A stretch of DNA of 56,425 nucleotides from Bacteroidales bacterium (GCA_007131245.1 SLQX01000213.1:1-56425); one strand, 5' to 3'. Counted from the stretch's first letter, positions 1-56,425 are shown. Notes: generated by a model from the letters alone, not told the origin. Program-made: numbers and translations.

Positions 1-444
1 TTAACTAATGAAGTCGAAAACTCCCTCGAAATGCAAGCCCAAGAAGTAAGTGAGCTTATATCAAGAGAATTAAATAACCATATAAACACATTAGCTACAA
101 TTGCCGACATAAATGATATGACGTCAATTGATTTAAATGAACAAACACAAAACAATCAAGAAATTTTAAAGGATTTGTTCGTTACATTTATCAGTGAAGC
201 AGATACACTGCTCAACAAAATTAAAACATCTTACGAAAGCAATGACCACCAGAGTGCAAAAGATCTCACCCATGCATTGAAAGGGCTGAGTGCCACAGTG
301 GGAGCCTCCAGGGTTTATGATACCACCTCTCAAATGGATGCTCTACATAAAAAAGAGGACTTCAAAAAGGCAAAAGAACTTTTCCCCGACTTAACTCAAC
401 GATACCAAAAAGTCAGGGCTATTATTCAAGAAAGATATAATTAA
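1..444 (+). CDS. C-terminal HPt phosphotransfer domain, partial (5' end outside window)
   Basis: The reading frame is open from base 1, so this is the tail of a longer protein, not a gene starting at the ATG at 31. The last 90 or so residues form a histidine phosphotransfer (HPt) helical bundle with the motif HALKGLSATVGA. The phosphoaccepting His is encoded at 271-273. In Bacteroidota such domains usually end a hybrid sensor kinase or follow a receiver domain, but the upstream part is not visible. Its stop lies 25 bases before the GTG of the next kinase gene, so the two are probably co-transcribed. This HPt could accept phosphate from the receiver of the downstream kinase, whose own HPt looks dead (inference). 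Confidence 0.8.
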   Translation, partial: LTNEVENSLEMQAQEVSELISRELNNHINTLATIADINDMTSIDLNEQTQNNQEILKDLFVTFISEADTLLNKIKTSYESNDHQSAKDLTHALKGLSATVGASRVYDTTSQMDALHKKEDFKKAKELFPDLTQRYQKVRAIIQERYN

Positions 445-469
445 GTCGCATTATAAACCACCCGATTCT

Positions 470-5182
<4,713 letters not shown>

Positions 5183-5196
5183 TTAGATGGTTTCTG

Positions 5197-7776
5197 TTAC
5201 TCGGTCAGATTAACTTTACGAAGCAGGTTATATTTGCCGGCACGCACTTTAACCAAATACATTCCCACAGGATATCCATCAAGATTTGTATTGTATTGAT
5301 ATCCATTCACCGCTTCCCTTCGTAGCATCCGGCCTTTCATGTCAAAAACCACCAATTCATCCATATGTACCTCAGCGTCAAGGGAAATATTGCCTTTGGA
5401 TGGATTGGGATATATTGTCAGCTCTGGCACTGAATCATCACTGATGGAGTGTTCGGCTATGGCTGAGATGTTGTCCAAATGGAGATAAACGCTGGCTGGT
5501 GCCGAAAGGCTGTAGCCATCGAACACCTTATAGGTAAACATGTCAAGCCCCTCATTGGTATAATCGGGCATATAAGAAAATGATCCATCCAGTGAAAGTT
5601 CAACTGTTCCATACTCCGGAGGATCGAGCAATAATGCCTGCATAAAATTCCCATCCAGGTCAAAGTCGTTCTTCAATACCCCGTTATCTGCATCTACCCA
5701 GTGGGGATCACCATCAAAAGGGATAAAAAAACTATCACAACGGGCAATGGCCCTGTTGTTGAATTCATGAAGGCGATCTTTCATTACCCAGTAAGAACCT
5801 TTAACCACCTCCTGCACATCGGTTGCCGTATTCCAGGTGTCCCACAAATACCTTTGCCCGGGAGTATACTTTTCACCTTTATAAAAAACGGAAACAGACA
5901 CACCATCGGATATCGTATCCTCATATTGCGGGGTATCCCGATCATCATGAAAAACAACATACTCGCTGGGATCCACAAAATGAAGCAACGACCAGGGCAA
6001 ACGCACATGGATATGGTCCTGGTGATAAGTTACCGCATCGTGAGACTGGGCCGGCAAAAACCAGTAATTAACCTGCAAGTTTCCGATAAAATGCACATCC
6101 TGCTCAAAGGTATTGATCCTCCATCTAACAATGCGCCAGGGGTCCCCATCGGTGGCAACAGACTGGTATTGCTGCTCAGGTTCAGAAATCCCATGGAAAA
6201 TTCCATAAAGGTCATAGGCCTGGGTAACATAAAGGTGGGCCGAATGATTCGTCAGGTGAAGGGCAAATTCAGCCCGGTTACTTACCGTATCCCCTGAAGG
6301 GAGTATCGACTCTCCCAGGTCAGCATCATAAGTATCCAGTGAAATCCAGATATCATCAGGGTAGCTGAGCAGTTCATTGGTATGGATTTTTAAATGTAAA
6401 AAGTCATAGGCAGCACTTGCCTCCATTTTTTGCACATGGCTGTCCTCGCCAAATTCTTCCCACAACTCCATTTCCAGAGGCTTTTGAAAGCTAATGAGTC
6501 CAAAGTTTTGCTCGGGTGCTGCAATATTGTGCCAAAGAATTCTTCGATCGGGAAGATAGTCAATATGGTCGGTTATCCAGGTACGTTTGAACCATTCATC
6601 GAGCCATGAAAACTGCATACCTCCACCCAAGGATGCAGCTTCGATGGTTTTCAACATGCGAATATTTTTTTCTCCCTGTTCATACTCATCAAAGCCTCCA
6701 TGGTGCATGCCGCTGGTAGCGTAATGAGCTTTCCCCCAGCTTGAGGGCACCCCGTACTCGGCAATTATTAAAGGAAAGCGATGATAATGCTCTTTGAGCC
6801 GGGTGAGGTACCCCAGGTAGCTGTTTGGCCCGTAATTATCCTCGTAACCTTGGTAAATGCTTTCATAACTGATGTAATCAGGGTAGTAGGGATAAGCATG
6901 ATAACTGGCAAAATAACCAGCCGGTGCATCCAACAATTCAATAGTCCCCAGATCAATGGAGGTTGTATCTTCCCAGGCGTTCCACTCCTCGGGGTGGTCA
7001 ATGGGATCCAGGGTAGGCCAGCTGGAAAAGCTCACCGGTCGCATGGTTTCATAGGAATTATACTCGTATTGAACCAGGTGGTCCAACCTGGAAACAACCC
7101 AGGTTTCAGCGGGAAGTGCATCATGGATGCCGAAATGTTCACCCGTAAAATCGGTATTATTGGCATGTAGTTCATTGGTTAGTAAAACCTCGTGGGGATG
7201 AATTTCCCGACCCATAATATACCCCACATTCCACTGAGAAACATCCGTTTGGTAGGTACCATAAGCCTTACCTGGTCTGGGCTCAATAATTCTGTTTCCA
7301 TGCACACAGTCCACATTTTCCTCAGCTTCCAAAGTAAAAGTCTCGGTCAGTGTATACAAATCGTGCTCGTACCCTTCAAGCTCCTCTTCCAGCCATACCC
7401 CCTGAAAAAAAAACAAGGGATTGTGCGGATTCTCCAGGTTGAAAGAGTCAAGCACTTCATAAAAATGAGGGAAGTGCAGGGTATACAGACGAATGGTATT
7501 AAAGCCTGCATCCTTGATTTGTTGAAACCAGTTGGCATATTGTTCTCGGCTTACCTCCAGCTCACCCGGAAACTTCCCGGGCAAGGCAACCCCGAGGTTC
7601 ATTCCTTTAACAAAAAAGGGTTCATATTCCTGGCCATTCCAGATGGTAAGATGCGTTTGATTGGTAGCAAACGGAACACTGTTATTGAACTGGCAGTCCT
7701 GGTGATTTCCTGCATAAAGAACAGTAAAAGCCAAAGTTATAAACAACAGCAAAGTAAATAGTAAACCTCTCGTCAT
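5197..7776 (-). CDS. Secreted glycoside-hydrolase-like TIM-barrel protein with T9SS sorting domain
   Basis: The ATG at 7776 directly precedes a signal peptide (MTRGLLFTLLLFITLAFTVL); the frame extends 30 bases further only to a TTG. Residues about 30-440 look like a clan GH-A type (beta/alpha)8 hydrolase: an early GMNLG...NTIRLY strand, a GREIHP segment that may hold the acid/base Glu, and IIAEYG as candidate nucleophile strand. Then comes an uncharacterised beta-rich region, a cadherin/VCBS-like repeat (near 680-780, DGSFSYMPD...FTYKVFDG), and a C-terminal type A T9SS signal (IYPNPSKGNISL...GMYLVKV). It is probably exported and anchored or released at the surface to act on a glycan. The substrate and exact GH family are not recognised. 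It converges on the upstream kinase with a 14-base gap. Confidence 0.8.
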   Translation of the reverse strand: MTRGLLFTLLLFITLAFTVLYAGNHQDCQFNNSVPFATNQTHLTIWNGQEYEPFFVKGMNLGVALPGKFPGELEVSREQYANWFQQIKDAGFNTIRLYTLHFPHFYEVLDSFNLENPHNPLFFFQGVWLEEELEGYEHDLYTLTETFTLEAEENVDCVHGNRIIEPRPGKAYGTYQTDVSQWNVGYIMGREIHPHEVLLTNELHANNTDFTGEHFGIHDALPAETWVVSRLDHLVQYEYNSYETMRPVSFSSWPTLDPIDHPEEWNAWEDTTSIDLGTIELLDAPAGYFASYHAYPYYPDYISYESIYQGYEDNYGPNSYLGYLTRLKEHYHRFPLIIAEYGVPSSWGKAHYATSGMHHGGFDEYEQGEKNIRMLKTIEAASLGGGMQFSWLDEWFKRTWITDHIDYLPDRRILWHNIAAPEQNFGLISFQKPLEMELWEEFGEDSHVQKMEASAAYDFLHLKIHTNELLSYPDDIWISLDTYDADLGESILPSGDTVSNRAEFALHLTNHSAHLYVTQAYDLYGIFHGISEPEQQYQSVATDGDPWRIVRWRINTFEQDVHFIGNLQVNYWFLPAQSHDAVTYHQDHIHVRLPWSLLHFVDPSEYVVFHDDRDTPQYEDTISDGVSVSVFYKGEKYTPGQRYLWDTWNTATDVQEVVKGSYWVMKDRLHEFNNRAIARCDSFFIPFDGDPHWVDADNGVLKNDFDLDGNFMQALLLDPPEYGTVELSLDGSFSYMPDYTNEGLDMFTYKVFDGYSLSAPASVYLHLDNISAIAEHSISDDSVPELTIYPNPSKGNISLDAEVHMDELVVFDMKGRMLRREAVNGYQYNTNLDGYPVGMYLVKVRAGKYNLLRKVNLTE

Positions 7777-8239
7777 ACAATCAGAATAAAAAATTTGATA
7801 AATCAAACACGTAAATTAATCAGCACAATCTTTTTGTTTTAAACATAAAGTTAATACAATTCATAAAATCAAACACTCTTTAAAATCTCCTATAAAAAAA
7901 ATCTAATAAAAAGTACCCCCTGACTGTCTTCAAAACAAAAAACCAATAAAGAAAACACAATTGCTTCAATTCCTAAAGAATTTTTGCTTTTACCGTTTAT
8001 CAGCAAATATCCCTTAGCATTTTACTACACAATAGTGTCCCATTTATAGACAAATACCCCTACTATGGTGTACAATTTTACCAAATAACAATTAAATCCA
8101 TTAACACATCGCCGGATGAAAAAAAAGTATTAATATTGTAAAGCAGAAAGACACAAAGGCCTGTATACCTCACTGACAAACAGCTTGTTTGCAGAACAGT
8201 TAATAAGGTTATGATTAAAAAACAAAAAACCACCGATGT
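7777..8239. other. AT-rich intergenic region between divergent genes
   Basis: About 460 bases separate the divergent hydrolase and hybrid-kinase genes and should hold both promoters. It is strongly AT-rich with many A-runs. I found no clean TAnnTTTG element with a well-placed upstream box, no RNA gene and no convincing ORF. Confidence 0.5.
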
Positions 8240-10312
8240 ATGCACACACATCAAAAGTTGTCAGATTTTGATAAAGAGCTGAATGATTGTTACGAAAAGT
8301 TTTTGGATTATTACACCCAACAAAGGGATATACAAGCTTTATCTACCCTCTTTTCTTCAGATATTTCCAATATAGGCTCGGGCAGTGATGAATTTGCTTT
8401 CGATCAGGACGAGGTGATTTGTATTTTCAGCAGGGATATTCATCAATGCCCTGCCCCACTGGATTATGAAGAAAAACAACGAAAAATCATCTGTTTAGGG
8501 CCCACCCAGGGGCTAATTATTGCCCACTTTAACATGCAAGCCACCATTGACAATATGCCGGTAACATTCAAAGATCAGCGAATCTCTATGTTGTGGGAAA
8601 AAACAGGACTTCACTGGTACATCAGGCATATTCACTACTCTCAGTGTGAGCCCCGGCTCAAGCAAGGAGAATCCTTCCCCCTATCGGAAATTGAAGAAAA
8701 AAACAAAACCCTGGAAAAACTTGTAAACAAAAGAACCCGGGAGCTTTGCAAGCTGAACATAGAGCTGTCTGAAGCCAACAAGGAAATCAACGAAGTAAAA
8801 CAACGCTTTGAGACCATCTTTGAAAAAGCCAGCGACGGCATAATAGTAGCTGATTGGGAGAAGGAATCCTTTTTTATGATCAACCAACGAATTTGCGACA
8901 TCCTGGATTATTCCAAAGATGAGTTGTCAGGTTTATGGCTTAAAGATCTAATCCCGAAGGAGAGCTATGAGCAGTCCCTGCAAAAAATCCTGCAGGAAAC
9001 CAATGGAGACCGACTAATGGCCGAAGATATTCCGCTTAAATGCAAAAACAATAAACTAAGATATTTTGATGTTTTATCGCAGGTGATCAAAATCAAACGT
9101 AAAAATTACATTGTAAGTCTATACAGAGACATTACGGAGCACAAAAAGCATCTCAAGCTGGAGCAGGAAGCTGAAGTTGCACAAAAGGCATCAGAAGCCA
9201 AAAATCTATTCCTGGCCAACATGAGCCATGAAATTCGAACGCCTGTTACGGGTATCGTGGGGATGAGTAAAATACTATCCCAAACGCCCCTTGACAGTAA
9301 ACAGTCTGAATATCTTGGTATCGTCATGGATTCTGCCCAAGTACTTCTGGGGCTGATAAACGACATGCTCGATATCTCTAAAATTGAAGCAGGTCAAATT
9401 CAAATCAAACATGAACCATTTCATTTGCGTGAACTGGTAAAGTCGTTACAAACCCTGGCACATCCGGAAGTAATAAACAAAAACAATGAAATAGAAATAG
9501 ATATTGATCCTGACATACCTCAAACCATTGTGACTGATAAAATCAGGCTGGAGCAGGTTTTAATGAACCTGGTCAACAATGCAGTAAAGTTCACCCAAAA
9601 CGGAAAAATTACAATAAAAGCCCGCCCCCATAACCCCTACATACCCGAAAAAATCAGGTTTGAAATAACAGATACAGGGATTGGGATAGAAAAAGAACAC
9701 CAACCAAAACTTTTTCAGAAGTTTCAACAACTGGACAACTCTTTATCCCGGCCCGCAGATGGTTCAGGATTAGGGCTTTTTATTTGCAAACAACTGGTTG
9801 CACTTCTAGGAGGTGAAATTGGACTGGAAAGCACCCCGGGCAAAGGCAGTAATTTTTGGTTTACTTTTATCAACCAAATCAACATTCCCGCCAATCAAAC
9901 CGAGGAATATGAGTTTGAAGATGAATGGGATGTATCCCTGGGGTTAAACGTGCTGCTGGTGGATGATAAAAATGTAAATTTAAGGGTGATATCGCTTATG
10001 CTGGAAACAGCTAACTGCAAAACGGATACAGCCTTCAACGGTGAGGAGGCTTTGCAGGCTTTTGCCCCTGAAAAGCATGATGTCATTCTTATGGATATCA
10101 TGATGCCATTAATGGATGGAGTAACAGCCATGAAAGAACTAAGGAAAAAACACCAAACAGTTCCTCCCATCATAGCCATAACAGCCAATGCCATGTCGGG
10201 CGACAAAGAAAAATACATGAAGGAGGGCTTTGATGGTTATATTACCAAACCCCTTACCATGAAAAAGCTAACCAGCGAACTTATGGATGTGGGAGCCATC
10301 GAAAAAGCTTAA
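8240..10312 (+). CDS. Soluble hybrid histidine kinase with NTF2/SnoaL-like N-terminal sensor
   Basis: The protein has 690 aa and no signal peptide or membrane helix, so it should be cytoplasmic. Residues 1-140 resemble the SnoaL-like/NTF2 fold (helical start FLDYYTQQRDIQALSTLF, then curved beta strands ending WYIRHIHYS). A coiled coil (about 150-190) leads to one PAS domain (190-300), HisKA with His330 in SHEIRTP, HATPase (430-545, DTGIGI and GSGLGL), and a receiver (570-687) with Asp619 in LMDIMMP. It lacks an HPt and an output domain, so phosphate must go to a separate HPt or the receiver acts in cis. Its H-box region is almost identical at DNA level to that of the 1570-aa kinase. The signal is unknown. 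Confidence 0.88.
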   Translation: MHTHQKLSDFDKELNDCYEKFLDYYTQQRDIQALSTLFSSDISNIGSGSDEFAFDQDEVICIFSRDIHQCPAPLDYEEKQRKIICLGPTQGLIIAHFNMQATIDNMPVTFKDQRISMLWEKTGLHWYIRHIHYSQCEPRLKQGESFPLSEIEEKNKTLEKLVNKRTRELCKLNIELSEANKEINEVKQRFETIFEKASDGIIVADWEKESFFMINQRICDILDYSKDELSGLWLKDLIPKESYEQSLQKILQETNGDRLMAEDIPLKCKNNKLRYFDVLSQVIKIKRKNYIVSLYRDITEHKKHLKLEQEAEVAQKASEAKNLFLANMSHEIRTPVTGIVGMSKILSQTPLDSKQSEYLGIVMDSAQVLLGLINDMLDISKIEAGQIQIKHEPFHLRELVKSLQTLAHPEVINKNNEIEIDIDPDIPQTIVTDKIRLEQVLMNLVNNAVKFTQNGKITIKARPHNPYIPEKIRFEITDTGIGIEKEHQPKLFQKFQQLDNSLSRPADGSGLGLFICKQLVALLGGEIGLESTPGKGSNFWFTFINQINIPANQTEEYEFEDEWDVSLGLNVLLVDDKNVNLRVISLMLETANCKTDTAFNGEEALQAFAPEKHDVILMDIMMPLMDGVTAMKELRKKHQTVPPIIAITANAMSGDKEKYMKEGFDGYITKPLTMKKLTSELMDVGAIEKA

Positions 10313-10335
10313 AAAAGATGACTGATTAGCAGAGC

Positions 10336-11082
10336 TTAACTACGGCTTATAACTTCTTTTGCCAGCTTGCCGTAATCAAATGCCCCGTTGCTGGCAGGGT
10401 GGTAGCTAAAAATATCCAAACCCTCATTGGGCGCTTCTGCCAGTGATACATTATTCCTGATTCGTGTTTTAAAGACTTTATCTCCAAAATGAGACTCCAG
10501 GGTTTCCAAAACATAACGATTCAAAACCTTACGCCTGTCAAACTGGGTAATAAAAATACCGGTTATGGCAATATCCGGATTCAGCCGTTTTTGTATTTTT
10601 TCAACCAGGCCCAGTAGTTTCCCTATTCCCTGCATGGCGAGATACTGCGCTTGCATAGGAATGTAAACTTCCTGTGCAGCAGTAAAAGCATTAATGGTTA
10701 ACAATCCCAATGAAGGCGGACAATCGATAAATATATAATCAAAATCATCCATCAGAGGCTGCAGCAGCTCCTTAAGAATAAACTCTCTGCCCGCTTCAGC
10801 AGCCAACTCCTGCTCAACCCCACCAAGATCGCCCGTGGCCGGCACTAAATACATTTTTTTTTGCACCTTAAGAACCTCCAAACCACCCTCCCCCTTAAGT
10901 GCGTTGTATATGGATGGCTGGTGATCAAAAACGCCCAGGCTCTGGCTCAAATTAGCCTGTGGATCAACATCCACCAAAAGGCACTTCTTACCTTTCCTTG
11001 CCAGCCCGGCTCCCAGGTTTATGGCGGAGGTCGTTTTGCCCACACCTCCTTTATGGTTGCTTATGGCAATTATTTTACCCAT
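10336..11082 (-). CDS. ParA/Soj-family ATPase (orphan)
   Basis: This 248-aa protein has the deviant Walker A KGGVGKTT at residues 11-18 with the signature Lys11, Walker A' DVDPQANLSQSLG, and Walker B FIDCPPSLG. The length is normal for chromosomal Soj/ParA proteins. No parB gene or parS-like palindrome is visible nearby, so it may be a stand-alone ParA used for positioning a cellular cargo, or its ParB is elsewhere. It converges on the hybrid kinase with only 23 bases between stops and is divergent from the PPOX protein gene. Confidence 0.88.
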   Translation of the reverse strand: MGKIIAISNHKGGVGKTTSAINLGAGLARKGKKCLLVDVDPQANLSQSLGVFDHQPSIYNALKGEGGLEVLKVQKKMYLVPATGDLGGVEQELAAEAGREFILKELLQPLMDDFDYIFIDCPPSLGLLTINAFTAAQEVYIPMQAQYLAMQGIGKLLGLVEKIQKRLNPDIAITGIFITQFDRRKVLNRYVLETLESHFGDKVFKTRIRNNVSLAEAPNEGLDIFSYHPASNGAFDYGKLAKEVISRS

Positions 11083-11271
11083 ATCTATTGATTTGGTTTT
11101 CTCAGATTTTAGTTTTGCAATAATAGTTTTTTTTAGCTAAACTAAAGGGTCTTACAGAATATTTCTTTCTTCTTTGATGGATTACCTAAGCAAAATGCTT
11201 ATTTTTGACATGCAAAATCCCAACAGGTATTTGTGAAGCAGCCCAGACTGAATTATAAAAAAAGAGAGTAT

Positions 11272-11733
11272 ATGATGAACAAACTCTATACAACCCACGA
11301 AAAAGCCAAAGAGGTTATTGACAAATGCGAAGCTTGCTACATAGGCATGATAGATGAAAATAATAAGCCCTATGTATTACCCTTTAATTTCGGATACGAA
11401 AATGAAACCATCTACCTGCACTCAGCACCGTTTGGGAAAAAAATTGACATATTGAAGCAAAACCCTGAGGTGTGTGTTGCTTTCAGCACCGATCATCAGC
11501 TCTTTCACAGACACGAACCGGTTGCCTGCAGCTATGGTATGCGATACAGGAGTGTATTGGCTTTTGGGAAAGTTGAATTTGTTGAAAACTACGACGACAA
11601 GGTGGGTGTTTTAAATATCATCATGCGCAAATATGCAGGCAAGGATTTTAGTTACAATGCACCGGCAGTTAACAATGTAGCCATCTATAAGGTGAACATC
11701 GATAAAATCGAAACCAAAATATCCAGCTATTGA
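11272..11733 (+). CDS. Pyridoxamine 5'-phosphate oxidase-family flavin-binding protein (NimA-like)
   Basis: The frame opens at a GTG at 11233, but the ATG pair at 11272/11275 follows AAAGAGAG at good spacing and fits the family start. The protein (about 153 aa) has the split-barrel pattern CYIGMIDENNKPYVLPFNFGY, then IYLHSAPFGKKIDILKQNPEVCVAF, as in COG3467/NimA-like proteins. These bind FMN or heme; some reduce nitroimidazoles, but activity cannot be read from sequence. Its 3' end overlaps the 3' end of the convergent PAP2 gene by 7 bases. Confidence 0.82.
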   Translation: MMNKLYTTHEKAKEVIDKCEACYIGMIDENNKPYVLPFNFGYENETIYLHSAPFGKKIDILKQNPEVCVAFSTDHQLFHRHEPVACSYGMRYRSVLAFGKVEFVENYDDKVGVLNIIMRKYAGKDFSYNAPAVNNVAIYKVNIDKIETKISSY

Positions 11734-12332
11734 TTAACCTGCCTCACCTTCAATAGATTTTGATGCTTTTTGAGGATTTTTTTATGCATCAGTTTCCAAA
11801 GTTCAACCACCAGCCAGGCACAAAGCACACCCAAAATGGCTCCCCCCAATACATCTCCGGGATAATGAACTCCCAGGTAAATCCGGCTGTAAGATTTTAA
11901 TAAAGCCCAGCCAATCATAACCGGGGCAATATACCGGAGATGGGTTTTGAGCAAATAAATCATAAACAGGGCAAAAGCAAAAGAATTAGAAGCATGCGAG
12001 GAAACAAAACCATAACGCCCACCTCTTTTGTCATTCACTATATGTACAAAATCCTGTATATCTGCATCCCGTGATGGCCTGTACCGCTGAAGTGAATCTT
12101 TAAGAAATACACTTAGCTGGTCACTCAGGGTGATGAGCAAGGTTACAAAAACCATTATCAACAATACCTTCCATCCATAATAGCGGTAGCACAACAGAAA
12201 CAAAACCAGGTAAAAAGGAATCCAGAAAGTTTTTAAGCTAATATAATACATCACCGGGTCCAGCAAGGTAGAGTGCAACCCGTTGAAAAAAAAGAATAAT
12301 TCACGATCAATATGTAGCAACAAGTCGAGCAT
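11727..12332 (-). CDS. PAP2-family membrane phosphatase
   Basis: The protein has 201 aa and about five to six membrane helices with the three PAP2 signature motifs: K78-x6-RP (85-86), SSHAS (111-115, replacing the usual PSGH), and SR-x5-H156-x3-D160. Members dephosphorylate lipid phosphates such as undecaprenyl pyrophosphate, phosphatidate or phosphatidylglycerophosphate; which one cannot be told. It begins 12 bases after the obg stop on the same strand and is probably the last gene of an hpt-adk-obg-PAP2 transcript. Confidence 0.88.
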   Translation of the reverse strand: MLDLLLHIDRELFFFFNGLHSTLLDPVMYYISLKTFWIPFYLVLFLLCYRYYGWKVLLIMVFVTLLITLSDQLSVFLKDSLQRYRPSRDADIQDFVHIVNDKRGGRYGFVSSHASNSFAFALFMIYLLKTHLRYIAPVMIGWALLKSYSRIYLGVHYPGDVLGGAILGVLCAWLVVELWKLMHKKILKKHQNLLKVRQVNQ

Positions 12333-12344
12333 AACTTCAAATCA

Positions 12345-13343
12345 CTATTGAGGATTGTTTTGGTTCAAAACTTTCCAAAGCAAATCTTTAAGCTGCATTA
12401 TGCCCATCTGTGTATGTGAGGATATCATAACATAAGGTAGATCGGGTAACTCCTGTTTCAACTCGTCAAGCATCTGCTCATCAGCCATGTCACACTTGGA
12501 AATAGCCATAACTCGCTGCTTATCAAGCAATTCAGGGTTGTACATTTGCAATTCCTTCAACAACACTTCATACTCCTTTTTCACATCATCACTATCCACC
12601 GGTATGATAAAAAGCAGCAGAGCATTGCGCTCAATATGTCTCAAAAAACGATGCCCCAACCCTTTTCCCTGGTGAGCTCCCTCGATAATACCCGGGATAT
12701 CTGCCATTACAAATGATTTTTGATCCCTGTAGGCAACCATACCCAGGTTGGGGACCAGGGTTGTAAAAGGATAATCAGCGATTTCAGGTTTGGCAGCCGA
12801 TACAACAGACAACAGTGTAGATTTACCGGCATTGGGGAATCCCACCAACCCCACATCAGCCAGGATTTTGAGCTCCATAACCACGGATGATTCCTGAGCG
12901 GGCTCACCAGGCTGGGCATACCTTGGGGCCTGGTTGGTGGAAGTTTTAAAGTGAAGGTTACCTAATCCTCCCCTTCCTCCTTCCAGTAAAACCTCCTCCT
13001 GGCCATGCCCGGTAATTTCTGCCATTACCTGCCCTGTTTCTGCGTTTTTGACCAGGGTACCCAGCGGCACCTCTATGATGTAATCTTTACCCTGGGCGCC
13101 TGTTTTTCCCTGTCCACGTCCGGGTGTGCCATCCTGCGCCCGTACATGCCGGGTGTAACGTAAGTGCAATAAAGTCCACAAATGGCTGTTACCCTGCAAA
13201 ATAATGTGTCCGCCTCTACCGCCATCTCCTCCGTCGGGTCCGCCCCTGGGTACATATTTGGCTCGAAGAAAATGAACGGAACCTGGTCCTCCCTTCCCGG
13301 ACCGGCAATGAATTTTTATATGATCAACAAAGTTGGAAGCCAT
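12345..13343 (-). CDS. obg: Obg/CgtA ribosome-assembly GTPase
   Basis: The protein has 332 aa. The N-terminal Obg fold (1-157) is glycine-rich ([34 protein letters not shown]). The G domain follows with the P-loop GFPNAGKST at 168-176, a [22 protein letters not shown] switch II and a SKCD G4 motif. It ends after the G domain without the optional C-terminal OCT domain, as is common in Bacteroidota. Obg binds 50S precursors and guanine nucleotides and is normally essential. adk is 107 bases upstream and the PAP2 gene 12 bases downstream, same strand. Confidence 0.97.
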
Positions 13344-13450
13344 TCAAATGTTAATTATAAAATTAAAAAAACTTAATCCACCAAGGTGACATGGTTTATT
13401 CAAATAGAATTGCCATGTAATACCCACACCTCAAAAAGAAGAACAACATG

Positions 13451-14053
13451 TTATAAAGTTTGAGTTATAATTTTTTTGTTTTTCAGAAAGTGGTCAATAA
13501 CGCTGGATATCTTATCGGTAACCTCGCTAACCGGAGCCATACCTATAATGTTCACGACCTTGTTTTGCTTTTGGTAATACTCAATCAAAGGTTGGGTTTG
13601 TTTTTTATATATATCCAGTCTTTTCCGGATGGTTTTCTGGTTATCATCCTTACGACCAGAGTCTTCTGACCTTCCCATAACCCTTTCGATGAGTTCTTGC
13701 TCATCCACCACCATAGAAAAAACAATATTTAATGGAATATTCTTCTTATAAAGCAGTTTATCAAGCAATACAGCCTGCTTGCGGGTTCGGGGAAATCCAT
13801 CAAAGATTACCCCAGGCTTATGGATATATTGTATGGCTGCTTTGTATACTTTCCTGAGCACGATTTCATCAGGAATCAATTCTCCCCGGTTCATAAACTT
13901 TTCAACCCGCCTCCCACAACTAGTATACCTGCGTACCTCGGCACGAAACAACTCTCCGGTAGACAAATGCACCAGTTTATACCTGGATGCAATGCGGGAA
14001 GATTGCGTCCCTTTGCCACTGCCAGGAGGCCCGAAGATAACCAGGTTCAACAT
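13451..14053 (-). CDS. adk: Adenylate kinase
   Basis: The protein has 200 aa with the P-loop GPPGSGKGT at 8-16, the AMP-binding stretch HLSTGELFRAE, and FDGFPRTRKQA. The lid is the short form (GRSEDSGRKDDN), as in other Bacteroidota adenylate kinases. It interconverts ATP + AMP and 2 ADP in the cytoplasm. It starts 31 bases after the hpt stop, so the two purine genes probably share a transcript; obg follows after 107 bases. Confidence 0.96.
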   Translation of the reverse strand: MLNLVIFGPPGSGKGTQSSRIASRYKLVHLSTGELFRAEVRRYTSCGRRVEKFMNRGELIPDEIVLRKVYKAAIQYIHKPGVIFDGFPRTRKQAVLLDKLLYKKNIPLNIVFSMVVDEQELIERVMGRSEDSGRKDDNQKTIRKRLDIYKKQTQPLIEYYQKQNKVVNIIGMAPVSEVTDKISSVIDHFLKNKKIITQTL

Positions 14054-14084
14054 AAAGGGAGGATTTTTGAAGGATCATACAAAA

Positions 14085-14642
14085 CTAATCCACTATTTTA
14101 TAAATATCCGACAGGTTACGGCCGTATCCATCATAATCCAGCCCATAGCCCACAATAAAATCACGTGGGATTTTTTTTCCGATATAGTCGGGTTTAATAT
14201 CTGTCCTTACAGCTTCAGGTTTAAAGAGCAATGTAGCCACTTTCAGTGTGGCTGGTTTATAGCTTTTCAAATCATCCAGCAAATGCTTAATGGTAATACC
14301 ACTATCTATAATATCCTCAAGGATAATAACATTCCTGCCTTTAATATCCTCAGTAAGACCTATTAGCGTTTTTACTTCACCGGTGGTCTGTGTGCCTTTA
14401 TAGGAGGACAAGCGGATAAAATCAACCTGACAAACGCCCTTATAGGATTTCATTAAATCGGAGGTAAACATAAAAGCTCCGTTGAGGATTGACAAAAACA
14501 AGGGAACATCATCAGTGAAATCTTCATAAATCTCATCAGCAATATTCTTCACGGCTAAGGATATAATCCCCGAATCGATGTACTTTTCAAAATATTTATC
14601 TTTAACCTTTATCTTCCCTGGTTCATCTGCTAGATAACTCAT
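14085..14642 (-). CDS. hpt: Hypoxanthine phosphoribosyltransferase
   Basis: This 185-aa type I phosphoribosyltransferase has the PRPP-binding loop VIILEDIIDSGITI and the downstream KPDYIGKKIPRDFIVGYGLDYDG segment typical of hypoxanthine/guanine PRTases. It salvages hypoxanthine (and probably guanine) to the nucleotide. It is the first gene of the leftward run with adk; a TATTTTTG -7-like element lies on the minus strand at 14673-14680, about 30 bases upstream of the start. Confidence 0.94.
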   Translation of the reverse strand: MSYLADEPGKIKVKDKYFEKYIDSGIISLAVKNIADEIYEDFTDDVPLFLSILNGAFMFTSDLMKSYKGVCQVDFIRLSSYKGTQTTGEVKTLIGLTEDIKGRNVIILEDIIDSGITIKHLLDDLKSYKPATLKVATLLFKPEAVRTDIKPDYIGKKIPRDFIVGYGLDYDGYGRNLSDIYKIVD

Positions 14643-14780
14643 AATTCTGCTTTTTTCTAATTTGCTAAATTACAAAAATATCATATTGAACCCCGCTGCT
14701 GTCTTTGTTTTTCAAAAAAATATCAACAATTTGTGAATGAAAAGGGGATAACAGGTTAAGCATTTGGCATTTAATACCTC

Positions 14781-14808
14781 TTATAATTGTTCTCTTTATA
14801 ATTGTTCT
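14781..14808. repeat. 15-bp-period tandem repeat, about 1.9 copies
   Basis: TTATAATTGTTCT occurs at 14781-14793 and again at 14796-14808, separated by CT, giving a 15-bp period. It is placed roughly 140 bases upstream of hpt and 180 bases upstream of the phosphoesterase gene. It could be a paired regulator site or simple slippage. Confidence 0.7.
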
Positions 14809-14930
14809 TTTTTACAGACCAATGACAAATAACAATTTAAAACCCACTAAAGATTATGCCGCCTGATAAATCCATTCTTTATAAAAGCAAGAAGTATCGA
14901 TTTTTGTAATTCTCAACACGCAAAATAACA

Positions 14931-14962
14931 CTTGAGTAAATATAAAAAGGCAATTATCTTTA
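14931..14962 (+). promoter_or_regulatory. Predicted Bacteroidota-type promoter for the phosphoesterase gene
   Basis: CTTG (14931-14934) is followed after 20 bases by TATCTTTA (14955-14962), one mismatch from TAnnTTTG. It would place the transcript start about 20 bases upstream of the ATG at 14990. Confidence 0.4.
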
Positions 14963-14989
14963 CAAACTCATACAATCATTAACAATGAA

Positions 14990-15487
14990 ATGAGAAAAAT
15001 TGGATTACTTTCAGACACCCACGGTTACCTTCACCCCGAGCTGGGCCGCATTTTCAAAGATTGTGACGAAATATGGCATGCCGGCGACTTCGGAGATTAC
15101 AGTGTGGTTAGAGGTCTGCGGGAAATGAAACCCTTGCGTGGTGTATATGGAAACATTGACGCCATAGACATCCGGGTTGAGTTTCCTGAATATTTAAGAT
15201 TTGTGTGTGAGGAAGTTGATGTTTTGATAACCCATATTGGCGGTTATCCGGGCAAGTATTCTCCGGCCGTAAAGCAAATCATGCAGGCAAACCCGCCACA
15301 GCTTTTTATCAGTGGACATTCTCACATACTGAAAGTGAAGCACGACAAAAAACACAACTGTTTGCACATGAACCCCGGGGCAGCTGGCAAAAGTGGCTTT
15401 CACAAAGTAATCACTATGCTGCGGTTTGAGATAGACGGAAAAACCATCAGAGAACTGGAGGTGATAGAATTCCCGCTAAACCAATAG
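14990..15487 (+). CDS. YfcE/MJ0936-type metallophosphoesterase
   Basis: The protein has 165 aa, the usual size for this compact family. Metal-binding motifs are in order: SDTHG (Asp9, His11), HAGDFGD, GVYGNID, LITHIGG and SGHSH. It is a cytoplasmic dinuclear-metal phosphodiesterase; the physiological substrate is generally unknown, with activity on bis-pNPP and 2',3'-cyclic AMP reported for homologues. It appears monocistronic: hpt is divergent upstream and the beta-propeller gene convergent downstream. Confidence 0.92.
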   Translation: MRKIGLLSDTHGYLHPELGRIFKDCDEIWHAGDFGDYSVVRGLREMKPLRGVYGNIDAIDIRVEFPEYLRFVCEEVDVLITHIGGYPGKYSPAVKQIMQANPPQLFISGHSHILKVKHDKKHNCLHMNPGAAGKSGFHKVITMLRFEIDGKTIRELEVIEFPLNQ

Positions 15488-15672
15488 CTCTCCATACCCC
15501 GACAGCAATAATACAGTTTGTAAAAACGGTTTTTGGGTTATTGCTCAGCATATCTCGCCAATACACAGCAACCCTCTTCCATCTTTTAAAACAGTAAAAA
15601 ATCAGAACAAAACCAATAGTATTCAATGCAAGCCGCCCCGGGTGCCATTGCTACACGCCGGAACAAAAGTTT

Positions 15673-16752
15673 TTATTTGTCCTGGTGCGGCCTCAGTGGC
15701 GAAAAATTTATTCCATCGGGCTCATTGCCCGCTTTAAAATGATCTGTGATTTGCAGCTTTTCAAGGTCAATCACACTTACCGCATCGGATCGGGTATTGG
15801 CGACATAAGCGGTTTTGTTATCGGGTACTACCAACCCAATGGGTATTGAAGTGCCTTCAAACTCGGCAAAATATCGCTCAGCATCGGTATCATCAGGTAC
15901 CGGAGGGGTAAGTTCGATGTCTTTTATATGAAGCCTGTTTACCGCATCAAAAACAGCAATGGTTCCGGAGCGTGCATTGCTTACCAAAAATTTATTGCCA
16001 TCGGGTGTGAATTTGGCACGAATGGGAAAATCTTCACATGGCAAATCGGCTAGCTGTTCATGGGTTTGGGTATCAAAAACCACGATATTGTTTTCTGCCC
16101 GGTTGGTTATCCAAAGTTCTGTACCATCTGGGCTCACATCAATACCTTCAGCCCCTTCTCCACTGTAAATATGCTCAATCAGCTGTCCTGATTCCAAATC
16201 AAAAACTGCTACATTTCCGGTACGAATGCTGGGGACAAAAGCTTTCGAAAAATCGGGTGTTGCTGCTACCATATGCGATACCTCTTCCTGTGTATCCATA
16301 ACCTGTATCACTTCACCTGCTTCTACGTCCACAACCAGCAGGCTTTGCGATCCCTCTGCCGTAACCAGCAATTTGCTTGTTCCTTTTATCCACTGTATCC
16401 CGTGTGGCCTGGTATGAGAGCCCAGGTCAATCGTTTTATCCAAACGGGCTTTTTCCACATCATACACACTCAATGTATGTCCCGGATTGTCTCTGTCACC
16501 ATAATTGCAAACTACTGCAATACGCCCATCATCAGATACTTCCACCTCGTGGGGCTCAAGTCCGGTGGGAAGAACGGCCAGGGTTTCCCCGCTTTTCCTA
16601 TCAATAAAATATACATCGTTACCACTTTTGCTGGCAACGATGAGGGTTCCTCCAGAGGCATAATCTTCTTTGGCCTCCTCAGGAGAGCCTGCACACGAAA
16701 ACAAGCCAGCCAGCATTATAATACCTGTAAATAACTTTAAATAGGGTTTCAT
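15673..16752 (-). CDS. YVTN/YncE-type beta-propeller lipoprotein
   Basis: The protein has 359 aa. The signal peptide ends in a lipobox (LAGLFSC), so the mature protein should be lipidated, with acidic residues after the Cys. The rest is a seven-bladed propeller made of about 42-residue repeats of the form VYDVEKARLDKTIDLG...PHGIQW and VFDTQTHEQLADLPC. Such proteins often present a ligand- or partner-binding face; no enzyme activity is evident. A possible small cysteine-rich gene ends 15 bases upstream on the same strand. Confidence 0.88.
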   Translation of the reverse strand: MKPYLKLFTGIIMLAGLFSCAGSPEEAKEDYASGGTLIVASKSGNDVYFIDRKSGETLAVLPTGLEPHEVEVSDDGRIAVVCNYGDRDNPGHTLSVYDVEKARLDKTIDLGSHTRPHGIQWIKGTSKLLVTAEGSQSLLVVDVEAGEVIQVMDTQEEVSHMVAATPDFSKAFVPSIRTGNVAVFDLESGQLIEHIYSGEGAEGIDVSPDGTELWITNRAENNIVVFDTQTHEQLADLPCEDFPIRAKFTPDGNKFLVSNARSGTIAVFDAVNRLHIKDIELTPPVPDDTDAERYFAEFEGTSIPIGLVVPDNKTAYVANTRSDAVSVIDLEKLQITDHFKAGNEPDGINFSPLRPHQDK

Positions 16753-16767
16753 AGCTTTTATTTTAAT

Positions 16768-16962
16768 TCAACATGATTTTTTACAGTCAATATATAGTTT
16801 GGAAAAACTATCATCAGGATAAAAGACAGGACACCCCGGTTCATTTTTCAGGATGCACTCCCACTGAACAAAAGCCTTTACCGGGCTTTTCATCAACCAT
16901 CCGTGCAGGCCTTGCACAAAAAAAGTGCAGCCCAAACAGCCATCCTCACTCCCGGAAAGCAA
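16768..16962 (-). CDS. Possible small cysteine-rich protein upstream of the beta-propeller lipoprotein
   Basis: An open frame of up to 64 codons (TTG start at 16962, or ATG at 16893 giving 41 aa) reads like protein: GCLGCTFFVQGLHGW, then KAFVQWECILKNEPGCPVFYP and a terminal DCKKSC. It holds six cysteines, four of them in the shorter version, in spaced pairs. It ends 15 bases before the lipoprotein ATG on the same strand, a spacing typical of an operon. A TGA two codons before the TTG limits the 5' end. No family is recognised and no ribosome site stands out, so it may be chance. Confidence 0.35.
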   Translation of the reverse strand: MLSGSEDGCLGCTFFVQGLHGWLMKSPVKAFVQWECILKNEPGCPVFYPDDSFSKLYIDCKKSC

Positions 16963-17536
16963 CCCTCAGATAAATGATGGTTACAAGGATTTGCGAACCT
17001 GCATGATCTTATTGCAAATAGAAACAGATGCTGACAAAGCGTTTTGGCACATAAAAATAAGAAATATTCAAGCAACCCTTTACATGAATTACATCAAAAT
17101 CGTAATAATATAAAATATAACCGGCCCGCTTTTATATCTATCAGGATTTTTATCACCAGATTATTATTGATGAGCCTCTATCAACTTCATGTAAAAAACA
17201 CTGAAAACACGGATGCTTGCACCATAATTTGCATTTTTGAGCCAAATGAACAGAATATGGAACAGTATACTCCACATTATCAACTAGAAAAACCTCCCCT
17301 GCTGTATAGTTTTACCACCCCAACGATTACTATTTATTTAAACCGTTTCTAATTACTAAAAAAACCTTTCCCTGGCTTTCCTGTAAAAAAGAATTATTCT
17401 TATCTTCGTTGCCAAATTGTCCAAAACCTTTATTTTTCGGGCTTTTTGTGGCAAGTTATACCAGCATGCTGGTAGCTACAAGTAAAACAAAAAAAGCAAA
17501 ACCATACCGATTAGCTTTTTTATTTAAGAACCATAC
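16963..17536. other. Long intergenic region upstream of the heme cluster
   Basis: About 570 bases separate the leftward lipoprotein unit from hemA. Apart from the hemA promoter candidate near 17377-17408 I see no RNA gene, riboswitch or believable ORF. A 102-codon frame at 17044-17352 begins with TTG and has low-complexity, noncoding-like composition. Confidence 0.5.
17377..17408 (+). promoter_or_regulatory. Predicted promoter for hemACDB
   Basis: TTTC (17377-17380) lies 20 bases before TATCTTCG (17401-17408), each one mismatch from the Bacteroidota consensus TTTG / TAnnTTTG. It predicts a leader of about 120 bases before hemA, long enough to hold regulatory structure, though none is obvious. 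Confidence 0.4.
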
Positions 17537-18787
17537 ATGTTAGGACTCGTTGGAATAAGTTACAAATCTGCCCCATTAGAATTGCGAGAGAAATATGCTT
17601 TTACCGAAGAGGAGTCGCTTGAATTTCTTAAGCAACTCCAAATCGATCCCGATTTGCAGGGAGCCGTGGCACTTTCCACATGCAATCGCATCGAAATTTA
17701 CTTTCACTTTCTTAAAAAAAGCTCCCAAAAAGCTTTTGACGTTATTTTCCGCAACCTGGAGTTTCACAAAAAAACAAACCAGGATCAAAGGCAATACTTT
17801 TACCAGTATCAGGGAGAAGAAGCCACAGAGCATTTGTTCAAAGTTGTTTCAGGACTTGAGTCGCTTATTTTGGGAGAAGATCAGATTGTTACTCAGGTAA
17901 AAAACAGCTTCAAACTCAGTCTTGACCATGACATGAGCAGCTCGGTGCTGACCCGTATGTTCAACAAAGCATTTGAGGCCGGCAAAAGGGTACGTTCAGA
18001 AACAGCTATCAACAAAGGTACAGCATCCATCAGCTCTGCAGCTGTTGAACTCTTAAGTCAGCAAATGCCCGATTTAGAAAACAAAAAAATCATGCTTATC
18101 GGGACGGGAGTGATGGGAGAGCTTGCCCTGGTAAACCTTGTGAAACGCAACTGCCAATCGCTGTATATCACCAACAGAACTTACAGTAAAGCCCTTGAAC
18201 TGGCCGAAAAACATAACCTTGAAGCTTTTCATATAGAAAACACAAACAAGTACCTGCCTGCCTGCGATGTGGTTCTGGTGGCCACCGGAGCCCAAAAACA
18301 CATTATTACCAGGAAAATGGTTGAAGAGTTTGCCAGCAAAAGAAATACCCCACAGCTTTACATGGACCTGTCGGTGCCCCGCAACATCAGCACAGATATT
18401 CTTCAGCTACCCAACACCAGGCTTTATGCTGTGGATGACTTGCAGGAAATAGTGAAAGAAACGCAGAACAAACGAAAAGAAGCTGTATCGGAAGCTATGG
18501 AGATAATCCGGTTTGTAAAGCAGGAATTCAACGACTGGATTTGTGCACTAGAGCTCACCCCTTCCATCCGGAAAATCCAAAAAAGCATCGATGATATCAA
18601 TGCAGCTGAGCTGGAGGGTTTTTTGAAAGTAAACTGTATTGACGAAAACGAACTGGTTACCCGCTATGCTGACCACATATCACGTAAGTATGCCCGGTTG
18701 TTTATTCGCAACCTTAAAACCCTGAGCGACAACGGTAAACAACGGGAATACATTGAAATGGTGAACCGCTTATTCGAACTGAAGTAA
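17537..18787 (+). CDS. hemA: Glutamyl-tRNA reductase
   Basis: The protein has 416 aa. The catalytic Cys49 is in STCNRIEIY. The NADPH-binding Rossmann segment is IMLIGTGVMGELALVNL, and a C-terminal dimerisation helix region follows. It reduces glutamyl-tRNA(Glu) to glutamate-1-semialdehyde, the first step of C5-pathway tetrapyrrole synthesis. It opens the heme cluster and is followed by hemC after 5 bases. This step is often the regulated one; nothing at the N terminus marks heme-dependent control. Confidence 0.97.
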   Translation: MLGLVGISYKSAPLELREKYAFTEEESLEFLKQLQIDPDLQGAVALSTCNRIEIYFHFLKKSSQKAFDVIFRNLEFHKKTNQDQRQYFYQYQGEEATEHLFKVVSGLESLILGEDQIVTQVKNSFKLSLDHDMSSSVLTRMFNKAFEAGKRVRSETAINKGTASISSAAVELLSQQMPDLENKKIMLIGTGVMGELALVNLVKRNCQSLYITNRTYSKALELAEKHNLEAFHIENTNKYLPACDVVLVATGAQKHIITRKMVEEFASKRNTPQLYMDLSVPRNISTDILQLPNTRLYAVDDLQEIVKETQNKRKEAVSEAMEIIRFVKQEFNDWICALELTPSIRKIQKSIDDINAAELEGFLKVNCIDENELVTRYADHISRKYARLFIRNLKTLSDNGKQREYIEMVNRLFELK

Positions 18788-18792
18788 AAACC

Positions 18793-19731
18793 ATGAAAAA
18801 CAATACCCTTACCATCGGCACCCGCGGAAGCCAATTGGCAATGTACCAGGCCAACAGTGTAAAAGAAACCGTGCAGCGGGCACATCCGGACCTACATATT
18901 GAAGTTAAAATCATCAAAACCAAAGGTGATAAAATACTCGATGTGGCACTGTCAAAAATTGGCGATAAAGGATTGTTTACCAAAGAGCTTGAAGTGGAGC
19001 TACTCCAAAACAACATCGACATTGCCGTGCACAGCCTCAAAGACTTGCCCACTCAATTTCCTGAAGGCCTCACCCTGGGAGGGGTATTGCAAAGGGGTGA
19101 ATTTCGTGATGCTTTGGTGCATATAAACGGTAAAAAGCTTGACGAGCTCCATTCGGAAGATGTAGTTGCCACATCAAGTTTGCGCCGTCGTGCATTGCTT
19201 CTAAAACACAACCCCAACCTCAAGATCGTAGATATTCGTGGCAATGTGAATACTCGCTTGCAGAAAATGCAAAACGGCCACTGCACTGCTATGATAATGG
19301 CTGCTGCCGGTTTGCAAAGAGTGGGGCTGGACCACCTTATCACAGAAATTCTGGATCCCGAAAAATTTATTCCCGCTGTCAGCCAGGGAGCCATTGCCAT
19401 GGAAGTCCGAGACCAGGACACCGATTTGTTAAACATCCTGCACCCCGCCATCCATCAACCTACCCTGCAAGCAGTACTTGCCGAAAGAACTTTCCTTCGA
19501 TTGCTGGAGGGAGGATGCCAGGTGCCCATTGGCTGCTTCACACAAATCAAAGACAATCACTTCCGTATCAAAGGCTTTGTTTCCAGCCTCAATGCTGATA
19601 AAGTATTGCTTGAGGAACTCACCGGACACCCGGACCAAAGCATAAAATTGGCTGAGCAGCTTGCAGGCTCTTTTATCCGCAAAGGTTCTGAGCAAATCCT
19701 GGAAGAAATCCGGAACAACAATACCTCTTGA
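18793..19731 (+). CDS. hemC: Porphobilinogen deaminase (hydroxymethylbilane synthase)
   Basis: The protein has 312 aa with IGTRGSQLAMYQA at the N terminus, the arginine-rich SSLRRRALLL loop, and Cys242 in LEGGCQVPIG, which carries the dipyrromethane cofactor. It condenses four porphobilinogens to hydroxymethylbilane. Between hemA (5-base gap) and hemD (2-base gap), consistent with one transcript. Confidence 0.97.
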   Translation: MKNNTLTIGTRGSQLAMYQANSVKETVQRAHPDLHIEVKIIKTKGDKILDVALSKIGDKGLFTKELEVELLQNNIDIAVHSLKDLPTQFPEGLTLGGVLQRGEFRDALVHINGKKLDELHSEDVVATSSLRRRALLLKHNPNLKIVDIRGNVNTRLQKMQNGHCTAMIMAAAGLQRVGLDHLITEILDPEKFIPAVSQGAIAMEVRDQDTDLLNILHPAIHQPTLQAVLAERTFLRLLEGGCQVPIGCFTQIKDNHFRIKGFVSSLNADKVLLEELTGHPDQSIKLAEQLAGSFIRKGSEQILEEIRNNNTS

Positions 19732-19733
19732 TT

Positions 19734-20498
19734 ATGCAGAAGAAAGTCGTCGTTACTACCCAACCCGCCGATCAGGCCCGGGAGATGCTCAGGTTGCTCA
19801 GTCAGCAGGGTTTCCAGGCCTATAACCTCCCCATGATCAAAACGCAAACACGAAAGATATCAGACGACCAAATCAATGCAGTTACTCAACCGGGCCAATA
19901 CCAGCTCTTGGTCTTTACCAGTAAAAAAGGGGTTCGTGGCTTATTTGAAAACCTAATGCAGAGAAAGGCAAGCTATGCTTTAGCTCCCGGCCTTAAAACC
20001 GCTGTTGTGGGGCCCGGCACCCATAGTGAATTGAAGAATTACGGACTGGAAGCCGATTATATCAACCCGGGAAAAACAGCCGAAGACCTGGCAGCATTTT
20101 TACAGGAAAAGGCCATCCAACCCGGTCATAAAGTGTTGCTTGCATTGGGCAACAATGCACCTGACTTTTTGCAAGAAAATCTTGGGCCCAAGGCCAGCGT
20201 ACAAAGGATAAATGTGTACAAAACCATCCCACTACCTGTAACAGATGTAAAAACAGAGCGGTTAATCAGGGAACAAAAGGCAGATTTATGCATATTCACA
20301 TCCCCCTCTGGCTTTCACAATTTTTTGCATATCTTTGGACAGACAAACAAGTTGAAACTGGCAGCCATTGGCTCTACAACAGCTGATGCCATCAGGGAAG
20401 CAGGGTATGACCCCACGGTGATAGCAAACAGTCCCTCTGCCCAATCCCTGGTGCAGGCCATCAATGATTATTTTGCAAAACAAAACAGCAAAACATAA
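19734..20498 (+). CDS. hemD: Uroporphyrinogen-III synthase
   Basis: A frame opens at TTG 19728 inside hemC, but the ATG at 19734, two bases after the hemC stop, is the better start (about 254 aa). It shows the weakly conserved two-domain HemD pattern: [46 protein letters not shown], and [12 protein letters not shown]...[17 protein letters not shown]. It closes and inverts ring D of hydroxymethylbilane. Assignment rests on both motifs and its position between hemC and hemB. Confidence 0.93.
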
Positions 20499-20505
20499 CA
20501 AACCT

Positions 20506-21492
20506 ATGCACTTCCCCGTCACCCGCCTGAGAAGACTCCGGTCACACCCTGTTATCCGTTCCATGGTAAACGAAACCACGCTATCGCCAGACAACCTGGT
20601 GATGCCATTATTTGCCTGCCCGGGCGAACAGGTAAAAAATCCTATCAGTTCCATGCCCGAGCAGTTTCAGCTCTCCATCGATTTGCTGGTGGAAGAATGC
20701 AAAGTACTTTATGGGTTGGGAATCCGCTCAGTGCTTCTGTTCGGCATTCCTGAAAGCAAAGATGAGCATGGCCTTACGGGAGCCCACGAGGATGCCATCA
20801 TACCCAGAGCCATTCGGGCTATCAAAAAAGAGGTTCCGGAAATGTATGTTATAGCTGATGTTTGCAACTGTGAATATACCAGCCACGGCCACTGCGGAAC
20901 TATCGTTAACAATGATGTGGACAACGATCTTACCCTGGAAACCCTGGCCAGGCAAGCGGTTGTCTTTGCCAAAGCGGGGGTTGACATGGTAGCACCCAGC
21001 GATATGATGGACGGCAGGGTAGCCAGGATTCGCGAATCGCTTGACAGGGAAGGTTTTAGCCAAACACCCATCATGGCCTATTCGGCCAAATATGCGTCAG
21101 CTTTTTACGGACCTTTTCGCGAAGCCGCAGACAGTGCACCCCAGTTTGGTGATCGCCAAACCTACCAGATGAACCCGGCCAACAGCAACGAAGCCATGCG
21201 CGAAATCGAACTTGACATAGAAGAGGGGGCCGACATCATCATGGTAAAGCCTGCATTATCCTACCTGGATATCATACAACGGGCCAAAGACAACTTTAAC
21301 ATCCCCATTGCTGCATACAATGTAAGCGGAGAGTTTTCTATGGTAAAAGCTGCCGCCGAAAAAGGCTGGATTGACGGGGAACGTATCACCTTAGAAATCC
21401 TAAAATCCATCCGCCGTGCCGGAGCAGATATCATTCTTACTTATCATGCCAAAGAAGTAGCAAAATGGTTGGTAAATGAAAAAAAAATATGA
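20506..21492 (+). CDS. hemB: Delta-aminolevulinic acid dehydratase (porphobilinogen synthase), zinc type
   Basis: The frame extends 42 bases upstream into hemD, but the ATG at 20506 (7 bases after the hemD stop) gives the usual start, [11 protein letters not shown], and 328 aa. Zn-ligand cysteines 120, 122 and 130 ([14 protein letters not shown]) mark the zinc-dependent class. Schiff-base lysines are Lys195 ([15 protein letters not shown]) and Lys248 ([10 protein letters not shown]). It joins two aminolevulinates into porphobilinogen. It ends the first heme transcription unit. Confidence 0.97.
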
Positions 21493-21549
21493 CCATAATC
21501 TAAAACCTGAACCCAACTTTTTCCCGGTAAGGAGTTATTGCAATTTTCA

Positions 21550-21557
21550 TAAGTTTG
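21550..21557 (+). promoter_or_regulatory. Possible -7 element for hemLE
   Basis: TAAGTTTG matches TAnnTTTG exactly and lies 36 bases before the hemL ATG in a 100-base gap. I found no good -33 box at the usual spacing, so this is weak. Confidence 0.3.
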
Positions 21558-21592
21558 TATCCTAAAATGAAATCTTAAAACTTCTACAAAAT

Positions 21593-22882
21593 ATGAATTA
21601 CAACAATAGTATACAAGAATTTGACAGAGCCAAACAATCGCTACCCGGCGGTGTGAACTCCCCGGCGAGAGCCTTTCGCAGTGTGGGAGGCAATCCCCCA
21701 TTTATTGCCAAAGCCAAAGGTGCCCGCATGTGGGACATCGATGGCAATGAATACATTGATTACGTATCGTCATGGGGACCCATGATCGTTGGACATGCCG
21801 ACGACCGCGTAATTGCGGCACTTAAAGATGCGGCCCAAAGAGGCACCAGCTACGGAGCACCCACGGTGGGCGAAACCGACATGGCTGAGCAGATCAAAAA
21901 GATGAAACCCTCTATGGAAATTGTACGCATGGTGAACTCCGGTACCGAGGCTACCATGAGTGCTTTGCGCCTTGCACGCGGCTATACGGGAAGAGACAAA
22001 TTCATAAAGTTTGAAGGATGTTATCATGGCCATGCCGACAGTTTCCTTATCAAGGCCGGCTCAGGAGCTATGACATTGGGCCTTCCCGACAGCCCTGGTG
22101 TTACAAAAGGTACAGCACAGGATACCCTCACAGCCAAATACAACGACCTTGATGGTGTGGCTGCACTGTTTGAAAAGCACGGCAATGATATTGCCGCTGT
22201 AATTTTAGAACCTCTGGCAGGAAACATGGGTGTCATTGTTCCCGACAAAGAATTCCTGGAGGGACTGAAAGGTCTTACCCAAAAATATGGGTGCCTTCTG
22301 ATTTTTGACGAGGTAATGACAGGGTTCCGTTTGGCCAAAGGTGGAGCTCAGGAATATTTCGGAGTAACCCCTGATATCACTTGTCTGGGAAAAATTATCG
22401 GTGGAGGTCTTCCCGTGGGAGCCTATGGTGCATCCAAAGAAATCATGGAAAAAGTGGCCCCCACCGGACCCGTTTACCAGGCAGGTACATTATCGGGAAA
22501 CCCTTTGGCAATGGCTGCCGGGCTGGCTACTCTTCAAATCATTGATCAGACGCCTGACTTTCACAAGAACCTGGAAGAAAAATCGGCCCGACTGGAAAAA
22601 GGTTTGCAGGAAAACCTCAAACAAACCGGACACAAAGGTGTTATAAACAGAGTTGGATCCATGATAACCCTTTTCTTCACCGAGTTAAACCAGGTGAAAT
22701 CATATGATGATGCCAGTGAGAGTGATACCGAAAAATTTGGCCGGTATTACCGCCTTATGCTGGAACAGGGCATTTACCTGCCCCCATCACAGTTTGAAGC
22801 AGCATTCGTGGTGGGATGCATCACCAACGAAGAAATTGACAAAACACTGGATGCCAGCCTTAAAGCATTAAAACAACTTTAA
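21593..22882 (+). CDS. hemL: Glutamate-1-semialdehyde 2,1-aminomutase
   Basis: The protein has 429 aa and is a class-III PLP aminotransferase relative. It has [16 protein letters not shown] at the N terminus, a [16 protein letters not shown]-phosphate region, [10 protein letters not shown], and Lys267 in [16 protein letters not shown] as the PLP lysine. It converts glutamate-1-semialdehyde to 5-aminolevulinate, using the HemA product. hemE follows after 9 bases. Confidence 0.97.
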
Positions 22883-22891
22883 AACACTTTA

Positions 22892-23920
22892 ATGTCTGAT
22901 ATTTTTCTTGATACCCTGAAAGGTAAAAGCACTCATCGCCCGCCTGTATGGTTTATGCGCCAGGCGGGCCGTGTGCTCCCCTCCTACCTTGCCCTGAAAG
23001 AGCAATACACTTTCTGGCAAATGATGAAAGACCCGGAATTGGCAGCCCGGGTAACGCTGCTGCCCATCGATGATCTGGGTGTGGATGCCGCCATTTTGTT
23101 TTCTGACATACTGGTTATCCCTTATGCCATGGGCATGGGGCTTGACTTTACAGATCAAGGCCCTGTTTTTGAACAGCCCCTTAAGGATACCAACAACCCC
23201 TTGCAACGGCTAAATCCTGATGCCCAAAAACTCCAGTACATTTACAATGCCATTGACAAAATCCTGGAAACACCGGGCAATGACAAACCGCTCATTGGCT
23301 TCTGCGGTGCCCCTTTGACAGTAATGCTATTTATGTTGCAGGGACTGGGCACAAAATCCAACTTTACAGATGCTGAAAAGTTCTTTTTCAGAGAAAAAGC
23401 ACTCACACGGAAAATTGCCGATGCAGTAACAGAGCTTACAATACATTACGCCCTTCAGCAGGTAAAACATGGAGTGTCTGCCTTTCAGCTTTTTGACACC
23501 CATGCAGGTATTGTTCCTTTCACCTTTTACCAGGAAGTGTTCATGCCGTCGGTGAAAAAAATTGCTGATGCCGTCAGGAAAACCGGTACACCATTTATCT
23601 TTTTCCCAAAAGGAATTGGCACGGGCATCCAATCCATCAACCACGATACATGTGATTTTATGAGTGTGGATTGGCAAACAAACCTTTACACCGCCCGCAA
23701 GCTGGTGGATAAGAATGTAGGACTGCAGGGCAACCTTGACCCAAGAATCCTGTTTGCCTCGCGCGACACCATTCGTAAAGAGCTTTACAGCTTCATCCCG
23801 TTCCACCAACAGGAATCCAAATGGATTTTCAACCTGGGGCATGGACTTGTGCCAGGCATCCCCGTTGAAAACGTAAAATTTGTGGTGGACTTCATTAAGC
23901 AAGTTCACTGGGAGTCCTGA
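22892..23920 (+). CDS. hemE: Uroporphyrinogen decarboxylase
   Basis: The protein has 342 aa with the signature RPPVWFMRQAGRVLPSYLALKE near the N terminus, AILFSDILVIPYAMGMG, GFCGAPLTVMLFMLQG, and QLFDTHAG. It decarboxylates the four acetate side chains of uroporphyrinogen III to give coproporphyrinogen III. It is co-directional with hemL and probably in the same unit; the next gene, hemN, has its own promoter candidate. Confidence 0.97.
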   Translation: MSDIFLDTLKGKSTHRPPVWFMRQAGRVLPSYLALKEQYTFWQMMKDPELAARVTLLPIDDLGVDAAILFSDILVIPYAMGMGLDFTDQGPVFEQPLKDTNNPLQRLNPDAQKLQYIYNAIDKILETPGNDKPLIGFCGAPLTVMLFMLQGLGTKSNFTDAEKFFFREKALTRKIADAVTELTIHYALQQVKHGVSAFQLFDTHAGIVPFTFYQEVFMPSVKKIADAVRKTGTPFIFFPKGIGTGIQSINHDTCDFMSVDWQTNLYTARKLVDKNVGLQGNLDPRILFASRDTIRKELYSFIPFHQQESKWIFNLGHGLVPGIPVENVKFVVDFIKQVHWES

Positions 23921-23975
23921 TTTCCTAAAAAAGCTGCAATCAATGTCTCAACCAATCCAGAATTCAGACTCCTGG

Positions 23976-24007
23976 CTTGTGGCAAACAGGTTAATTTTAT
24001 ACTTTTG
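23976..24007 (+). promoter_or_regulatory. Predicted promoter for hemN
   Basis: CTTG (23976-23979) lies 20 bases before TACTTTTG (24000-24007), an exact TAnnTTTG match with ideal spacing. It would start transcription about 90 bases upstream of hemN, separating it from hemLE. Confidence 0.5.
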
Positions 24008-24105
24008 CTTAAATGCAAAGATTAAGTGGTGCAATACAAACCAACACAATCATTGTATCATTGGGTCCAGCCCGGAATCATTGTTGTCTTCCATAAACCG
24101 TCATC

Positions 24106-25476
24106 ATGAACACAGACGTTCTTCAAAAATATAATAAACCAGGCCCCCGTTATACCAGCTATCCGCCGGCCACTTTTTTCCATGAAGGGGTAAATACAGA
24201 AAATTACAGGAATATGGTGGTTCATTCCAACCATGATCATCCTGAAAACATCTCCATATATATCCATATCCCTTTTTGTAAAAAATTCTGTTTTTTCTGT
24301 GGATGCAATACCAGCAGCTATCCCCACCATGAAATGCTGGAAAAATACATTGATGCACTCATCAGGGAGATAAAAGCCGTTTCCGCCTTGTTGGATACCT
24401 CTCGCCCTCTGACCCAAATACACTGGGGTGGTGGAACCCCCAACGCTATCGATCCGGGTTGGGTAAAAAAGGTTATGGATGTGCTCCTGCACACGTTCAG
24501 GCCCTCCCCAAAAGCAGAAATTGCCATGGAGTGCAATCCGGCTTACCTTGAACTTGAAGACATTGACCAGCTTGCCGCAATGGGGTTCAACAGACTAAGC
24601 CTTGGTATTCAGGATTATGACCAACATGTACTGCAACTGGTTAACCGCGAACCATCCCTTCACCCTCTTGAAAAGGTTGTTGCACGGATGAAGCAAAACA
24701 ACATGGAAGGTGTAAACCTGGATTTGATCTATGGCCTGCCGGGTCAAACCCCGGAGTCGTTCCAAAACACGGTGAAACAGGCACTGGAAATCTCACCCGA
24801 CAGGTTGGTCACTTTTTCTTACGCCCATGTTCCCTGGGTAAAATCTGCCCAAAAAAAACTTGAAGAATCAGGACTTCCAACTGCGGAGGAGAAGCTGGCC
24901 ATGTTTGAAGTAGCTTATAACCTGCTGACCCAAAACGGTTATACAGCCATTGGTATGGACCATTATGCAAAACCCAAAGATGAACTTGCAATAGCATTGA
25001 AAAACAATAACCTGCACCGCAATTTCCAGGGATATTGCACACGCGAAACCACCGGCCAGGTATATGGCTTTGGTGCTACTTCCATCAGCCAGCTACAGGG
25101 CGGCTATTATCAAAACCACAAAGACATCAACGATTATATCGAAGCCATCAATCAAAATGGATTTGCCACAGTAAGGGGCTATGAGCTAAGCCCCAAAGAT
25201 ATTATCAGGCGAACTATTATCAATGAAATAATGTGCAACGGATATCTCAACTTCCCCCAAATTGCCTCACGGTATCAAATAAGCACCCATGAACTGAAAA
25301 GCCTGGTAGGATTCAACGAAGAAAAGCTAAAGCCATACATTGATGATGGATTGCTGCAACTAAAAGAAGATAGCCTGGAACTCCTGGAAAATGGGTTTCT
25401 GGTAGTACGCAATATTGCCATGGAGTTTGATCCTTTGCTGGAACAAAGCAAAGGACAATACTCCCGAACGGTTTAA
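24106..25476 (+). CDS. hemN: Oxygen-independent coproporphyrinogen III dehydrogenase
   Basis: The protein has 456 aa. The radical-SAM cluster motif is CX3CX2CXC (Cys58, 62, 65, 67, in IPFCKKFCFFCGC), the form found in true HemN rather than the heme chaperone HemW. N-terminal GPRYTSYPPA and a C-terminal HemN_C domain are both present. It oxidatively decarboxylates two propionates of coproporphyrinogen III without oxygen. It sits between two gaps with promoter candidates, so it may be expressed separately. Confidence 0.96.
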   Translation: MNTDVLQKYNKPGPRYTSYPPATFFHEGVNTENYRNMVVHSNHDHPENISIYIHIPFCKKFCFFCGCNTSSYPHHEMLEKYIDALIREIKAVSALLDTSRPLTQIHWGGGTPNAIDPGWVKKVMDVLLHTFRPSPKAEIAMECNPAYLELEDIDQLAAMGFNRLSLGIQDYDQHVLQLVNREPSLHPLEKVVARMKQNNMEGVNLDLIYGLPGQTPESFQNTVKQALEISPDRLVTFSYAHVPWVKSAQKKLEESGLPTAEEKLAMFEVAYNLLTQNGYTAIGMDHYAKPKDELAIALKNNNLHRNFQGYCTRETTGQVYGFGATSISQLQGGYYQNHKDINDYIEAINQNGFATVRGYELSPKDIIRRTIINEIMCNGYLNFPQIASRYQISTHELKSLVGFNEEKLKPYIDDGLLQLKEDSLELLENGFLVVRNIAMEFDPLLEQSKGQYSRTV

Positions 25477-25576
25477 CCTATCTGTAAATACCGGCAAAAA
25501 CAATCACGGTTCTATATCTTTTGAAAAAGACACGGACACCAAACAACAATTTTCTGTTTTATCAACCCTGCTAAAG

Positions 25577-25606
25577 GTTGTCATGTTTCAATAAACTTTA
25601 TCTTCG
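25577..25606 (+). promoter_or_regulatory. Predicted promoter for hemY-hemH
   Basis: GTTG (25577-25580), 18-base spacer, TATCTTCG (25599-25606). The -7 sequence equals that of the hemA promoter candidate. The start would fall about 35 bases upstream of the hemY ATG. Confidence 0.4.
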
Positions 25607-25647
25607 TAGGGTTGTATTGTCTATAAGCAACAACAAAAACCAGCCAG

Positions 25648-27030
25648 ATGCCCAAAAAAGAATCCATACACACATTAGTCATCGGAGCCGGTCTTACCGG
25701 CCTTAGCACAGCTCACTACCTGAAAAAAGCAGGAATCCCTTTCATGGTTCTTGAGCAAAACGCAAAACCCGGGGGAGTGATACAGACTGTTACCGAAAAT
25801 GGATTCACCTATGAGCTGGGGCCCAATACGGGTGTCATTGGAAGCAGTGAAATTGCAGAGCTATTTGAAGATCTGGAGCCATATTGCCAGCTGGAAACTG
25901 CCAACGAAAACGCCAAAAAGCGTTACATCCTAAAAAAAGGAAAATGGGAGCCCCTTCCCTCGGGGGTATTGGAAGGCATCAAAACCCCCCTGTTCTCCCT
26001 GAAAGATAAATTCAGATTGCTGGGAGAGCCCTTTCGTAAAAAAGGGAAAAACCCACACGAAACGCTTGCAGAGCTTGTAAAACGGCGTATGGGGAAAAGC
26101 TTTCTGGATTATGCAGTGGACCCTTTCATCATTGGCGTTTATGCCGGTGACCCGGACAACCTGGTACCCATGTATGCCCTCCCCAAGCTCTATAATTTGG
26201 AACAAAACTATGGCAGTTTTATTGGGGGAGCCATCAAAAAACAAATGGAGAAAAAAACCGAATGGGAAAAAAAAGCAACCCGTAAAGTATTTTCAGCCAA
26301 AGGCGGTCTTTCCAGGCTCACCAGCGCACTTTACACCCATGCGGGTAAAGAGAATTTCACTTTTAATGTAAAGCAACTTCAGGTGATGCCCGAAAATGTT
26401 GCATACAGGGCCAGGTGGCAGTTATCGGGTGACAAATATGAAATCAGGGCCAAAAATGTGGTTTTCACGGGCGGATCCTTCAACCTGCAGGGACTGTTTC
26501 CTTTCCTGGATGAAGAAAAGATAAAAAATATCACCAACCTGCACTATGCAAAAATTATAGAAGTCACCCTGGGTTTTAAAAACTGGCAAGGGATCAATCT
26601 GGATGGCTTTGGAGGATTGATACCCTCCAGGGAGAAACGGAAAGTACTGGGAGTCCTGTATATGTCAACCCTTTTCAGTGGACGGGCACCCGATGGGGGA
26701 GCTTTGCTGACAGTATTTATGGGGGGTGTAAGAAATAAAGCCCTGTCAGAGCTGCCAGATGACCAAATCCGCAAAATTGTAAAAGATGAAATATCCAACC
26801 TGATGAAGCTACCGGAATTTAAGCCGGACCTTTTGAAAATAACCCGCTACGACTATGCCATCCCCCAGTATGAAGCAAACAGCGGTGTAAGATTTGATAC
26901 CATACGGTATTTTGAAAACCAGTTTCCCGGTCTTTTACTGGGAGGCAATATGCGTGATGGGATTGGCATGGCCGACAGGGCCAAACAGGGAAAAAGGCTC
27001 GCACAAAGAATCATAGGAAACCAAAAATGA
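25648..27030 (+). CDS. hemY: FAD-dependent protoporphyrinogen/coproporphyrinogen oxidase (HemY type)
   Basis: The protein has 460 aa. The N-terminal FAD-binding motif GAGLTGLSTAHYLKKAG is followed by PGGVIQT and FTYELGPNT, as in the HemY family. The middle part has DPFIIGVYAGDP and FSAKGGLSRLTSAL; the C terminus has PGLLLGGNMRDGIGMADR. The expected reaction is six-electron oxidation of protoporphyrinogen IX to protoporphyrin IX. In Gram-negatives this follows HemN; coproporphyrinogen oxidation is the alternative activity of related enzymes. Its stop overlaps the hemH start by 4 bases (ATGA). Confidence 0.93.
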   Translation: MPKKESIHTLVIGAGLTGLSTAHYLKKAGIPFMVLEQNAKPGGVIQTVTENGFTYELGPNTGVIGSSEIAELFEDLEPYCQLETANENAKKRYILKKGKWEPLPSGVLEGIKTPLFSLKDKFRLLGEPFRKKGKNPHETLAELVKRRMGKSFLDYAVDPFIIGVYAGDPDNLVPMYALPKLYNLEQNYGSFIGGAIKKQMEKKTEWEKKATRKVFSAKGGLSRLTSALYTHAGKENFTFNVKQLQVMPENVAYRARWQLSGDKYEIRAKNVVFTGGSFNLQGLFPFLDEEKIKNITNLHYAKIIEVTLGFKNWQGINLDGFGGLIPSREKRKVLGVLYMSTLFSGRAPDGGALLTVFMGGVRNKALSELPDDQIRKIVKDEISNLMKLPEFKPDLLKITRYDYAIPQYEANSGVRFDTIRYFENQFPGLLLGGNMRDGIGMADRAKQGKRLAQRIIGNQK

Positions 27031-28040
27031 ATAAAACAGCTATCATTTTATCCAATACGGGTACCCCAGACGACGCATCTGTGGCAGCTGTCAGGCGTTA
27101 CCTCAAACAGTTCCTTGGAGACAAAAGGGTAATTACCATGCCGGCATGGCTCCGAAAACTCCTTGTCAATGGCATCATTGTACCTTTCAGGGCTCCTAGA
27201 TCAGCCAGGCTTTACCAAAAAGTATGGACAGAGAAAGGCTCTCCCCTGTTGTCGTATTCCCAAAGCCTCAGGCAAAAACTGCAACAACAATTGGGAGATG
27301 AATTTGATGTTTTGCTGGGCATGCGTTACGGAAACCCCTCCCTGGAAAGTGCACTGCAAACCGTTCAGCAAAAGAACTACCCCAACCTTATCCTGGCACC
27401 CCTATTCCCCCAGTATGCATCTTCAACAACAGGCTCCATCACTGAGCTGGTTCATCATACCCTGCACAAGTGGAACAATATTCCTGCGTTGAAAACCATC
27501 GCCCCTTTCTTTGAGAATGAAAGGTTCATTGAAAATGTCGCAGAAAATATTCGCAAAAACAATCCTGACAACTACCAGCATATCCTTTTCAGCTATCATG
27601 GGCTGCCCCTTCGCCATCTGCGTGCCACCCACCAGGGTAAAGACTGCACCCATTTTCATTGCACAAAGGAAATGAACCACCAGAATGTGTTTTGCTACCA
27701 GGCAGCATGCTATGCAACCACAAAGCTGCTGGCACGCAAATTGAATCTCAGGGAAAGTGATTACTCCGTTTGTTTCCAGTCACGTTTTTCAACAAGCTGG
27801 CTCTCTCCCTTTACCGATGAAGTGATAGTAAAAAAAGCCAGACAGGGTGTTACATCCCTGCTTATTACCAGCCCCTCATTCGTAACCGATTGCCTGGAAA
27901 CCATTATTGAACTGGGAGATGAATACAAATCCCTTTTCCTGGAGAACGGTGGCCAGGAATTTCAATGGGTTGAAAGCCTCAACGATCAAACAAACTGGGT
28001 GTCAACCCTTAAACACCTTATACTAAATGACGTTAAATAA
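27027..28040 (+). CDS. hemH: Ferrochelatase
   Basis: The protein has 337 aa with the catalytic His191 in LFSYHGLP and the conserved CFQSRFSTSWLSPFTDE and SPSFVTDCLETIIEL segments. A cysteine-containing stretch, CTHFHCTKEMN...CYQAACYATT, follows the active-site His. It inserts Fe2+ into the porphyrin, the last step to protoheme (or to coproheme in the alternative route). Its ATG overlaps the hemY stop, indicating translational coupling. Confidence 0.95.
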   Translation: MNKTAIILSNTGTPDDASVAAVRRYLKQFLGDKRVITMPAWLRKLLVNGIIVPFRAPRSARLYQKVWTEKGSPLLSYSQSLRQKLQQQLGDEFDVLLGMRYGNPSLESALQTVQQKNYPNLILAPLFPQYASSTTGSITELVHHTLHKWNNIPALKTIAPFFENERFIENVAENIRKNNPDNYQHILFSYHGLPLRHLRATHQGKDCTHFHCTKEMNHQNVFCYQAACYATTKLLARKLNLRESDYSVCFQSRFSTSWLSPFTDEVIVKKARQGVTSLLITSPSFVTDCLETIIELGDEYKSLFLENGGQEFQWVESLNDQTNWVSTLKHLILNDVK

Positions 28041-28083
28041 GTTTCGCACCACAATTTTGCTTAAAAAAAACGTACTTTGCATA

Positions 28084-28091
28084 TATCTTTG
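28084..28091 (+). promoter_or_regulatory. -7 element upstream of lipoprotein gene
   Basis: TATCTTTG matches TAnnTTTG exactly. TTTG at 28056-28059 is a possible -33 box, but the 24-base spacer is long. It would give separate transcription of the lipoprotein after the heme cluster. Confidence 0.4.
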
Positions 28092-28161
28092 TACAAACAA
28101 TTAATTAACCCCAGCCATGCCAAACAACAGCCAAACAAACAATAAGCAATACATACCACCC

Positions 28162-28980
28162 ATGAAAGCAAGCTCATACCTTGTAATTATTTTGGTGGGT
28201 TTTATTTACGCATGCAGCTCGATCACCTCGGCTCCTTTATCGCAGGTGGGGAGCCACCCAACCCAAAACCTCTCTGAGGTGCCGGACGATGGATATGCAT
28301 ACATTGCTGACAGTGTTATACAAATCCGAAGCCTTTTCACTGACGACAGCATTCGCATCCAGGCCAAAACATCTCATCCGGTTGCCATCCGAAGCATACT
28401 GACCAACGGTGTTTCCATCTGGGTTGATCACAAAGGGAAAAGAAATGAAGATTATGGCATCAGTTTTCCAGCTGCTCGTTCTGAAATGTTGAGAAAGCAG
28501 GAAGAGATAATGGAACAACTGCAACAAAAAGGAGACACCGTGAAATCCATACCCTTCAACCCTCAAAAATGGGTGCAACTTGTTAACGAGAGAGATGCAG
28601 TGATCATTGATAAACAGGGAACCCAATTCGCAGACACAAATATTGCCCGCTTATGGATGGATGACATACGGAGAACATTGCATTATGATATAAGGTTGAG
28701 TTTGACGCAGATGGGAATCGACCGGGAAAAGTCTGCACAGGTTAGTGTTGGTTTCAGTTCTGAAGTACACCAGGCCCAGCTACTGAGCGGACAGGGCGGT
28801 GGGATGGCAGTGAGTGGTGACAATTTTGGCAGGTCCCGACGGCAAACGGAACAGCAACTGGAAAGAGCCAGACTAATACCCGTGAAAGGATGGATCCTGT
28901 TTTTGCTGGATGATGATTCTGCTGCGGACGCTCCTGCTGAAACCCAAAAACAAAGGAATGATAATTACTATCCTTATTAA
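28162..28980 (+). CDS. Lipoprotein of unknown function (LPP20/LPOR-like flavour uncertain)
   Basis: The frame opens at an ATG at 28117, but the ATG at 28162 starts a standard lipoprotein signal (MKASSYLVIILVGFIYAC), giving 272 aa. The mature part has no recognised domain. It includes a helical EMLRKQEEIMEQLQQKG segment, a glycine-rich stretch near LLSGQGGGMAVSGDNFGRSRRQTEQQLERARL, and an acidic, polar C terminus ending YYPY. It lies 121 bases after hemH and 18 bases before the DoxX gene. Function unknown. Confidence 0.75.
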   Translation: MKASSYLVIILVGFIYACSSITSAPLSQVGSHPTQNLSEVPDDGYAYIADSVIQIRSLFTDDSIRIQAKTSHPVAIRSILTNGVSIWVDHKGKRNEDYGISFPAARSEMLRKQEEIMEQLQQKGDTVKSIPFNPQKWVQLVNERDAVIIDKQGTQFADTNIARLWMDDIRRTLHYDIRLSLTQMGIDREKSAQVSVGFSSEVHQAQLLSGQGGGMAVSGDNFGRSRRQTEQQLERARLIPVKGWILFLLDDDSAADAPAETQKQRNDNYYPY

Positions 28981-28998
28981 AAATCAAAACCTTTTGAT

Positions 28999-29406
28999 AT
29001 GGTAAAAATCTTTGATGCTTCTGTTTCGGCTTTCAAAACGCACTTATCTCTTCTTATCTTACGATTGGGGATGGGAGCCCTCATGCTGACCCACGGCTGG
29101 CCAAAACTGATGCGTTTGTTCAGCGGTGAAGAAATCACCTTCCCCGATCCCCTGGGCCTGGGAAGTACTTTCTCCCTGGTGCTGGCTACCCTTGCCGAAG
29201 TGCTGGGTTCGTTGATGGTAATGTCCGGACTGGCAACACGGCTGGCGGCTTTTTCGCTCATTTTTACCATGGGGGTGGCCGTATTTATTGTCCATGCCAA
29301 CGACCCTTTCAGTTATAAGGAGCTTGGGCTGGTCTACCTGATAGGATTCATAGCATTGTTTATTACCGGTGCTGGTAAATACTCCCTTGACAGGTTGATA
29401 AGGTAA
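28999..29406 (+). CDS. DoxX-family membrane protein
   Basis: The protein has 135 aa and four predicted helices with the family pattern LLILRLGMGALMLTHGWPKLMRLFSG near the N terminus, and GSLMVMSGLATRLAA and FIALFITGAGKYSLDRL further on. DoxX proteins are small inner-membrane proteins linked in various species to quinone/thiosulfate or redox homeostasis; the role here is not fixed by context. It starts 18 bases after the lipoprotein stop and ends before a strong hairpin. Confidence 0.88.
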   Translation: MVKIFDASVSAFKTHLSLLILRLGMGALMLTHGWPKLMRLFSGEEITFPDPLGLGSTFSLVLATLAEVLGSLMVMSGLATRLAAFSLIFTMGVAVFIVHANDPFSYKELGLVYLIGFIALFITGAGKYSLDRLIR

Positions 29407-29424
29407 GAATTAGCTAAAAAAAAC

Positions 29425-29494
29425 AGCAAGCAACCACAAAGGCCAATTGAATGCAATACGTACGTTGCAAAATAAACTTTTGTGGTTGTTTGCT
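29425..29494. terminator. Bidirectional terminator-like hairpin between convergent genes
   Basis: A 17-bp stem (two G-U pairs) pairs 29425-29441 with 29478-29494 around a 36-base loop, which itself holds the arms TGCAA/TTGCA (29452-29456, 29465-29469). A-runs precede it (29416-29423). It sits midway between the convergent DoxX gene and the TonB receptor gene, the right place for a terminator serving both. Confidence 0.6.
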
Positions 29495-29537
29495 ATTTGC
29501 GACTTTGAAACAATCAAAGCCATCTAATCTATCTCCT

Positions 29538-31781
29538 TTATTCGATACTATAGCGTAACCCCAGGTAGAACATGCGTCCCATGATGGGTCCCCATATCCG
29601 CGAAGCATCAAAATGCTCACCGAAAGGTTCTTGAGCAGCAATAATAGGATTGTCCTGCTTAAAGTTGGTTAGATTTTCGCCCCCTATATATAAATCAAAG
29701 CTATTCCAGCGACGGGTGATTTGTCCGTGTAAAATGGTATAAGCAGGAGATTGTGCAGGCATTCTGAACTCTCCGGGCAGCTCCTCTGCTCCAGGAATCC
29801 GGCTTTTGCCATTGAACTGTGCAGTAAGATCTACCTGCCAGTTATTGTTGCGCGACAGCCACGAACCTGAAAGCATACCTGTGTGGTTATTGACAAAGGG
29901 TTTACTCAACAAATCACCATCAATAGTGGTTTTCACATCCGTAAGTCTGAAGGCAGCGGTTATTTCCAAAAACAACAAGGGTTCGAATTTGAGCTCAACC
30001 TGCGAATTGTTAGCATAGGATTTTCCATCCAGATTGTAAAACCGCGCTGCTCCATATTGCGAATCCACATCCACTATCAATTGATTTAGAAAATCAGTCC
30101 GGTAATATTCAAGAGCCAGTGAGGCATCCCTGCCCAACATAAAAAACGATTGTGTAACACTCCCCCCGTAGTTCCAGGCTTCCTCGGCATTAATCTCCTC
30201 TTCAAAAATCAACTGGCGGTTGCTCACCAGCAAACCTGTGTTTTCAGCAATTTTGCTGGGCACCCTGTAGCCTTTTCCAACCGATGCTCTCAGGGTTGTT
30301 GTGGGAGATAGGTTGGTGCGGGTATGAAGGCGGGGCGTCACAAAAGTTCCATGCAGGTTGTGAAAATCGGTCCGCAAACCCACTATCCCCACAAACACAT
30401 CCTCAAAACTGTAAGTATACTGACCAAAAATACCGGGAACAGACTCGGTACGATCCAGGTTGGTGTCATCATATAAGCGTTCACGATAATCATCCCAGAT
30501 GTAACTCACACCAGCACTCAGCATATGGTCAGGGTCATTGCCAATGGAGTTTTCATAAATGATATTGGCATATAACGTATTTTGGCGGGCCTTGTAATTA
30601 TTAAGACCATATTGGGCATCGTGGTTGTGGTGAATAAAACTCAGCTGGGTTCCGATGCTGCCATCAGGCTGTCCGGGGAGAAAAAACCCGGTACGGGCAA
30701 ATGCCTCATAGCGGTCTGTATTTACACCAAACCCGTAATAGTCGGTATTCCCAAACTGTGAACCATTTTCAAAAAATGATAATTGCCCACCGCGGCGATC
30801 CTCCTGCATTACCCGAAAACCAAATTGAGACTCCATCACCCCAGGTAGATCATAGCGATAACGGTTCACAATATTGTATTTACGCAAAAGGGGATGATCC
30901 AAAAAAGAATTCTCGTTGTGATCAAACTTGTTTTCCAGGATTTCACCGTGAGCCATCACCATGGTTGACCACTGGTCATTCAAGCGCACTGCTGAGTTGA
31001 TAGTACTTTCCAGACGGCCGAAGTCATTGCCGTAAAAGTTGTAATAAAAAAGATCGGAAGCTTCGGGTTTTCTCAGCTCAACATTTATTTGGCCTGTAAT
31101 CGATTCATATCCGTTTACAACACTCCCTGCACCCTTGGAGACATGAATGCTTTCCATCCATGGCCCGGGAATAAAACCGAGTCCATAGGGTTGGCCTAAA
31201 CCTCGTATGGTAGGTGTGTTTTCAGTCAATATTTGGCTGTAAATACCCGCAAGCCCCAAAAGTTCGATCTGCTGTGCACCAGATACAGCATCCGTAAATG
31301 AAACATCCACAGAAGCATTGGTTTCAAAAGCTTCTGACAGATTGCAGCAGGCTGCCCGCTGGAGTTCATCTTCGGTAATGACATTGGTATAAATGGGTTC
31401 AATGGATGAAACATGACTTCCTGACTTACGGCTGGAAACTACCACTTCGTCCAGTTGTTTGGATGAAACCAGCACTACATCCAGGTTTCTTTGTGCGGAC
31501 TCAACCCAAATGGTGTCTGACTGATACCCCATAAAGCTAACTACTAACCTGTGGGGTAAATCAACACTGGTATTGAGCTGAAAAACACCATCTCCATTGG
31601 TTGCCGCACCTTGTGTGGTTCCAAGCCAAACTACATTGGCTCCGGCCAATGGCGTTTTATCAGCTCCTGCTTCACCAGATCCACCAAACACCTGCCCGCT
31701 TATGTTGTCATCAGGGCCAATTGCAAAGGCAGTATTCCATATAAAAATAAGAGAAAGTGAGATTATCTTTATTGTATTCAT
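29538..31781 (-). CDS. TonB-dependent outer-membrane receptor (metal-associated type)
   Basis: The protein has 747 aa. A signal peptide ends near FAIG. A carboxypeptidase-regulatory-like domain (about 28-110) precedes the plug (about 125-235, with RAACCNLSEAFETN and QIELLGLAGIYSQILTENTP) and a 22-strand type barrel ending in an aromatic-rich FYLGLRYSIE. The NLSEAFETN-type plug recurs in Bacteroidota receptors encoded with HMA and HYC_CC_PP proteins, which suggests copper or another soft metal, free or chelated. It is the last gene of the leftward metal operon, 100 bases after the small HMA protein. Confidence 0.9.
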   Translation of the reverse strand: MNTIKIISLSLIFIWNTAFAIGPDDNISGQVFGGSGEAGADKTPLAGANVVWLGTTQGAATNGDGVFQLNTSVDLPHRLVVSFMGYQSDTIWVESAQRNLDVVLVSSKQLDEVVVSSRKSGSHVSSIEPIYTNVITEDELQRAACCNLSEAFETNASVDVSFTDAVSGAQQIELLGLAGIYSQILTENTPTIRGLGQPYGLGFIPGPWMESIHVSKGAGSVVNGYESITGQINVELRKPEASDLFYYNFYGNDFGRLESTINSAVRLNDQWSTMVMAHGEILENKFDHNENSFLDHPLLRKYNIVNRYRYDLPGVMESQFGFRVMQEDRRGGQLSFFENGSQFGNTDYYGFGVNTDRYEAFARTGFFLPGQPDGSIGTQLSFIHHNHDAQYGLNNYKARQNTLYANIIYENSIGNDPDHMLSAGVSYIWDDYRERLYDDTNLDRTESVPGIFGQYTYSFEDVFVGIVGLRTDFHNLHGTFVTPRLHTRTNLSPTTTLRASVGKGYRVPSKIAENTGLLVSNRQLIFEEEINAEEAWNYGGSVTQSFFMLGRDASLALEYYRTDFLNQLIVDVDSQYGAARFYNLDGKSYANNSQVELKFEPLLFLEITAAFRLTDVKTTIDGDLLSKPFVNNHTGMLSGSWLSRNNNWQVDLTAQFNGKSRIPGAEELPGEFRMPAQSPAYTILHGQITRRWNSFDLYIGGENLTNFKQDNPIIAAQEPFGEHFDASRIWGPIMGRMFYLGLRYSIE

Positions 31782-31881
31782 TTTTTTCAGTATTTAATTT
31801 GTTGTGTTAAAAATTCGGTCGTACTATCAACCAAACGATGTGTATCCCCAGACTGGCAATTGACAACAGAAATACAACCCG

Positions 31882-32094
31882 TTAATTTTGTGACAGTTTA
31901 TAATCACCAAGGTTTTCCAACAAGTCATTCATAGTGTGAAGTGAAGGCTGCGGTTCTGCTTCAATTTTCATAACACTTTCATGGTACATCACCCCAACAT
32001 GGACTACGGCGTCAAGGTTTTCAACAGCTTTCTTCACCTTGTTTACAGAATGTTGGCAATGCAGGCCTGTTATTTTATACTGTTTTACTGACAT
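31882..32094 (-). CDS. Small HMA-fold protein with CxxS in place of CxxC
   Basis: The protein has 70 aa and the betaalphabeta-betaalphabeta pattern of Atx1/CopZ-type metallochaperones: KYQ-like first strand YKITGLHCQHSVNKVKKAVENLDAVVHVGV, then VMKIEAEP and a last helix. The metal motif GMxCxxC is GLHCQHS (Cys13, Ser16), so one of the two thiol ligands is missing; His12 or His15 could substitute. Length and fold are otherwise normal. It is cytoplasmic (no signal peptide) and lies between a periplasmic HMA protein gene and the TonB receptor gene, same strand. Confidence 0.8.
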   Translation of the reverse strand: MSVKQYKITGLHCQHSVNKVKKAVENLDAVVHVGVMYHESVMKIEAEPQPSLHTMNDLLENLGDYKLSQN

Positions 32095-32153
32095 GACTTT
32101 CAGATTTAAATTTCAAACAATTGGATTTCACAGAACACATCAAAACAGAGCCC

Positions 32154-32549
32154 TTAGTCTTCATTGTATAGCTTGTTGTTTTCCAACATTTCAGACTCTC
32201 TCTCATAGATACAGCAATGGTGCAGATTGCTATGGGTTTCATCGTCCGTAATAAAGTTTTCGGTATCATGTCCAGCTTCGGCAATGGCCCTTTCAATGGA
32301 TTCTTGATCCGTGCGGCTAGTACGATAAACCACAGTGATTTTCTGTTCCTGCTGGTTCCAATCGGCACGGCGCACACCTCTTACTGTAAGGGCGGCCCGC
32401 TCAATCCGATCCTTGCACATTCCACAATTGCCCAATACAGTAAATTCTACTTCTTCAGAGTTGCGCCCCTGGGCTGCGGTTTCATTTGTAAATTGAAAAA
32501 ATATGGCAAACAACGCCATGATAGCTATTAGATTAACTTGCGATTTCAT
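32154..32549 (-). CDS. Exported heavy-metal-associated (HMA) domain protein
   Basis: The protein has 131 aa. An N-terminal hydrophobic signal (IAIMALFAIFFQF...AAQG) suggests export. The HMA domain follows, VEFTVLGNCGMCKDRIERAALTVRGVRRADW, with the intact CxxC at Cys42/Cys45. After the domain comes a second possible metal site, HSNLHHCC (106-113), then an acidic helical tail. It should bind a soft metal such as Cu+ in the periplasm. It ends 59 bases before the small HMA gene. Confidence 0.83.
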   Translation of the reverse strand: MKSQVNLIAIMALFAIFFQFTNETAAQGRNSEEVEFTVLGNCGMCKDRIERAALTVRGVRRADWNQQEQKITVVYRTSRTDQESIERAIAEAGHDTENFITDDETHSNLHHCCIYERESEMLENNKLYNED

Positions 32550-32757
32550 TTTTATCTAATTTAAAGGGTTTGTGAATTTTGTATAAGTTGTTTCATAATG
32601 ATGTATCTCATTACAGGATGGCTTAAAGGTGGCTATCAAGTATTTCTTACTTTTCAAGCCCGGGATGTCCACCTGGTAGGTGTATCCATACCATCATAAT
32701 CCGGCCAAAACGGCAGGGAGTTCCTGGTGTTTCAGTATCCTTGTGTCTGAAACAAAC

Positions 32758-33234
32758 TTATACTACACAGTCAATCTTGAGCTGGCGGGTAAAAATCAGG
32801 AAAGAAATGCCTGTTCTCCGCGGAGGTGGCGCATGGGCATAGTAAAAAGCAGATGTAATATTTTGCTCAGGGGAAATATTCAAAACCTCGGAAGAATCAG
32901 CCTGCAGTAAATCTGTTTCCACCAAAGTGATTTTTGCTTTTTCAAGAACAATACTTTCTTCGAGGGAGAGGAAGTAGCTTTCCAACTCACAGCAGTCATC
33001 ACTACACTGCATCGGTTGTTCTTCTTCGGGCAAGGTACAACATGTTGCTGCGGTCTTTGACAGATCACAGGCACCATCATCTTCGCAACAGGTATCGGCA
33101 TCATCACTCAAGGCAAAATGCGAAGTTTGACAGGTAAGACAGGAATGCTGTATGAGATTCACCCCATTACTGTAAGTCCAGAAAACCGGCAACAGTAACA
33201 ATGTCATTATAATATGTGCAAAACGCCCTTTCAT
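32758..33234 (-). CDS. HYC_CC_PP-type cysteine-rich exported protein
   Basis: The protein has 158 aa with an N-terminal hydrophobic helix, then ten cysteines between residues 32 and 82: HSCLTC, TCC, C56, TCC (65-66), C77 and CC (81-82). A beta/helical linker follows, then a proline-rich APPPRRTG near the C terminus. This matches the HYC/CC/PP motif family of Bacteroidota, found beside HMA proteins and TonB receptors. Metal binding is inferred, not shown. It is the first gene of the operon. The promoter candidate lies so close that the leader would be only a few bases if the ATG at 33234 is used; the ATG at 33207 is an alternative. Confidence 0.78.
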   Translation of the reverse strand: MKGRFAHIIMTLLLLPVFWTYSNGVNLIQHSCLTCQTSHFALSDDADTCCEDDGACDLSKTAATCCTLPEEEQPMQCSDDCCELESYFLSLEESIVLEKAKITLVETDLLQADSSEVLNISPEQNITSAFYYAHAPPPRRTGISFLIFTRQLKIDCVV

Positions 33235-33647
33235 CTATCGTACAAAGATAGTTATATTTATGCATTGGTCAACAATCTGAAAACAGTATTAATATTTTTT
33301 CTAAAAAATCTGATTCATAAAAGTCCGTATCACCTTTTGTTAAGCAGACCTCTGTAAAAAATATCTTAAGGCTTCGTGGATTGCTGTTAATTACAACATC
33401 TTTAAACACCAAAGTGTCTTCTTGGTTTAACCAAACTTAACTTTATCACGAAGAAACAAATAAAGCCGGGTGATGTTTAAGAAACTGCAACACATTCTTT
33501 AACAATAACATTTATTTAAGAAATGAAATAACAAAGGATTATTAATACAGGACATACTAATTTCGTTGTATGACGGTTTCATAAGAAAGCAGAGACCGGG
33601 TGGGTTGTGTAATATGCTCTGTGTAAATCCAGAAAAATCACCAAAGC
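33235..33647. other. Intergenic region between divergent metal operon and TonB receptor gene
   Basis: About 410 AT-rich bases. The left end holds the metal operon promoter. TAATTTCG at 33558-33565 is a one-mismatch -7 candidate for the rightward receptor. No metal-regulator palindrome or RNA gene is convincing. Confidence 0.5.
33243..33273 (-). promoter_or_regulatory. Predicted promoter for the metal operon
   Basis: Read on the minus strand: GTTG (33273-33270), 19-base spacer, TATCTTTG (33250-33243), an exact -7 match. The transcript would start about 2-6 bases before the ATG at 33234, giving a nearly leaderless mRNA. Confidence 0.5.
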
Positions 33648-36002
33648 GTGCAAAAATTAATTTTACCCTTATTCATCCTCCTCCTCTTGGCCGGGAAATA
33701 CGGGATTGCCCAGCAATCAGTATTAACAGGTACGGTAAAAGATGCTGGCAACCAGGAATACCTGCCGGGTGTTAATGTGCTTATCCAGGACAGTGAGCAA
33801 GGTACAGTAACGGATAAGGATGGCAAATTTCGACTGACACTCAGCCAGGGAGCGCACACCATTGTTTTTTCGTTTATTGGTTACCAAAGGCTGGAAAAGA
33901 CCATCGTTGTGGAAGATGCAGAATACCAACTTGATGTAGCCCTGGGTAACGGAGGCATTAGTTTGACAGAGGTGGTGGTTGAGGCAGACAGAAGACGTGG
34001 CAATGTGGAGAGAGCAGGTATGAGCACCATCCGTCTCGACATGGAAAATATTCGCAACATCCCGGCTTTTTTGGGGGAGGTCGACGTGTTGCGTACAATT
34101 CAGTTATTACCCGGGGTACAATCTGCCGGTGATGGGAATACAGGTTTTTTTGTGCGGGGTGGTAATGCTGATCAGAACCTTGTATTACTGGATGATGCAG
34201 TGGTTTTCAACGCATCCCATCTTTTCAATTTCTTTTCAGTATTCAATGCTGATGCTGTTAAAGACCTCCAGCTATACAAAGGGGGTATTGATCCCGAGTA
34301 TGGAGGCCGACTTTCTTCGGTTTTGGATATTCAGTCGCAAGACGGAGACATGGATCAATACAAAATGAATGGCGGAGTAGGACTTATCTCCAGCCGCTTA
34401 TCCCTCCAGGGGCCTATTCAGCGTGGACGAAGTGCCTTTTTGGTCACAGGCAGGCGCACTTATGCAGACCTTTTCCTCAAGTTCTCTTCTGATGAGAACC
34501 AAAGAAATACACAGCTTTTCTTTTACGATCTCAATGCCAAACTCAACTATGTGATTGATGATAATAACAGGTTGTTTTGGTCGGGATATTACGGGCGAGA
34601 TGTAACAAAATTCAATGAACTATTTGGGTTTGACTGGGGCAATGCCACCAGCAGTTTAAAATGGAACAGGATCTTTACCGAGCAACTGTTTGCTAACTTT
34701 TCCTTTCTCTATAGCAATTACCAGTTTAACATCTCCGGAGATATTGGTCCGGCAAAATTTCGATGGAACTCTGCGCTGCATAATCTCAAACTAAAAGCAA
34801 GTTTCACCCTCCTGGCAACCGACAACAACACCCTTTCTTTTGGGGCCGAATCCATCTATCACCAGCTTGACCCCGGCATCATACGGGCAAGTATAGAAGA
34901 AGCAGCAGCTACAGAATTAGAGCTTTCGCCCAACAATGGCCTTGAACATGGTGCTTTTATCAACAATGAACACGACCTTTTCAATAATAAGCTTTTATTG
35001 GAATACGGGGTGAGGATGGCTGCATTCCAGGTCATAGGTCCGGGTAAGCAATATACTTTTGACAGCTCAGATCCACTTCGCTGGAAAGTACAAGACACCC
35101 TGGAGCTGGAAAAGGGTACATTTTATGACACCCATATAGCTATTGAACCCCGGGTTAATGTTCGTTATAAGATAAATGAACAAAGCTCACTGAAGGCAAG
35201 CTACAACAGGATGACCCAGTTTGTCCAGCAGGCGCAAAGCGCTCAGTCAGTAGCCCCTTATGATGTATGGTATACCGTGAGCAACAACATTCCTCCCCAA
35301 AGCGCCGACCAAATTGCACTGGGATATTTCCGAAACTTTTTTTCGGACCAGTTGGAATCGTCGTTGGAGTTTTATTACAAAGACCTGAAAAATATATCAG
35401 ACGTGGTGGATAATGGTGACATCCTGGGGAATGAGCTACTGGAAGGCCAATTGAGGGTAGGCAAAGGCTGGGCCTATGGAGCCGAGTTTTTACTGCAAAA
35501 GGAAACGGGTCCCATTAGTGGGTTCCTGGGCTATACCTGGAGTGTTTCAAAACGCAAAATTAATGACATCAATGAAGGGAGAGCCTATTACGCACCCAAC
35601 GACCGCCGGCACGACCTAAGCCTCTCGGGCAGCTATCACCTGACACCCAAATGGAACATCGGGATGAGTTTTATTTATGCATCAGGCACCGCCTATACCC
35701 TGCCGGTGGGCAAAATGTCTTTCCAGGGAGCCTTTGCTCCAATTTATGCCGAGCGAAATGCCAGTCGACTACCGGATTATCACCGACTTGACCTTTCTGT
35801 AACCTACACACCCAATCTCAGAGACAGGGACAACAGACGGTTTGAAAGTAGCTGGAATTTTTCCTTGTTCAACGTCTACGGAAGAGTAAACCCCATTTCG
35901 GTTTCCTTTGCAGAAAGAGACAACGAACCAGGTGTACCCAATTCATCGTTTTTTTATATTCCCGGACCTATCCCCGCCATCACCTGGAATTTTAACTTCT
36001 AA
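33648..36002 (+). CDS. TonB-dependent receptor with carboxypeptidase-like N-terminal domain
   Basis: The protein has 784 aa. It starts with GTG at 33648, directly before a signal peptide (MQKLILPLFILLLLAGKYGIAQ); no ATG is suitably placed. Residues 24-110 are a CarboxypepD_reg-like domain (LTGTVKDAGNQEYLPGVNVLI), followed by the plug (IRNIPAFLGEVDVLRTIQLLPGVQSAGDGNTGFFVRGGNADQNLVLLDDAVV) and the barrel, ending ITWNFNF. It forms a pair with the DUF4249 lipoprotein 14 bases downstream, a recurrent Bacteroidota arrangement different from SusCD. The imported substrate is unknown. Confidence 0.92.
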   Translation: MQKLILPLFILLLLAGKYGIAQQSVLTGTVKDAGNQEYLPGVNVLIQDSEQGTVTDKDGKFRLTLSQGAHTIVFSFIGYQRLEKTIVVEDAEYQLDVALGNGGISLTEVVVEADRRRGNVERAGMSTIRLDMENIRNIPAFLGEVDVLRTIQLLPGVQSAGDGNTGFFVRGGNADQNLVLLDDAVVFNASHLFNFFSVFNADAVKDLQLYKGGIDPEYGGRLSSVLDIQSQDGDMDQYKMNGGVGLISSRLSLQGPIQRGRSAFLVTGRRTYADLFLKFSSDENQRNTQLFFYDLNAKLNYVIDDNNRLFWSGYYGRDVTKFNELFGFDWGNATSSLKWNRIFTEQLFANFSFLYSNYQFNISGDIGPAKFRWNSALHNLKLKASFTLLATDNNTLSFGAESIYHQLDPGIIRASIEEAAATELELSPNNGLEHGAFINNEHDLFNNKLLLEYGVRMAAFQVIGPGKQYTFDSSDPLRWKVQDTLELEKGTFYDTHIAIEPRVNVRYKINEQSSLKASYNRMTQFVQQAQSAQSVAPYDVWYTVSNNIPPQSADQIALGYFRNFFSDQLESSLEFYYKDLKNISDVVDNGDILGNELLEGQLRVGKGWAYGAEFLLQKETGPISGFLGYTWSVSKRKINDINEGRAYYAPNDRRHDLSLSGSYHLTPKWNIGMSFIYASGTAYTLPVGKMSFQGAFAPIYAERNASRLPDYHRLDLSVTYTPNLRDRDNRRFESSWNFSLFNVYGRVNPISVSFAERDNEPGVPNSSFFYIPGPIPAITWNFNF

Positions 36003-36016
36003 AACAAGCTACCGAT

Positions 36017-36886
36017 ATGAATAACATGTACAAAACAACGACCACACTTTTAGTAGCTTTAGCAGGCCTGTTTATTATAAACGCCTGTGAAAAAGATGTT
36101 ATCCTGGATCTTGCAGATACAGAGGGTGCTTATGTGATTGTGGAGGCCCACATAACCAATGACGGTCGACGTCAATGGGTAAAGCTATCCCATTCTTCGT
36201 CATACTATGACAGGGGTTTTGGAGATCCGGTGTCCGGCGCAGAGGTTAAAATTGAAACCCACGATGAAGTATTTACCTTTAGCGAATCGCTGTACGACAG
36301 TCTGGCCGGATTTTATTACCATGATGAGATAAGTGAAATATTACATGACTCTGTGCTCTATACTTTGAACATTACAAAAAAAGATCAGGTATTCACAGCA
36401 GAAAGTTTACTCAAACCAGTACCACAGCTGGATTCTGTAACCCTTAAAATCAATCCCTTCAGTGAGCAGGGGATAAACACCGATACCGTGTATGATATAA
36501 TGGCTCACTTCCATGATTTACCAACTGAAGATAATTTTTACCTGTTCAATTACTACGTGAATGACACCTTAAGAACTGAAAGGCCCGGGCAAAAAGGTCT
36601 GGTAAGTGATATTAACCTGGAGGAGTATGTCTCTTTTGCCGTATTGAGTATCAACCAAAACAGGATAAAAGATGGAGATAGAATCACACTGGAAATAAGT
36701 AGCATCTCAGGAGAGATGTTTGAGTTTTACGATGTGTTCTTTTTCCAGACCAACCTATCAGGAAATCCCTTTGCCGGAGCCCCCCCGGCCAATATACCCA
36801 CCAATTTGAGCGAGGGAGCTCGTGGTTTTTTCCAGGTGTCAGCACTCAACCGCAAACATGTTGTTTATGAAACCATTCCCTTTTAA
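36017..36886 (+). CDS. DUF4249 lipoprotein, partner of the TonB receptor
   Basis: The protein has 289 aa with a lipobox at LFIINAC. The family opening CEKDVILDLADTEGAYVIVEAHITND is clear, followed by DPVSGAEVKIETHDEVFTF and a beta-rich body. DUF4249 proteins are expected at the outer membrane beside a TonB receptor and may help bind or deliver the ligand; biochemical function is not known. It starts 14 bases after the receptor stop, so the two are probably one transcript. Confidence 0.88.
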   Translation: MNNMYKTTTTLLVALAGLFIINACEKDVILDLADTEGAYVIVEAHITNDGRRQWVKLSHSSSYYDRGFGDPVSGAEVKIETHDEVFTFSESLYDSLAGFYYHDEISEILHDSVLYTLNITKKDQVFTAESLLKPVPQLDSVTLKINPFSEQGINTDTVYDIMAHFHDLPTEDNFYLFNYYVNDTLRTERPGQKGLVSDINLEEYVSFAVLSINQNRIKDGDRITLEISSISGEMFEFYDVFFFQTNLSGNPFAGAPPANIPTNLSEGARGFFQVSALNRKHVVYETIPF

Positions 36887-36954
36887 TAAAGATTCTATTA
36901 ATTAAGCCGGTTTTTACTTTTCTCGTCAGGGTGGTCATTGTATTCTGAAATCAC

Positions 36955-36962
36955 TAAATTTG
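36955..36962 (+). promoter_or_regulatory. Possible -7 element for the alcohol dehydrogenase gene
   Basis: TAAATTTG matches TAnnTTTG exactly, 24 bases upstream of the ATG at 36987. No good -33 box at normal spacing. Confidence 0.3.
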
Positions 36963-36986
36963 TCAAAAATCAAAAAAACCTGAAAG

Positions 36987-38135
36987 ATGGAAAACTTTGT
37001 AATGTATAATCCCGTCAAGTTGCACTTTGGCGATGGGGTAACGGATAAAGCAGGAAAGATAGCTGCCGGCTATGGCCAGCGTGTATTGCTGGTAACTGGG
37101 AAAGGTTCAGCTAAATCGAGTGGAGCCTATGACCAGGTTGTTGCCCGTCTGAGCAATGCCGGCCTGGAGGTTTTTGAGTACAGCGGCATCAAATCCAACC
37201 CCATCATCGAAGATGTGGAGAAAGCATTGAAACTGAGTCGGGAAAAGCAAGTGGATATGGTAGTGGCATTGGGAGGAGGAAGTGTCATTGATAGCGGTAA
37301 AACCATTGCATTGTCTTACTACCATGATGGTGCGGCCTGGGACATTGTTACCGGGAAACACAAACCCGACAAGGCTTTGCCAGTAATAGCCGTACTCACT
37401 TTGGCAGCTACTGGCACCGAAATGAATCCTGTAGCCGTGGTCCAAAGCAACTGTGAGCAGAAAAAAATAGGTTTTGGCAATAAACTCATGTACCCCCGCC
37501 ACAGCTTCCTGGATCCGTCATTCACAATGTCCGTACCTAAAACCTATACAGCTTATGGTGTGGTAGATTTAATAGCGCATTCACTGGAAGCCTGGTTTGG
37601 CGAAGGAGATGCATCCCTGTCAGACCGATTCATCGTTGCAATTATCAAGGAAGCCATGAAATACGGACCCATGCTGTTGAATGACCTTGAAAATTACGAT
37701 TTGCGGGCCAGGATTATGTATGCTGCCACCAGCGCCCTCAATGGACTGACAGCCTATGGCAAAAAAAGTGGTGACTGGGGCGTTCATGGCATCGGCCATT
37801 GCCTCTCGGTAGTGTACGATATGCCCCATGGTGCCACATTATCGGTGGCCTATCCAGCCTGGATGAAACTCCATAAAAACAGGATACCTGAAAGAATCAG
37901 GGAGCTGGGTGCCGCACTGTTTGAAGTGGGCAGTATTGACGATACCATTTACAAGCTGGAATATCTTTTTAAAAGTCTGGATTGCCCTGTTACGCTTACC
38001 GAAACAGGAATAGACATCAGCAAACCCGAAAGCAAGGAAAAACTCAAAAACGTAATGGTCAAAAACAAGGTGGATGGACTCGCCCATAAGCTGGCACCGC
38101 AGGACTACGACCAATTACTGAACCTGATGGCATAA
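36987..38135 (+). CDS. Iron-containing alcohol dehydrogenase (BdhA/YqhD-like)
   Basis: The protein has 382 aa. The Rossmann-like part has the nucleotide-binding GGGSVIDSGKTIA; the helical part has metal ligands in VVDLIAHSLEAWF and GVHGIGHCLSVVYDMPHGATLSV. The GGGS motif with the preceding sequence resembles NADPH-dependent butanol dehydrogenases rather than glycerol dehydrogenase. It probably reduces aldehydes to alcohols in the cytoplasm; substrate not determined. It stands alone between the DUF4249 gene and the SRAP gene. Confidence 0.92.
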   Translation: MENFVMYNPVKLHFGDGVTDKAGKIAAGYGQRVLLVTGKGSAKSSGAYDQVVARLSNAGLEVFEYSGIKSNPIIEDVEKALKLSREKQVDMVVALGGGSVIDSGKTIALSYYHDGAAWDIVTGKHKPDKALPVIAVLTLAATGTEMNPVAVVQSNCEQKKIGFGNKLMYPRHSFLDPSFTMSVPKTYTAYGVVDLIAHSLEAWFGEGDASLSDRFIVAIIKEAMKYGPMLLNDLENYDLRARIMYAATSALNGLTAYGKKSGDWGVHGIGHCLSVVYDMPHGATLSVAYPAWMKLHKNRIPERIRELGAALFEVGSIDDTIYKLEYLFKSLDCPVTLTETGIDISKPESKEKLKNVMVKNKVDGLAHKLAPQDYDQLLNLMA

Positions 38136-38152
38136 GACATAGATACATTTTA

Positions 38153-38197
38153 TCCTTGCACTCATATGCGGGTAATTTGAAAACCCGGAAGCAAGGG
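38153..38197. other. Nested inverted repeat downstream of the alcohol dehydrogenase gene
   Basis: CCTTGC (38154-38159) pairs with GCAAGG (38191-38196), enclosing CGGGT (38169-38173) and ACCCG (38183-38187). This forms a plausible two-part stem-loop 18 bases after the dehydrogenase stop. There is no T-run after it, so it may be a 3'-end stabiliser or part of the leader of the next gene rather than a classical terminator. Confidence 0.4.
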
Positions 38198-38265
38198 AGT
38201 CTGAAAGGTATCATTCCGATTTTTGTATTTTGGCAGTTTATATGTAATAAAAACCGTTTTCAATC

Positions 38266-39042
38266 ATGTGTTACTGGGTAGGCACCAAAAAAGTACGCGA
38301 AGAGATGCTCCGCCGCCTGGAGCAGAATCCTGAAGATGAAATAGCCCAACTGTTTTACAAAACCTTTGTGGGAGAAGTCAGACTACCGTTCCGGGAGCAT
38401 TATGTGGCCATAGGCAAGGCCAGGCCTGAAATATCAGTTTTGACCCCTGGGAATGCCGGGAGAACACAGTTCCAAAACATGAAATGGGGCTTGCCATGGA
38501 GTTATACAAATGCCAAAACCGGGAAAACCATTTCCCGGGAAATGATCAATTCTACCGCCGAAAAAGCTTTTTTTGTCCATCGCAATATCATATTTAAAAA
38601 ACGGTGCGTAATACCCCTGGACGGTTATTATGAGTTTTTCCACTTTACCGGCGAAGTGTATCCCCATTTTATCAAGCCTCGTGAAGGGATTCTTTTTGCC
38701 GGGGGTGTTTGGGACGAACATGTGAACACCCAAACCGGAGAAATCAGCCATCGTTTTTCCATCATCACCACACCCCCTAATCCCCTGGCCAAACGCCTGC
38801 ACAACAACCCCAGGGCCCCCAATGGGCCCCGAATGTTGCTACTGCTCGAAGAACAAGCGATCCCCAGGTTCCTTGACCCCAAAACTGACAAGGACGCACT
38901 GAAATCCCTTTTCAAACCCTTTGATGAAAACCAGCTTGAAGCTTACCCGGTGGCCAGATTCCTGCGAAAGGAGTTTGCAGACAAAATCAATACCCCCGAA
39001 GTTCGCAAACCAGTAAATTACCCCCAGTTATCCCTTAGCTGA
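38266..39042 (+). CDS. SRAP-domain DNA-protein crosslink protein (YedK/HMCES family)
   Basis: The protein has 258 aa. Cys2 directly follows Met, as needed for the thiazolidine crosslink to abasic sites after Met removal. Other active-site features fit the family: NSTAEK (Asn95, Glu99), GYYEF with Glu123, and LHNN with His179. These proteins shield abasic sites in single-stranded DNA. The promoter is not clear. It is followed by an MFS permease gene and then the convergent endonuclease IV, another abasic-site enzyme. Confidence 0.94.
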   Translation: MCYWVGTKKVREEMLRRLEQNPEDEIAQLFYKTFVGEVRLPFREHYVAIGKARPEISVLTPGNAGRTQFQNMKWGLPWSYTNAKTGKTISREMINSTAEKAFFVHRNIIFKKRCVIPLDGYYEFFHFTGEVYPHFIKPREGILFAGGVWDEHVNTQTGEISHRFSIITTPPNPLAKRLHNNPRAPNGPRMLLLLEEQAIPRFLDPKTDKDALKSLFKPFDENQLEAYPVARFLRKEFADKINTPEVRKPVNYPQLSLS

Positions 39043-39192
39043 AAACCCTTTGGATTTTATTGCTAATTTTGCCGGTCAAATTCTGTCGAATCTCAAAAGA
39101 TAATCGATTGTGGAAATCCGAATTGGAAAAGTATTCACTTTTTGTTTCCCAGGTTAAAGGTTTTCTATTTTTTACGCAACCACTTTCAAACC

Positions 39193-40512
39193 ATGAGTCC
39201 ATTACTGCCGCGCGAGCGAAAAACTTTTGTTCTTCACATGTCTTACTCTTTTCTGGAGGGGATTATCGCCGGGCTCATCATATTAAACGAGTTTGTTTTT
39301 GTAAAAAGTTTGCTGGGCTCAAGTTACCAGTTGGCCTTATTGTTTCAGTTCAGTATGGCGGTATTTCTGCTTCTGATATTCATGAATGAATGGCTCAAGC
39401 GCATCCGAAAAAAACGCAATGTACTCAGAAAGGCCGCACTACTCACACGCTTACCACTTTTGTTGTTGTTTTTCTTTCCCCGCAGCCCTGAAAGCCTGGG
39501 AGGCGACTCCATATATCATTATATTTTCCTTGGAATTTTCCTGGTTTATTACCTGGGCAATACGATAATTTGGCCCACCATCAATCTTTTTCTAAAAACA
39601 ACCTACCGCCACGAAAATTTCAGCAGGCTGTTTAGTTATGCTACCACGCTCAACAAGATAGTGATGATGGTAACGACTTTTGTTTATGGATGGTTGCTTG
39701 ACATGGACAACTTTATTTTCGTTTATATTTTTCCCATCGCGGCGGTTCTGGGTGTGCTATCCGTTTTCTTGTTGTCAATGATTCCTTACCAGCCAGCAGA
39801 TGTGGAGGTGAAAAACAATGGTTTATGGAATTCAGTCAGGGATTCGGCCCTTGGGATGGTAAAAATTCTCAAAACCAACCGTTCGTTCTTTGATTTTCAG
39901 GTAGGCTTTATGCTTTACGGAATGGGGTTTATGGGCTCAGTAACCGTGATTGTACTGTTTTTTGAAAGTGGCCTGGGACTTAATTACTCCAGCATTGCCT
40001 TTTACAAAAACGGGTACAATTTACTGGCCATTATCTTGCTACCCTTTTTTGGTAAGCTGATGGGAAAGATTGATCCTCGCCGTTTCACCGCCATGTCCTT
40101 TTTTGCTATGCTCCTGTATATCCTTTTCCTTACCTTGACGGAGTATTTTCCTGCTTATACCGAATTCTGGGATATCAGGCTGCATTACATGCTGATATTC
40201 TACATTTTATTTCATGGAGTTTTTGCAGCCACCATGGCCCTCACCTGGTTTATTGGCTCAGCCTATTTTTGCTCACCCGAAGAAGCAGGCAATTACCAGT
40301 CGGTGCACCTGGTACTCACAGCCCTGCGCAGCTTGTTTGCCCCGTTGATGGGCGTTGCCCTCTACGAAGCCTTTGGCTTTACCGTTACTTTTAGCATCGC
40401 CATGAGCTTTCTGGCATTAGGCATCAGTTATTTACTATGGTCAGAAAGGAATGTACCCCTGCCGGGAGGTGCAAAACCCGGAAAGAAACAAGAGGGTAAA
40501 GTAGTATCGTAG
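39193..40512 (+). CDS. MFS-type membrane transporter
   Basis: The frame opens upstream at 39142, but the ATG at 39193 (SPLLPRERKTFVLHMSYSFLEG) is preferred; it gives 439 aa. About twelve hydrophobic helices are visible, with cytoplasmic basic loops such as NEWLKRIRKKRNVLRK and a mid-protein break near PADVEVKNNG. The fold suggests a major-facilitator permease. No substrate signature is recognised. It converges on nfo with a 71-base gap. Confidence 0.75.
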   Translation: MSPLLPRERKTFVLHMSYSFLEGIIAGLIILNEFVFVKSLLGSSYQLALLFQFSMAVFLLLIFMNEWLKRIRKKRNVLRKAALLTRLPLLLLFFFPRSPESLGGDSIYHYIFLGIFLVYYLGNTIIWPTINLFLKTTYRHENFSRLFSYATTLNKIVMMVTTFVYGWLLDMDNFIFVYIFPIAAVLGVLSVFLLSMIPYQPADVEVKNNGLWNSVRDSALGMVKILKTNRSFFDFQVGFMLYGMGFMGSVTVIVLFFESGLGLNYSSIAFYKNGYNLLAIILLPFFGKLMGKIDPRRFTAMSFFAMLLYILFLTLTEYFPAYTEFWDIRLHYMLIFYILFHGVFAATMALTWFIGSAYFCSPEEAGNYQSVHLVLTALRSLFAPLMGVALYEAFGFTVTFSIAMSFLALGISYLLWSERNVPLPGGAKPGKKQEGKVVS

Positions 40513-40583
40513 GACATCAGCTCACTAACCCCCAGCCTCAACGCGACCTGGTTCACAGAAATCGTTGTTGTCCCACCTGTTTA

Positions 40584-41432
40584 TCAAAGATGAGATTGCA
40601 GCCATGCAACCTCCTGGTCCCAGATGTCAGGCTCAGGAGTTTCCAGAATCATTGGAATCCCGTCCAGGCGTGGATCCTTCATCAGGCGGATAAAGCCTTC
40701 TTCACCAATAAACCCTTTCCCCAGGGGAGCATGCCGGTCTACCCGACTTCCAGCATCTTTCTTGGCATCGTTCAGGTGCATGCCTTTCAAATATTTAAGT
40801 CCCACTATTTGATCAAAATCATCCCAGAGTTTTTCGTAACCCTCGGGGGAAGCAAAATCGTAACCGGCTGCCCAGCCATGGCACGTATCGATGCAAACCC
40901 CCACACGTGATTTGTCCTCCACCAGCTCGATAATACGGGCAAGGTGCTCAAAACGGTAACCCAGGTTGGTGCCCTGACCTGCTGTATTTTCTATGACCGC
41001 TATTACATTCTCCGTTTGATCAAGGGCCATATTTACCGAGGCTGCAATACGTTGCAGACATTCTTCTTCAGAAATCTTTTTCAAATGGCTACCAGGGTGA
41101 AAGTTAAGCATGGTTATGCCCAGTTGTTCACAACGCTGCATCTCATCGAGGAAAGCAGCACGCGACTTTTTCAATCCCTCTTCTTCGGGGTGGCCCAGGT
41201 TGATCAGATAACTGTCGTGAGGCAGGATCTGCTCAGGTTTGAATCCGTGTTTCTGGCAGTTGGTTTTAAAGTTATCGATATTTTCATCGGTGAGCGGTTT
41301 GGCGCGCCATTGTTTCTGGTTTTTGGTAAAAAGGGCAAAAGCAGTCGCCCCAATGGCTGCAGCATTTCCGGGGGCATTCTGAACCCCACCGGCAGCACTT
41401 ACGTGAGCTCCGATAAATTTTTTTTGTGGCAT
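40584..41432 (-). CDS. nfo: Endonuclease IV (AP endonuclease)
   Basis: The protein has 282 aa with the AP2 family signatures in order: [92 protein letters not shown] and ILETPEP. The His/Glu/Asp ligands of the three-zinc centre are present. It cleaves DNA 5' to abasic sites in base-excision repair. It is transcribed leftwards and appears monocistronic. Confidence 0.96.
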
Positions 41433-41598
41433 ACGTGTTATCTTTTATTTGAATGAATTAAGTCGCTGAACTTTCCGTTGAATTTGTGCCAATTACAACC
41501 TCAACTATACCGTATAACGAGATGAACCGAAACACAACAAACCCTCCCTTCAACTCTATTTCCATTTTATCTATATAACAGCCATTGATTGAAATGGT

Positions 41599-42552
41599 TT
41601 AATCAGGAATCTTATCCATCGTTGGTTTGGTGGCGGGCTGTTGATCAGGAGCAAGGGTATTCACCGGGGCTTCCCTGGGAGGGGCGTTGCGCCGGTTTAC
41701 AATATAAATTCCACTGAGAATAATGGCACCCCCAACTACTTGGTGAACAGACAAATATTCTCCCAAAACGACCATTCCCATAATGGCTGTTACCACTGAC
41801 TGAGCCAGCAAAGTGACCGACACATTACTGCCTTGAAGATGCCCCAGGGCATAGTTGATGCACAACCACCCTCCAAAGTGCGAAACAAGCCCCAGGCCAG
41901 AAAGAGAAAGCCAGGTCCGGGAAGAGTAGCCCGTAAACGAATTGCCCATCAGCAGATTTACAAAAAACATCATCAAAACCATAAACAACAGTGAAAGAGA
42001 CATAAAGGTGACCGTATTGACTCTTTTGCGCACCTCCATCGTGTAAAGCAGATAAATGGCATAGAAAACACCTGCCAGCAATGACAGCATATCGCCGGTA
42101 TTGAATTGCATGGTTCTCCAGGAGTCGATGCCAATAAGCACATTAAGCCCGGTGATAGCAACCAGCAGCCCCAACCAAAACTTTCCGGGCAGTTTGCGGC
42201 GCAACACAATCACGGTAATAAGCCCCAGCCACACCGGAGAGTTGTTGGCCAAAAGGGTTGCGGTAGCAGCAGTGGTAAGAGGGATGGCCGTATTCCATAA
42301 AAGCAGATCAACAGCAAAGAAAAAGGCGCCGGCCATGATCAGCAGAACATCTTTTCGCACTGGCATACGGATTCCCCGGTACATCCAAACCGGGATGATG
42401 GCTATTGTGGCAAACAACAAGCGGTAAAAAGTAGCTACTGAGCCCGGCACATCCGCCAGCTTCACAAATATGGCCGAAAAGCCAATACATAAGATACCAA
42501 AAGCCAGCACAAACCAGGCAAAAAAGGCGGAATTTTTTAGTTGTTTGATCAT
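41599..42552 (-). CDS. EamA/DMT-family transporter
   Basis: The protein has 317 aa and ten predicted helices in two EamA repeats. The first has AIFVKLADVPGSVATFYRLLFATIAIIP; the second has LGLVSHFGGWLCINYALGHLQGSNVSVTLLAQSVVTAIMGMVVLGEYLSVHQVVGGAIILSGI. Members export or exchange metabolites; the substrate cannot be predicted. The hydrophilic C terminus is proline-rich. It is downstream of, and in the same direction as, the BASS transporter but with a 294-base gap and its own promoter candidate. Confidence 0.9.
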   Translation of the reverse strand: MIKQLKNSAFFAWFVLAFGILCIGFSAIFVKLADVPGSVATFYRLLFATIAIIPVWMYRGIRMPVRKDVLLIMAGAFFFAVDLLLWNTAIPLTTAATATLLANNSPVWLGLITVIVLRRKLPGKFWLGLLVAITGLNVLIGIDSWRTMQFNTGDMLSLLAGVFYAIYLLYTMEVRKRVNTVTFMSLSLLFMVLMMFFVNLLMGNSFTGYSSRTWLSLSGLGLVSHFGGWLCINYALGHLQGSNVSVTLLAQSVVTAIMGMVVLGEYLSVHQVVGGAIILSGIYIVNRRNAPPREAPVNTLAPDQQPATKPTMDKIPD

Positions 42553-42638
42553 GCAGTTGTTTGTATTTATTTCGGGGCAGCCTGCTGAAACCCCAAATTA
42601 TGCATTGTTTGGGTTCAACAAGCAGCATAATAGCATTG

Positions 42639-42671
42639 CAAAATTACTAGGATGTTTGGATTTGGGGCAAT
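42639..42671 (-). promoter_or_regulatory. Predicted promoter for the EamA transporter gene
   Basis: On the minus strand: ATTG (42671-42668), 21-base spacer, TAATTTTG (42646-42639), an exact -7 match. The leader would be about 80 bases. Confidence 0.35.
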
Positions 42672-42846
42672 AAGCAAGATAATTAAAGAAAGATGGGAGT
42701 TTACCAGATCTGTTGCTGCATCATCCAACAATAAGAAGGCCCAAAATCCGGATGCACAAAAACTTTTTAAACCGGTTTAATGAAATAATAAATGAGATTC
42801 CCCCCATTCACGTTGGAAAGATTCAAAGTGATTTTGGTTTGGGTTA

Positions 42847-43779
42847 TCACTTTTTTTCCCACCATCTCAGAAACAAAGAATACAAAATGATGAACAATGT
42901 AACAAACACACTCACCACAGCTGAAGGCAAAGCAATCATAGGTTCTCCACTGAAAAAAGTAAAGGCTGCGACGGCAGAAAAAGCACTGCTTTTGGTGGTC
43001 ATCATCAAGGTACTGCTGATGATCACGCCCCGGGTTACACCTCTTCGTGCAAGCAACATATGGTAGGCAAACCCAAGGATGTACATAGAAATAATCAATA
43101 TTACCGACATTTTAAGTACTGAAACAGGTTCGGTTAAAAAAACCGAACTACTCATTCCCATAATGGGCGTAATAACCAGGAAAAAGCCCCACTTTATTAT
43201 GGTTTCACGATACCTGGCCACAGTGGGTAAAACCCTTGGATGCCGAAGAAAGCGGCTAATAATAAGCGGTACCACTATCAATTGAAGCATGATATTAAAT
43301 ATAGCCATAGGATTGATAAGTGACTGTCCCAGGAAAATGAGTAATATCAGCGGAGTAAGCGCCATGGCAATAAAATGAAGACCAAACACACCGGTAACAC
43401 TGAAGTTATTATCCCCCTTGAGCATAGCTGCAAAAGGGATAACCGAGGGACCGGGAGGTGCCGCTGCTACCAGTACAAATCCAATGTAGTATTTAAAATA
43501 GGGATCATGCGAAAAAAACAACCAGGAAAGGCCAATTAAAACCAACCCAAAGATTACAAAATTTACAATGGTGGACCATACCAATGGACGAATGGCATTT
43601 TGAACAGGTACCCAGCTTTTGAAACTAAAACCAGTAGTGGCAAATACCATAACAAAAGCAAGGGTGAAAACCGATATTTCGGCAAGAGGACGCGTATGCT
43701 CCCCCAATATCAACCCACTAACCAGGGCAAGACTTAAAACAAAATCACGATGATTGAGAACAGATAAAAGTTTTTGCAT
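42847..43779 (-). CDS. Bile acid:sodium symporter (BASS/ACR3-fold) family transporter
   Basis: The protein has 310 aa and about ten helices. It shows the two-repeat BASS pattern with the discontinuous-helix regions VLVAAAPPGPSVIPFAAMLKGD and GVIISSTLMMTTKSSAFSAVAAFTF. The first resembles the sodium/substrate crossover motif. It could carry an organic anion; it does not look like an arsenite ACR3 pump on sequence alone. It is transcribed leftwards and alone. Confidence 0.8.
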   Translation of the reverse strand: MQKLLSVLNHRDFVLSLALVSGLILGEHTRPLAEISVFTLAFVMVFATTGFSFKSWVPVQNAIRPLVWSTIVNFVIFGLVLIGLSWLFFSHDPYFKYYIGFVLVAAAPPGPSVIPFAAMLKGDNNFSVTGVFGLHFIAMALTPLILLIFLGQSLINPMAIFNIMLQLIVVPLIISRFLRHPRVLPTVARYRETIIKWGFFLVITPIMGMSSSVFLTEPVSVLKMSVILIISMYILGFAYHMLLARRGVTRGVIISSTLMMTTKSSAFSAVAAFTFFSGEPMIALPSAVVSVFVTLFIILYSLFLRWWEKK

Positions 43780-44084
43780 GATGATAATTTAGAATCTCAC
43801 CATTTAACATAGTTTGGCCGGTGATTGTTTTCATCTGCCCCAATTAAACGCTGACAATATGGCCCACAAAAAATGAAAACCCATCTCAACACGTTTGTTA
43901 TCTGGCGGGTATCCTAAATGCAACACACAACAGAAAATGAACGTATCCGGAAATTTTTTTATAAAATCATGGGGAATACGATGTATTTTTGCATCAAACA
44001 ACATTGCAGGAGAATGAGTATGAGATTTTATTTTAGGCCTCATCATCCAACCTGTTTGAACCCAATTCTCACAAAAGAACCATC
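43780..44084. other. Intergenic region between divergent BASS transporter and rsmE
   Basis: About 305 bases. The only recognisable signal is the rsmE -7 candidate TATTTTTG at 43984-43991, about 93 bases before the rsmE ATG. No RNA gene or ORF is supported. Confidence 0.45.
43984..43991 (+). promoter_or_regulatory. Possible -7 element for rsmE
   Basis: TATTTTTG matches TAnnTTTG exactly. A T-run ending at 43960 could serve as -33 with a 23-base spacer, longer than usual. Confidence 0.3.
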
Positions 44085-44792
44085 ATGCACCTGTTTTATT
44101 CGGAAGACCTGAGCAAAGATTTAATCCAACTAACGGCGGAAGAATCGCGTCATTGCGCAAAAGCACTTCGCATCCAACCCGGAGACGAGGTAGCCTTTGT
44201 GGATGGCAAAGGCCAGTTTTGCAAAGCCCGGATGCTAAGTGTTGATGCACGTGCCAGCCAGGCATCAGTGGTTCACCGTGAAAAACAAAAGCCCCGGAGT
44301 TTTCACCTTCATATTGCCATTGCCCCCACCAAAAACATTGACCGCTTTGAGTGGTTTCTGGAAAAAGCCACCGAGTGCGGCATCGATGAAATAACGCCCA
44401 TACTTTGCGAACAGTCTGAACGGCGGGTGATAAAACCTGCCCGGCTAAATAAAATCCTCATTGCTGCTATGAAACAATCACAAAGGGCATATCTTCCGCA
44501 ACTCAATGAAGCGGTAAAGCTATCGCAATTGCTGGAAAATTATCAATCAGAGACCCCGGCTTTTATTGCACATTGCGACAAGGGGCAAAAGCACCCACTG
44601 GGAAGGACGTACCAGCCAGGCAGTGACGCATTGGTACTGATTGGTCCTGAAGGGGACTTCAGCAACCAGGAGGTGCAAACAGCACTGGAAAAAGGAATGA
44701 AACCTGTTTCGCTTGGCGAAAACCGTCTGCGAACCGAAACCGCTGCTATGGTGACCTGCATACAGCTGAATTCCATCAACAACCTTCTTTAG
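44085..44792 (+). CDS. rsmE: 16S rRNA m3U1498 methyltransferase
   Basis: The protein has 235 aa with the N-terminal PUA-like part (LTAEESRHCAKALRIQPGDEVAFVDGKG) and the SPOUT trefoil-knot C terminus with LIGPEGDFSNQEVQTAL and SLGENRLRTETAAM. It methylates N3 of U1498 in 16S rRNA using SAM. It is probably a short transcript ahead of the DUF4159 gene, which has its own -7 element 90 bases downstream. Confidence 0.96.
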   Translation: MHLFYSEDLSKDLIQLTAEESRHCAKALRIQPGDEVAFVDGKGQFCKARMLSVDARASQASVVHREKQKPRSFHLHIAIAPTKNIDRFEWFLEKATECGIDEITPILCEQSERRVIKPARLNKILIAAMKQSQRAYLPQLNEAVKLSQLLENYQSETPAFIAHCDKGQKHPLGRTYQPGSDALVLIGPEGDFSNQEVQTALEKGMKPVSLGENRLRTETAAMVTCIQLNSINNLL

Positions 44793-44835
44793 AAGAATTA
44801 GCAGTTCACCCATACGGTAGTTTATCAAGTTCATC

Positions 44836-44843
44836 TATCTTTG
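44836..44843 (+). promoter_or_regulatory. -7 element upstream of the DUF4159 gene
   Basis: TATCTTTG matches TAnnTTTG exactly, 38 bases before the ATG at 44882. The -33 region is weak. Confidence 0.35.
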
Positions 44844-44881
44844 CAACAAAGGATAAAAATAACAACCCTATATTTTTCAAT

Positions 44882-45577
44882 ATGCTTAACAACATGCCCT
44901 CCGCGATTTGGCGAATACTTTTGCTGGTATTTTTATTACAGCTGACACATCTGTTGCCGGCCCAAAACTACCAAATAGCAACACTTCAGTACCGGGGAGG
45001 CGGCGACTGGTATTCCAACCCAACCGCTCTGCCCAACCTGGTGGAGTTTGCCAATCGTGAGACGGGAACCACCATCAGCACAAACATTGCCACCGTTGAG
45101 GTGGGCAGCCGCAATATATTCAACTACCCCTTTCTTTACATGACCGGGCATGGCAATGTGGTTTTTTCAGCCCAGGAAGCGCAAAACCTCCGCAACTACC
45201 TCATAGGTGGTGGTTTTTTGCATGTGGATGACAATTACGGCCTGGATCCCTTTTTCAGGAGAGAAATCCGGAAAGTATTCCCGGACCATGAGCTCATAGA
45301 ACTGCCCTACTCCCACCCGGTGTATCACCAGGCATTTTCCTTCCCTGAAGGACTGCCCAAGATTCACGAGCACGATGGGAAGCCCCCCCAGGGATTTGGC
45401 ATCATCTATGAAGGACGGCTGGTACTGTTTTATTCTTACGAAAGCGACCTGGGCAACGGATGGGAAGACCGGGAAGTACACGGCAACCCTGAGGAGATAC
45501 GCCTGAAAGCCCTCAGGATGGGTGCCAACCTGCTGCAATACGTGTTTAACAGGGATGATGATATAGATGATATATAA
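44882..45577 (+). CDS. DUF4159 exported protein
   Basis: The protein has 231 aa with a signal peptide ending near LLPAQN. The DUF4159 body runs from IATLQYRGGGDWYSNPTALPNLVEFANRETG through MTGHGNVVFSAQEAQNLRNYLIGGGFLHVDDNYGLDPFFRREI to YSYESDLGNGWED. This is a class I glutamine amidotransferase-like fold without an evident nucleophile. In many Bacteroidota it belongs to the MoxR/batABDE neighbourhood, but those genes are not visible here. Function unknown. It converges on the hydrolase gene with an 11-base gap. Confidence 0.88.
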   Translation: MLNNMPSAIWRILLLVFLLQLTHLLPAQNYQIATLQYRGGGDWYSNPTALPNLVEFANRETGTTISTNIATVEVGSRNIFNYPFLYMTGHGNVVFSAQEAQNLRNYLIGGGFLHVDDNYGLDPFFRREIRKVFPDHELIELPYSHPVYHQAFSFPEGLPKIHEHDGKPPQGFGIIYEGRLVLFYSYESDLGNGWEDREVHGNPEEIRLKALRMGANLLQYVFNRDDDIDDI

Positions 45578-45588
45578 GGCAGCGCATT

Positions 45589-46950
45589 TTAATCCACTTG
45601 CCAAATCCAATCAGCAATATCTTCTATCACCATTTTGTCCACATTGTTCTGCTCAAAATACTCATCAGGGTTGGCAGCCCCCTCACCCGCATAAAAGAGG
45701 TGATTAAATTCCGGGTAAAGCACAAAGGAGGTATCAGGATGGTCTTCCAGGGCCTCTTTCCAGGCTTTGTAATCCTGCATGGTAACCTGGTAATCACGGC
45801 CACCCTGCAATATTAAAATTCGCTGGGAAAGACCGGCAGCCAATGTGCCAATATCATAGCGATTCATATCTGCAAGGTATGATGGCGGCATCCCAAAAAG
45901 CTCTTCATCATACTCGGCATGCGGATCCTTGCGTTTCGCAGCCAGACTTTCGGCCACGGCACGCAATTCTTTCACCCTGGCATCCAACACCTCAGCATCC
46001 TTGCCCTGCAACGAACCCAGGTAGGCAATTTGATCCGGAATGATTTCATACAAATAACGCGGCGATCCCGCCATGGAAATAATACCCGACAAACCGGGAA
46101 CCTCCCTGGCAATACGAGGGGCAATCATCCCCCCAAGGCTGTGCCCCAGCAAATACACCCGATCTGAATCAATATCATCCAGTCCCATTACACTTTCAAG
46201 GGCAACTACCGCATCTCTGCCTGCCTCATCCCATACGGTGAAATTTTCCATATCAAGTGTTTGGCTATGACGAAAGGTACGCTTTTCGTAGCGCAGCGAG
46301 GCAATGCCATGGTGAGCCAGCCCCCAGGCTATGTCACGAAAAATCTTATTGGGACCAATGGTTTCATCTTTATCATGGGGGCCTGAACCATGAACCAGTA
46401 ACACAACAGGAACAACCCCGTCCGTTTTTGGCATGGCTAAGCGTGCAGGCAACTCAATATCGCCACAATCTATCACCAGGGAGATCTCTTTAAAAGAGGT
46501 ACTGTCAACCCAGGCTGGCGGCGGGGTGTAACTTTCGGGGGGAGGCATGGTAATATGAAAGCCTGATACTTTATACGCTGCGTCCATGGTAATGCGCATC
46601 CCCAACTCCTGCTCACCAAACTTACAGACCAGGGTAACTATTTCGTGCCCATCGGTGCTATCATGCACTGCCCGGGATACATGGCTGAAAGTACCCAACT
46701 GGCTTTCCAACCCCTGCGCTATCTCTGTGATTTGCTCCTTAGAAACCTGCTCCAGGAATGTTTCGCTGAACATCTCCATCATTTTATCCACTTCTTTCGC
46801 AATCAAATGATCGAAAAACTGCCGTGCCACCGCCTCCCGGTGAATCAAATCCTGCGAATGGAGCGTTAAGGGTGATATGATAGTCAGCAATGCAACTGCC
46901 AGGGGAACCACCACCAGGTGGCGTATTTTATGGGTAGAGACTGTCTTCAT
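45589..46950 (-). CDS. Secreted DUF3887 + alpha/beta hydrolase
   Basis: The protein has 453 aa with an N-terminal signal sequence. Residues about 36-135 match the DUF3887 pattern (VARQFFDHLIAKEVDKMMEMFSETFLEQVS), an NTF2-like module. The rest is an alpha/beta hydrolase: oxyanion HGSGPHD (187-193), nucleophile Ser271 in LLGHSLGG, then acid in LQGGRDYQV and His in EFNHLFY. This fusion is common among periplasmic esterases/peptidases of unknown substrate. Its start is followed at 87 bases by the stop of the leftward YIP1-like gene, so it could be the third gene of that unit. Confidence 0.88.
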   Translation of the reverse strand: MKTVSTHKIRHLVVVPLAVALLTIISPLTLHSQDLIHREAVARQFFDHLIAKEVDKMMEMFSETFLEQVSKEQITEIAQGLESQLGTFSHVSRAVHDSTDGHEIVTLVCKFGEQELGMRITMDAAYKVSGFHITMPPPESYTPPPAWVDSTSFKEISLVIDCGDIELPARLAMPKTDGVVPVVLLVHGSGPHDKDETIGPNKIFRDIAWGLAHHGIASLRYEKRTFRHSQTLDMENFTVWDEAGRDAVVALESVMGLDDIDSDRVYLLGHSLGGMIAPRIAREVPGLSGIISMAGSPRYLYEIIPDQIAYLGSLQGKDAEVLDARVKELRAVAESLAAKRKDPHAEYDEELFGMPPSYLADMNRYDIGTLAAGLSQRILILQGGRDYQVTMQDYKAWKEALEDHPDTSFVLYPEFNHLFYAGEGAANPDEYFEQNNVDKMVIEDIADWIWQVD

Positions 46951-47036
46951 ATTTTTGTTTTTATTTGTAGTTCAACCATTTATCCTTTTTCATTTTCATC
47001 CCGGTTCATATCATAAATGAGCGGGCCATCATGGGG

Positions 47037-47654
47037 TTACAACAACACACCTGCCATCTGGCCAATGACCACTTTCGACAATACATAAGCCACCACAAAA
47101 CCCACGGTAAAAGAGATCCCTGACCGGGTTCCCCGGAGATTTGCAGACCACCTGTAGCCATTATACATCAATGCCACCATCCAGACAATCATCAGCAAAA
47201 CTAGGGTTCCAGCAATAATGGTAATTATAAAATCAAAAATCGACACCGGGACGGGATCACCCACTTCCAGGTAAACATACATAAGGTGTTGAGCCACCCG
47301 GTCGGGTGCATTCAAAAAGCCCGTGATTATGGCTATCAGCATAGGAAAACGTGCCAAAGCCAATGTGCCCGCCAAATCCACAAACCGAATCCGGGAGCGG
47401 GAAAGGGTGTATGCCAGCGGCGTTAATATGATCAAAAGCAGCAACCAGTTTACGAGTCCCATAAACAGATGCCAGTAAAAGGGAGCCCGGGGACCGTAGT
47501 GCATATCCAGTACCCCATCCAGCCAGGTATTATTCAAATACCCCACAAAAGCACTTGCGACAATGATTACCAGCCCTGCTGCCAAGGCTTTCTCCCCTGC
47601 CACATAAATAAAAGGGTTATAAATACTTTTCCGGTCTTTTAAAAGCTTTTCCAT
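47037..47654 (-). CDS. YIP1-like polytopic membrane protein
   Basis: The protein has 205 aa and five to six hydrophobic helices, with the short cytoplasmic N terminus MEKLLKDRKSIYNPFIYVAGEKAL. The conserved centre, LAGTLALARFPMLIAIITGF, resembles the YIP1 family. Function unknown. It begins 2 bases after the DUF2089 stop, so the pair is almost certainly co-transcribed and perhaps translationally coupled. A DNA-binding-like regulator directly before a membrane protein suggests a dedicated local control pair. Confidence 0.75.
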   Translation of the reverse strand: MEKLLKDRKSIYNPFIYVAGEKALAAGLVIIVASAFVGYLNNTWLDGVLDMHYGPRAPFYWHLFMGLVNWLLLLIILTPLAYTLSRSRIRFVDLAGTLALARFPMLIAIITGFLNAPDRVAQHLMYVYLEVGDPVPVSIFDFIITIIAGTLVLLMIVWMVALMYNGYRWSANLRGTRSGISFTVGFVVAYVLSKVVIGQMAGVLL

Positions 47655-47656
47655 AT

Positions 47657-47932
47657 TCAGGAATCTTCAGAAGTTTCAATTTTACGTATCAGTTCGTCCA
47701 GCCGGTTTCTTACAGTGGGATAACTGAGATCAAGGTGACGTGCCATTTTTTTCAGACTCCCGCTGCTTTTAACAAACTCAACAACAAAAGACTGGTCGTC
47801 AGGCTCCAGGGAGGCCAGTACCGGCAACGGGAATTGCCCGTTTACAGTTGTCTGGCATTCACCGCATTGCAAGGCCTTCACTTCCAGTGGCCTGGCGCAC
47901 GACGGACAATTGAGTGGCATCTTTTTAACCAT
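47657..47932 (-). CDS. DUF2089 zinc-ribbon/HTH protein
   Basis: The protein has 91 aa. A four-cysteine zinc ribbon (Cys9, 12, 23, 26) is followed by a helix-turn-helix-like segment, SLKKMARHLDLSYPTVRNRLDELIRKIE, typical of DUF2089, which is expected to act in transcription control. The ATG at 47932 is used; a second ATG at 47920 is possible because the promoter is very close. It heads the unit with the YIP1-like gene. Confidence 0.85.
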   Translation of the reverse strand: MVKKMPLNCPSCARPLEVKALQCGECQTTVNGQFPLPVLASLEPDDQSFVVEFVKSSGSLKKMARHLDLSYPTVRNRLDELIRKIETSEDS

Positions 47933-47948
47933 ATCATCACTATTTTTT

Positions 47949-47980
47949 TCAAAAATAAATCATTTTTTAATTTTATACAA
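47949..47980 (-). promoter_or_regulatory. Predicted promoter for DUF2089-YIP1
   Basis: On the minus strand: GTTG (47980-47977), 20-base spacer, TATTTTTG (47956-47949), an exact -7 match with ideal spacing. The leader would be only about 10-15 bases. Confidence 0.5.
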
Positions 47981-48370
47981 CTATTATTTAATTTTATTTA
48001 TCCGTTTATACATTTTATTAAATCAAATTCCTTACAAACAAAAACATTTCAACCAATTGCAAAAACTACCAGAGGCCTGTCGGGGTATTTATGATCCCGG
48101 GCAGCGCTATTTTGCAAGAGCGGTTTATAGCATGATAATAAGGTATACCATTGGCGGTGTAGCAACTCATGCCAAAACTGATGGTTTCCGGGTACAAAAA
48201 CATCATTTTCTGTCCACGAAAAACTCCGGATTTTACCGGCATTTTCGCTATTTCAACACCGGCTATGAGGTATGAGCCCAATTTCACAACCATTAATCGC
48301 TAAATCCTTTCCAATGACCTGATGGGTGTTAAACATTCCCAACCTGGCACTGAACAATACATTTTTCACC

Positions 48371-48378
48371 TACATTTG
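48371..48378 (+). promoter_or_regulatory. Possible -7 element for the T9SS protein gene
   Basis: TACATTTG matches TAnnTTTG exactly, 45 bases before the ATG at 48424. The -33 box is not clear. Confidence 0.3.
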
Positions 48379-48423
48379 CATTTTATAATTTATTTTATTA
48401 ACTCATTCGATAATTTAAAACAC

Positions 48424-50586
48424 ATGTTACAAAAACTACTTTTATTTGCTGTTTTAGCCTTTTATGCAGCTTTATCCATTGCCGAACAACCAGTAAATTT
48501 ATCTTTTGAACTTACTGAAGACAAAGATGTAATTCTTCAGTGGCATGCGCCCCAGGGAGCTGAGTCAGAGTTACTTTTTCACGAAAGTTTCGAAGGGCTG
48601 ACAGATGCTACTTTTCCACCCGAAGGATGGATGAATGTGGACAACGATGGAGATGACATTGCCTGGATTCTTTTCGATGTACCTTATGATCCTGAAATCA
48701 ATCCCTATCCTGCCTATGACGGTGAATATGCCGCAGCCAGTTACTCCTGGTTTAACGGACAAACTCTTACACCTGACAACTGGCTCATAACACCCTCTAT
48801 CCAGGTGCCTGACAACGGACTGCTGCACTGGGCCATTGCAGCACAACGTCCCAACTTCAGCCAGGAGCATTATAAAGTAAAGATTTCCACCACGGGCACT
48901 GATACCGAAGACTTCACCACTCTGCTACACGAAGAGACCCTCCCCGAACAGGATATTACCTGGAAAACCCGGCAATATGACCTCACAGAATATGCCGGAG
49001 AGCAAATCCATGTAGCCTTTGTTCATACCCAAACCACTGATCTTTTTGCCATCAAGCTGGATGACATTCGCTTGTATGACATGCCTGGCGAAGACCTTGA
49101 TGGGTACAGGATTTATAGAAACAATGAATTGGTAAAACAAACTGACGATTTATTGCAGCTTTCCTGGACAGATGTTAATCCGGGCCCGGGCCAATACCAA
49201 TACCATGTAACAGCCATGTATGGCGAACAAGAGTCTGGCTCCTCCAACACGATTGAAGTAACGATTGAGGCGGATGCCATCAATTTTCCACCCCAAAATC
49301 TCACCATCTCTGAAACACAGGATATGTGGACACTCAGTTGGGAAACCCCAAAACTGGATGATGTGTACCTTTGGGAAGATTTCTCGGGACTTAATGACAA
49401 TACTTTCCCTCCTGCAGGTTGGCAAAACATCGACAATGATGAAGGTGAAATGGCATGGATCCTTTTTGATGTTCCCTATGATCCTGAGTTAAATCCTTAT
49501 CCTGCCTATAGCGGAGACCAGGCCATAGCCAGCTACTCATGGTTCAACGGAAACACCTACACACCTGATAACTGGTTTATTACTCCTGCTGTGGAACTGG
49601 GAGCCAATGCTACACTGTCGTGGGCTGTTGCAGCTCAAAGAGCCAATTACTCCCAGGAGCATTATAAAGTGTTCCTCTCAGTCGATGGAAATGACGTGGA
49701 CGATTTCACCATCCTTCTGCATGAAGAAACCCTGCCTGAACAGGACATTACCTGGAAGCCTCACGAGATTGATCTGTCTGAATACCAAGGGCAAACCGTA
49801 CATGTAGCTTTTGTTCATACCGAAACCACCGATCTTTTTGCCATCAAACTGGATGCTATCAAGCTGGAGGGGAAAGCAAATCTTAATCTAACAGGCTACC
49901 AGGTTTTTAAGAACAATGAGATGATTGCCCAAATCAACGATCCCCAAACCCTGGAACACCAACTCCCTGTTCCGGCACCTGGTGAATATGAGTTTTATGT
50001 AAAAGCGGTTTATGACCTGGGGGTATCCATACCTTCAAATCAGGTTAGCGCCCAAAGCCTAATTCATTATAACGTAACCATCAGCTCCGAAGGCCCCGGA
50101 ACCACGACTCCTCAAGGCGAACAAACCCTGGCTGAAGGCGATGATATCTCCATTATGATTCAGGCGGATTCAGATGCGCACATATCTGATGTGCTGCTTG
50201 ATGGCGTTTCTGTAACTGACCAACTTGAAATAAACCGCACTGGGCAACCCAGTCAGGGAACACTGCATGTGGATGGTGTGTCTGACAATCATACTGTGCA
50301 TGCCGTTTTTCAAACATCAACTAATCTGCAGAAAATCTCTGACAACTCTTCCTTCCGGATATTTCCAAACCCAGCAAAGGATAAACTCTGGGTGGAATTT
50401 TTCCAAAACAGCGATAAATATATACATATAACCATTTATTCAATGCAAGGCCAGTTGGTGAAAGAAAAAAAGATCAACAACCCTGAAAAAAGCAGAGCAA
50501 TGCTCGATATAAGTGACTTAATACCCGGCATTTACACATTGAACATCAATCATACACAACAAGTGGTAAAAGTTATAATCCGATAA
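48424..50586 (+). CDS. T9SS-exported adhesin-like protein with duplicated choice-of-anchor/cleaved-adhesin domains
   Basis: The frame runs further upstream, but the ATG at 48424 begins the signal peptide (MLQKLLLFAVLAFYAALSIA), giving 720 aa. Two jelly-roll domains of the cleaved-adhesin/choice-of-anchor J type start near FHESFEGLTDATFPPEGW and WEDFSGLNDNTFPPAGW. Each is followed by a fibronectin-III-like part. They share WILFDVPYDPE, WFNG and HEETLPEQDITWK. An InlB-B-like repeat (YNVTISSEGPGTTTPQGEQ) and a type A T9SS signal (FRIFPNPAKDKLWVEFF...PGIYTLNI) end the protein. No peptidase domain is present, so it is probably a surface-binding protein. Confidence 0.85.
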   Translation: MLQKLLLFAVLAFYAALSIAEQPVNLSFELTEDKDVILQWHAPQGAESELLFHESFEGLTDATFPPEGWMNVDNDGDDIAWILFDVPYDPEINPYPAYDGEYAAASYSWFNGQTLTPDNWLITPSIQVPDNGLLHWAIAAQRPNFSQEHYKVKISTTGTDTEDFTTLLHEETLPEQDITWKTRQYDLTEYAGEQIHVAFVHTQTTDLFAIKLDDIRLYDMPGEDLDGYRIYRNNELVKQTDDLLQLSWTDVNPGPGQYQYHVTAMYGEQESGSSNTIEVTIEADAINFPPQNLTISETQDMWTLSWETPKLDDVYLWEDFSGLNDNTFPPAGWQNIDNDEGEMAWILFDVPYDPELNPYPAYSGDQAIASYSWFNGNTYTPDNWFITPAVELGANATLSWAVAAQRANYSQEHYKVFLSVDGNDVDDFTILLHEETLPEQDITWKPHEIDLSEYQGQTVHVAFVHTETTDLFAIKLDAIKLEGKANLNLTGYQVFKNNEMIAQINDPQTLEHQLPVPAPGEYEFYVKAVYDLGVSIPSNQVSAQSLIHYNVTISSEGPGTTTPQGEQTLAEGDDISIMIQADSDAHISDVLLDGVSVTDQLEINRTGQPSQGTLHVDGVSDNHTVHAVFQTSTNLQKISDNSSFRIFPNPAKDKLWVEFFQNSDKYIHITIYSMQGQLVKEKKINNPEKSRAMLDISDLIPGIYTLNINHTQQVVKVIIR
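48596..49867 (+). repeat. Tandem duplication, period 792 bp, within the adhesin-like gene
   Basis: Equivalent positions in the two domains are 792 bases (264 codons) apart, for example the WILFDVPYDPE codons near 48664 and 49456. Long stretches remain nearly identical, which points to a fairly recent in-frame duplication or purifying selection on both copies. Confidence 0.75.
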
Positions 50587-50618
50587 CAATACTAAGCTTT
50601 AATAAACCTGCTTACCTT

Positions 50619-50667
50619 ACAGGGAGTGTGCAAAACAAGAGATTTGACACACTCCCTGTTGTTTTTT
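50619..50667 (+). terminator. Rho-independent terminator of the adhesin-like gene
   Basis: A perfect 12-bp stem pairs 50619-50630 with 50648-50659, and CAAA/TTTG continue it inwards past a bulge. TTGTTTTTT follows at 50659-50667. It starts 32 bases after the stop codon at 50586. Confidence 0.85.
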
Positions 50668-50906
50668 ACAAGAACTACTTACTCCCAGTAAGTAAGGAAG
50701 GAATATACAGAACTGGAAAGCTGGCTGATTTTCACAATAGCAAATGGTCTGTATCCAAAATGATGCTTTTTTGATCCTGGCTAAACTCCTTTCAAAATAA
50801 GTATCATAAAACCTGTGAGATTTCCAACAAAACCTTTGCAATAATGTTAATGTGTGAGAGAAATTTTTTTTATGTCACCCTATTCTTAACCTTAGTACCA
50901 CCCCAG
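50668..50906. other. Intergenic region before the thioredoxin pseudogene
   Basis: About 240 bases between the terminator and the thioredoxin ATG. No RNA gene, repeat or clear promoter is visible. Confidence 0.4.
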
Positions 50907-51232
50907 ATGGACATATCAGAGCTTGAAAAGCTAACATCAACCCATCCTGCTGTTATCCTCTACTTCTATGACGAAAAATGTGGAGTATGCAGGGTATTGT
51001 GGCCGCAACTTGAGCACTTACTCAAAAGCCGGTTTCCACGCATCAAACTGGTTCAAGAGCAGGCACCCAAAACCCTAAGCTTGCCGGTCAGTTACAAATG
51101 CTTACCATACCAGGTATTTTGTTGTTTTTAGAAGGTAAAGAATACTACCCGACCAATGGTAGATTGCCATGCACAAACTTGAGGCAAAAATTGAAAGGCT
51201 TTATGGAATACTTTTTAGATAATAAAACATAA
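50907..51232 (+). pseudogene. Thioredoxin-like gene interrupted by a frameshift
   Basis: From ATG 50907 the first frame reads MDISELEKLTSTHPAVILYFYDEKCGVCRVLWPQ (active site CGVC, 25-28) and runs on to SRFPRIKLVQEQA. It then turns to non-family sequence and stops at 51131. From about 51068 the -1 frame continues the family: QNPKLAGQLQMLTIPGILLFLEGKEYY, including the cis-proline TIPG, and stops at 51230-51232. The break is near the CCCAAAACCC run at 51066-51075. A single lost base explains it. The joined product would be about 108 aa, normal for thioredoxin. It is a broken gene, a base-calling error, or less likely a recoded gene. Confidence 0.75.
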
Positions 51233-51491
51233 ACACCAAAATACCAGACACATAAACCAAGTCCCACCATTTCATCTCACTACCCATATTCAACGTCCCC
51301 AGTCCGTTAAATGCGTTCAATAAAGTCGCTTTTTTATAAAAATGACTATAACTTATCTTATGTTTATATTAAGCAGATACTTTCTTGTTTCCTTTTTTGC
51401 ATTTTATCCTTACTTTTTTGCAGGTAAAAAGAAACATTTGTTGCTGATATTTGTGATGAATCAAACATATTATTCATTAAACATCAAAATT

Positions 51492-52163
51492 ATGAAAACG
51501 AATAACAAAAAATTGGCCTTTATGGCGACAGGGCTGATGATATCTGTATTCATCTTTGCTGCATGTTCGTCTGAAAAGATGGAAGAACTGGAAGCAGATG
51601 CAAATAAGAGCAAAACAGCAGTTATGCTTACCGAGGAATTTGATCTAAAAGCAGGCAATACTGTTCAAAACCAAATCCTGGCAGAGATTAGAAAAGCAAC
51701 TGCAAGGTACCACAGGTTTGATGCCGCCGTGCAAGATGGTTATGCGTTGGATCCCCACTGTGTTGAACATCCCGAATTTGGAGGAATGGGATTTCATGCA
51801 ATACACTATGACAGAATCGGCCCCTTTGTGAATCCATCAGAACCTGGTGTTTTGGTATATGAACCTTCCCAAAACGGAAAACTAAAACTGGTAGCTGCTG
51901 AATTTCTTGTTCCTGCAGAGCCCTGGGACTCCATGAACCAAGGCCCACCCATGCTGGGAGAAATAGAATTCGATGATCACCGGGAAATCATTTATGTAGA
52001 AAATGAGCATGGCGAACTTGTTCCTGTTAATGCCAAAGGAGGCCCTCCATTTCCACATTACCAGATTCATGTATGGGTATGGAAGAACAATCCAAACGGC
52101 ATTTACTCGCCCTTCAATCCCAATGTCAGCTGTGAATACGCTGGTTTTGTGAATATTAATTAA
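51492..52163 (+). CDS. Lipoprotein with conserved GGMGFHAIHYDR motif, unknown function
   Basis: The frame opens upstream at 51342, but the ATG at 51492 starts a lipoprotein signal with lipobox FIFAAC, giving 223 aa. A short acidic spacer is followed by a helical IRKATARYHRFDAAVQDGY, then CVEHPEFGGMGFHAIHYDRIGPF, VLVYEPSQNGKLKLVAAEFLVPAEPW and a C-terminal PHYQIHVWVWKNNPNGIYSPFNPNVSC. I recall similar uncharacterised proteins in several phyla. The histidines and acidic residues suggest a metal site, but this is unproven. It lies alone between the thioredoxin remnant and the AraC gene. Confidence 0.75.
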   Translation: MKTNNKKLAFMATGLMISVFIFAACSSEKMEELEADANKSKTAVMLTEEFDLKAGNTVQNQILAEIRKATARYHRFDAAVQDGYALDPHCVEHPEFGGMGFHAIHYDRIGPFVNPSEPGVLVYEPSQNGKLKLVAAEFLVPAEPWDSMNQGPPMLGEIEFDDHREIIYVENEHGELVPVNAKGGPPFPHYQIHVWVWKNNPNGIYSPFNPNVSCEYAGFVNIN

Positions 52164-52396
52164 CTTATTAACGGGGTTGAATTTCAAAATATATAATATA
52201 GCCCTGCAGGCTTAAACATGGAATCTTTTCCATAATTTCCGGGAGTTTGGGCCAGACAGTTCATCCTCCCGGATTTTTCATGCAAAAAAAATTGGTTTTA
52301 AAAGTTAAAAAACGTAATTTTAAACAACTGTTTATTTTCCCCGAACTTGGTTGATTAGATTCGGGAGATTAGGTGTATTCGTAAATAAACAAACCC

Positions 52397-53257
52397 ATGA
52401 ACACCCTCACATTAAACGAAAAAGAGAAAAATGCTACTAATACCGGACATCAGGGCAACTCCGGGTTCATCTGTGTGCAAAAACTTAATCGCAGACATAC
52501 CCAAATATGCAACCCGGAGAACTATCAAATCTTATGGTTAGAGAGCGGTGTAAAAAGCATGATAACGGAATTTGAAAAAGTTAAGTCCCTTCCCTATTCT
52601 ATTACATTTATTCATCCAGGCAAAGAGGTTAACCTGCAATTCAATTGTTTGCGTCCCAGGGGTTGGATATTACGACTCCCTTTGGGCTTTTTCAACCTAC
52701 ACTATTTTGGAGATCTTCATATTCAATATGCTGACCTAATGCTTTACTCTGGTGAAACCCCAAGTATTGTGTTAAGCCCGAAAATTGGGGAAAGGATCAA
52801 CTCACTTACAGAGATGATAGCCGAGGTGATGCAATCCAACCTACCCAACAGAGAGATTGCCGCACTGTCTCTTGTGAAAACCTTGCTTGTTTACTGTGAT
52901 AGCAGCTGTAACATACCTGTCAAAGCAAGTAGCAACAATCACTACTTGTCTATCGTAAGTAAGTTCAAACATCTTGTTTCACAAAAGCTCAACATCTATC
53001 ACCGGGTAACTGATTACGCACTATTGATGCACCTTTCACCAAGGTACCTCAACAACGTTGTAAAAGAAGTGATGGGTGTAAATGCCAAAAGTATAATAAG
53101 TGAGCAATTGATTTTTAAATCATGTCGCGACCTAAAATTTACCAACCTTTCCATCAAAGAAATAGCTATCCAATTGGGGTTTTCCGAACCGGAACATTTT
53201 AGCAACTTTTTCAAAAAAAAGATGGGTTGTTCGCCTATGACTTACCGGCAGAAATAA
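52397..53257 (+). CDS. AraC-family transcriptional regulator
   Basis: The protein has 286 aa. The N-terminal part (about 30-150) is a cupin-like ligand domain of the AraC type (QILWLESGVKSMI...ITFIHPGKEVNLQF). The C-terminal HTH_18 domain (about 195-286) has LMHLSPRYLNNVVKEVMGVNAKSIISEQLI and LSIKEIAIQLGFSEPEHFSNFFKKKMGCSPMTYRQK. The family usually activates neighbouring genes on ligand binding. The cupin gene 260 bases downstream is the nearest candidate target. Confidence 0.92.
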   Translation: MNTLTLNEKEKNATNTGHQGNSGFICVQKLNRRHTQICNPENYQILWLESGVKSMITEFEKVKSLPYSITFIHPGKEVNLQFNCLRPRGWILRLPLGFFNLHYFGDLHIQYADLMLYSGETPSIVLSPKIGERINSLTEMIAEVMQSNLPNREIAALSLVKTLLVYCDSSCNIPVKASSNNHYLSIVSKFKHLVSQKLNIYHRVTDYALLMHLSPRYLNNVVKEVMGVNAKSIISEQLIFKSCRDLKFTNLSIKEIAIQLGFSEPEHFSNFFKKKMGCSPMTYRQK

Positions 53258-53259
53258 AC

Positions 53260-53338
53260 CTCTTATAGGATAACCTGTGGACAACCTGAGTAAATCTTTT
53301 ATTGGGGTTCAAAGAATAATTTTTCTCTCTTATAGGAT
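53260..53338. repeat. Direct repeat CTCTTATAGGAT downstream of the AraC gene
   Basis: CTCTTATAGGAT occurs at 53260-53271 and 53327-53338, 67 bases apart, both in the AraC-cupin intergenic region. The spacing and location would suit an AraC-type regulator, but one exact pair of 12-mers may be chance. Confidence 0.45.
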
Positions 53339-53519
53339 GATTTTCGCATGGAAATCTTACTTTATTGCATTGATGTTTAACGATGTATATGCGAAATTTG
53401 TCATGAGTAAAGGTATATATACGGCGATAATGGGTTGTTTGGTAGCTTGGGTTACAAATACCTGTTTAAATTGATAATTCTTTGTGTTTATTGTAATAAA
53501 ATCCTAAAAGATTTGGCTT

Positions 53520-54056
53520 ATGAAAAGAAGTGATTTTTTAAAAAATATTGCCGCCACAGTGGCTGCAGGCACAATGCTGCCATTGATGGCACTGGCGTCA
53601 ATAAAAAGTATTTCTCCTGAAAATAGTGTAAAGATAGTACGGAAAGCACAGGGGCAAAAACTCAATGTTATCGGCGACCAGATGAGTGTAAAGCTTACCG
53701 GGAAAGATACAGGAGGGCAGTATGCTTTGGTGGAGCAATACAATGATCCCGGTGTGGGTATTCCTCCCCATGTGCATGAAAAGGAAGATGAAGTATTTAA
53801 GCTCATTGAGGGAGAAGTGGAGTTTTCCCTTGAAGGGAAAACCCATTTATTAAAAGCCGGAGATATGATTTATTGCCCCCGTGGTGTACCCCATACCTGG
53901 AAAGTAGTGGGTACACGAAAAGCCAAAGTAGACCTGGGATTCTTCCCTTCGGGAATGGAGGTGATGTTTGAAGAATTGGCCCAACTCCCCCAGGGGCCAC
54001 CCGATCTGGAGGTGGTAGCAAAAATTTGTGGTAGGTATGGAATAAGTTTTATTTAG
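53520..54056 (+). CDS. Cupin-domain protein with N-terminal export signal
   Basis: The protein has 178 aa. The N terminus, MKRSDFLKNIAATVAAGTMLPLMALAS, looks like a signal or substrate-binding-type leader. The cupin fold follows with metal ligands His84 and His86 (PPHVHEKEDEVF), Glu91, and His125 (GVPHTWK). Small cupins bind metal and act as dioxygenases, isomerases or sugar-binding proteins; the sequence does not decide. It is downstream of the AraC regulator on the same strand. Confidence 0.82.
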   Translation: MKRSDFLKNIAATVAAGTMLPLMALASIKSISPENSVKIVRKAQGQKLNVIGDQMSVKLTGKDTGGQYALVEQYNDPGVGIPPHVHEKEDEVFKLIEGEVEFSLEGKTHLLKAGDMIYCPRGVPHTWKVVGTRKAKVDLGFFPSGMEVMFEELAQLPQGPPDLEVVAKICGRYGISFI

Positions 54057-54124
54057 TGAGTGGGTTGATTGGTTCTTGTTGGTTATCCCAGCTCTTTGGA
54101 GGAAGGGGGTAACAACTCATCTTT

Positions 54125-54139
54125 TGAGCACAGTGCTCA
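54125..54139. repeat. Short palindrome TGAGCAC-A-GTGCTCA
   Basis: A perfect 7-bp inverted repeat with a one-base centre lies about 70 bases after the cupin stop, in a gene-free stretch. There is no T-run, so it is not a normal terminator; it could be an operator. Confidence 0.45.
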
Positions 54140-54333
54140 TGCAAGTTTCATTAGAAATGTGAAATTATGCAACAACCATAAAAGATTTCTTGGATTTATT
54201 GATTGGAGCATACTGTTAACAAGGGATAGGATACTTCTAAAACGCTGTTTGTCCTGCTAATAATCTTTGCCATATTGCTGGTCTATAAGGCATTATAATA
54301 AAAATTCCCTAAGAAGGATAATAAGAGAATTTG

Positions 54334-54522
54334 TCAATCAACCCTTTTAATAATCTCTGCTGAGCGGTGACCATAAGGAATGGCTGGCTCCTGCTCTTTC
54401 ACCTTTTGCCAGGCACGGGCAAAAATGATTTCATCAATATCACCCTTCTTGCAGGGTACTTCCACGATATACGTATCCTCCGCGTAGGTGGCAATCATGC
54501 ATTTTACAATGGCTTTTCCCAT
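54334..54522 (-). CDS. Small protein of unknown function (62 aa)
   Basis: The protein is MGKAIVKCMIATYAEDTY followed by IVEVPCKKGDIDEIIFARAWQKVKEQEPAIPYGHRSAEIIKRVD. Its mix of beta and amphipathic helix and its codon use look coding. No signal peptide; no family recognised. The ATG is embedded at the edge of a perfect inverted repeat, so initiation or transcription may be controlled there. No clear ribosome-binding site precedes it. It is transcribed alone, toward the cupin gene. Confidence 0.6.
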   Translation of the reverse strand: MGKAIVKCMIATYAEDTYIVEVPCKKGDIDEIIFARAWQKVKEQEPAIPYGHRSAEIIKRVD

Positions 54523-54552
54523 AATATTGTTTTTTGATTCATAACAATATTA
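54522..54552. repeat. Perfect 10-bp inverted repeat at the start of the 62-aa gene
   Basis: TAATATTGTT (54522-54531) and AACAATATTA (54543-54552) are exact complements around an 11-base spacer. The left arm touches the ATG (54522-54520, minus strand). As DNA it could be a repressor operator; as RNA it would form a stem just before the start codon. Confidence 0.65.
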
Positions 54553-54716
54553 CGAAAAATATTGCTTCCCCTTACGAATAAGTCAAAAAGACCGGTTTTG
54601 ATTTGTTTCGGACACAAAGTTGTAAAAGGCTACTAAGGGAGAGTACTACATCTTTTTAAGTTTGCTGTAAATTATAAACATCTAGGTGTGTGTTAATGGT
54701 ACTGTCATGGCTCGGT

Positions 54717-55538
54717 TCACATCATTACAAACGGCTCTTTGCGTTCTCTGGATGCTTGCCCAAGAACTCTTTTCATCATAAGCCTGACTATTGGATTTGC
54801 TTTTGAGATCCTTGCTTCTGATTTACAATTATTCACACAAGCCATGCATCCTATGCAGTTTTTCTTTCCATGGCGATTTAAATGTTCACCTGTTTCAGAT
54901 GAGAGAATACCTGTCGGACAAACCTCTGCACATCTTCCGCATTTTATACAAATTTTTCCTTTATATGTAGGTTTAAGGGCAGTATATTCTTTCGATTTGG
55001 AATGCTTGTCCCATTGAATTGGAATATCCTCAATGTTTAAAGGCTTAGAAGCCTGTAATACTTGAGCTCCAAACTCTCGTGCCTTTTCGATATCTGATTC
55101 ATCAGGACGGCCTATGGCAACAGGGACAACATCTGAATAGGAGTGCTGGCCAATAAATAGCCCCGCTGCTATCACATTAAAACCATTTTGTGAAAGCATT
55201 TCCACCATATTATAAAGGGCAGTTCCATAGTCACGGTTTCCGTATACAGCCACCGCAGTAGCTTTTTTACCGTGTCCGTGTAAAGCCCTTAGACATTCGA
55301 GTGCCAGAAGAGGTAATTTGCCGCAATACACCGGGGCACCTGCAATCAAATAGTCAATCTCATCCAACACAGTATCTGCATTGGCGATAATTTCTGACCG
55401 GGTATCCGGATAAGTGATATCAAGGATCAGCGGATCATCTGCTCCCATACCAGATGCTATAGCGTTACATATTTTTTTCGTTGTGTTTGTTGGGGAGAAA
55501 AAAAGAATCCCGATTCTGTTGTTTATTGCATGTTCCAT
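54717..55538 (-). CDS. EFR1-type flavodoxin/ferredoxin fusion protein
   Basis: The frame opens at a TTG at 55559, but the ATG at 55538 fits better (273 aa). The N-terminal flavodoxin-like domain has IGILFFSPTNTTKKICNAIASGM as the FMN phosphate loop and IAGAPVYCGKLP. The C-terminal part has two 4Fe-4S motifs, CIKCGRCAEVCPTG and CIGCMACVNNCK. The arrangement is the EFR1 family, soluble or weakly membrane-associated electron carriers, common in anaerobes. The electron donor and acceptor are not indicated by neighbours. Confidence 0.88.
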   Translation of the reverse strand: MEHAINNRIGILFFSPTNTTKKICNAIASGMGADDPLILDITYPDTRSEIIANADTVLDEIDYLIAGAPVYCGKLPLLALECLRALHGHGKKATAVAVYGNRDYGTALYNMVEMLSQNGFNVIAAGLFIGQHSYSDVVPVAIGRPDESDIEKAREFGAQVLQASKPLNIEDIPIQWDKHSKSKEYTALKPTYKGKICIKCGRCAEVCPTGILSSETGEHLNRHGKKNCIGCMACVNNCKSEARISKANPIVRLMMKRVLGQASRERKEPFVMM

Positions 55539-55627
55539 AGCTAAATGTATTGTGCCCAACTTTTAATCATCTGTAACAGCCTGAAGAGATACATTCGATT
55601 CACCCCCCCAATGCTGGATGTATATTG

Positions 55628-56062
55628 TTATCCCGGTGAGATTCCCGGAGTCAGAGGATGCGTTTGTTTGCCTACGAATACAAAAGAACCGTAAGCAATA
55701 GCCATAAATACGTGGATGCCAATAACAAACCACATCCAGAGGTTAATCTCAAGTCCGGTGAAAACTACGAGGGCCAGCTTCACCAGTACCATCCCGATGT
55801 ACAAGAGAAAGAACACGAGAAGGATAGGGTAACGGATCTCATCGACTGTTTTGTTTCGGGAACCAAATGCAATACCTGCTACTCCCAGGATCATAAGTCC
55901 GAAGTACCTCCAGCCAATGGTTCCCATGGAATCGGTGGGTACTGCAAGAAGGTTGCTCAGAAAGTCCGGAACCAACAGGAATGTCAGTCCGAAGCTGAGC
56001 CCAGCCAATGAATGGAACCACAAAAGCAGTTTTAGCTTATTGTTATTTTGTGTTTGTTTCAT
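55628..56062 (-). CDS. Four-helix membrane protein, unknown function
   Basis: The protein has 144 aa with four predicted membrane helices: LLWFHSLAGLSFGLTFLLVP, WRYFGLMILGVAGIAFGS, ILLVFFLLYIGMVLVKLALVVF and WMWFVIGIHVFMAIAYGSFVFV. The layout is like small DoxX/DUF4345-type proteins, but no family is certain. It precedes the flavodoxin/ferredoxin gene on the same strand with an 89-base gap (to its ATG). Confidence 0.7.
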   Translation of the reverse strand: MKQTQNNNKLKLLLWFHSLAGLSFGLTFLLVPDFLSNLLAVPTDSMGTIGWRYFGLMILGVAGIAFGSRNKTVDEIRYPILLVFFLLYIGMVLVKLALVVFTGLEINLWMWFVIGIHVFMAIAYGSFVFVGKQTHPLTPGISPG

Positions 56063-56153
56063 AATAAAATGTTTTAGTTGAATTTATTGTTTGCAAAAGT
56101 TCCCGGTATAGTTACAGTAGCTATTGTGTTTTTGGGCTTACTTTAAAATTCAA

Positions 56154-56425
56154 CTACTTTTTACCATACAGCGTAGTAATGGTTTTACTTGTACTGGCAG
56201 GCCATAAGGAAAGGTGGGTTTCACCATCAAATATTTGCCATTTTAAATCTATATTTTCATAGTCAGCTGTTTCAAGATGTGCTTTAAACTTTTCCATAAA
56301 TGGTAATATAAATCCTTCATTTTCACCAACACAAATAAACACTTTGGATGGCGGTATATCCCAGGTTTTATTATTAGTGAATTGAAGAACTGCCTGGTTT
56401 AATACTTTCCCATTGTCCCACCAAA
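56154..56425 (-). CDS. Alpha/beta-hydrolase esterase, partial (cut by right edge)
   Basis: Only the C-terminal part is in the window; the frame stays open to the last base, and the apparent start at 56342 is an internal GTG. The visible sequence reads WWDNGKVLNQAVLQF, then KVFICVGENEG, FMEKFKAHLETADYENIDLKWQIFDGETHLSLWPAS. This matches the end of IroE/Fes-like esterases, with the catalytic His in GETH. Members hydrolyse siderophores or other esters; the substrate here is unknown. Confidence 0.75.
   Translation of the reverse strand, partial: WWDNGKVLNQAVLQFTNNKTWDIPPSKVFICVGENEGFILPFMEKFKAHLETADYENIDLKWQIFDGETHLSLWPASTSKTITTLYGKK

Follow-up and report, generated by a model that had tools for sequence, protein, structure and literature searches.

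A candidate copper-uptake operon of Bacteroidota with a putative cis-acting HYC_CC_PP-type leader

Which metal is handled by a Bacteroidales operon that places three small genes ahead of a TonB receptor gene, and does its first gene encode a link of a metal relay or a regulatory leader? We addressed these questions in a 56,425-nucleotide stretch of DNA from a Bacteroidales bacterium (hereafter the window), where a first-pass annotation had proposed a compact metal-handling operon of an HYC_CC_PP protein, two cysteine-containing HMA proteins and a TonB receptor, together forming a relay from the cell surface to the cytoplasm. To our knowledge, outer-membrane copper entry has been established for just a few Proteobacterial receptors; for Bacteroidota, the literature we found on it consists of gene lists only. 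Likewise, literature searches by family name returned no paper on a function of HYC_CC_PP, and we found no described precedent for the combination of an HYC leader, an exported HMA protein and a receptor with a Cys-Cys plug. The reading favored here, to which we give somewhat better than even chances, is that the operon responds to copper and takes it up across the outer membrane, controlled by a sensor leader acting in cis.

A conserved four-gene set across Bacteroidota

ORF calling confirmed all four genes and their positions, each on the minus strand (Table 1). Pfam backs the domains of both HMA proteins and of the receptor: PF00403 exceeds its cut-off of 24.8 bits twice (28.1 bits for the exported protein, 33.4 bits for the 70-residue protein), and the receptor matches CarbopepD_reg_2 and Plug. 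The exported HMA protein combines a signal sequence with a GNCGMC motif and a C-terminal CCIYER, and is the presumed periplasmic copper acceptor. The CxxC site is intact in this protein, reading CGMC, but not in the 70-residue protein, which carries CQHS where its relatives keep CxxC; judged from its sequence, the cytoplasmic HMA of the window genome has lost half of the site.

Table 1 Features of the operon in the window
Feature	Position	Strand	Description and basis
HYC_CC_PP-like leader gene	32758..33234	-	158 aa; ORF call
Exported HMA gene	32154..32549	-	131 aa; ORF call and PF00403
Small HMA gene	31882..32094	-	70 aa, without signal sequence; ORF call and PF00403
TonB receptor gene	29538..31781	-	747 aa; Pfam, predicted model
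Cys145-Cys146 codons, receptor plug	31344..31349	-	Invariant in 89-row alignment A3
Promoter-like TATCTTTG	33243..33250	-	Bacteroidota -7 type TAnnTTTG; 16 nt upstream of HYC start; sequence only
Structured gap after HYC	32550..32757	-	208 nt, longest gap of the operon; fold z -2.74
Stem I, 5' arm	32749..32762	-	TATAAGTTTGTTTC; spans HYC stop codon; pairs with 32582-32594
Stem I, 3' arm	32582..32594	-	GAAACAACTTATA; upstream of exported HMA start codon
Outer stem II, 5' arm	32769..32783	-	AGCTCAAGATTGACT; last HYC codons; minimum-free-energy fold, prediction only
Outer stem II, 3' arm	32523..32538	-	AGTTAATCTAATAGCT; within first exported HMA codons; minimum-free-energy fold, prediction only

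The receptor (ACCNLSEAFETN) comprises a CarbopepD_reg_2 domain, a plug and a barrel, according to Pfam and fold comparison, and its confident structural model (pLDDT 92.9) is that of an ordinary TonB receptor. VIA fold comparison yielded Z scores of 30–34 to Cir, BtuB, FecA and OprC; as modeled, the fold does not name a substrate, iron, cobalamin, zinc and copper transporters ranking alike. A PDB sequence search with the receptor returned distant siderophore, colicin and SusC-type receptors only, and a plasmid search distant homologues only. The plug carries an invariant Ala-Cys-Cys sequence, of which the Cys-Cys pair is present in 120 of 121 receptor homologues and missing from the nearest solved relative, 9gbc.

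The receptor was found in 43 of 59 relatives and in at least 589 confirmed stretches of GTDB genomes. Gene order was surveyed at 121 loci, with enough sequence to score the HYC position in 109; the HMA position was scored in 101. In 100/109 loci a same-strand HYC gene precedes the receptor gene at a distance of no more than three genes, and the exported HMA gene adjoins the receptor gene in 53/101, being fused to the receptor N-terminus in a further 15/101. In twenty receptor homologues an HMA domain sits N-terminal to the CarbopepD domain; this trait requires three changes on the tree, clustered in few events, and close unfused relatives display the order HYC–HMA–receptor, as fusion requires. 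The four genes are thus one copy of a conserved gene set found across Bacteroidota, and because this set recurs across the phylum, its composition is far beyond chance.

The HYC label required separate scrutiny. The window protein has a hydrophobic N-terminus followed by QHSCLTC, CC at residues 49–50, 65–66 and 81–82, PPP at 136–138 and the tail QLKIDCVV, so that HxC (30–32), CC (65–66, 81–82) and PP (136–138) follow the hydrophobic segment in the order typical of the family. It nevertheless matches neither NF047658 nor Pfam at E ≤ 0.1 and stays below the curated NF047658 cut-off, the sole NF047658 match of its own genome being a gene on another contig (C2). Elsewhere in the genus, orthologues occupying this slot score above that cut-off, and we therefore assign the window protein to the HYC type on its own motifs together with these orthologues. 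The motifs are conserved over 112 homologues, including the Cys and His residues (alignment A2). The distance from the last CC to PP is 54–58 residues in 57 of 75 HYC proteins (about 56 apart), and the distance from HxC to the last CC varies widely, from about 29 to 75 (10th–90th percentile). This fixed CC–PP spacing, which could instead reflect a folded domain, is repeated in loci outside the survey, at 52–61 residues in nearly all. PP stands a median of 20 residues before the C-terminal end in the family, and about 20 in the window protein. No match to DUF2946 (PF11162) occurred among 15 HYC members scanned, including that of the window, and in the DUF2946 scan of the relatives' genomes no gene recognized as HYC matched; a single weak match there belongs to a different leader (genome G056). 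At three loci without HYC the slot is filled by another Cys-rich exported protein, ending in QPPRLG, HPPKF or WQPPKIV, one of which weakly matches DUF2946.

Copper genes around the module

Copper-related genes surround relatives of the module. In Dyadobacter, Runella, Siphonobacter, Spirosoma and several metagenome-assembled genomes, it lies amid at least one of a CopA-type ATPase, a multicopper oxidase, HMBD, a Csp1-like protein or an HMA-AraC regulator, the CopA-type ATPase beside the module scoring above its cut-off. In a fresh sample of 118 genomes of the phylum, 18 of 44 NF047658 matches, matched by coordinates, directly adjoin the receptor. The survey of HYC_CC_PP neighborhoods suggested by the first-pass annotation bears out the association, most of 29 neighborhoods containing the module receptor, a CusA-type pump or HMA, and the remaining HYC_CC_PP genes stand for the most part ahead of a CusA-type pump, a further copper gene or the module receptor. 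Since relatives of the module adjoin CopA ATPases, multicopper oxidases and HMA-AraC genes, and other HYC genes precede copper genes, the gene neighborhoods indicate that the module concerns copper. The proposal of a metal-handling operon with copper as the likeliest metal is thereby upheld, copper-specific families dominating these neighborhoods.

The direction of transport is less readily deduced from gene content. The window harbors no P-type ATPase and no RND pump, as had been noted, but contig C2 of the same genome bears another HYC locus, which is of copper-efflux type and comprises HYC_CC_PP, an HMA-AraC regulator, an exported HMA, an HMA-MauE protein and a P1B ATPase. As relatives of the module adjoin copper-efflux-type genes, the absence of such genes from the window says little about direction, and the argument that it speaks against detoxification finds no support for the module. 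Upstream of the operon lies a promoter-like sequence (Table 1), and TATCTTTA or a near variant was found upstream of the module in five relatives of the genus. Inspection by eye revealed no evident operator common to the window operon and the C2 copper locus, and scans for sigma-70 promoters and terminators gave no clear excess over shuffled sequences.

Two candidate reasons for copper import were rejected. An exported HMA at the receptor locus is associated with the heme-copper oxidase gene COX1 within the family (15/16 versus 3/11, P = 6e-4), but this correlation fails on independent pairs, and many receptor-bearing relatives are devoid of COX1. NosZ is present in 1/59 genomes. That many receptor-bearing relatives lack a heme-copper oxidase and nearly all lack NosZ weighs against the uptake reading.

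The gap after HYC and a predicted translational switch

The gap that separates HYC from the exported HMA gene in the window is structured (z -2.74, 0 of 100 shuffles equally stable), whereas the two remaining gaps are not (z +0.15 and +1.62). Stem I joins the surroundings of the HYC stop codon to a segment ahead of the next start codon, and its own-arm pairing ranks among the best 4% of all swaps by row and the best 0% by column; the arms of the predicted outer stem II enclose the exported HMA start codon. Across loci HYC may be the first, second or third gene, but the gap behind it is usually the long one. Gaps after HYC have a median length of 82 nt versus 31 nt for other gaps, independent of which gene follows. 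Their mean fold z is -2.64, compared with -0.92 in 110 control gaps of comparable length between co-directional genes (P = 1e-10), and pairing between stop region and start region has a z of -1.52 versus -0.19 (P = 4e-11), with gene starts called mechanically.

The case for covariation rests on an arm-swap test at 81 loci, in which the stop-codon region prefers its own downstream start region over those of other loci by far: own arms pair at a mean of -16.2 kcal/mol and swapped arms at -10.2 kcal/mol, compared with -12.0 and -9.9 kcal/mol in control gaps. Such own-arm preference is the pattern that compensatory divergence would give. The RNA findings were repeated in 35 further HYC loci, 17 of which lie before RND pumps, HYC–CusA pairs included. 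A weaker own-arm effect is also present in control gaps. These probably contain terminators, and the controls would then be conservative. Applied to 12 gaps aligned with MAFFT, RNAalifold detected no common pairs, and Rfam returned no match. The HYC coding tail alone forms a duplex with the start region that is only weakly better than shuffles; the pairing effect sits at the surroundings of the stop codon.

HYC resembles a leader of the CutF/CruR type in that some 56 residues separate CC from PP, the gap following it is long whatever gene comes next, and this gap is structured. The window protein carries the export signal, the Cys metal motif and the C-terminal PP at fixed spacing that characterize those leaders, and the gap is predicted to mask the next start as that of CutF does. 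We therefore judge a role of HYC as a copper-sensing leader acting in cis to be likelier than one within a metal relay. The relay originally envisaged would then hold for the hand-off from surface to periplasm, which the 20 HMA–receptor fusions argue for, and not for HYC or the degenerate cytoplasmic HMA.

From the leader anatomy and RNA complementarity, both read from sequence, a working model can be drawn, with pausing and copper binding patterned on CutF and CruR. The TonB receptor, given its fold and its copper neighbors, would admit copper to the periplasm, either free or as a chelate, where the exported HMA may receive it at the receptor's inner face, a transfer suggested by the fusions observed elsewhere. 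HYC would act chiefly during its own synthesis: by analogy, its emerging Cys motifs would bind copper and thereby alter a pause at the HYC end, which the Pro-Pro motif and the C-terminal tail, lying in the ribosome tunnel, would tune close to the stop codon. The paused ribosome would open the stem that pairs the HYC stop region with the start region of the following gene and so permit translation of that gene; upon ribosome departure the stem would close. As to the sign of control, the precedents point both ways: copper promotes the CutF route (PMC9973294) and relieves that of CruR (PMC9426467). The same leader and stem precede CusA-type exporters, which slightly favors copper promoting the pause, as for CutF, whereas a TonB partner beside HYC recalls CruR, where copper relieves it.

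Alternative readings and known systems

The conserved Cys and His residues of HYC, the HMA–receptor fusion and the copper neighbors would also suit a plain relay under ordinary transcriptional control, in which a stable exported copper-binding HYC protein operates alongside the exported HMA, the receptor and the cytoplasmic HMA. We regard this as unlikely: it leaves the long gap after HYC, the locus-specific stem, the fixed CC–PP spacing and the occurrence of HYC before exporters without explanation, and the cytoplasmic HMA is often missing from the module and degenerate here. Less probable still is a role in copper tolerance instead of nutrition, with a copper-induced module whose receptor recovers a copper chelate, or takes it up again, so that the metal can be oxidized in the periplasm and exported. 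The Cytophagales modules adjoining CopA, multicopper oxidase, HMBD and HMA-AraC genes would fit such a role, as would the HYC leaders ahead of CusA-type pumps and the retention of the receptor in genomes that have neither a heme-copper oxidase nor NosZ; however, TonB receptors import by mechanism, and the module of the window's family holds no efflux gene. That the metal is iron, zinc, nickel or another soft metal appears very improbable, copper-specific families dominating the neighborhoods. FeoB does lie directly upstream of the module at two loci (L066, L084), which is a rare arrangement, the fold comparison separates no substrate, and the CusA/CzcA family model does not distinguish copper from divalent metals.

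Beyond the uptake operon itself, we tentatively propose, with confidence falling slightly short of even, that HYC_CC_PP proteins are phylum-wide metal-sensing arrest leaders distinct from DUF2946, whose start-masking stem controls copper importers and exporters, and which are paired with an undescribed class of copper TonB receptors with a Cys-Cys plug that bring along a periplasmic HMA acceptor of their own, which some lineages have within the same chain. If true, a receptor class, a periplasmic acceptor and a switch would be united within one locus, and the unexplained HYC_CC_PP family would gain a function directly testable by reporters. It would also raise the question of how one leader design serves both importers and exporters.

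The regulatory idea has precedent in CutF-like proteins from Bacteroidota. Both CutF (PMC9973294) and CruR (PMC9426467), which are small and exported, combine a copper-binding Cys motif with a PP near the C-terminus and act during translation on the next gene, CutF via a stem over the start of that gene (PMC9973294) and CruR via Rho termination (PMC9426467), and the CutF authors' listing of CutF-like proteins already includes Bacteroidota and TonB-like neighbors (PMC9973294). In a survey of RAPP/RGPP arrest peptides, copper-related ones were reported absent from Bacteroidota, in keeping with a leader whose motif differs from theirs. CutF–CutO of Rhodobacter capsulatus shares with HYC the exported leader, the copper motif, the C-terminal PP and an inter-gene stem covering the start, and CutF acts in cis, as proposed here for HYC (PMC9973294). 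Unlike HYC, CutF belongs to DUF2946, precedes a multicopper oxidase gene and has its PP nearer the C-terminus; the window protein would escape the filters used for CutF-like proteins (<150 aa, PP within the last 15 residues) on both its length and the position of its PPP. Compared with NF047658, that protein shows the same pattern of HxC, CC, CC and PP, albeit below the model.

CruR precedes a TonB copper transporter, and the CruR–CrtA(BfrG)–PepSY operon of Bordetella pertussis resembles the window operon in its small exported Cys/Pro leader upstream of the transporter gene and in the long gap that follows this leader (PMC9426467, PMC12914433). CruR is a DUF2946 protein with a CXXC-RAPP sequence three residues before its end and Rho-dependent control, in contrast to the HYC family, in which PP stands about 19 residues before the end and a stem surrounds the next start. 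CrtA has no conserved Cys (PMC12914433) and no HMA partner, whereas the window module combines an invariant Cys-Cys plug with an exported HMA that is adjacent or fused. The copper receptors OprC and NosA (PMC8610252) are likewise copper-linked TonB receptors of the same fold (VIA Z about 30), but theirs is a CxxxM-HxM copper site (PMC8610252); the window receptor has instead the plug pair Cys145-Cys146 as its sole cysteines, neither of them followed by Met at +4.

Genes flanking the module

In the window, the module combining the HYC_CC_PP-type (HYC) gene, the HMA genes and the TonB receptor has a divergent receptor gene and a DUF4249 gene beside it. Several other genomes of the genus likewise carry a divergent TonB receptor of 782-814 aa beside the module, accompanied by a DUF4249-like gene wherever the sequence extends far enough; no such receptor was found there in the other genera examined. 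A near-complete heme biosynthesis cluster lies close outside the module, and the DoxX protein scored 62 bits against the HvfX copper-RiPP maturation family, below the threshold of 80. In two related Bacteroidales loci (L066 and L084), a FeoB-type gene lies immediately 5' of the HYC-receptor module.

Features beside the module and in other copper loci
Feature	Location	Remark
hemA, hemC, hemD, hemB, hemL, hemE, hemN, hemG, hemH	window 17537-28040	named by sequence inspection, without family search
DoxX protein	window 28999-29406	HvfX match below threshold
70-aa HMA protein	window 31882-32094	
TonB receptor (784 aa), divergent, and DUF4249 protein	window 33648-36886	
Second copper locus of the window's genome (G000)	contig C2, L061:7645-11348	
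His/Met-rich exported proteins	L094:10388-11893; L118:10483-11883; L121:9755-11098	copper loci

Copper-locus proteins

CQHS replaces CxxC in the 70-aa HMA protein, a difference of one base from TGT that may reflect natural loss or an assembly error. The second copper locus encodes HYC_CC_PP, an HMA-AraC fusion regulator, an exported HMA protein and an HMA-MauE membrane protein; it also encodes a P1B ATPase, rich in His and incomplete at the contig end. The His/Met-rich exported proteins of three other loci (447-501 aa) share SLSLPMNRNGSGT, and that of L118 matched no Pfam family.

HYC tails and the downstream gene

HYC C-termini ahead of RND pumps have much the same final residues (..IQVFLI, ..LYQTFLI, ..LDETYLI), ~17 residues past PP, whereas the tail ahead of receptors is HQLKIC. 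The sign of control may be set by the tail type.
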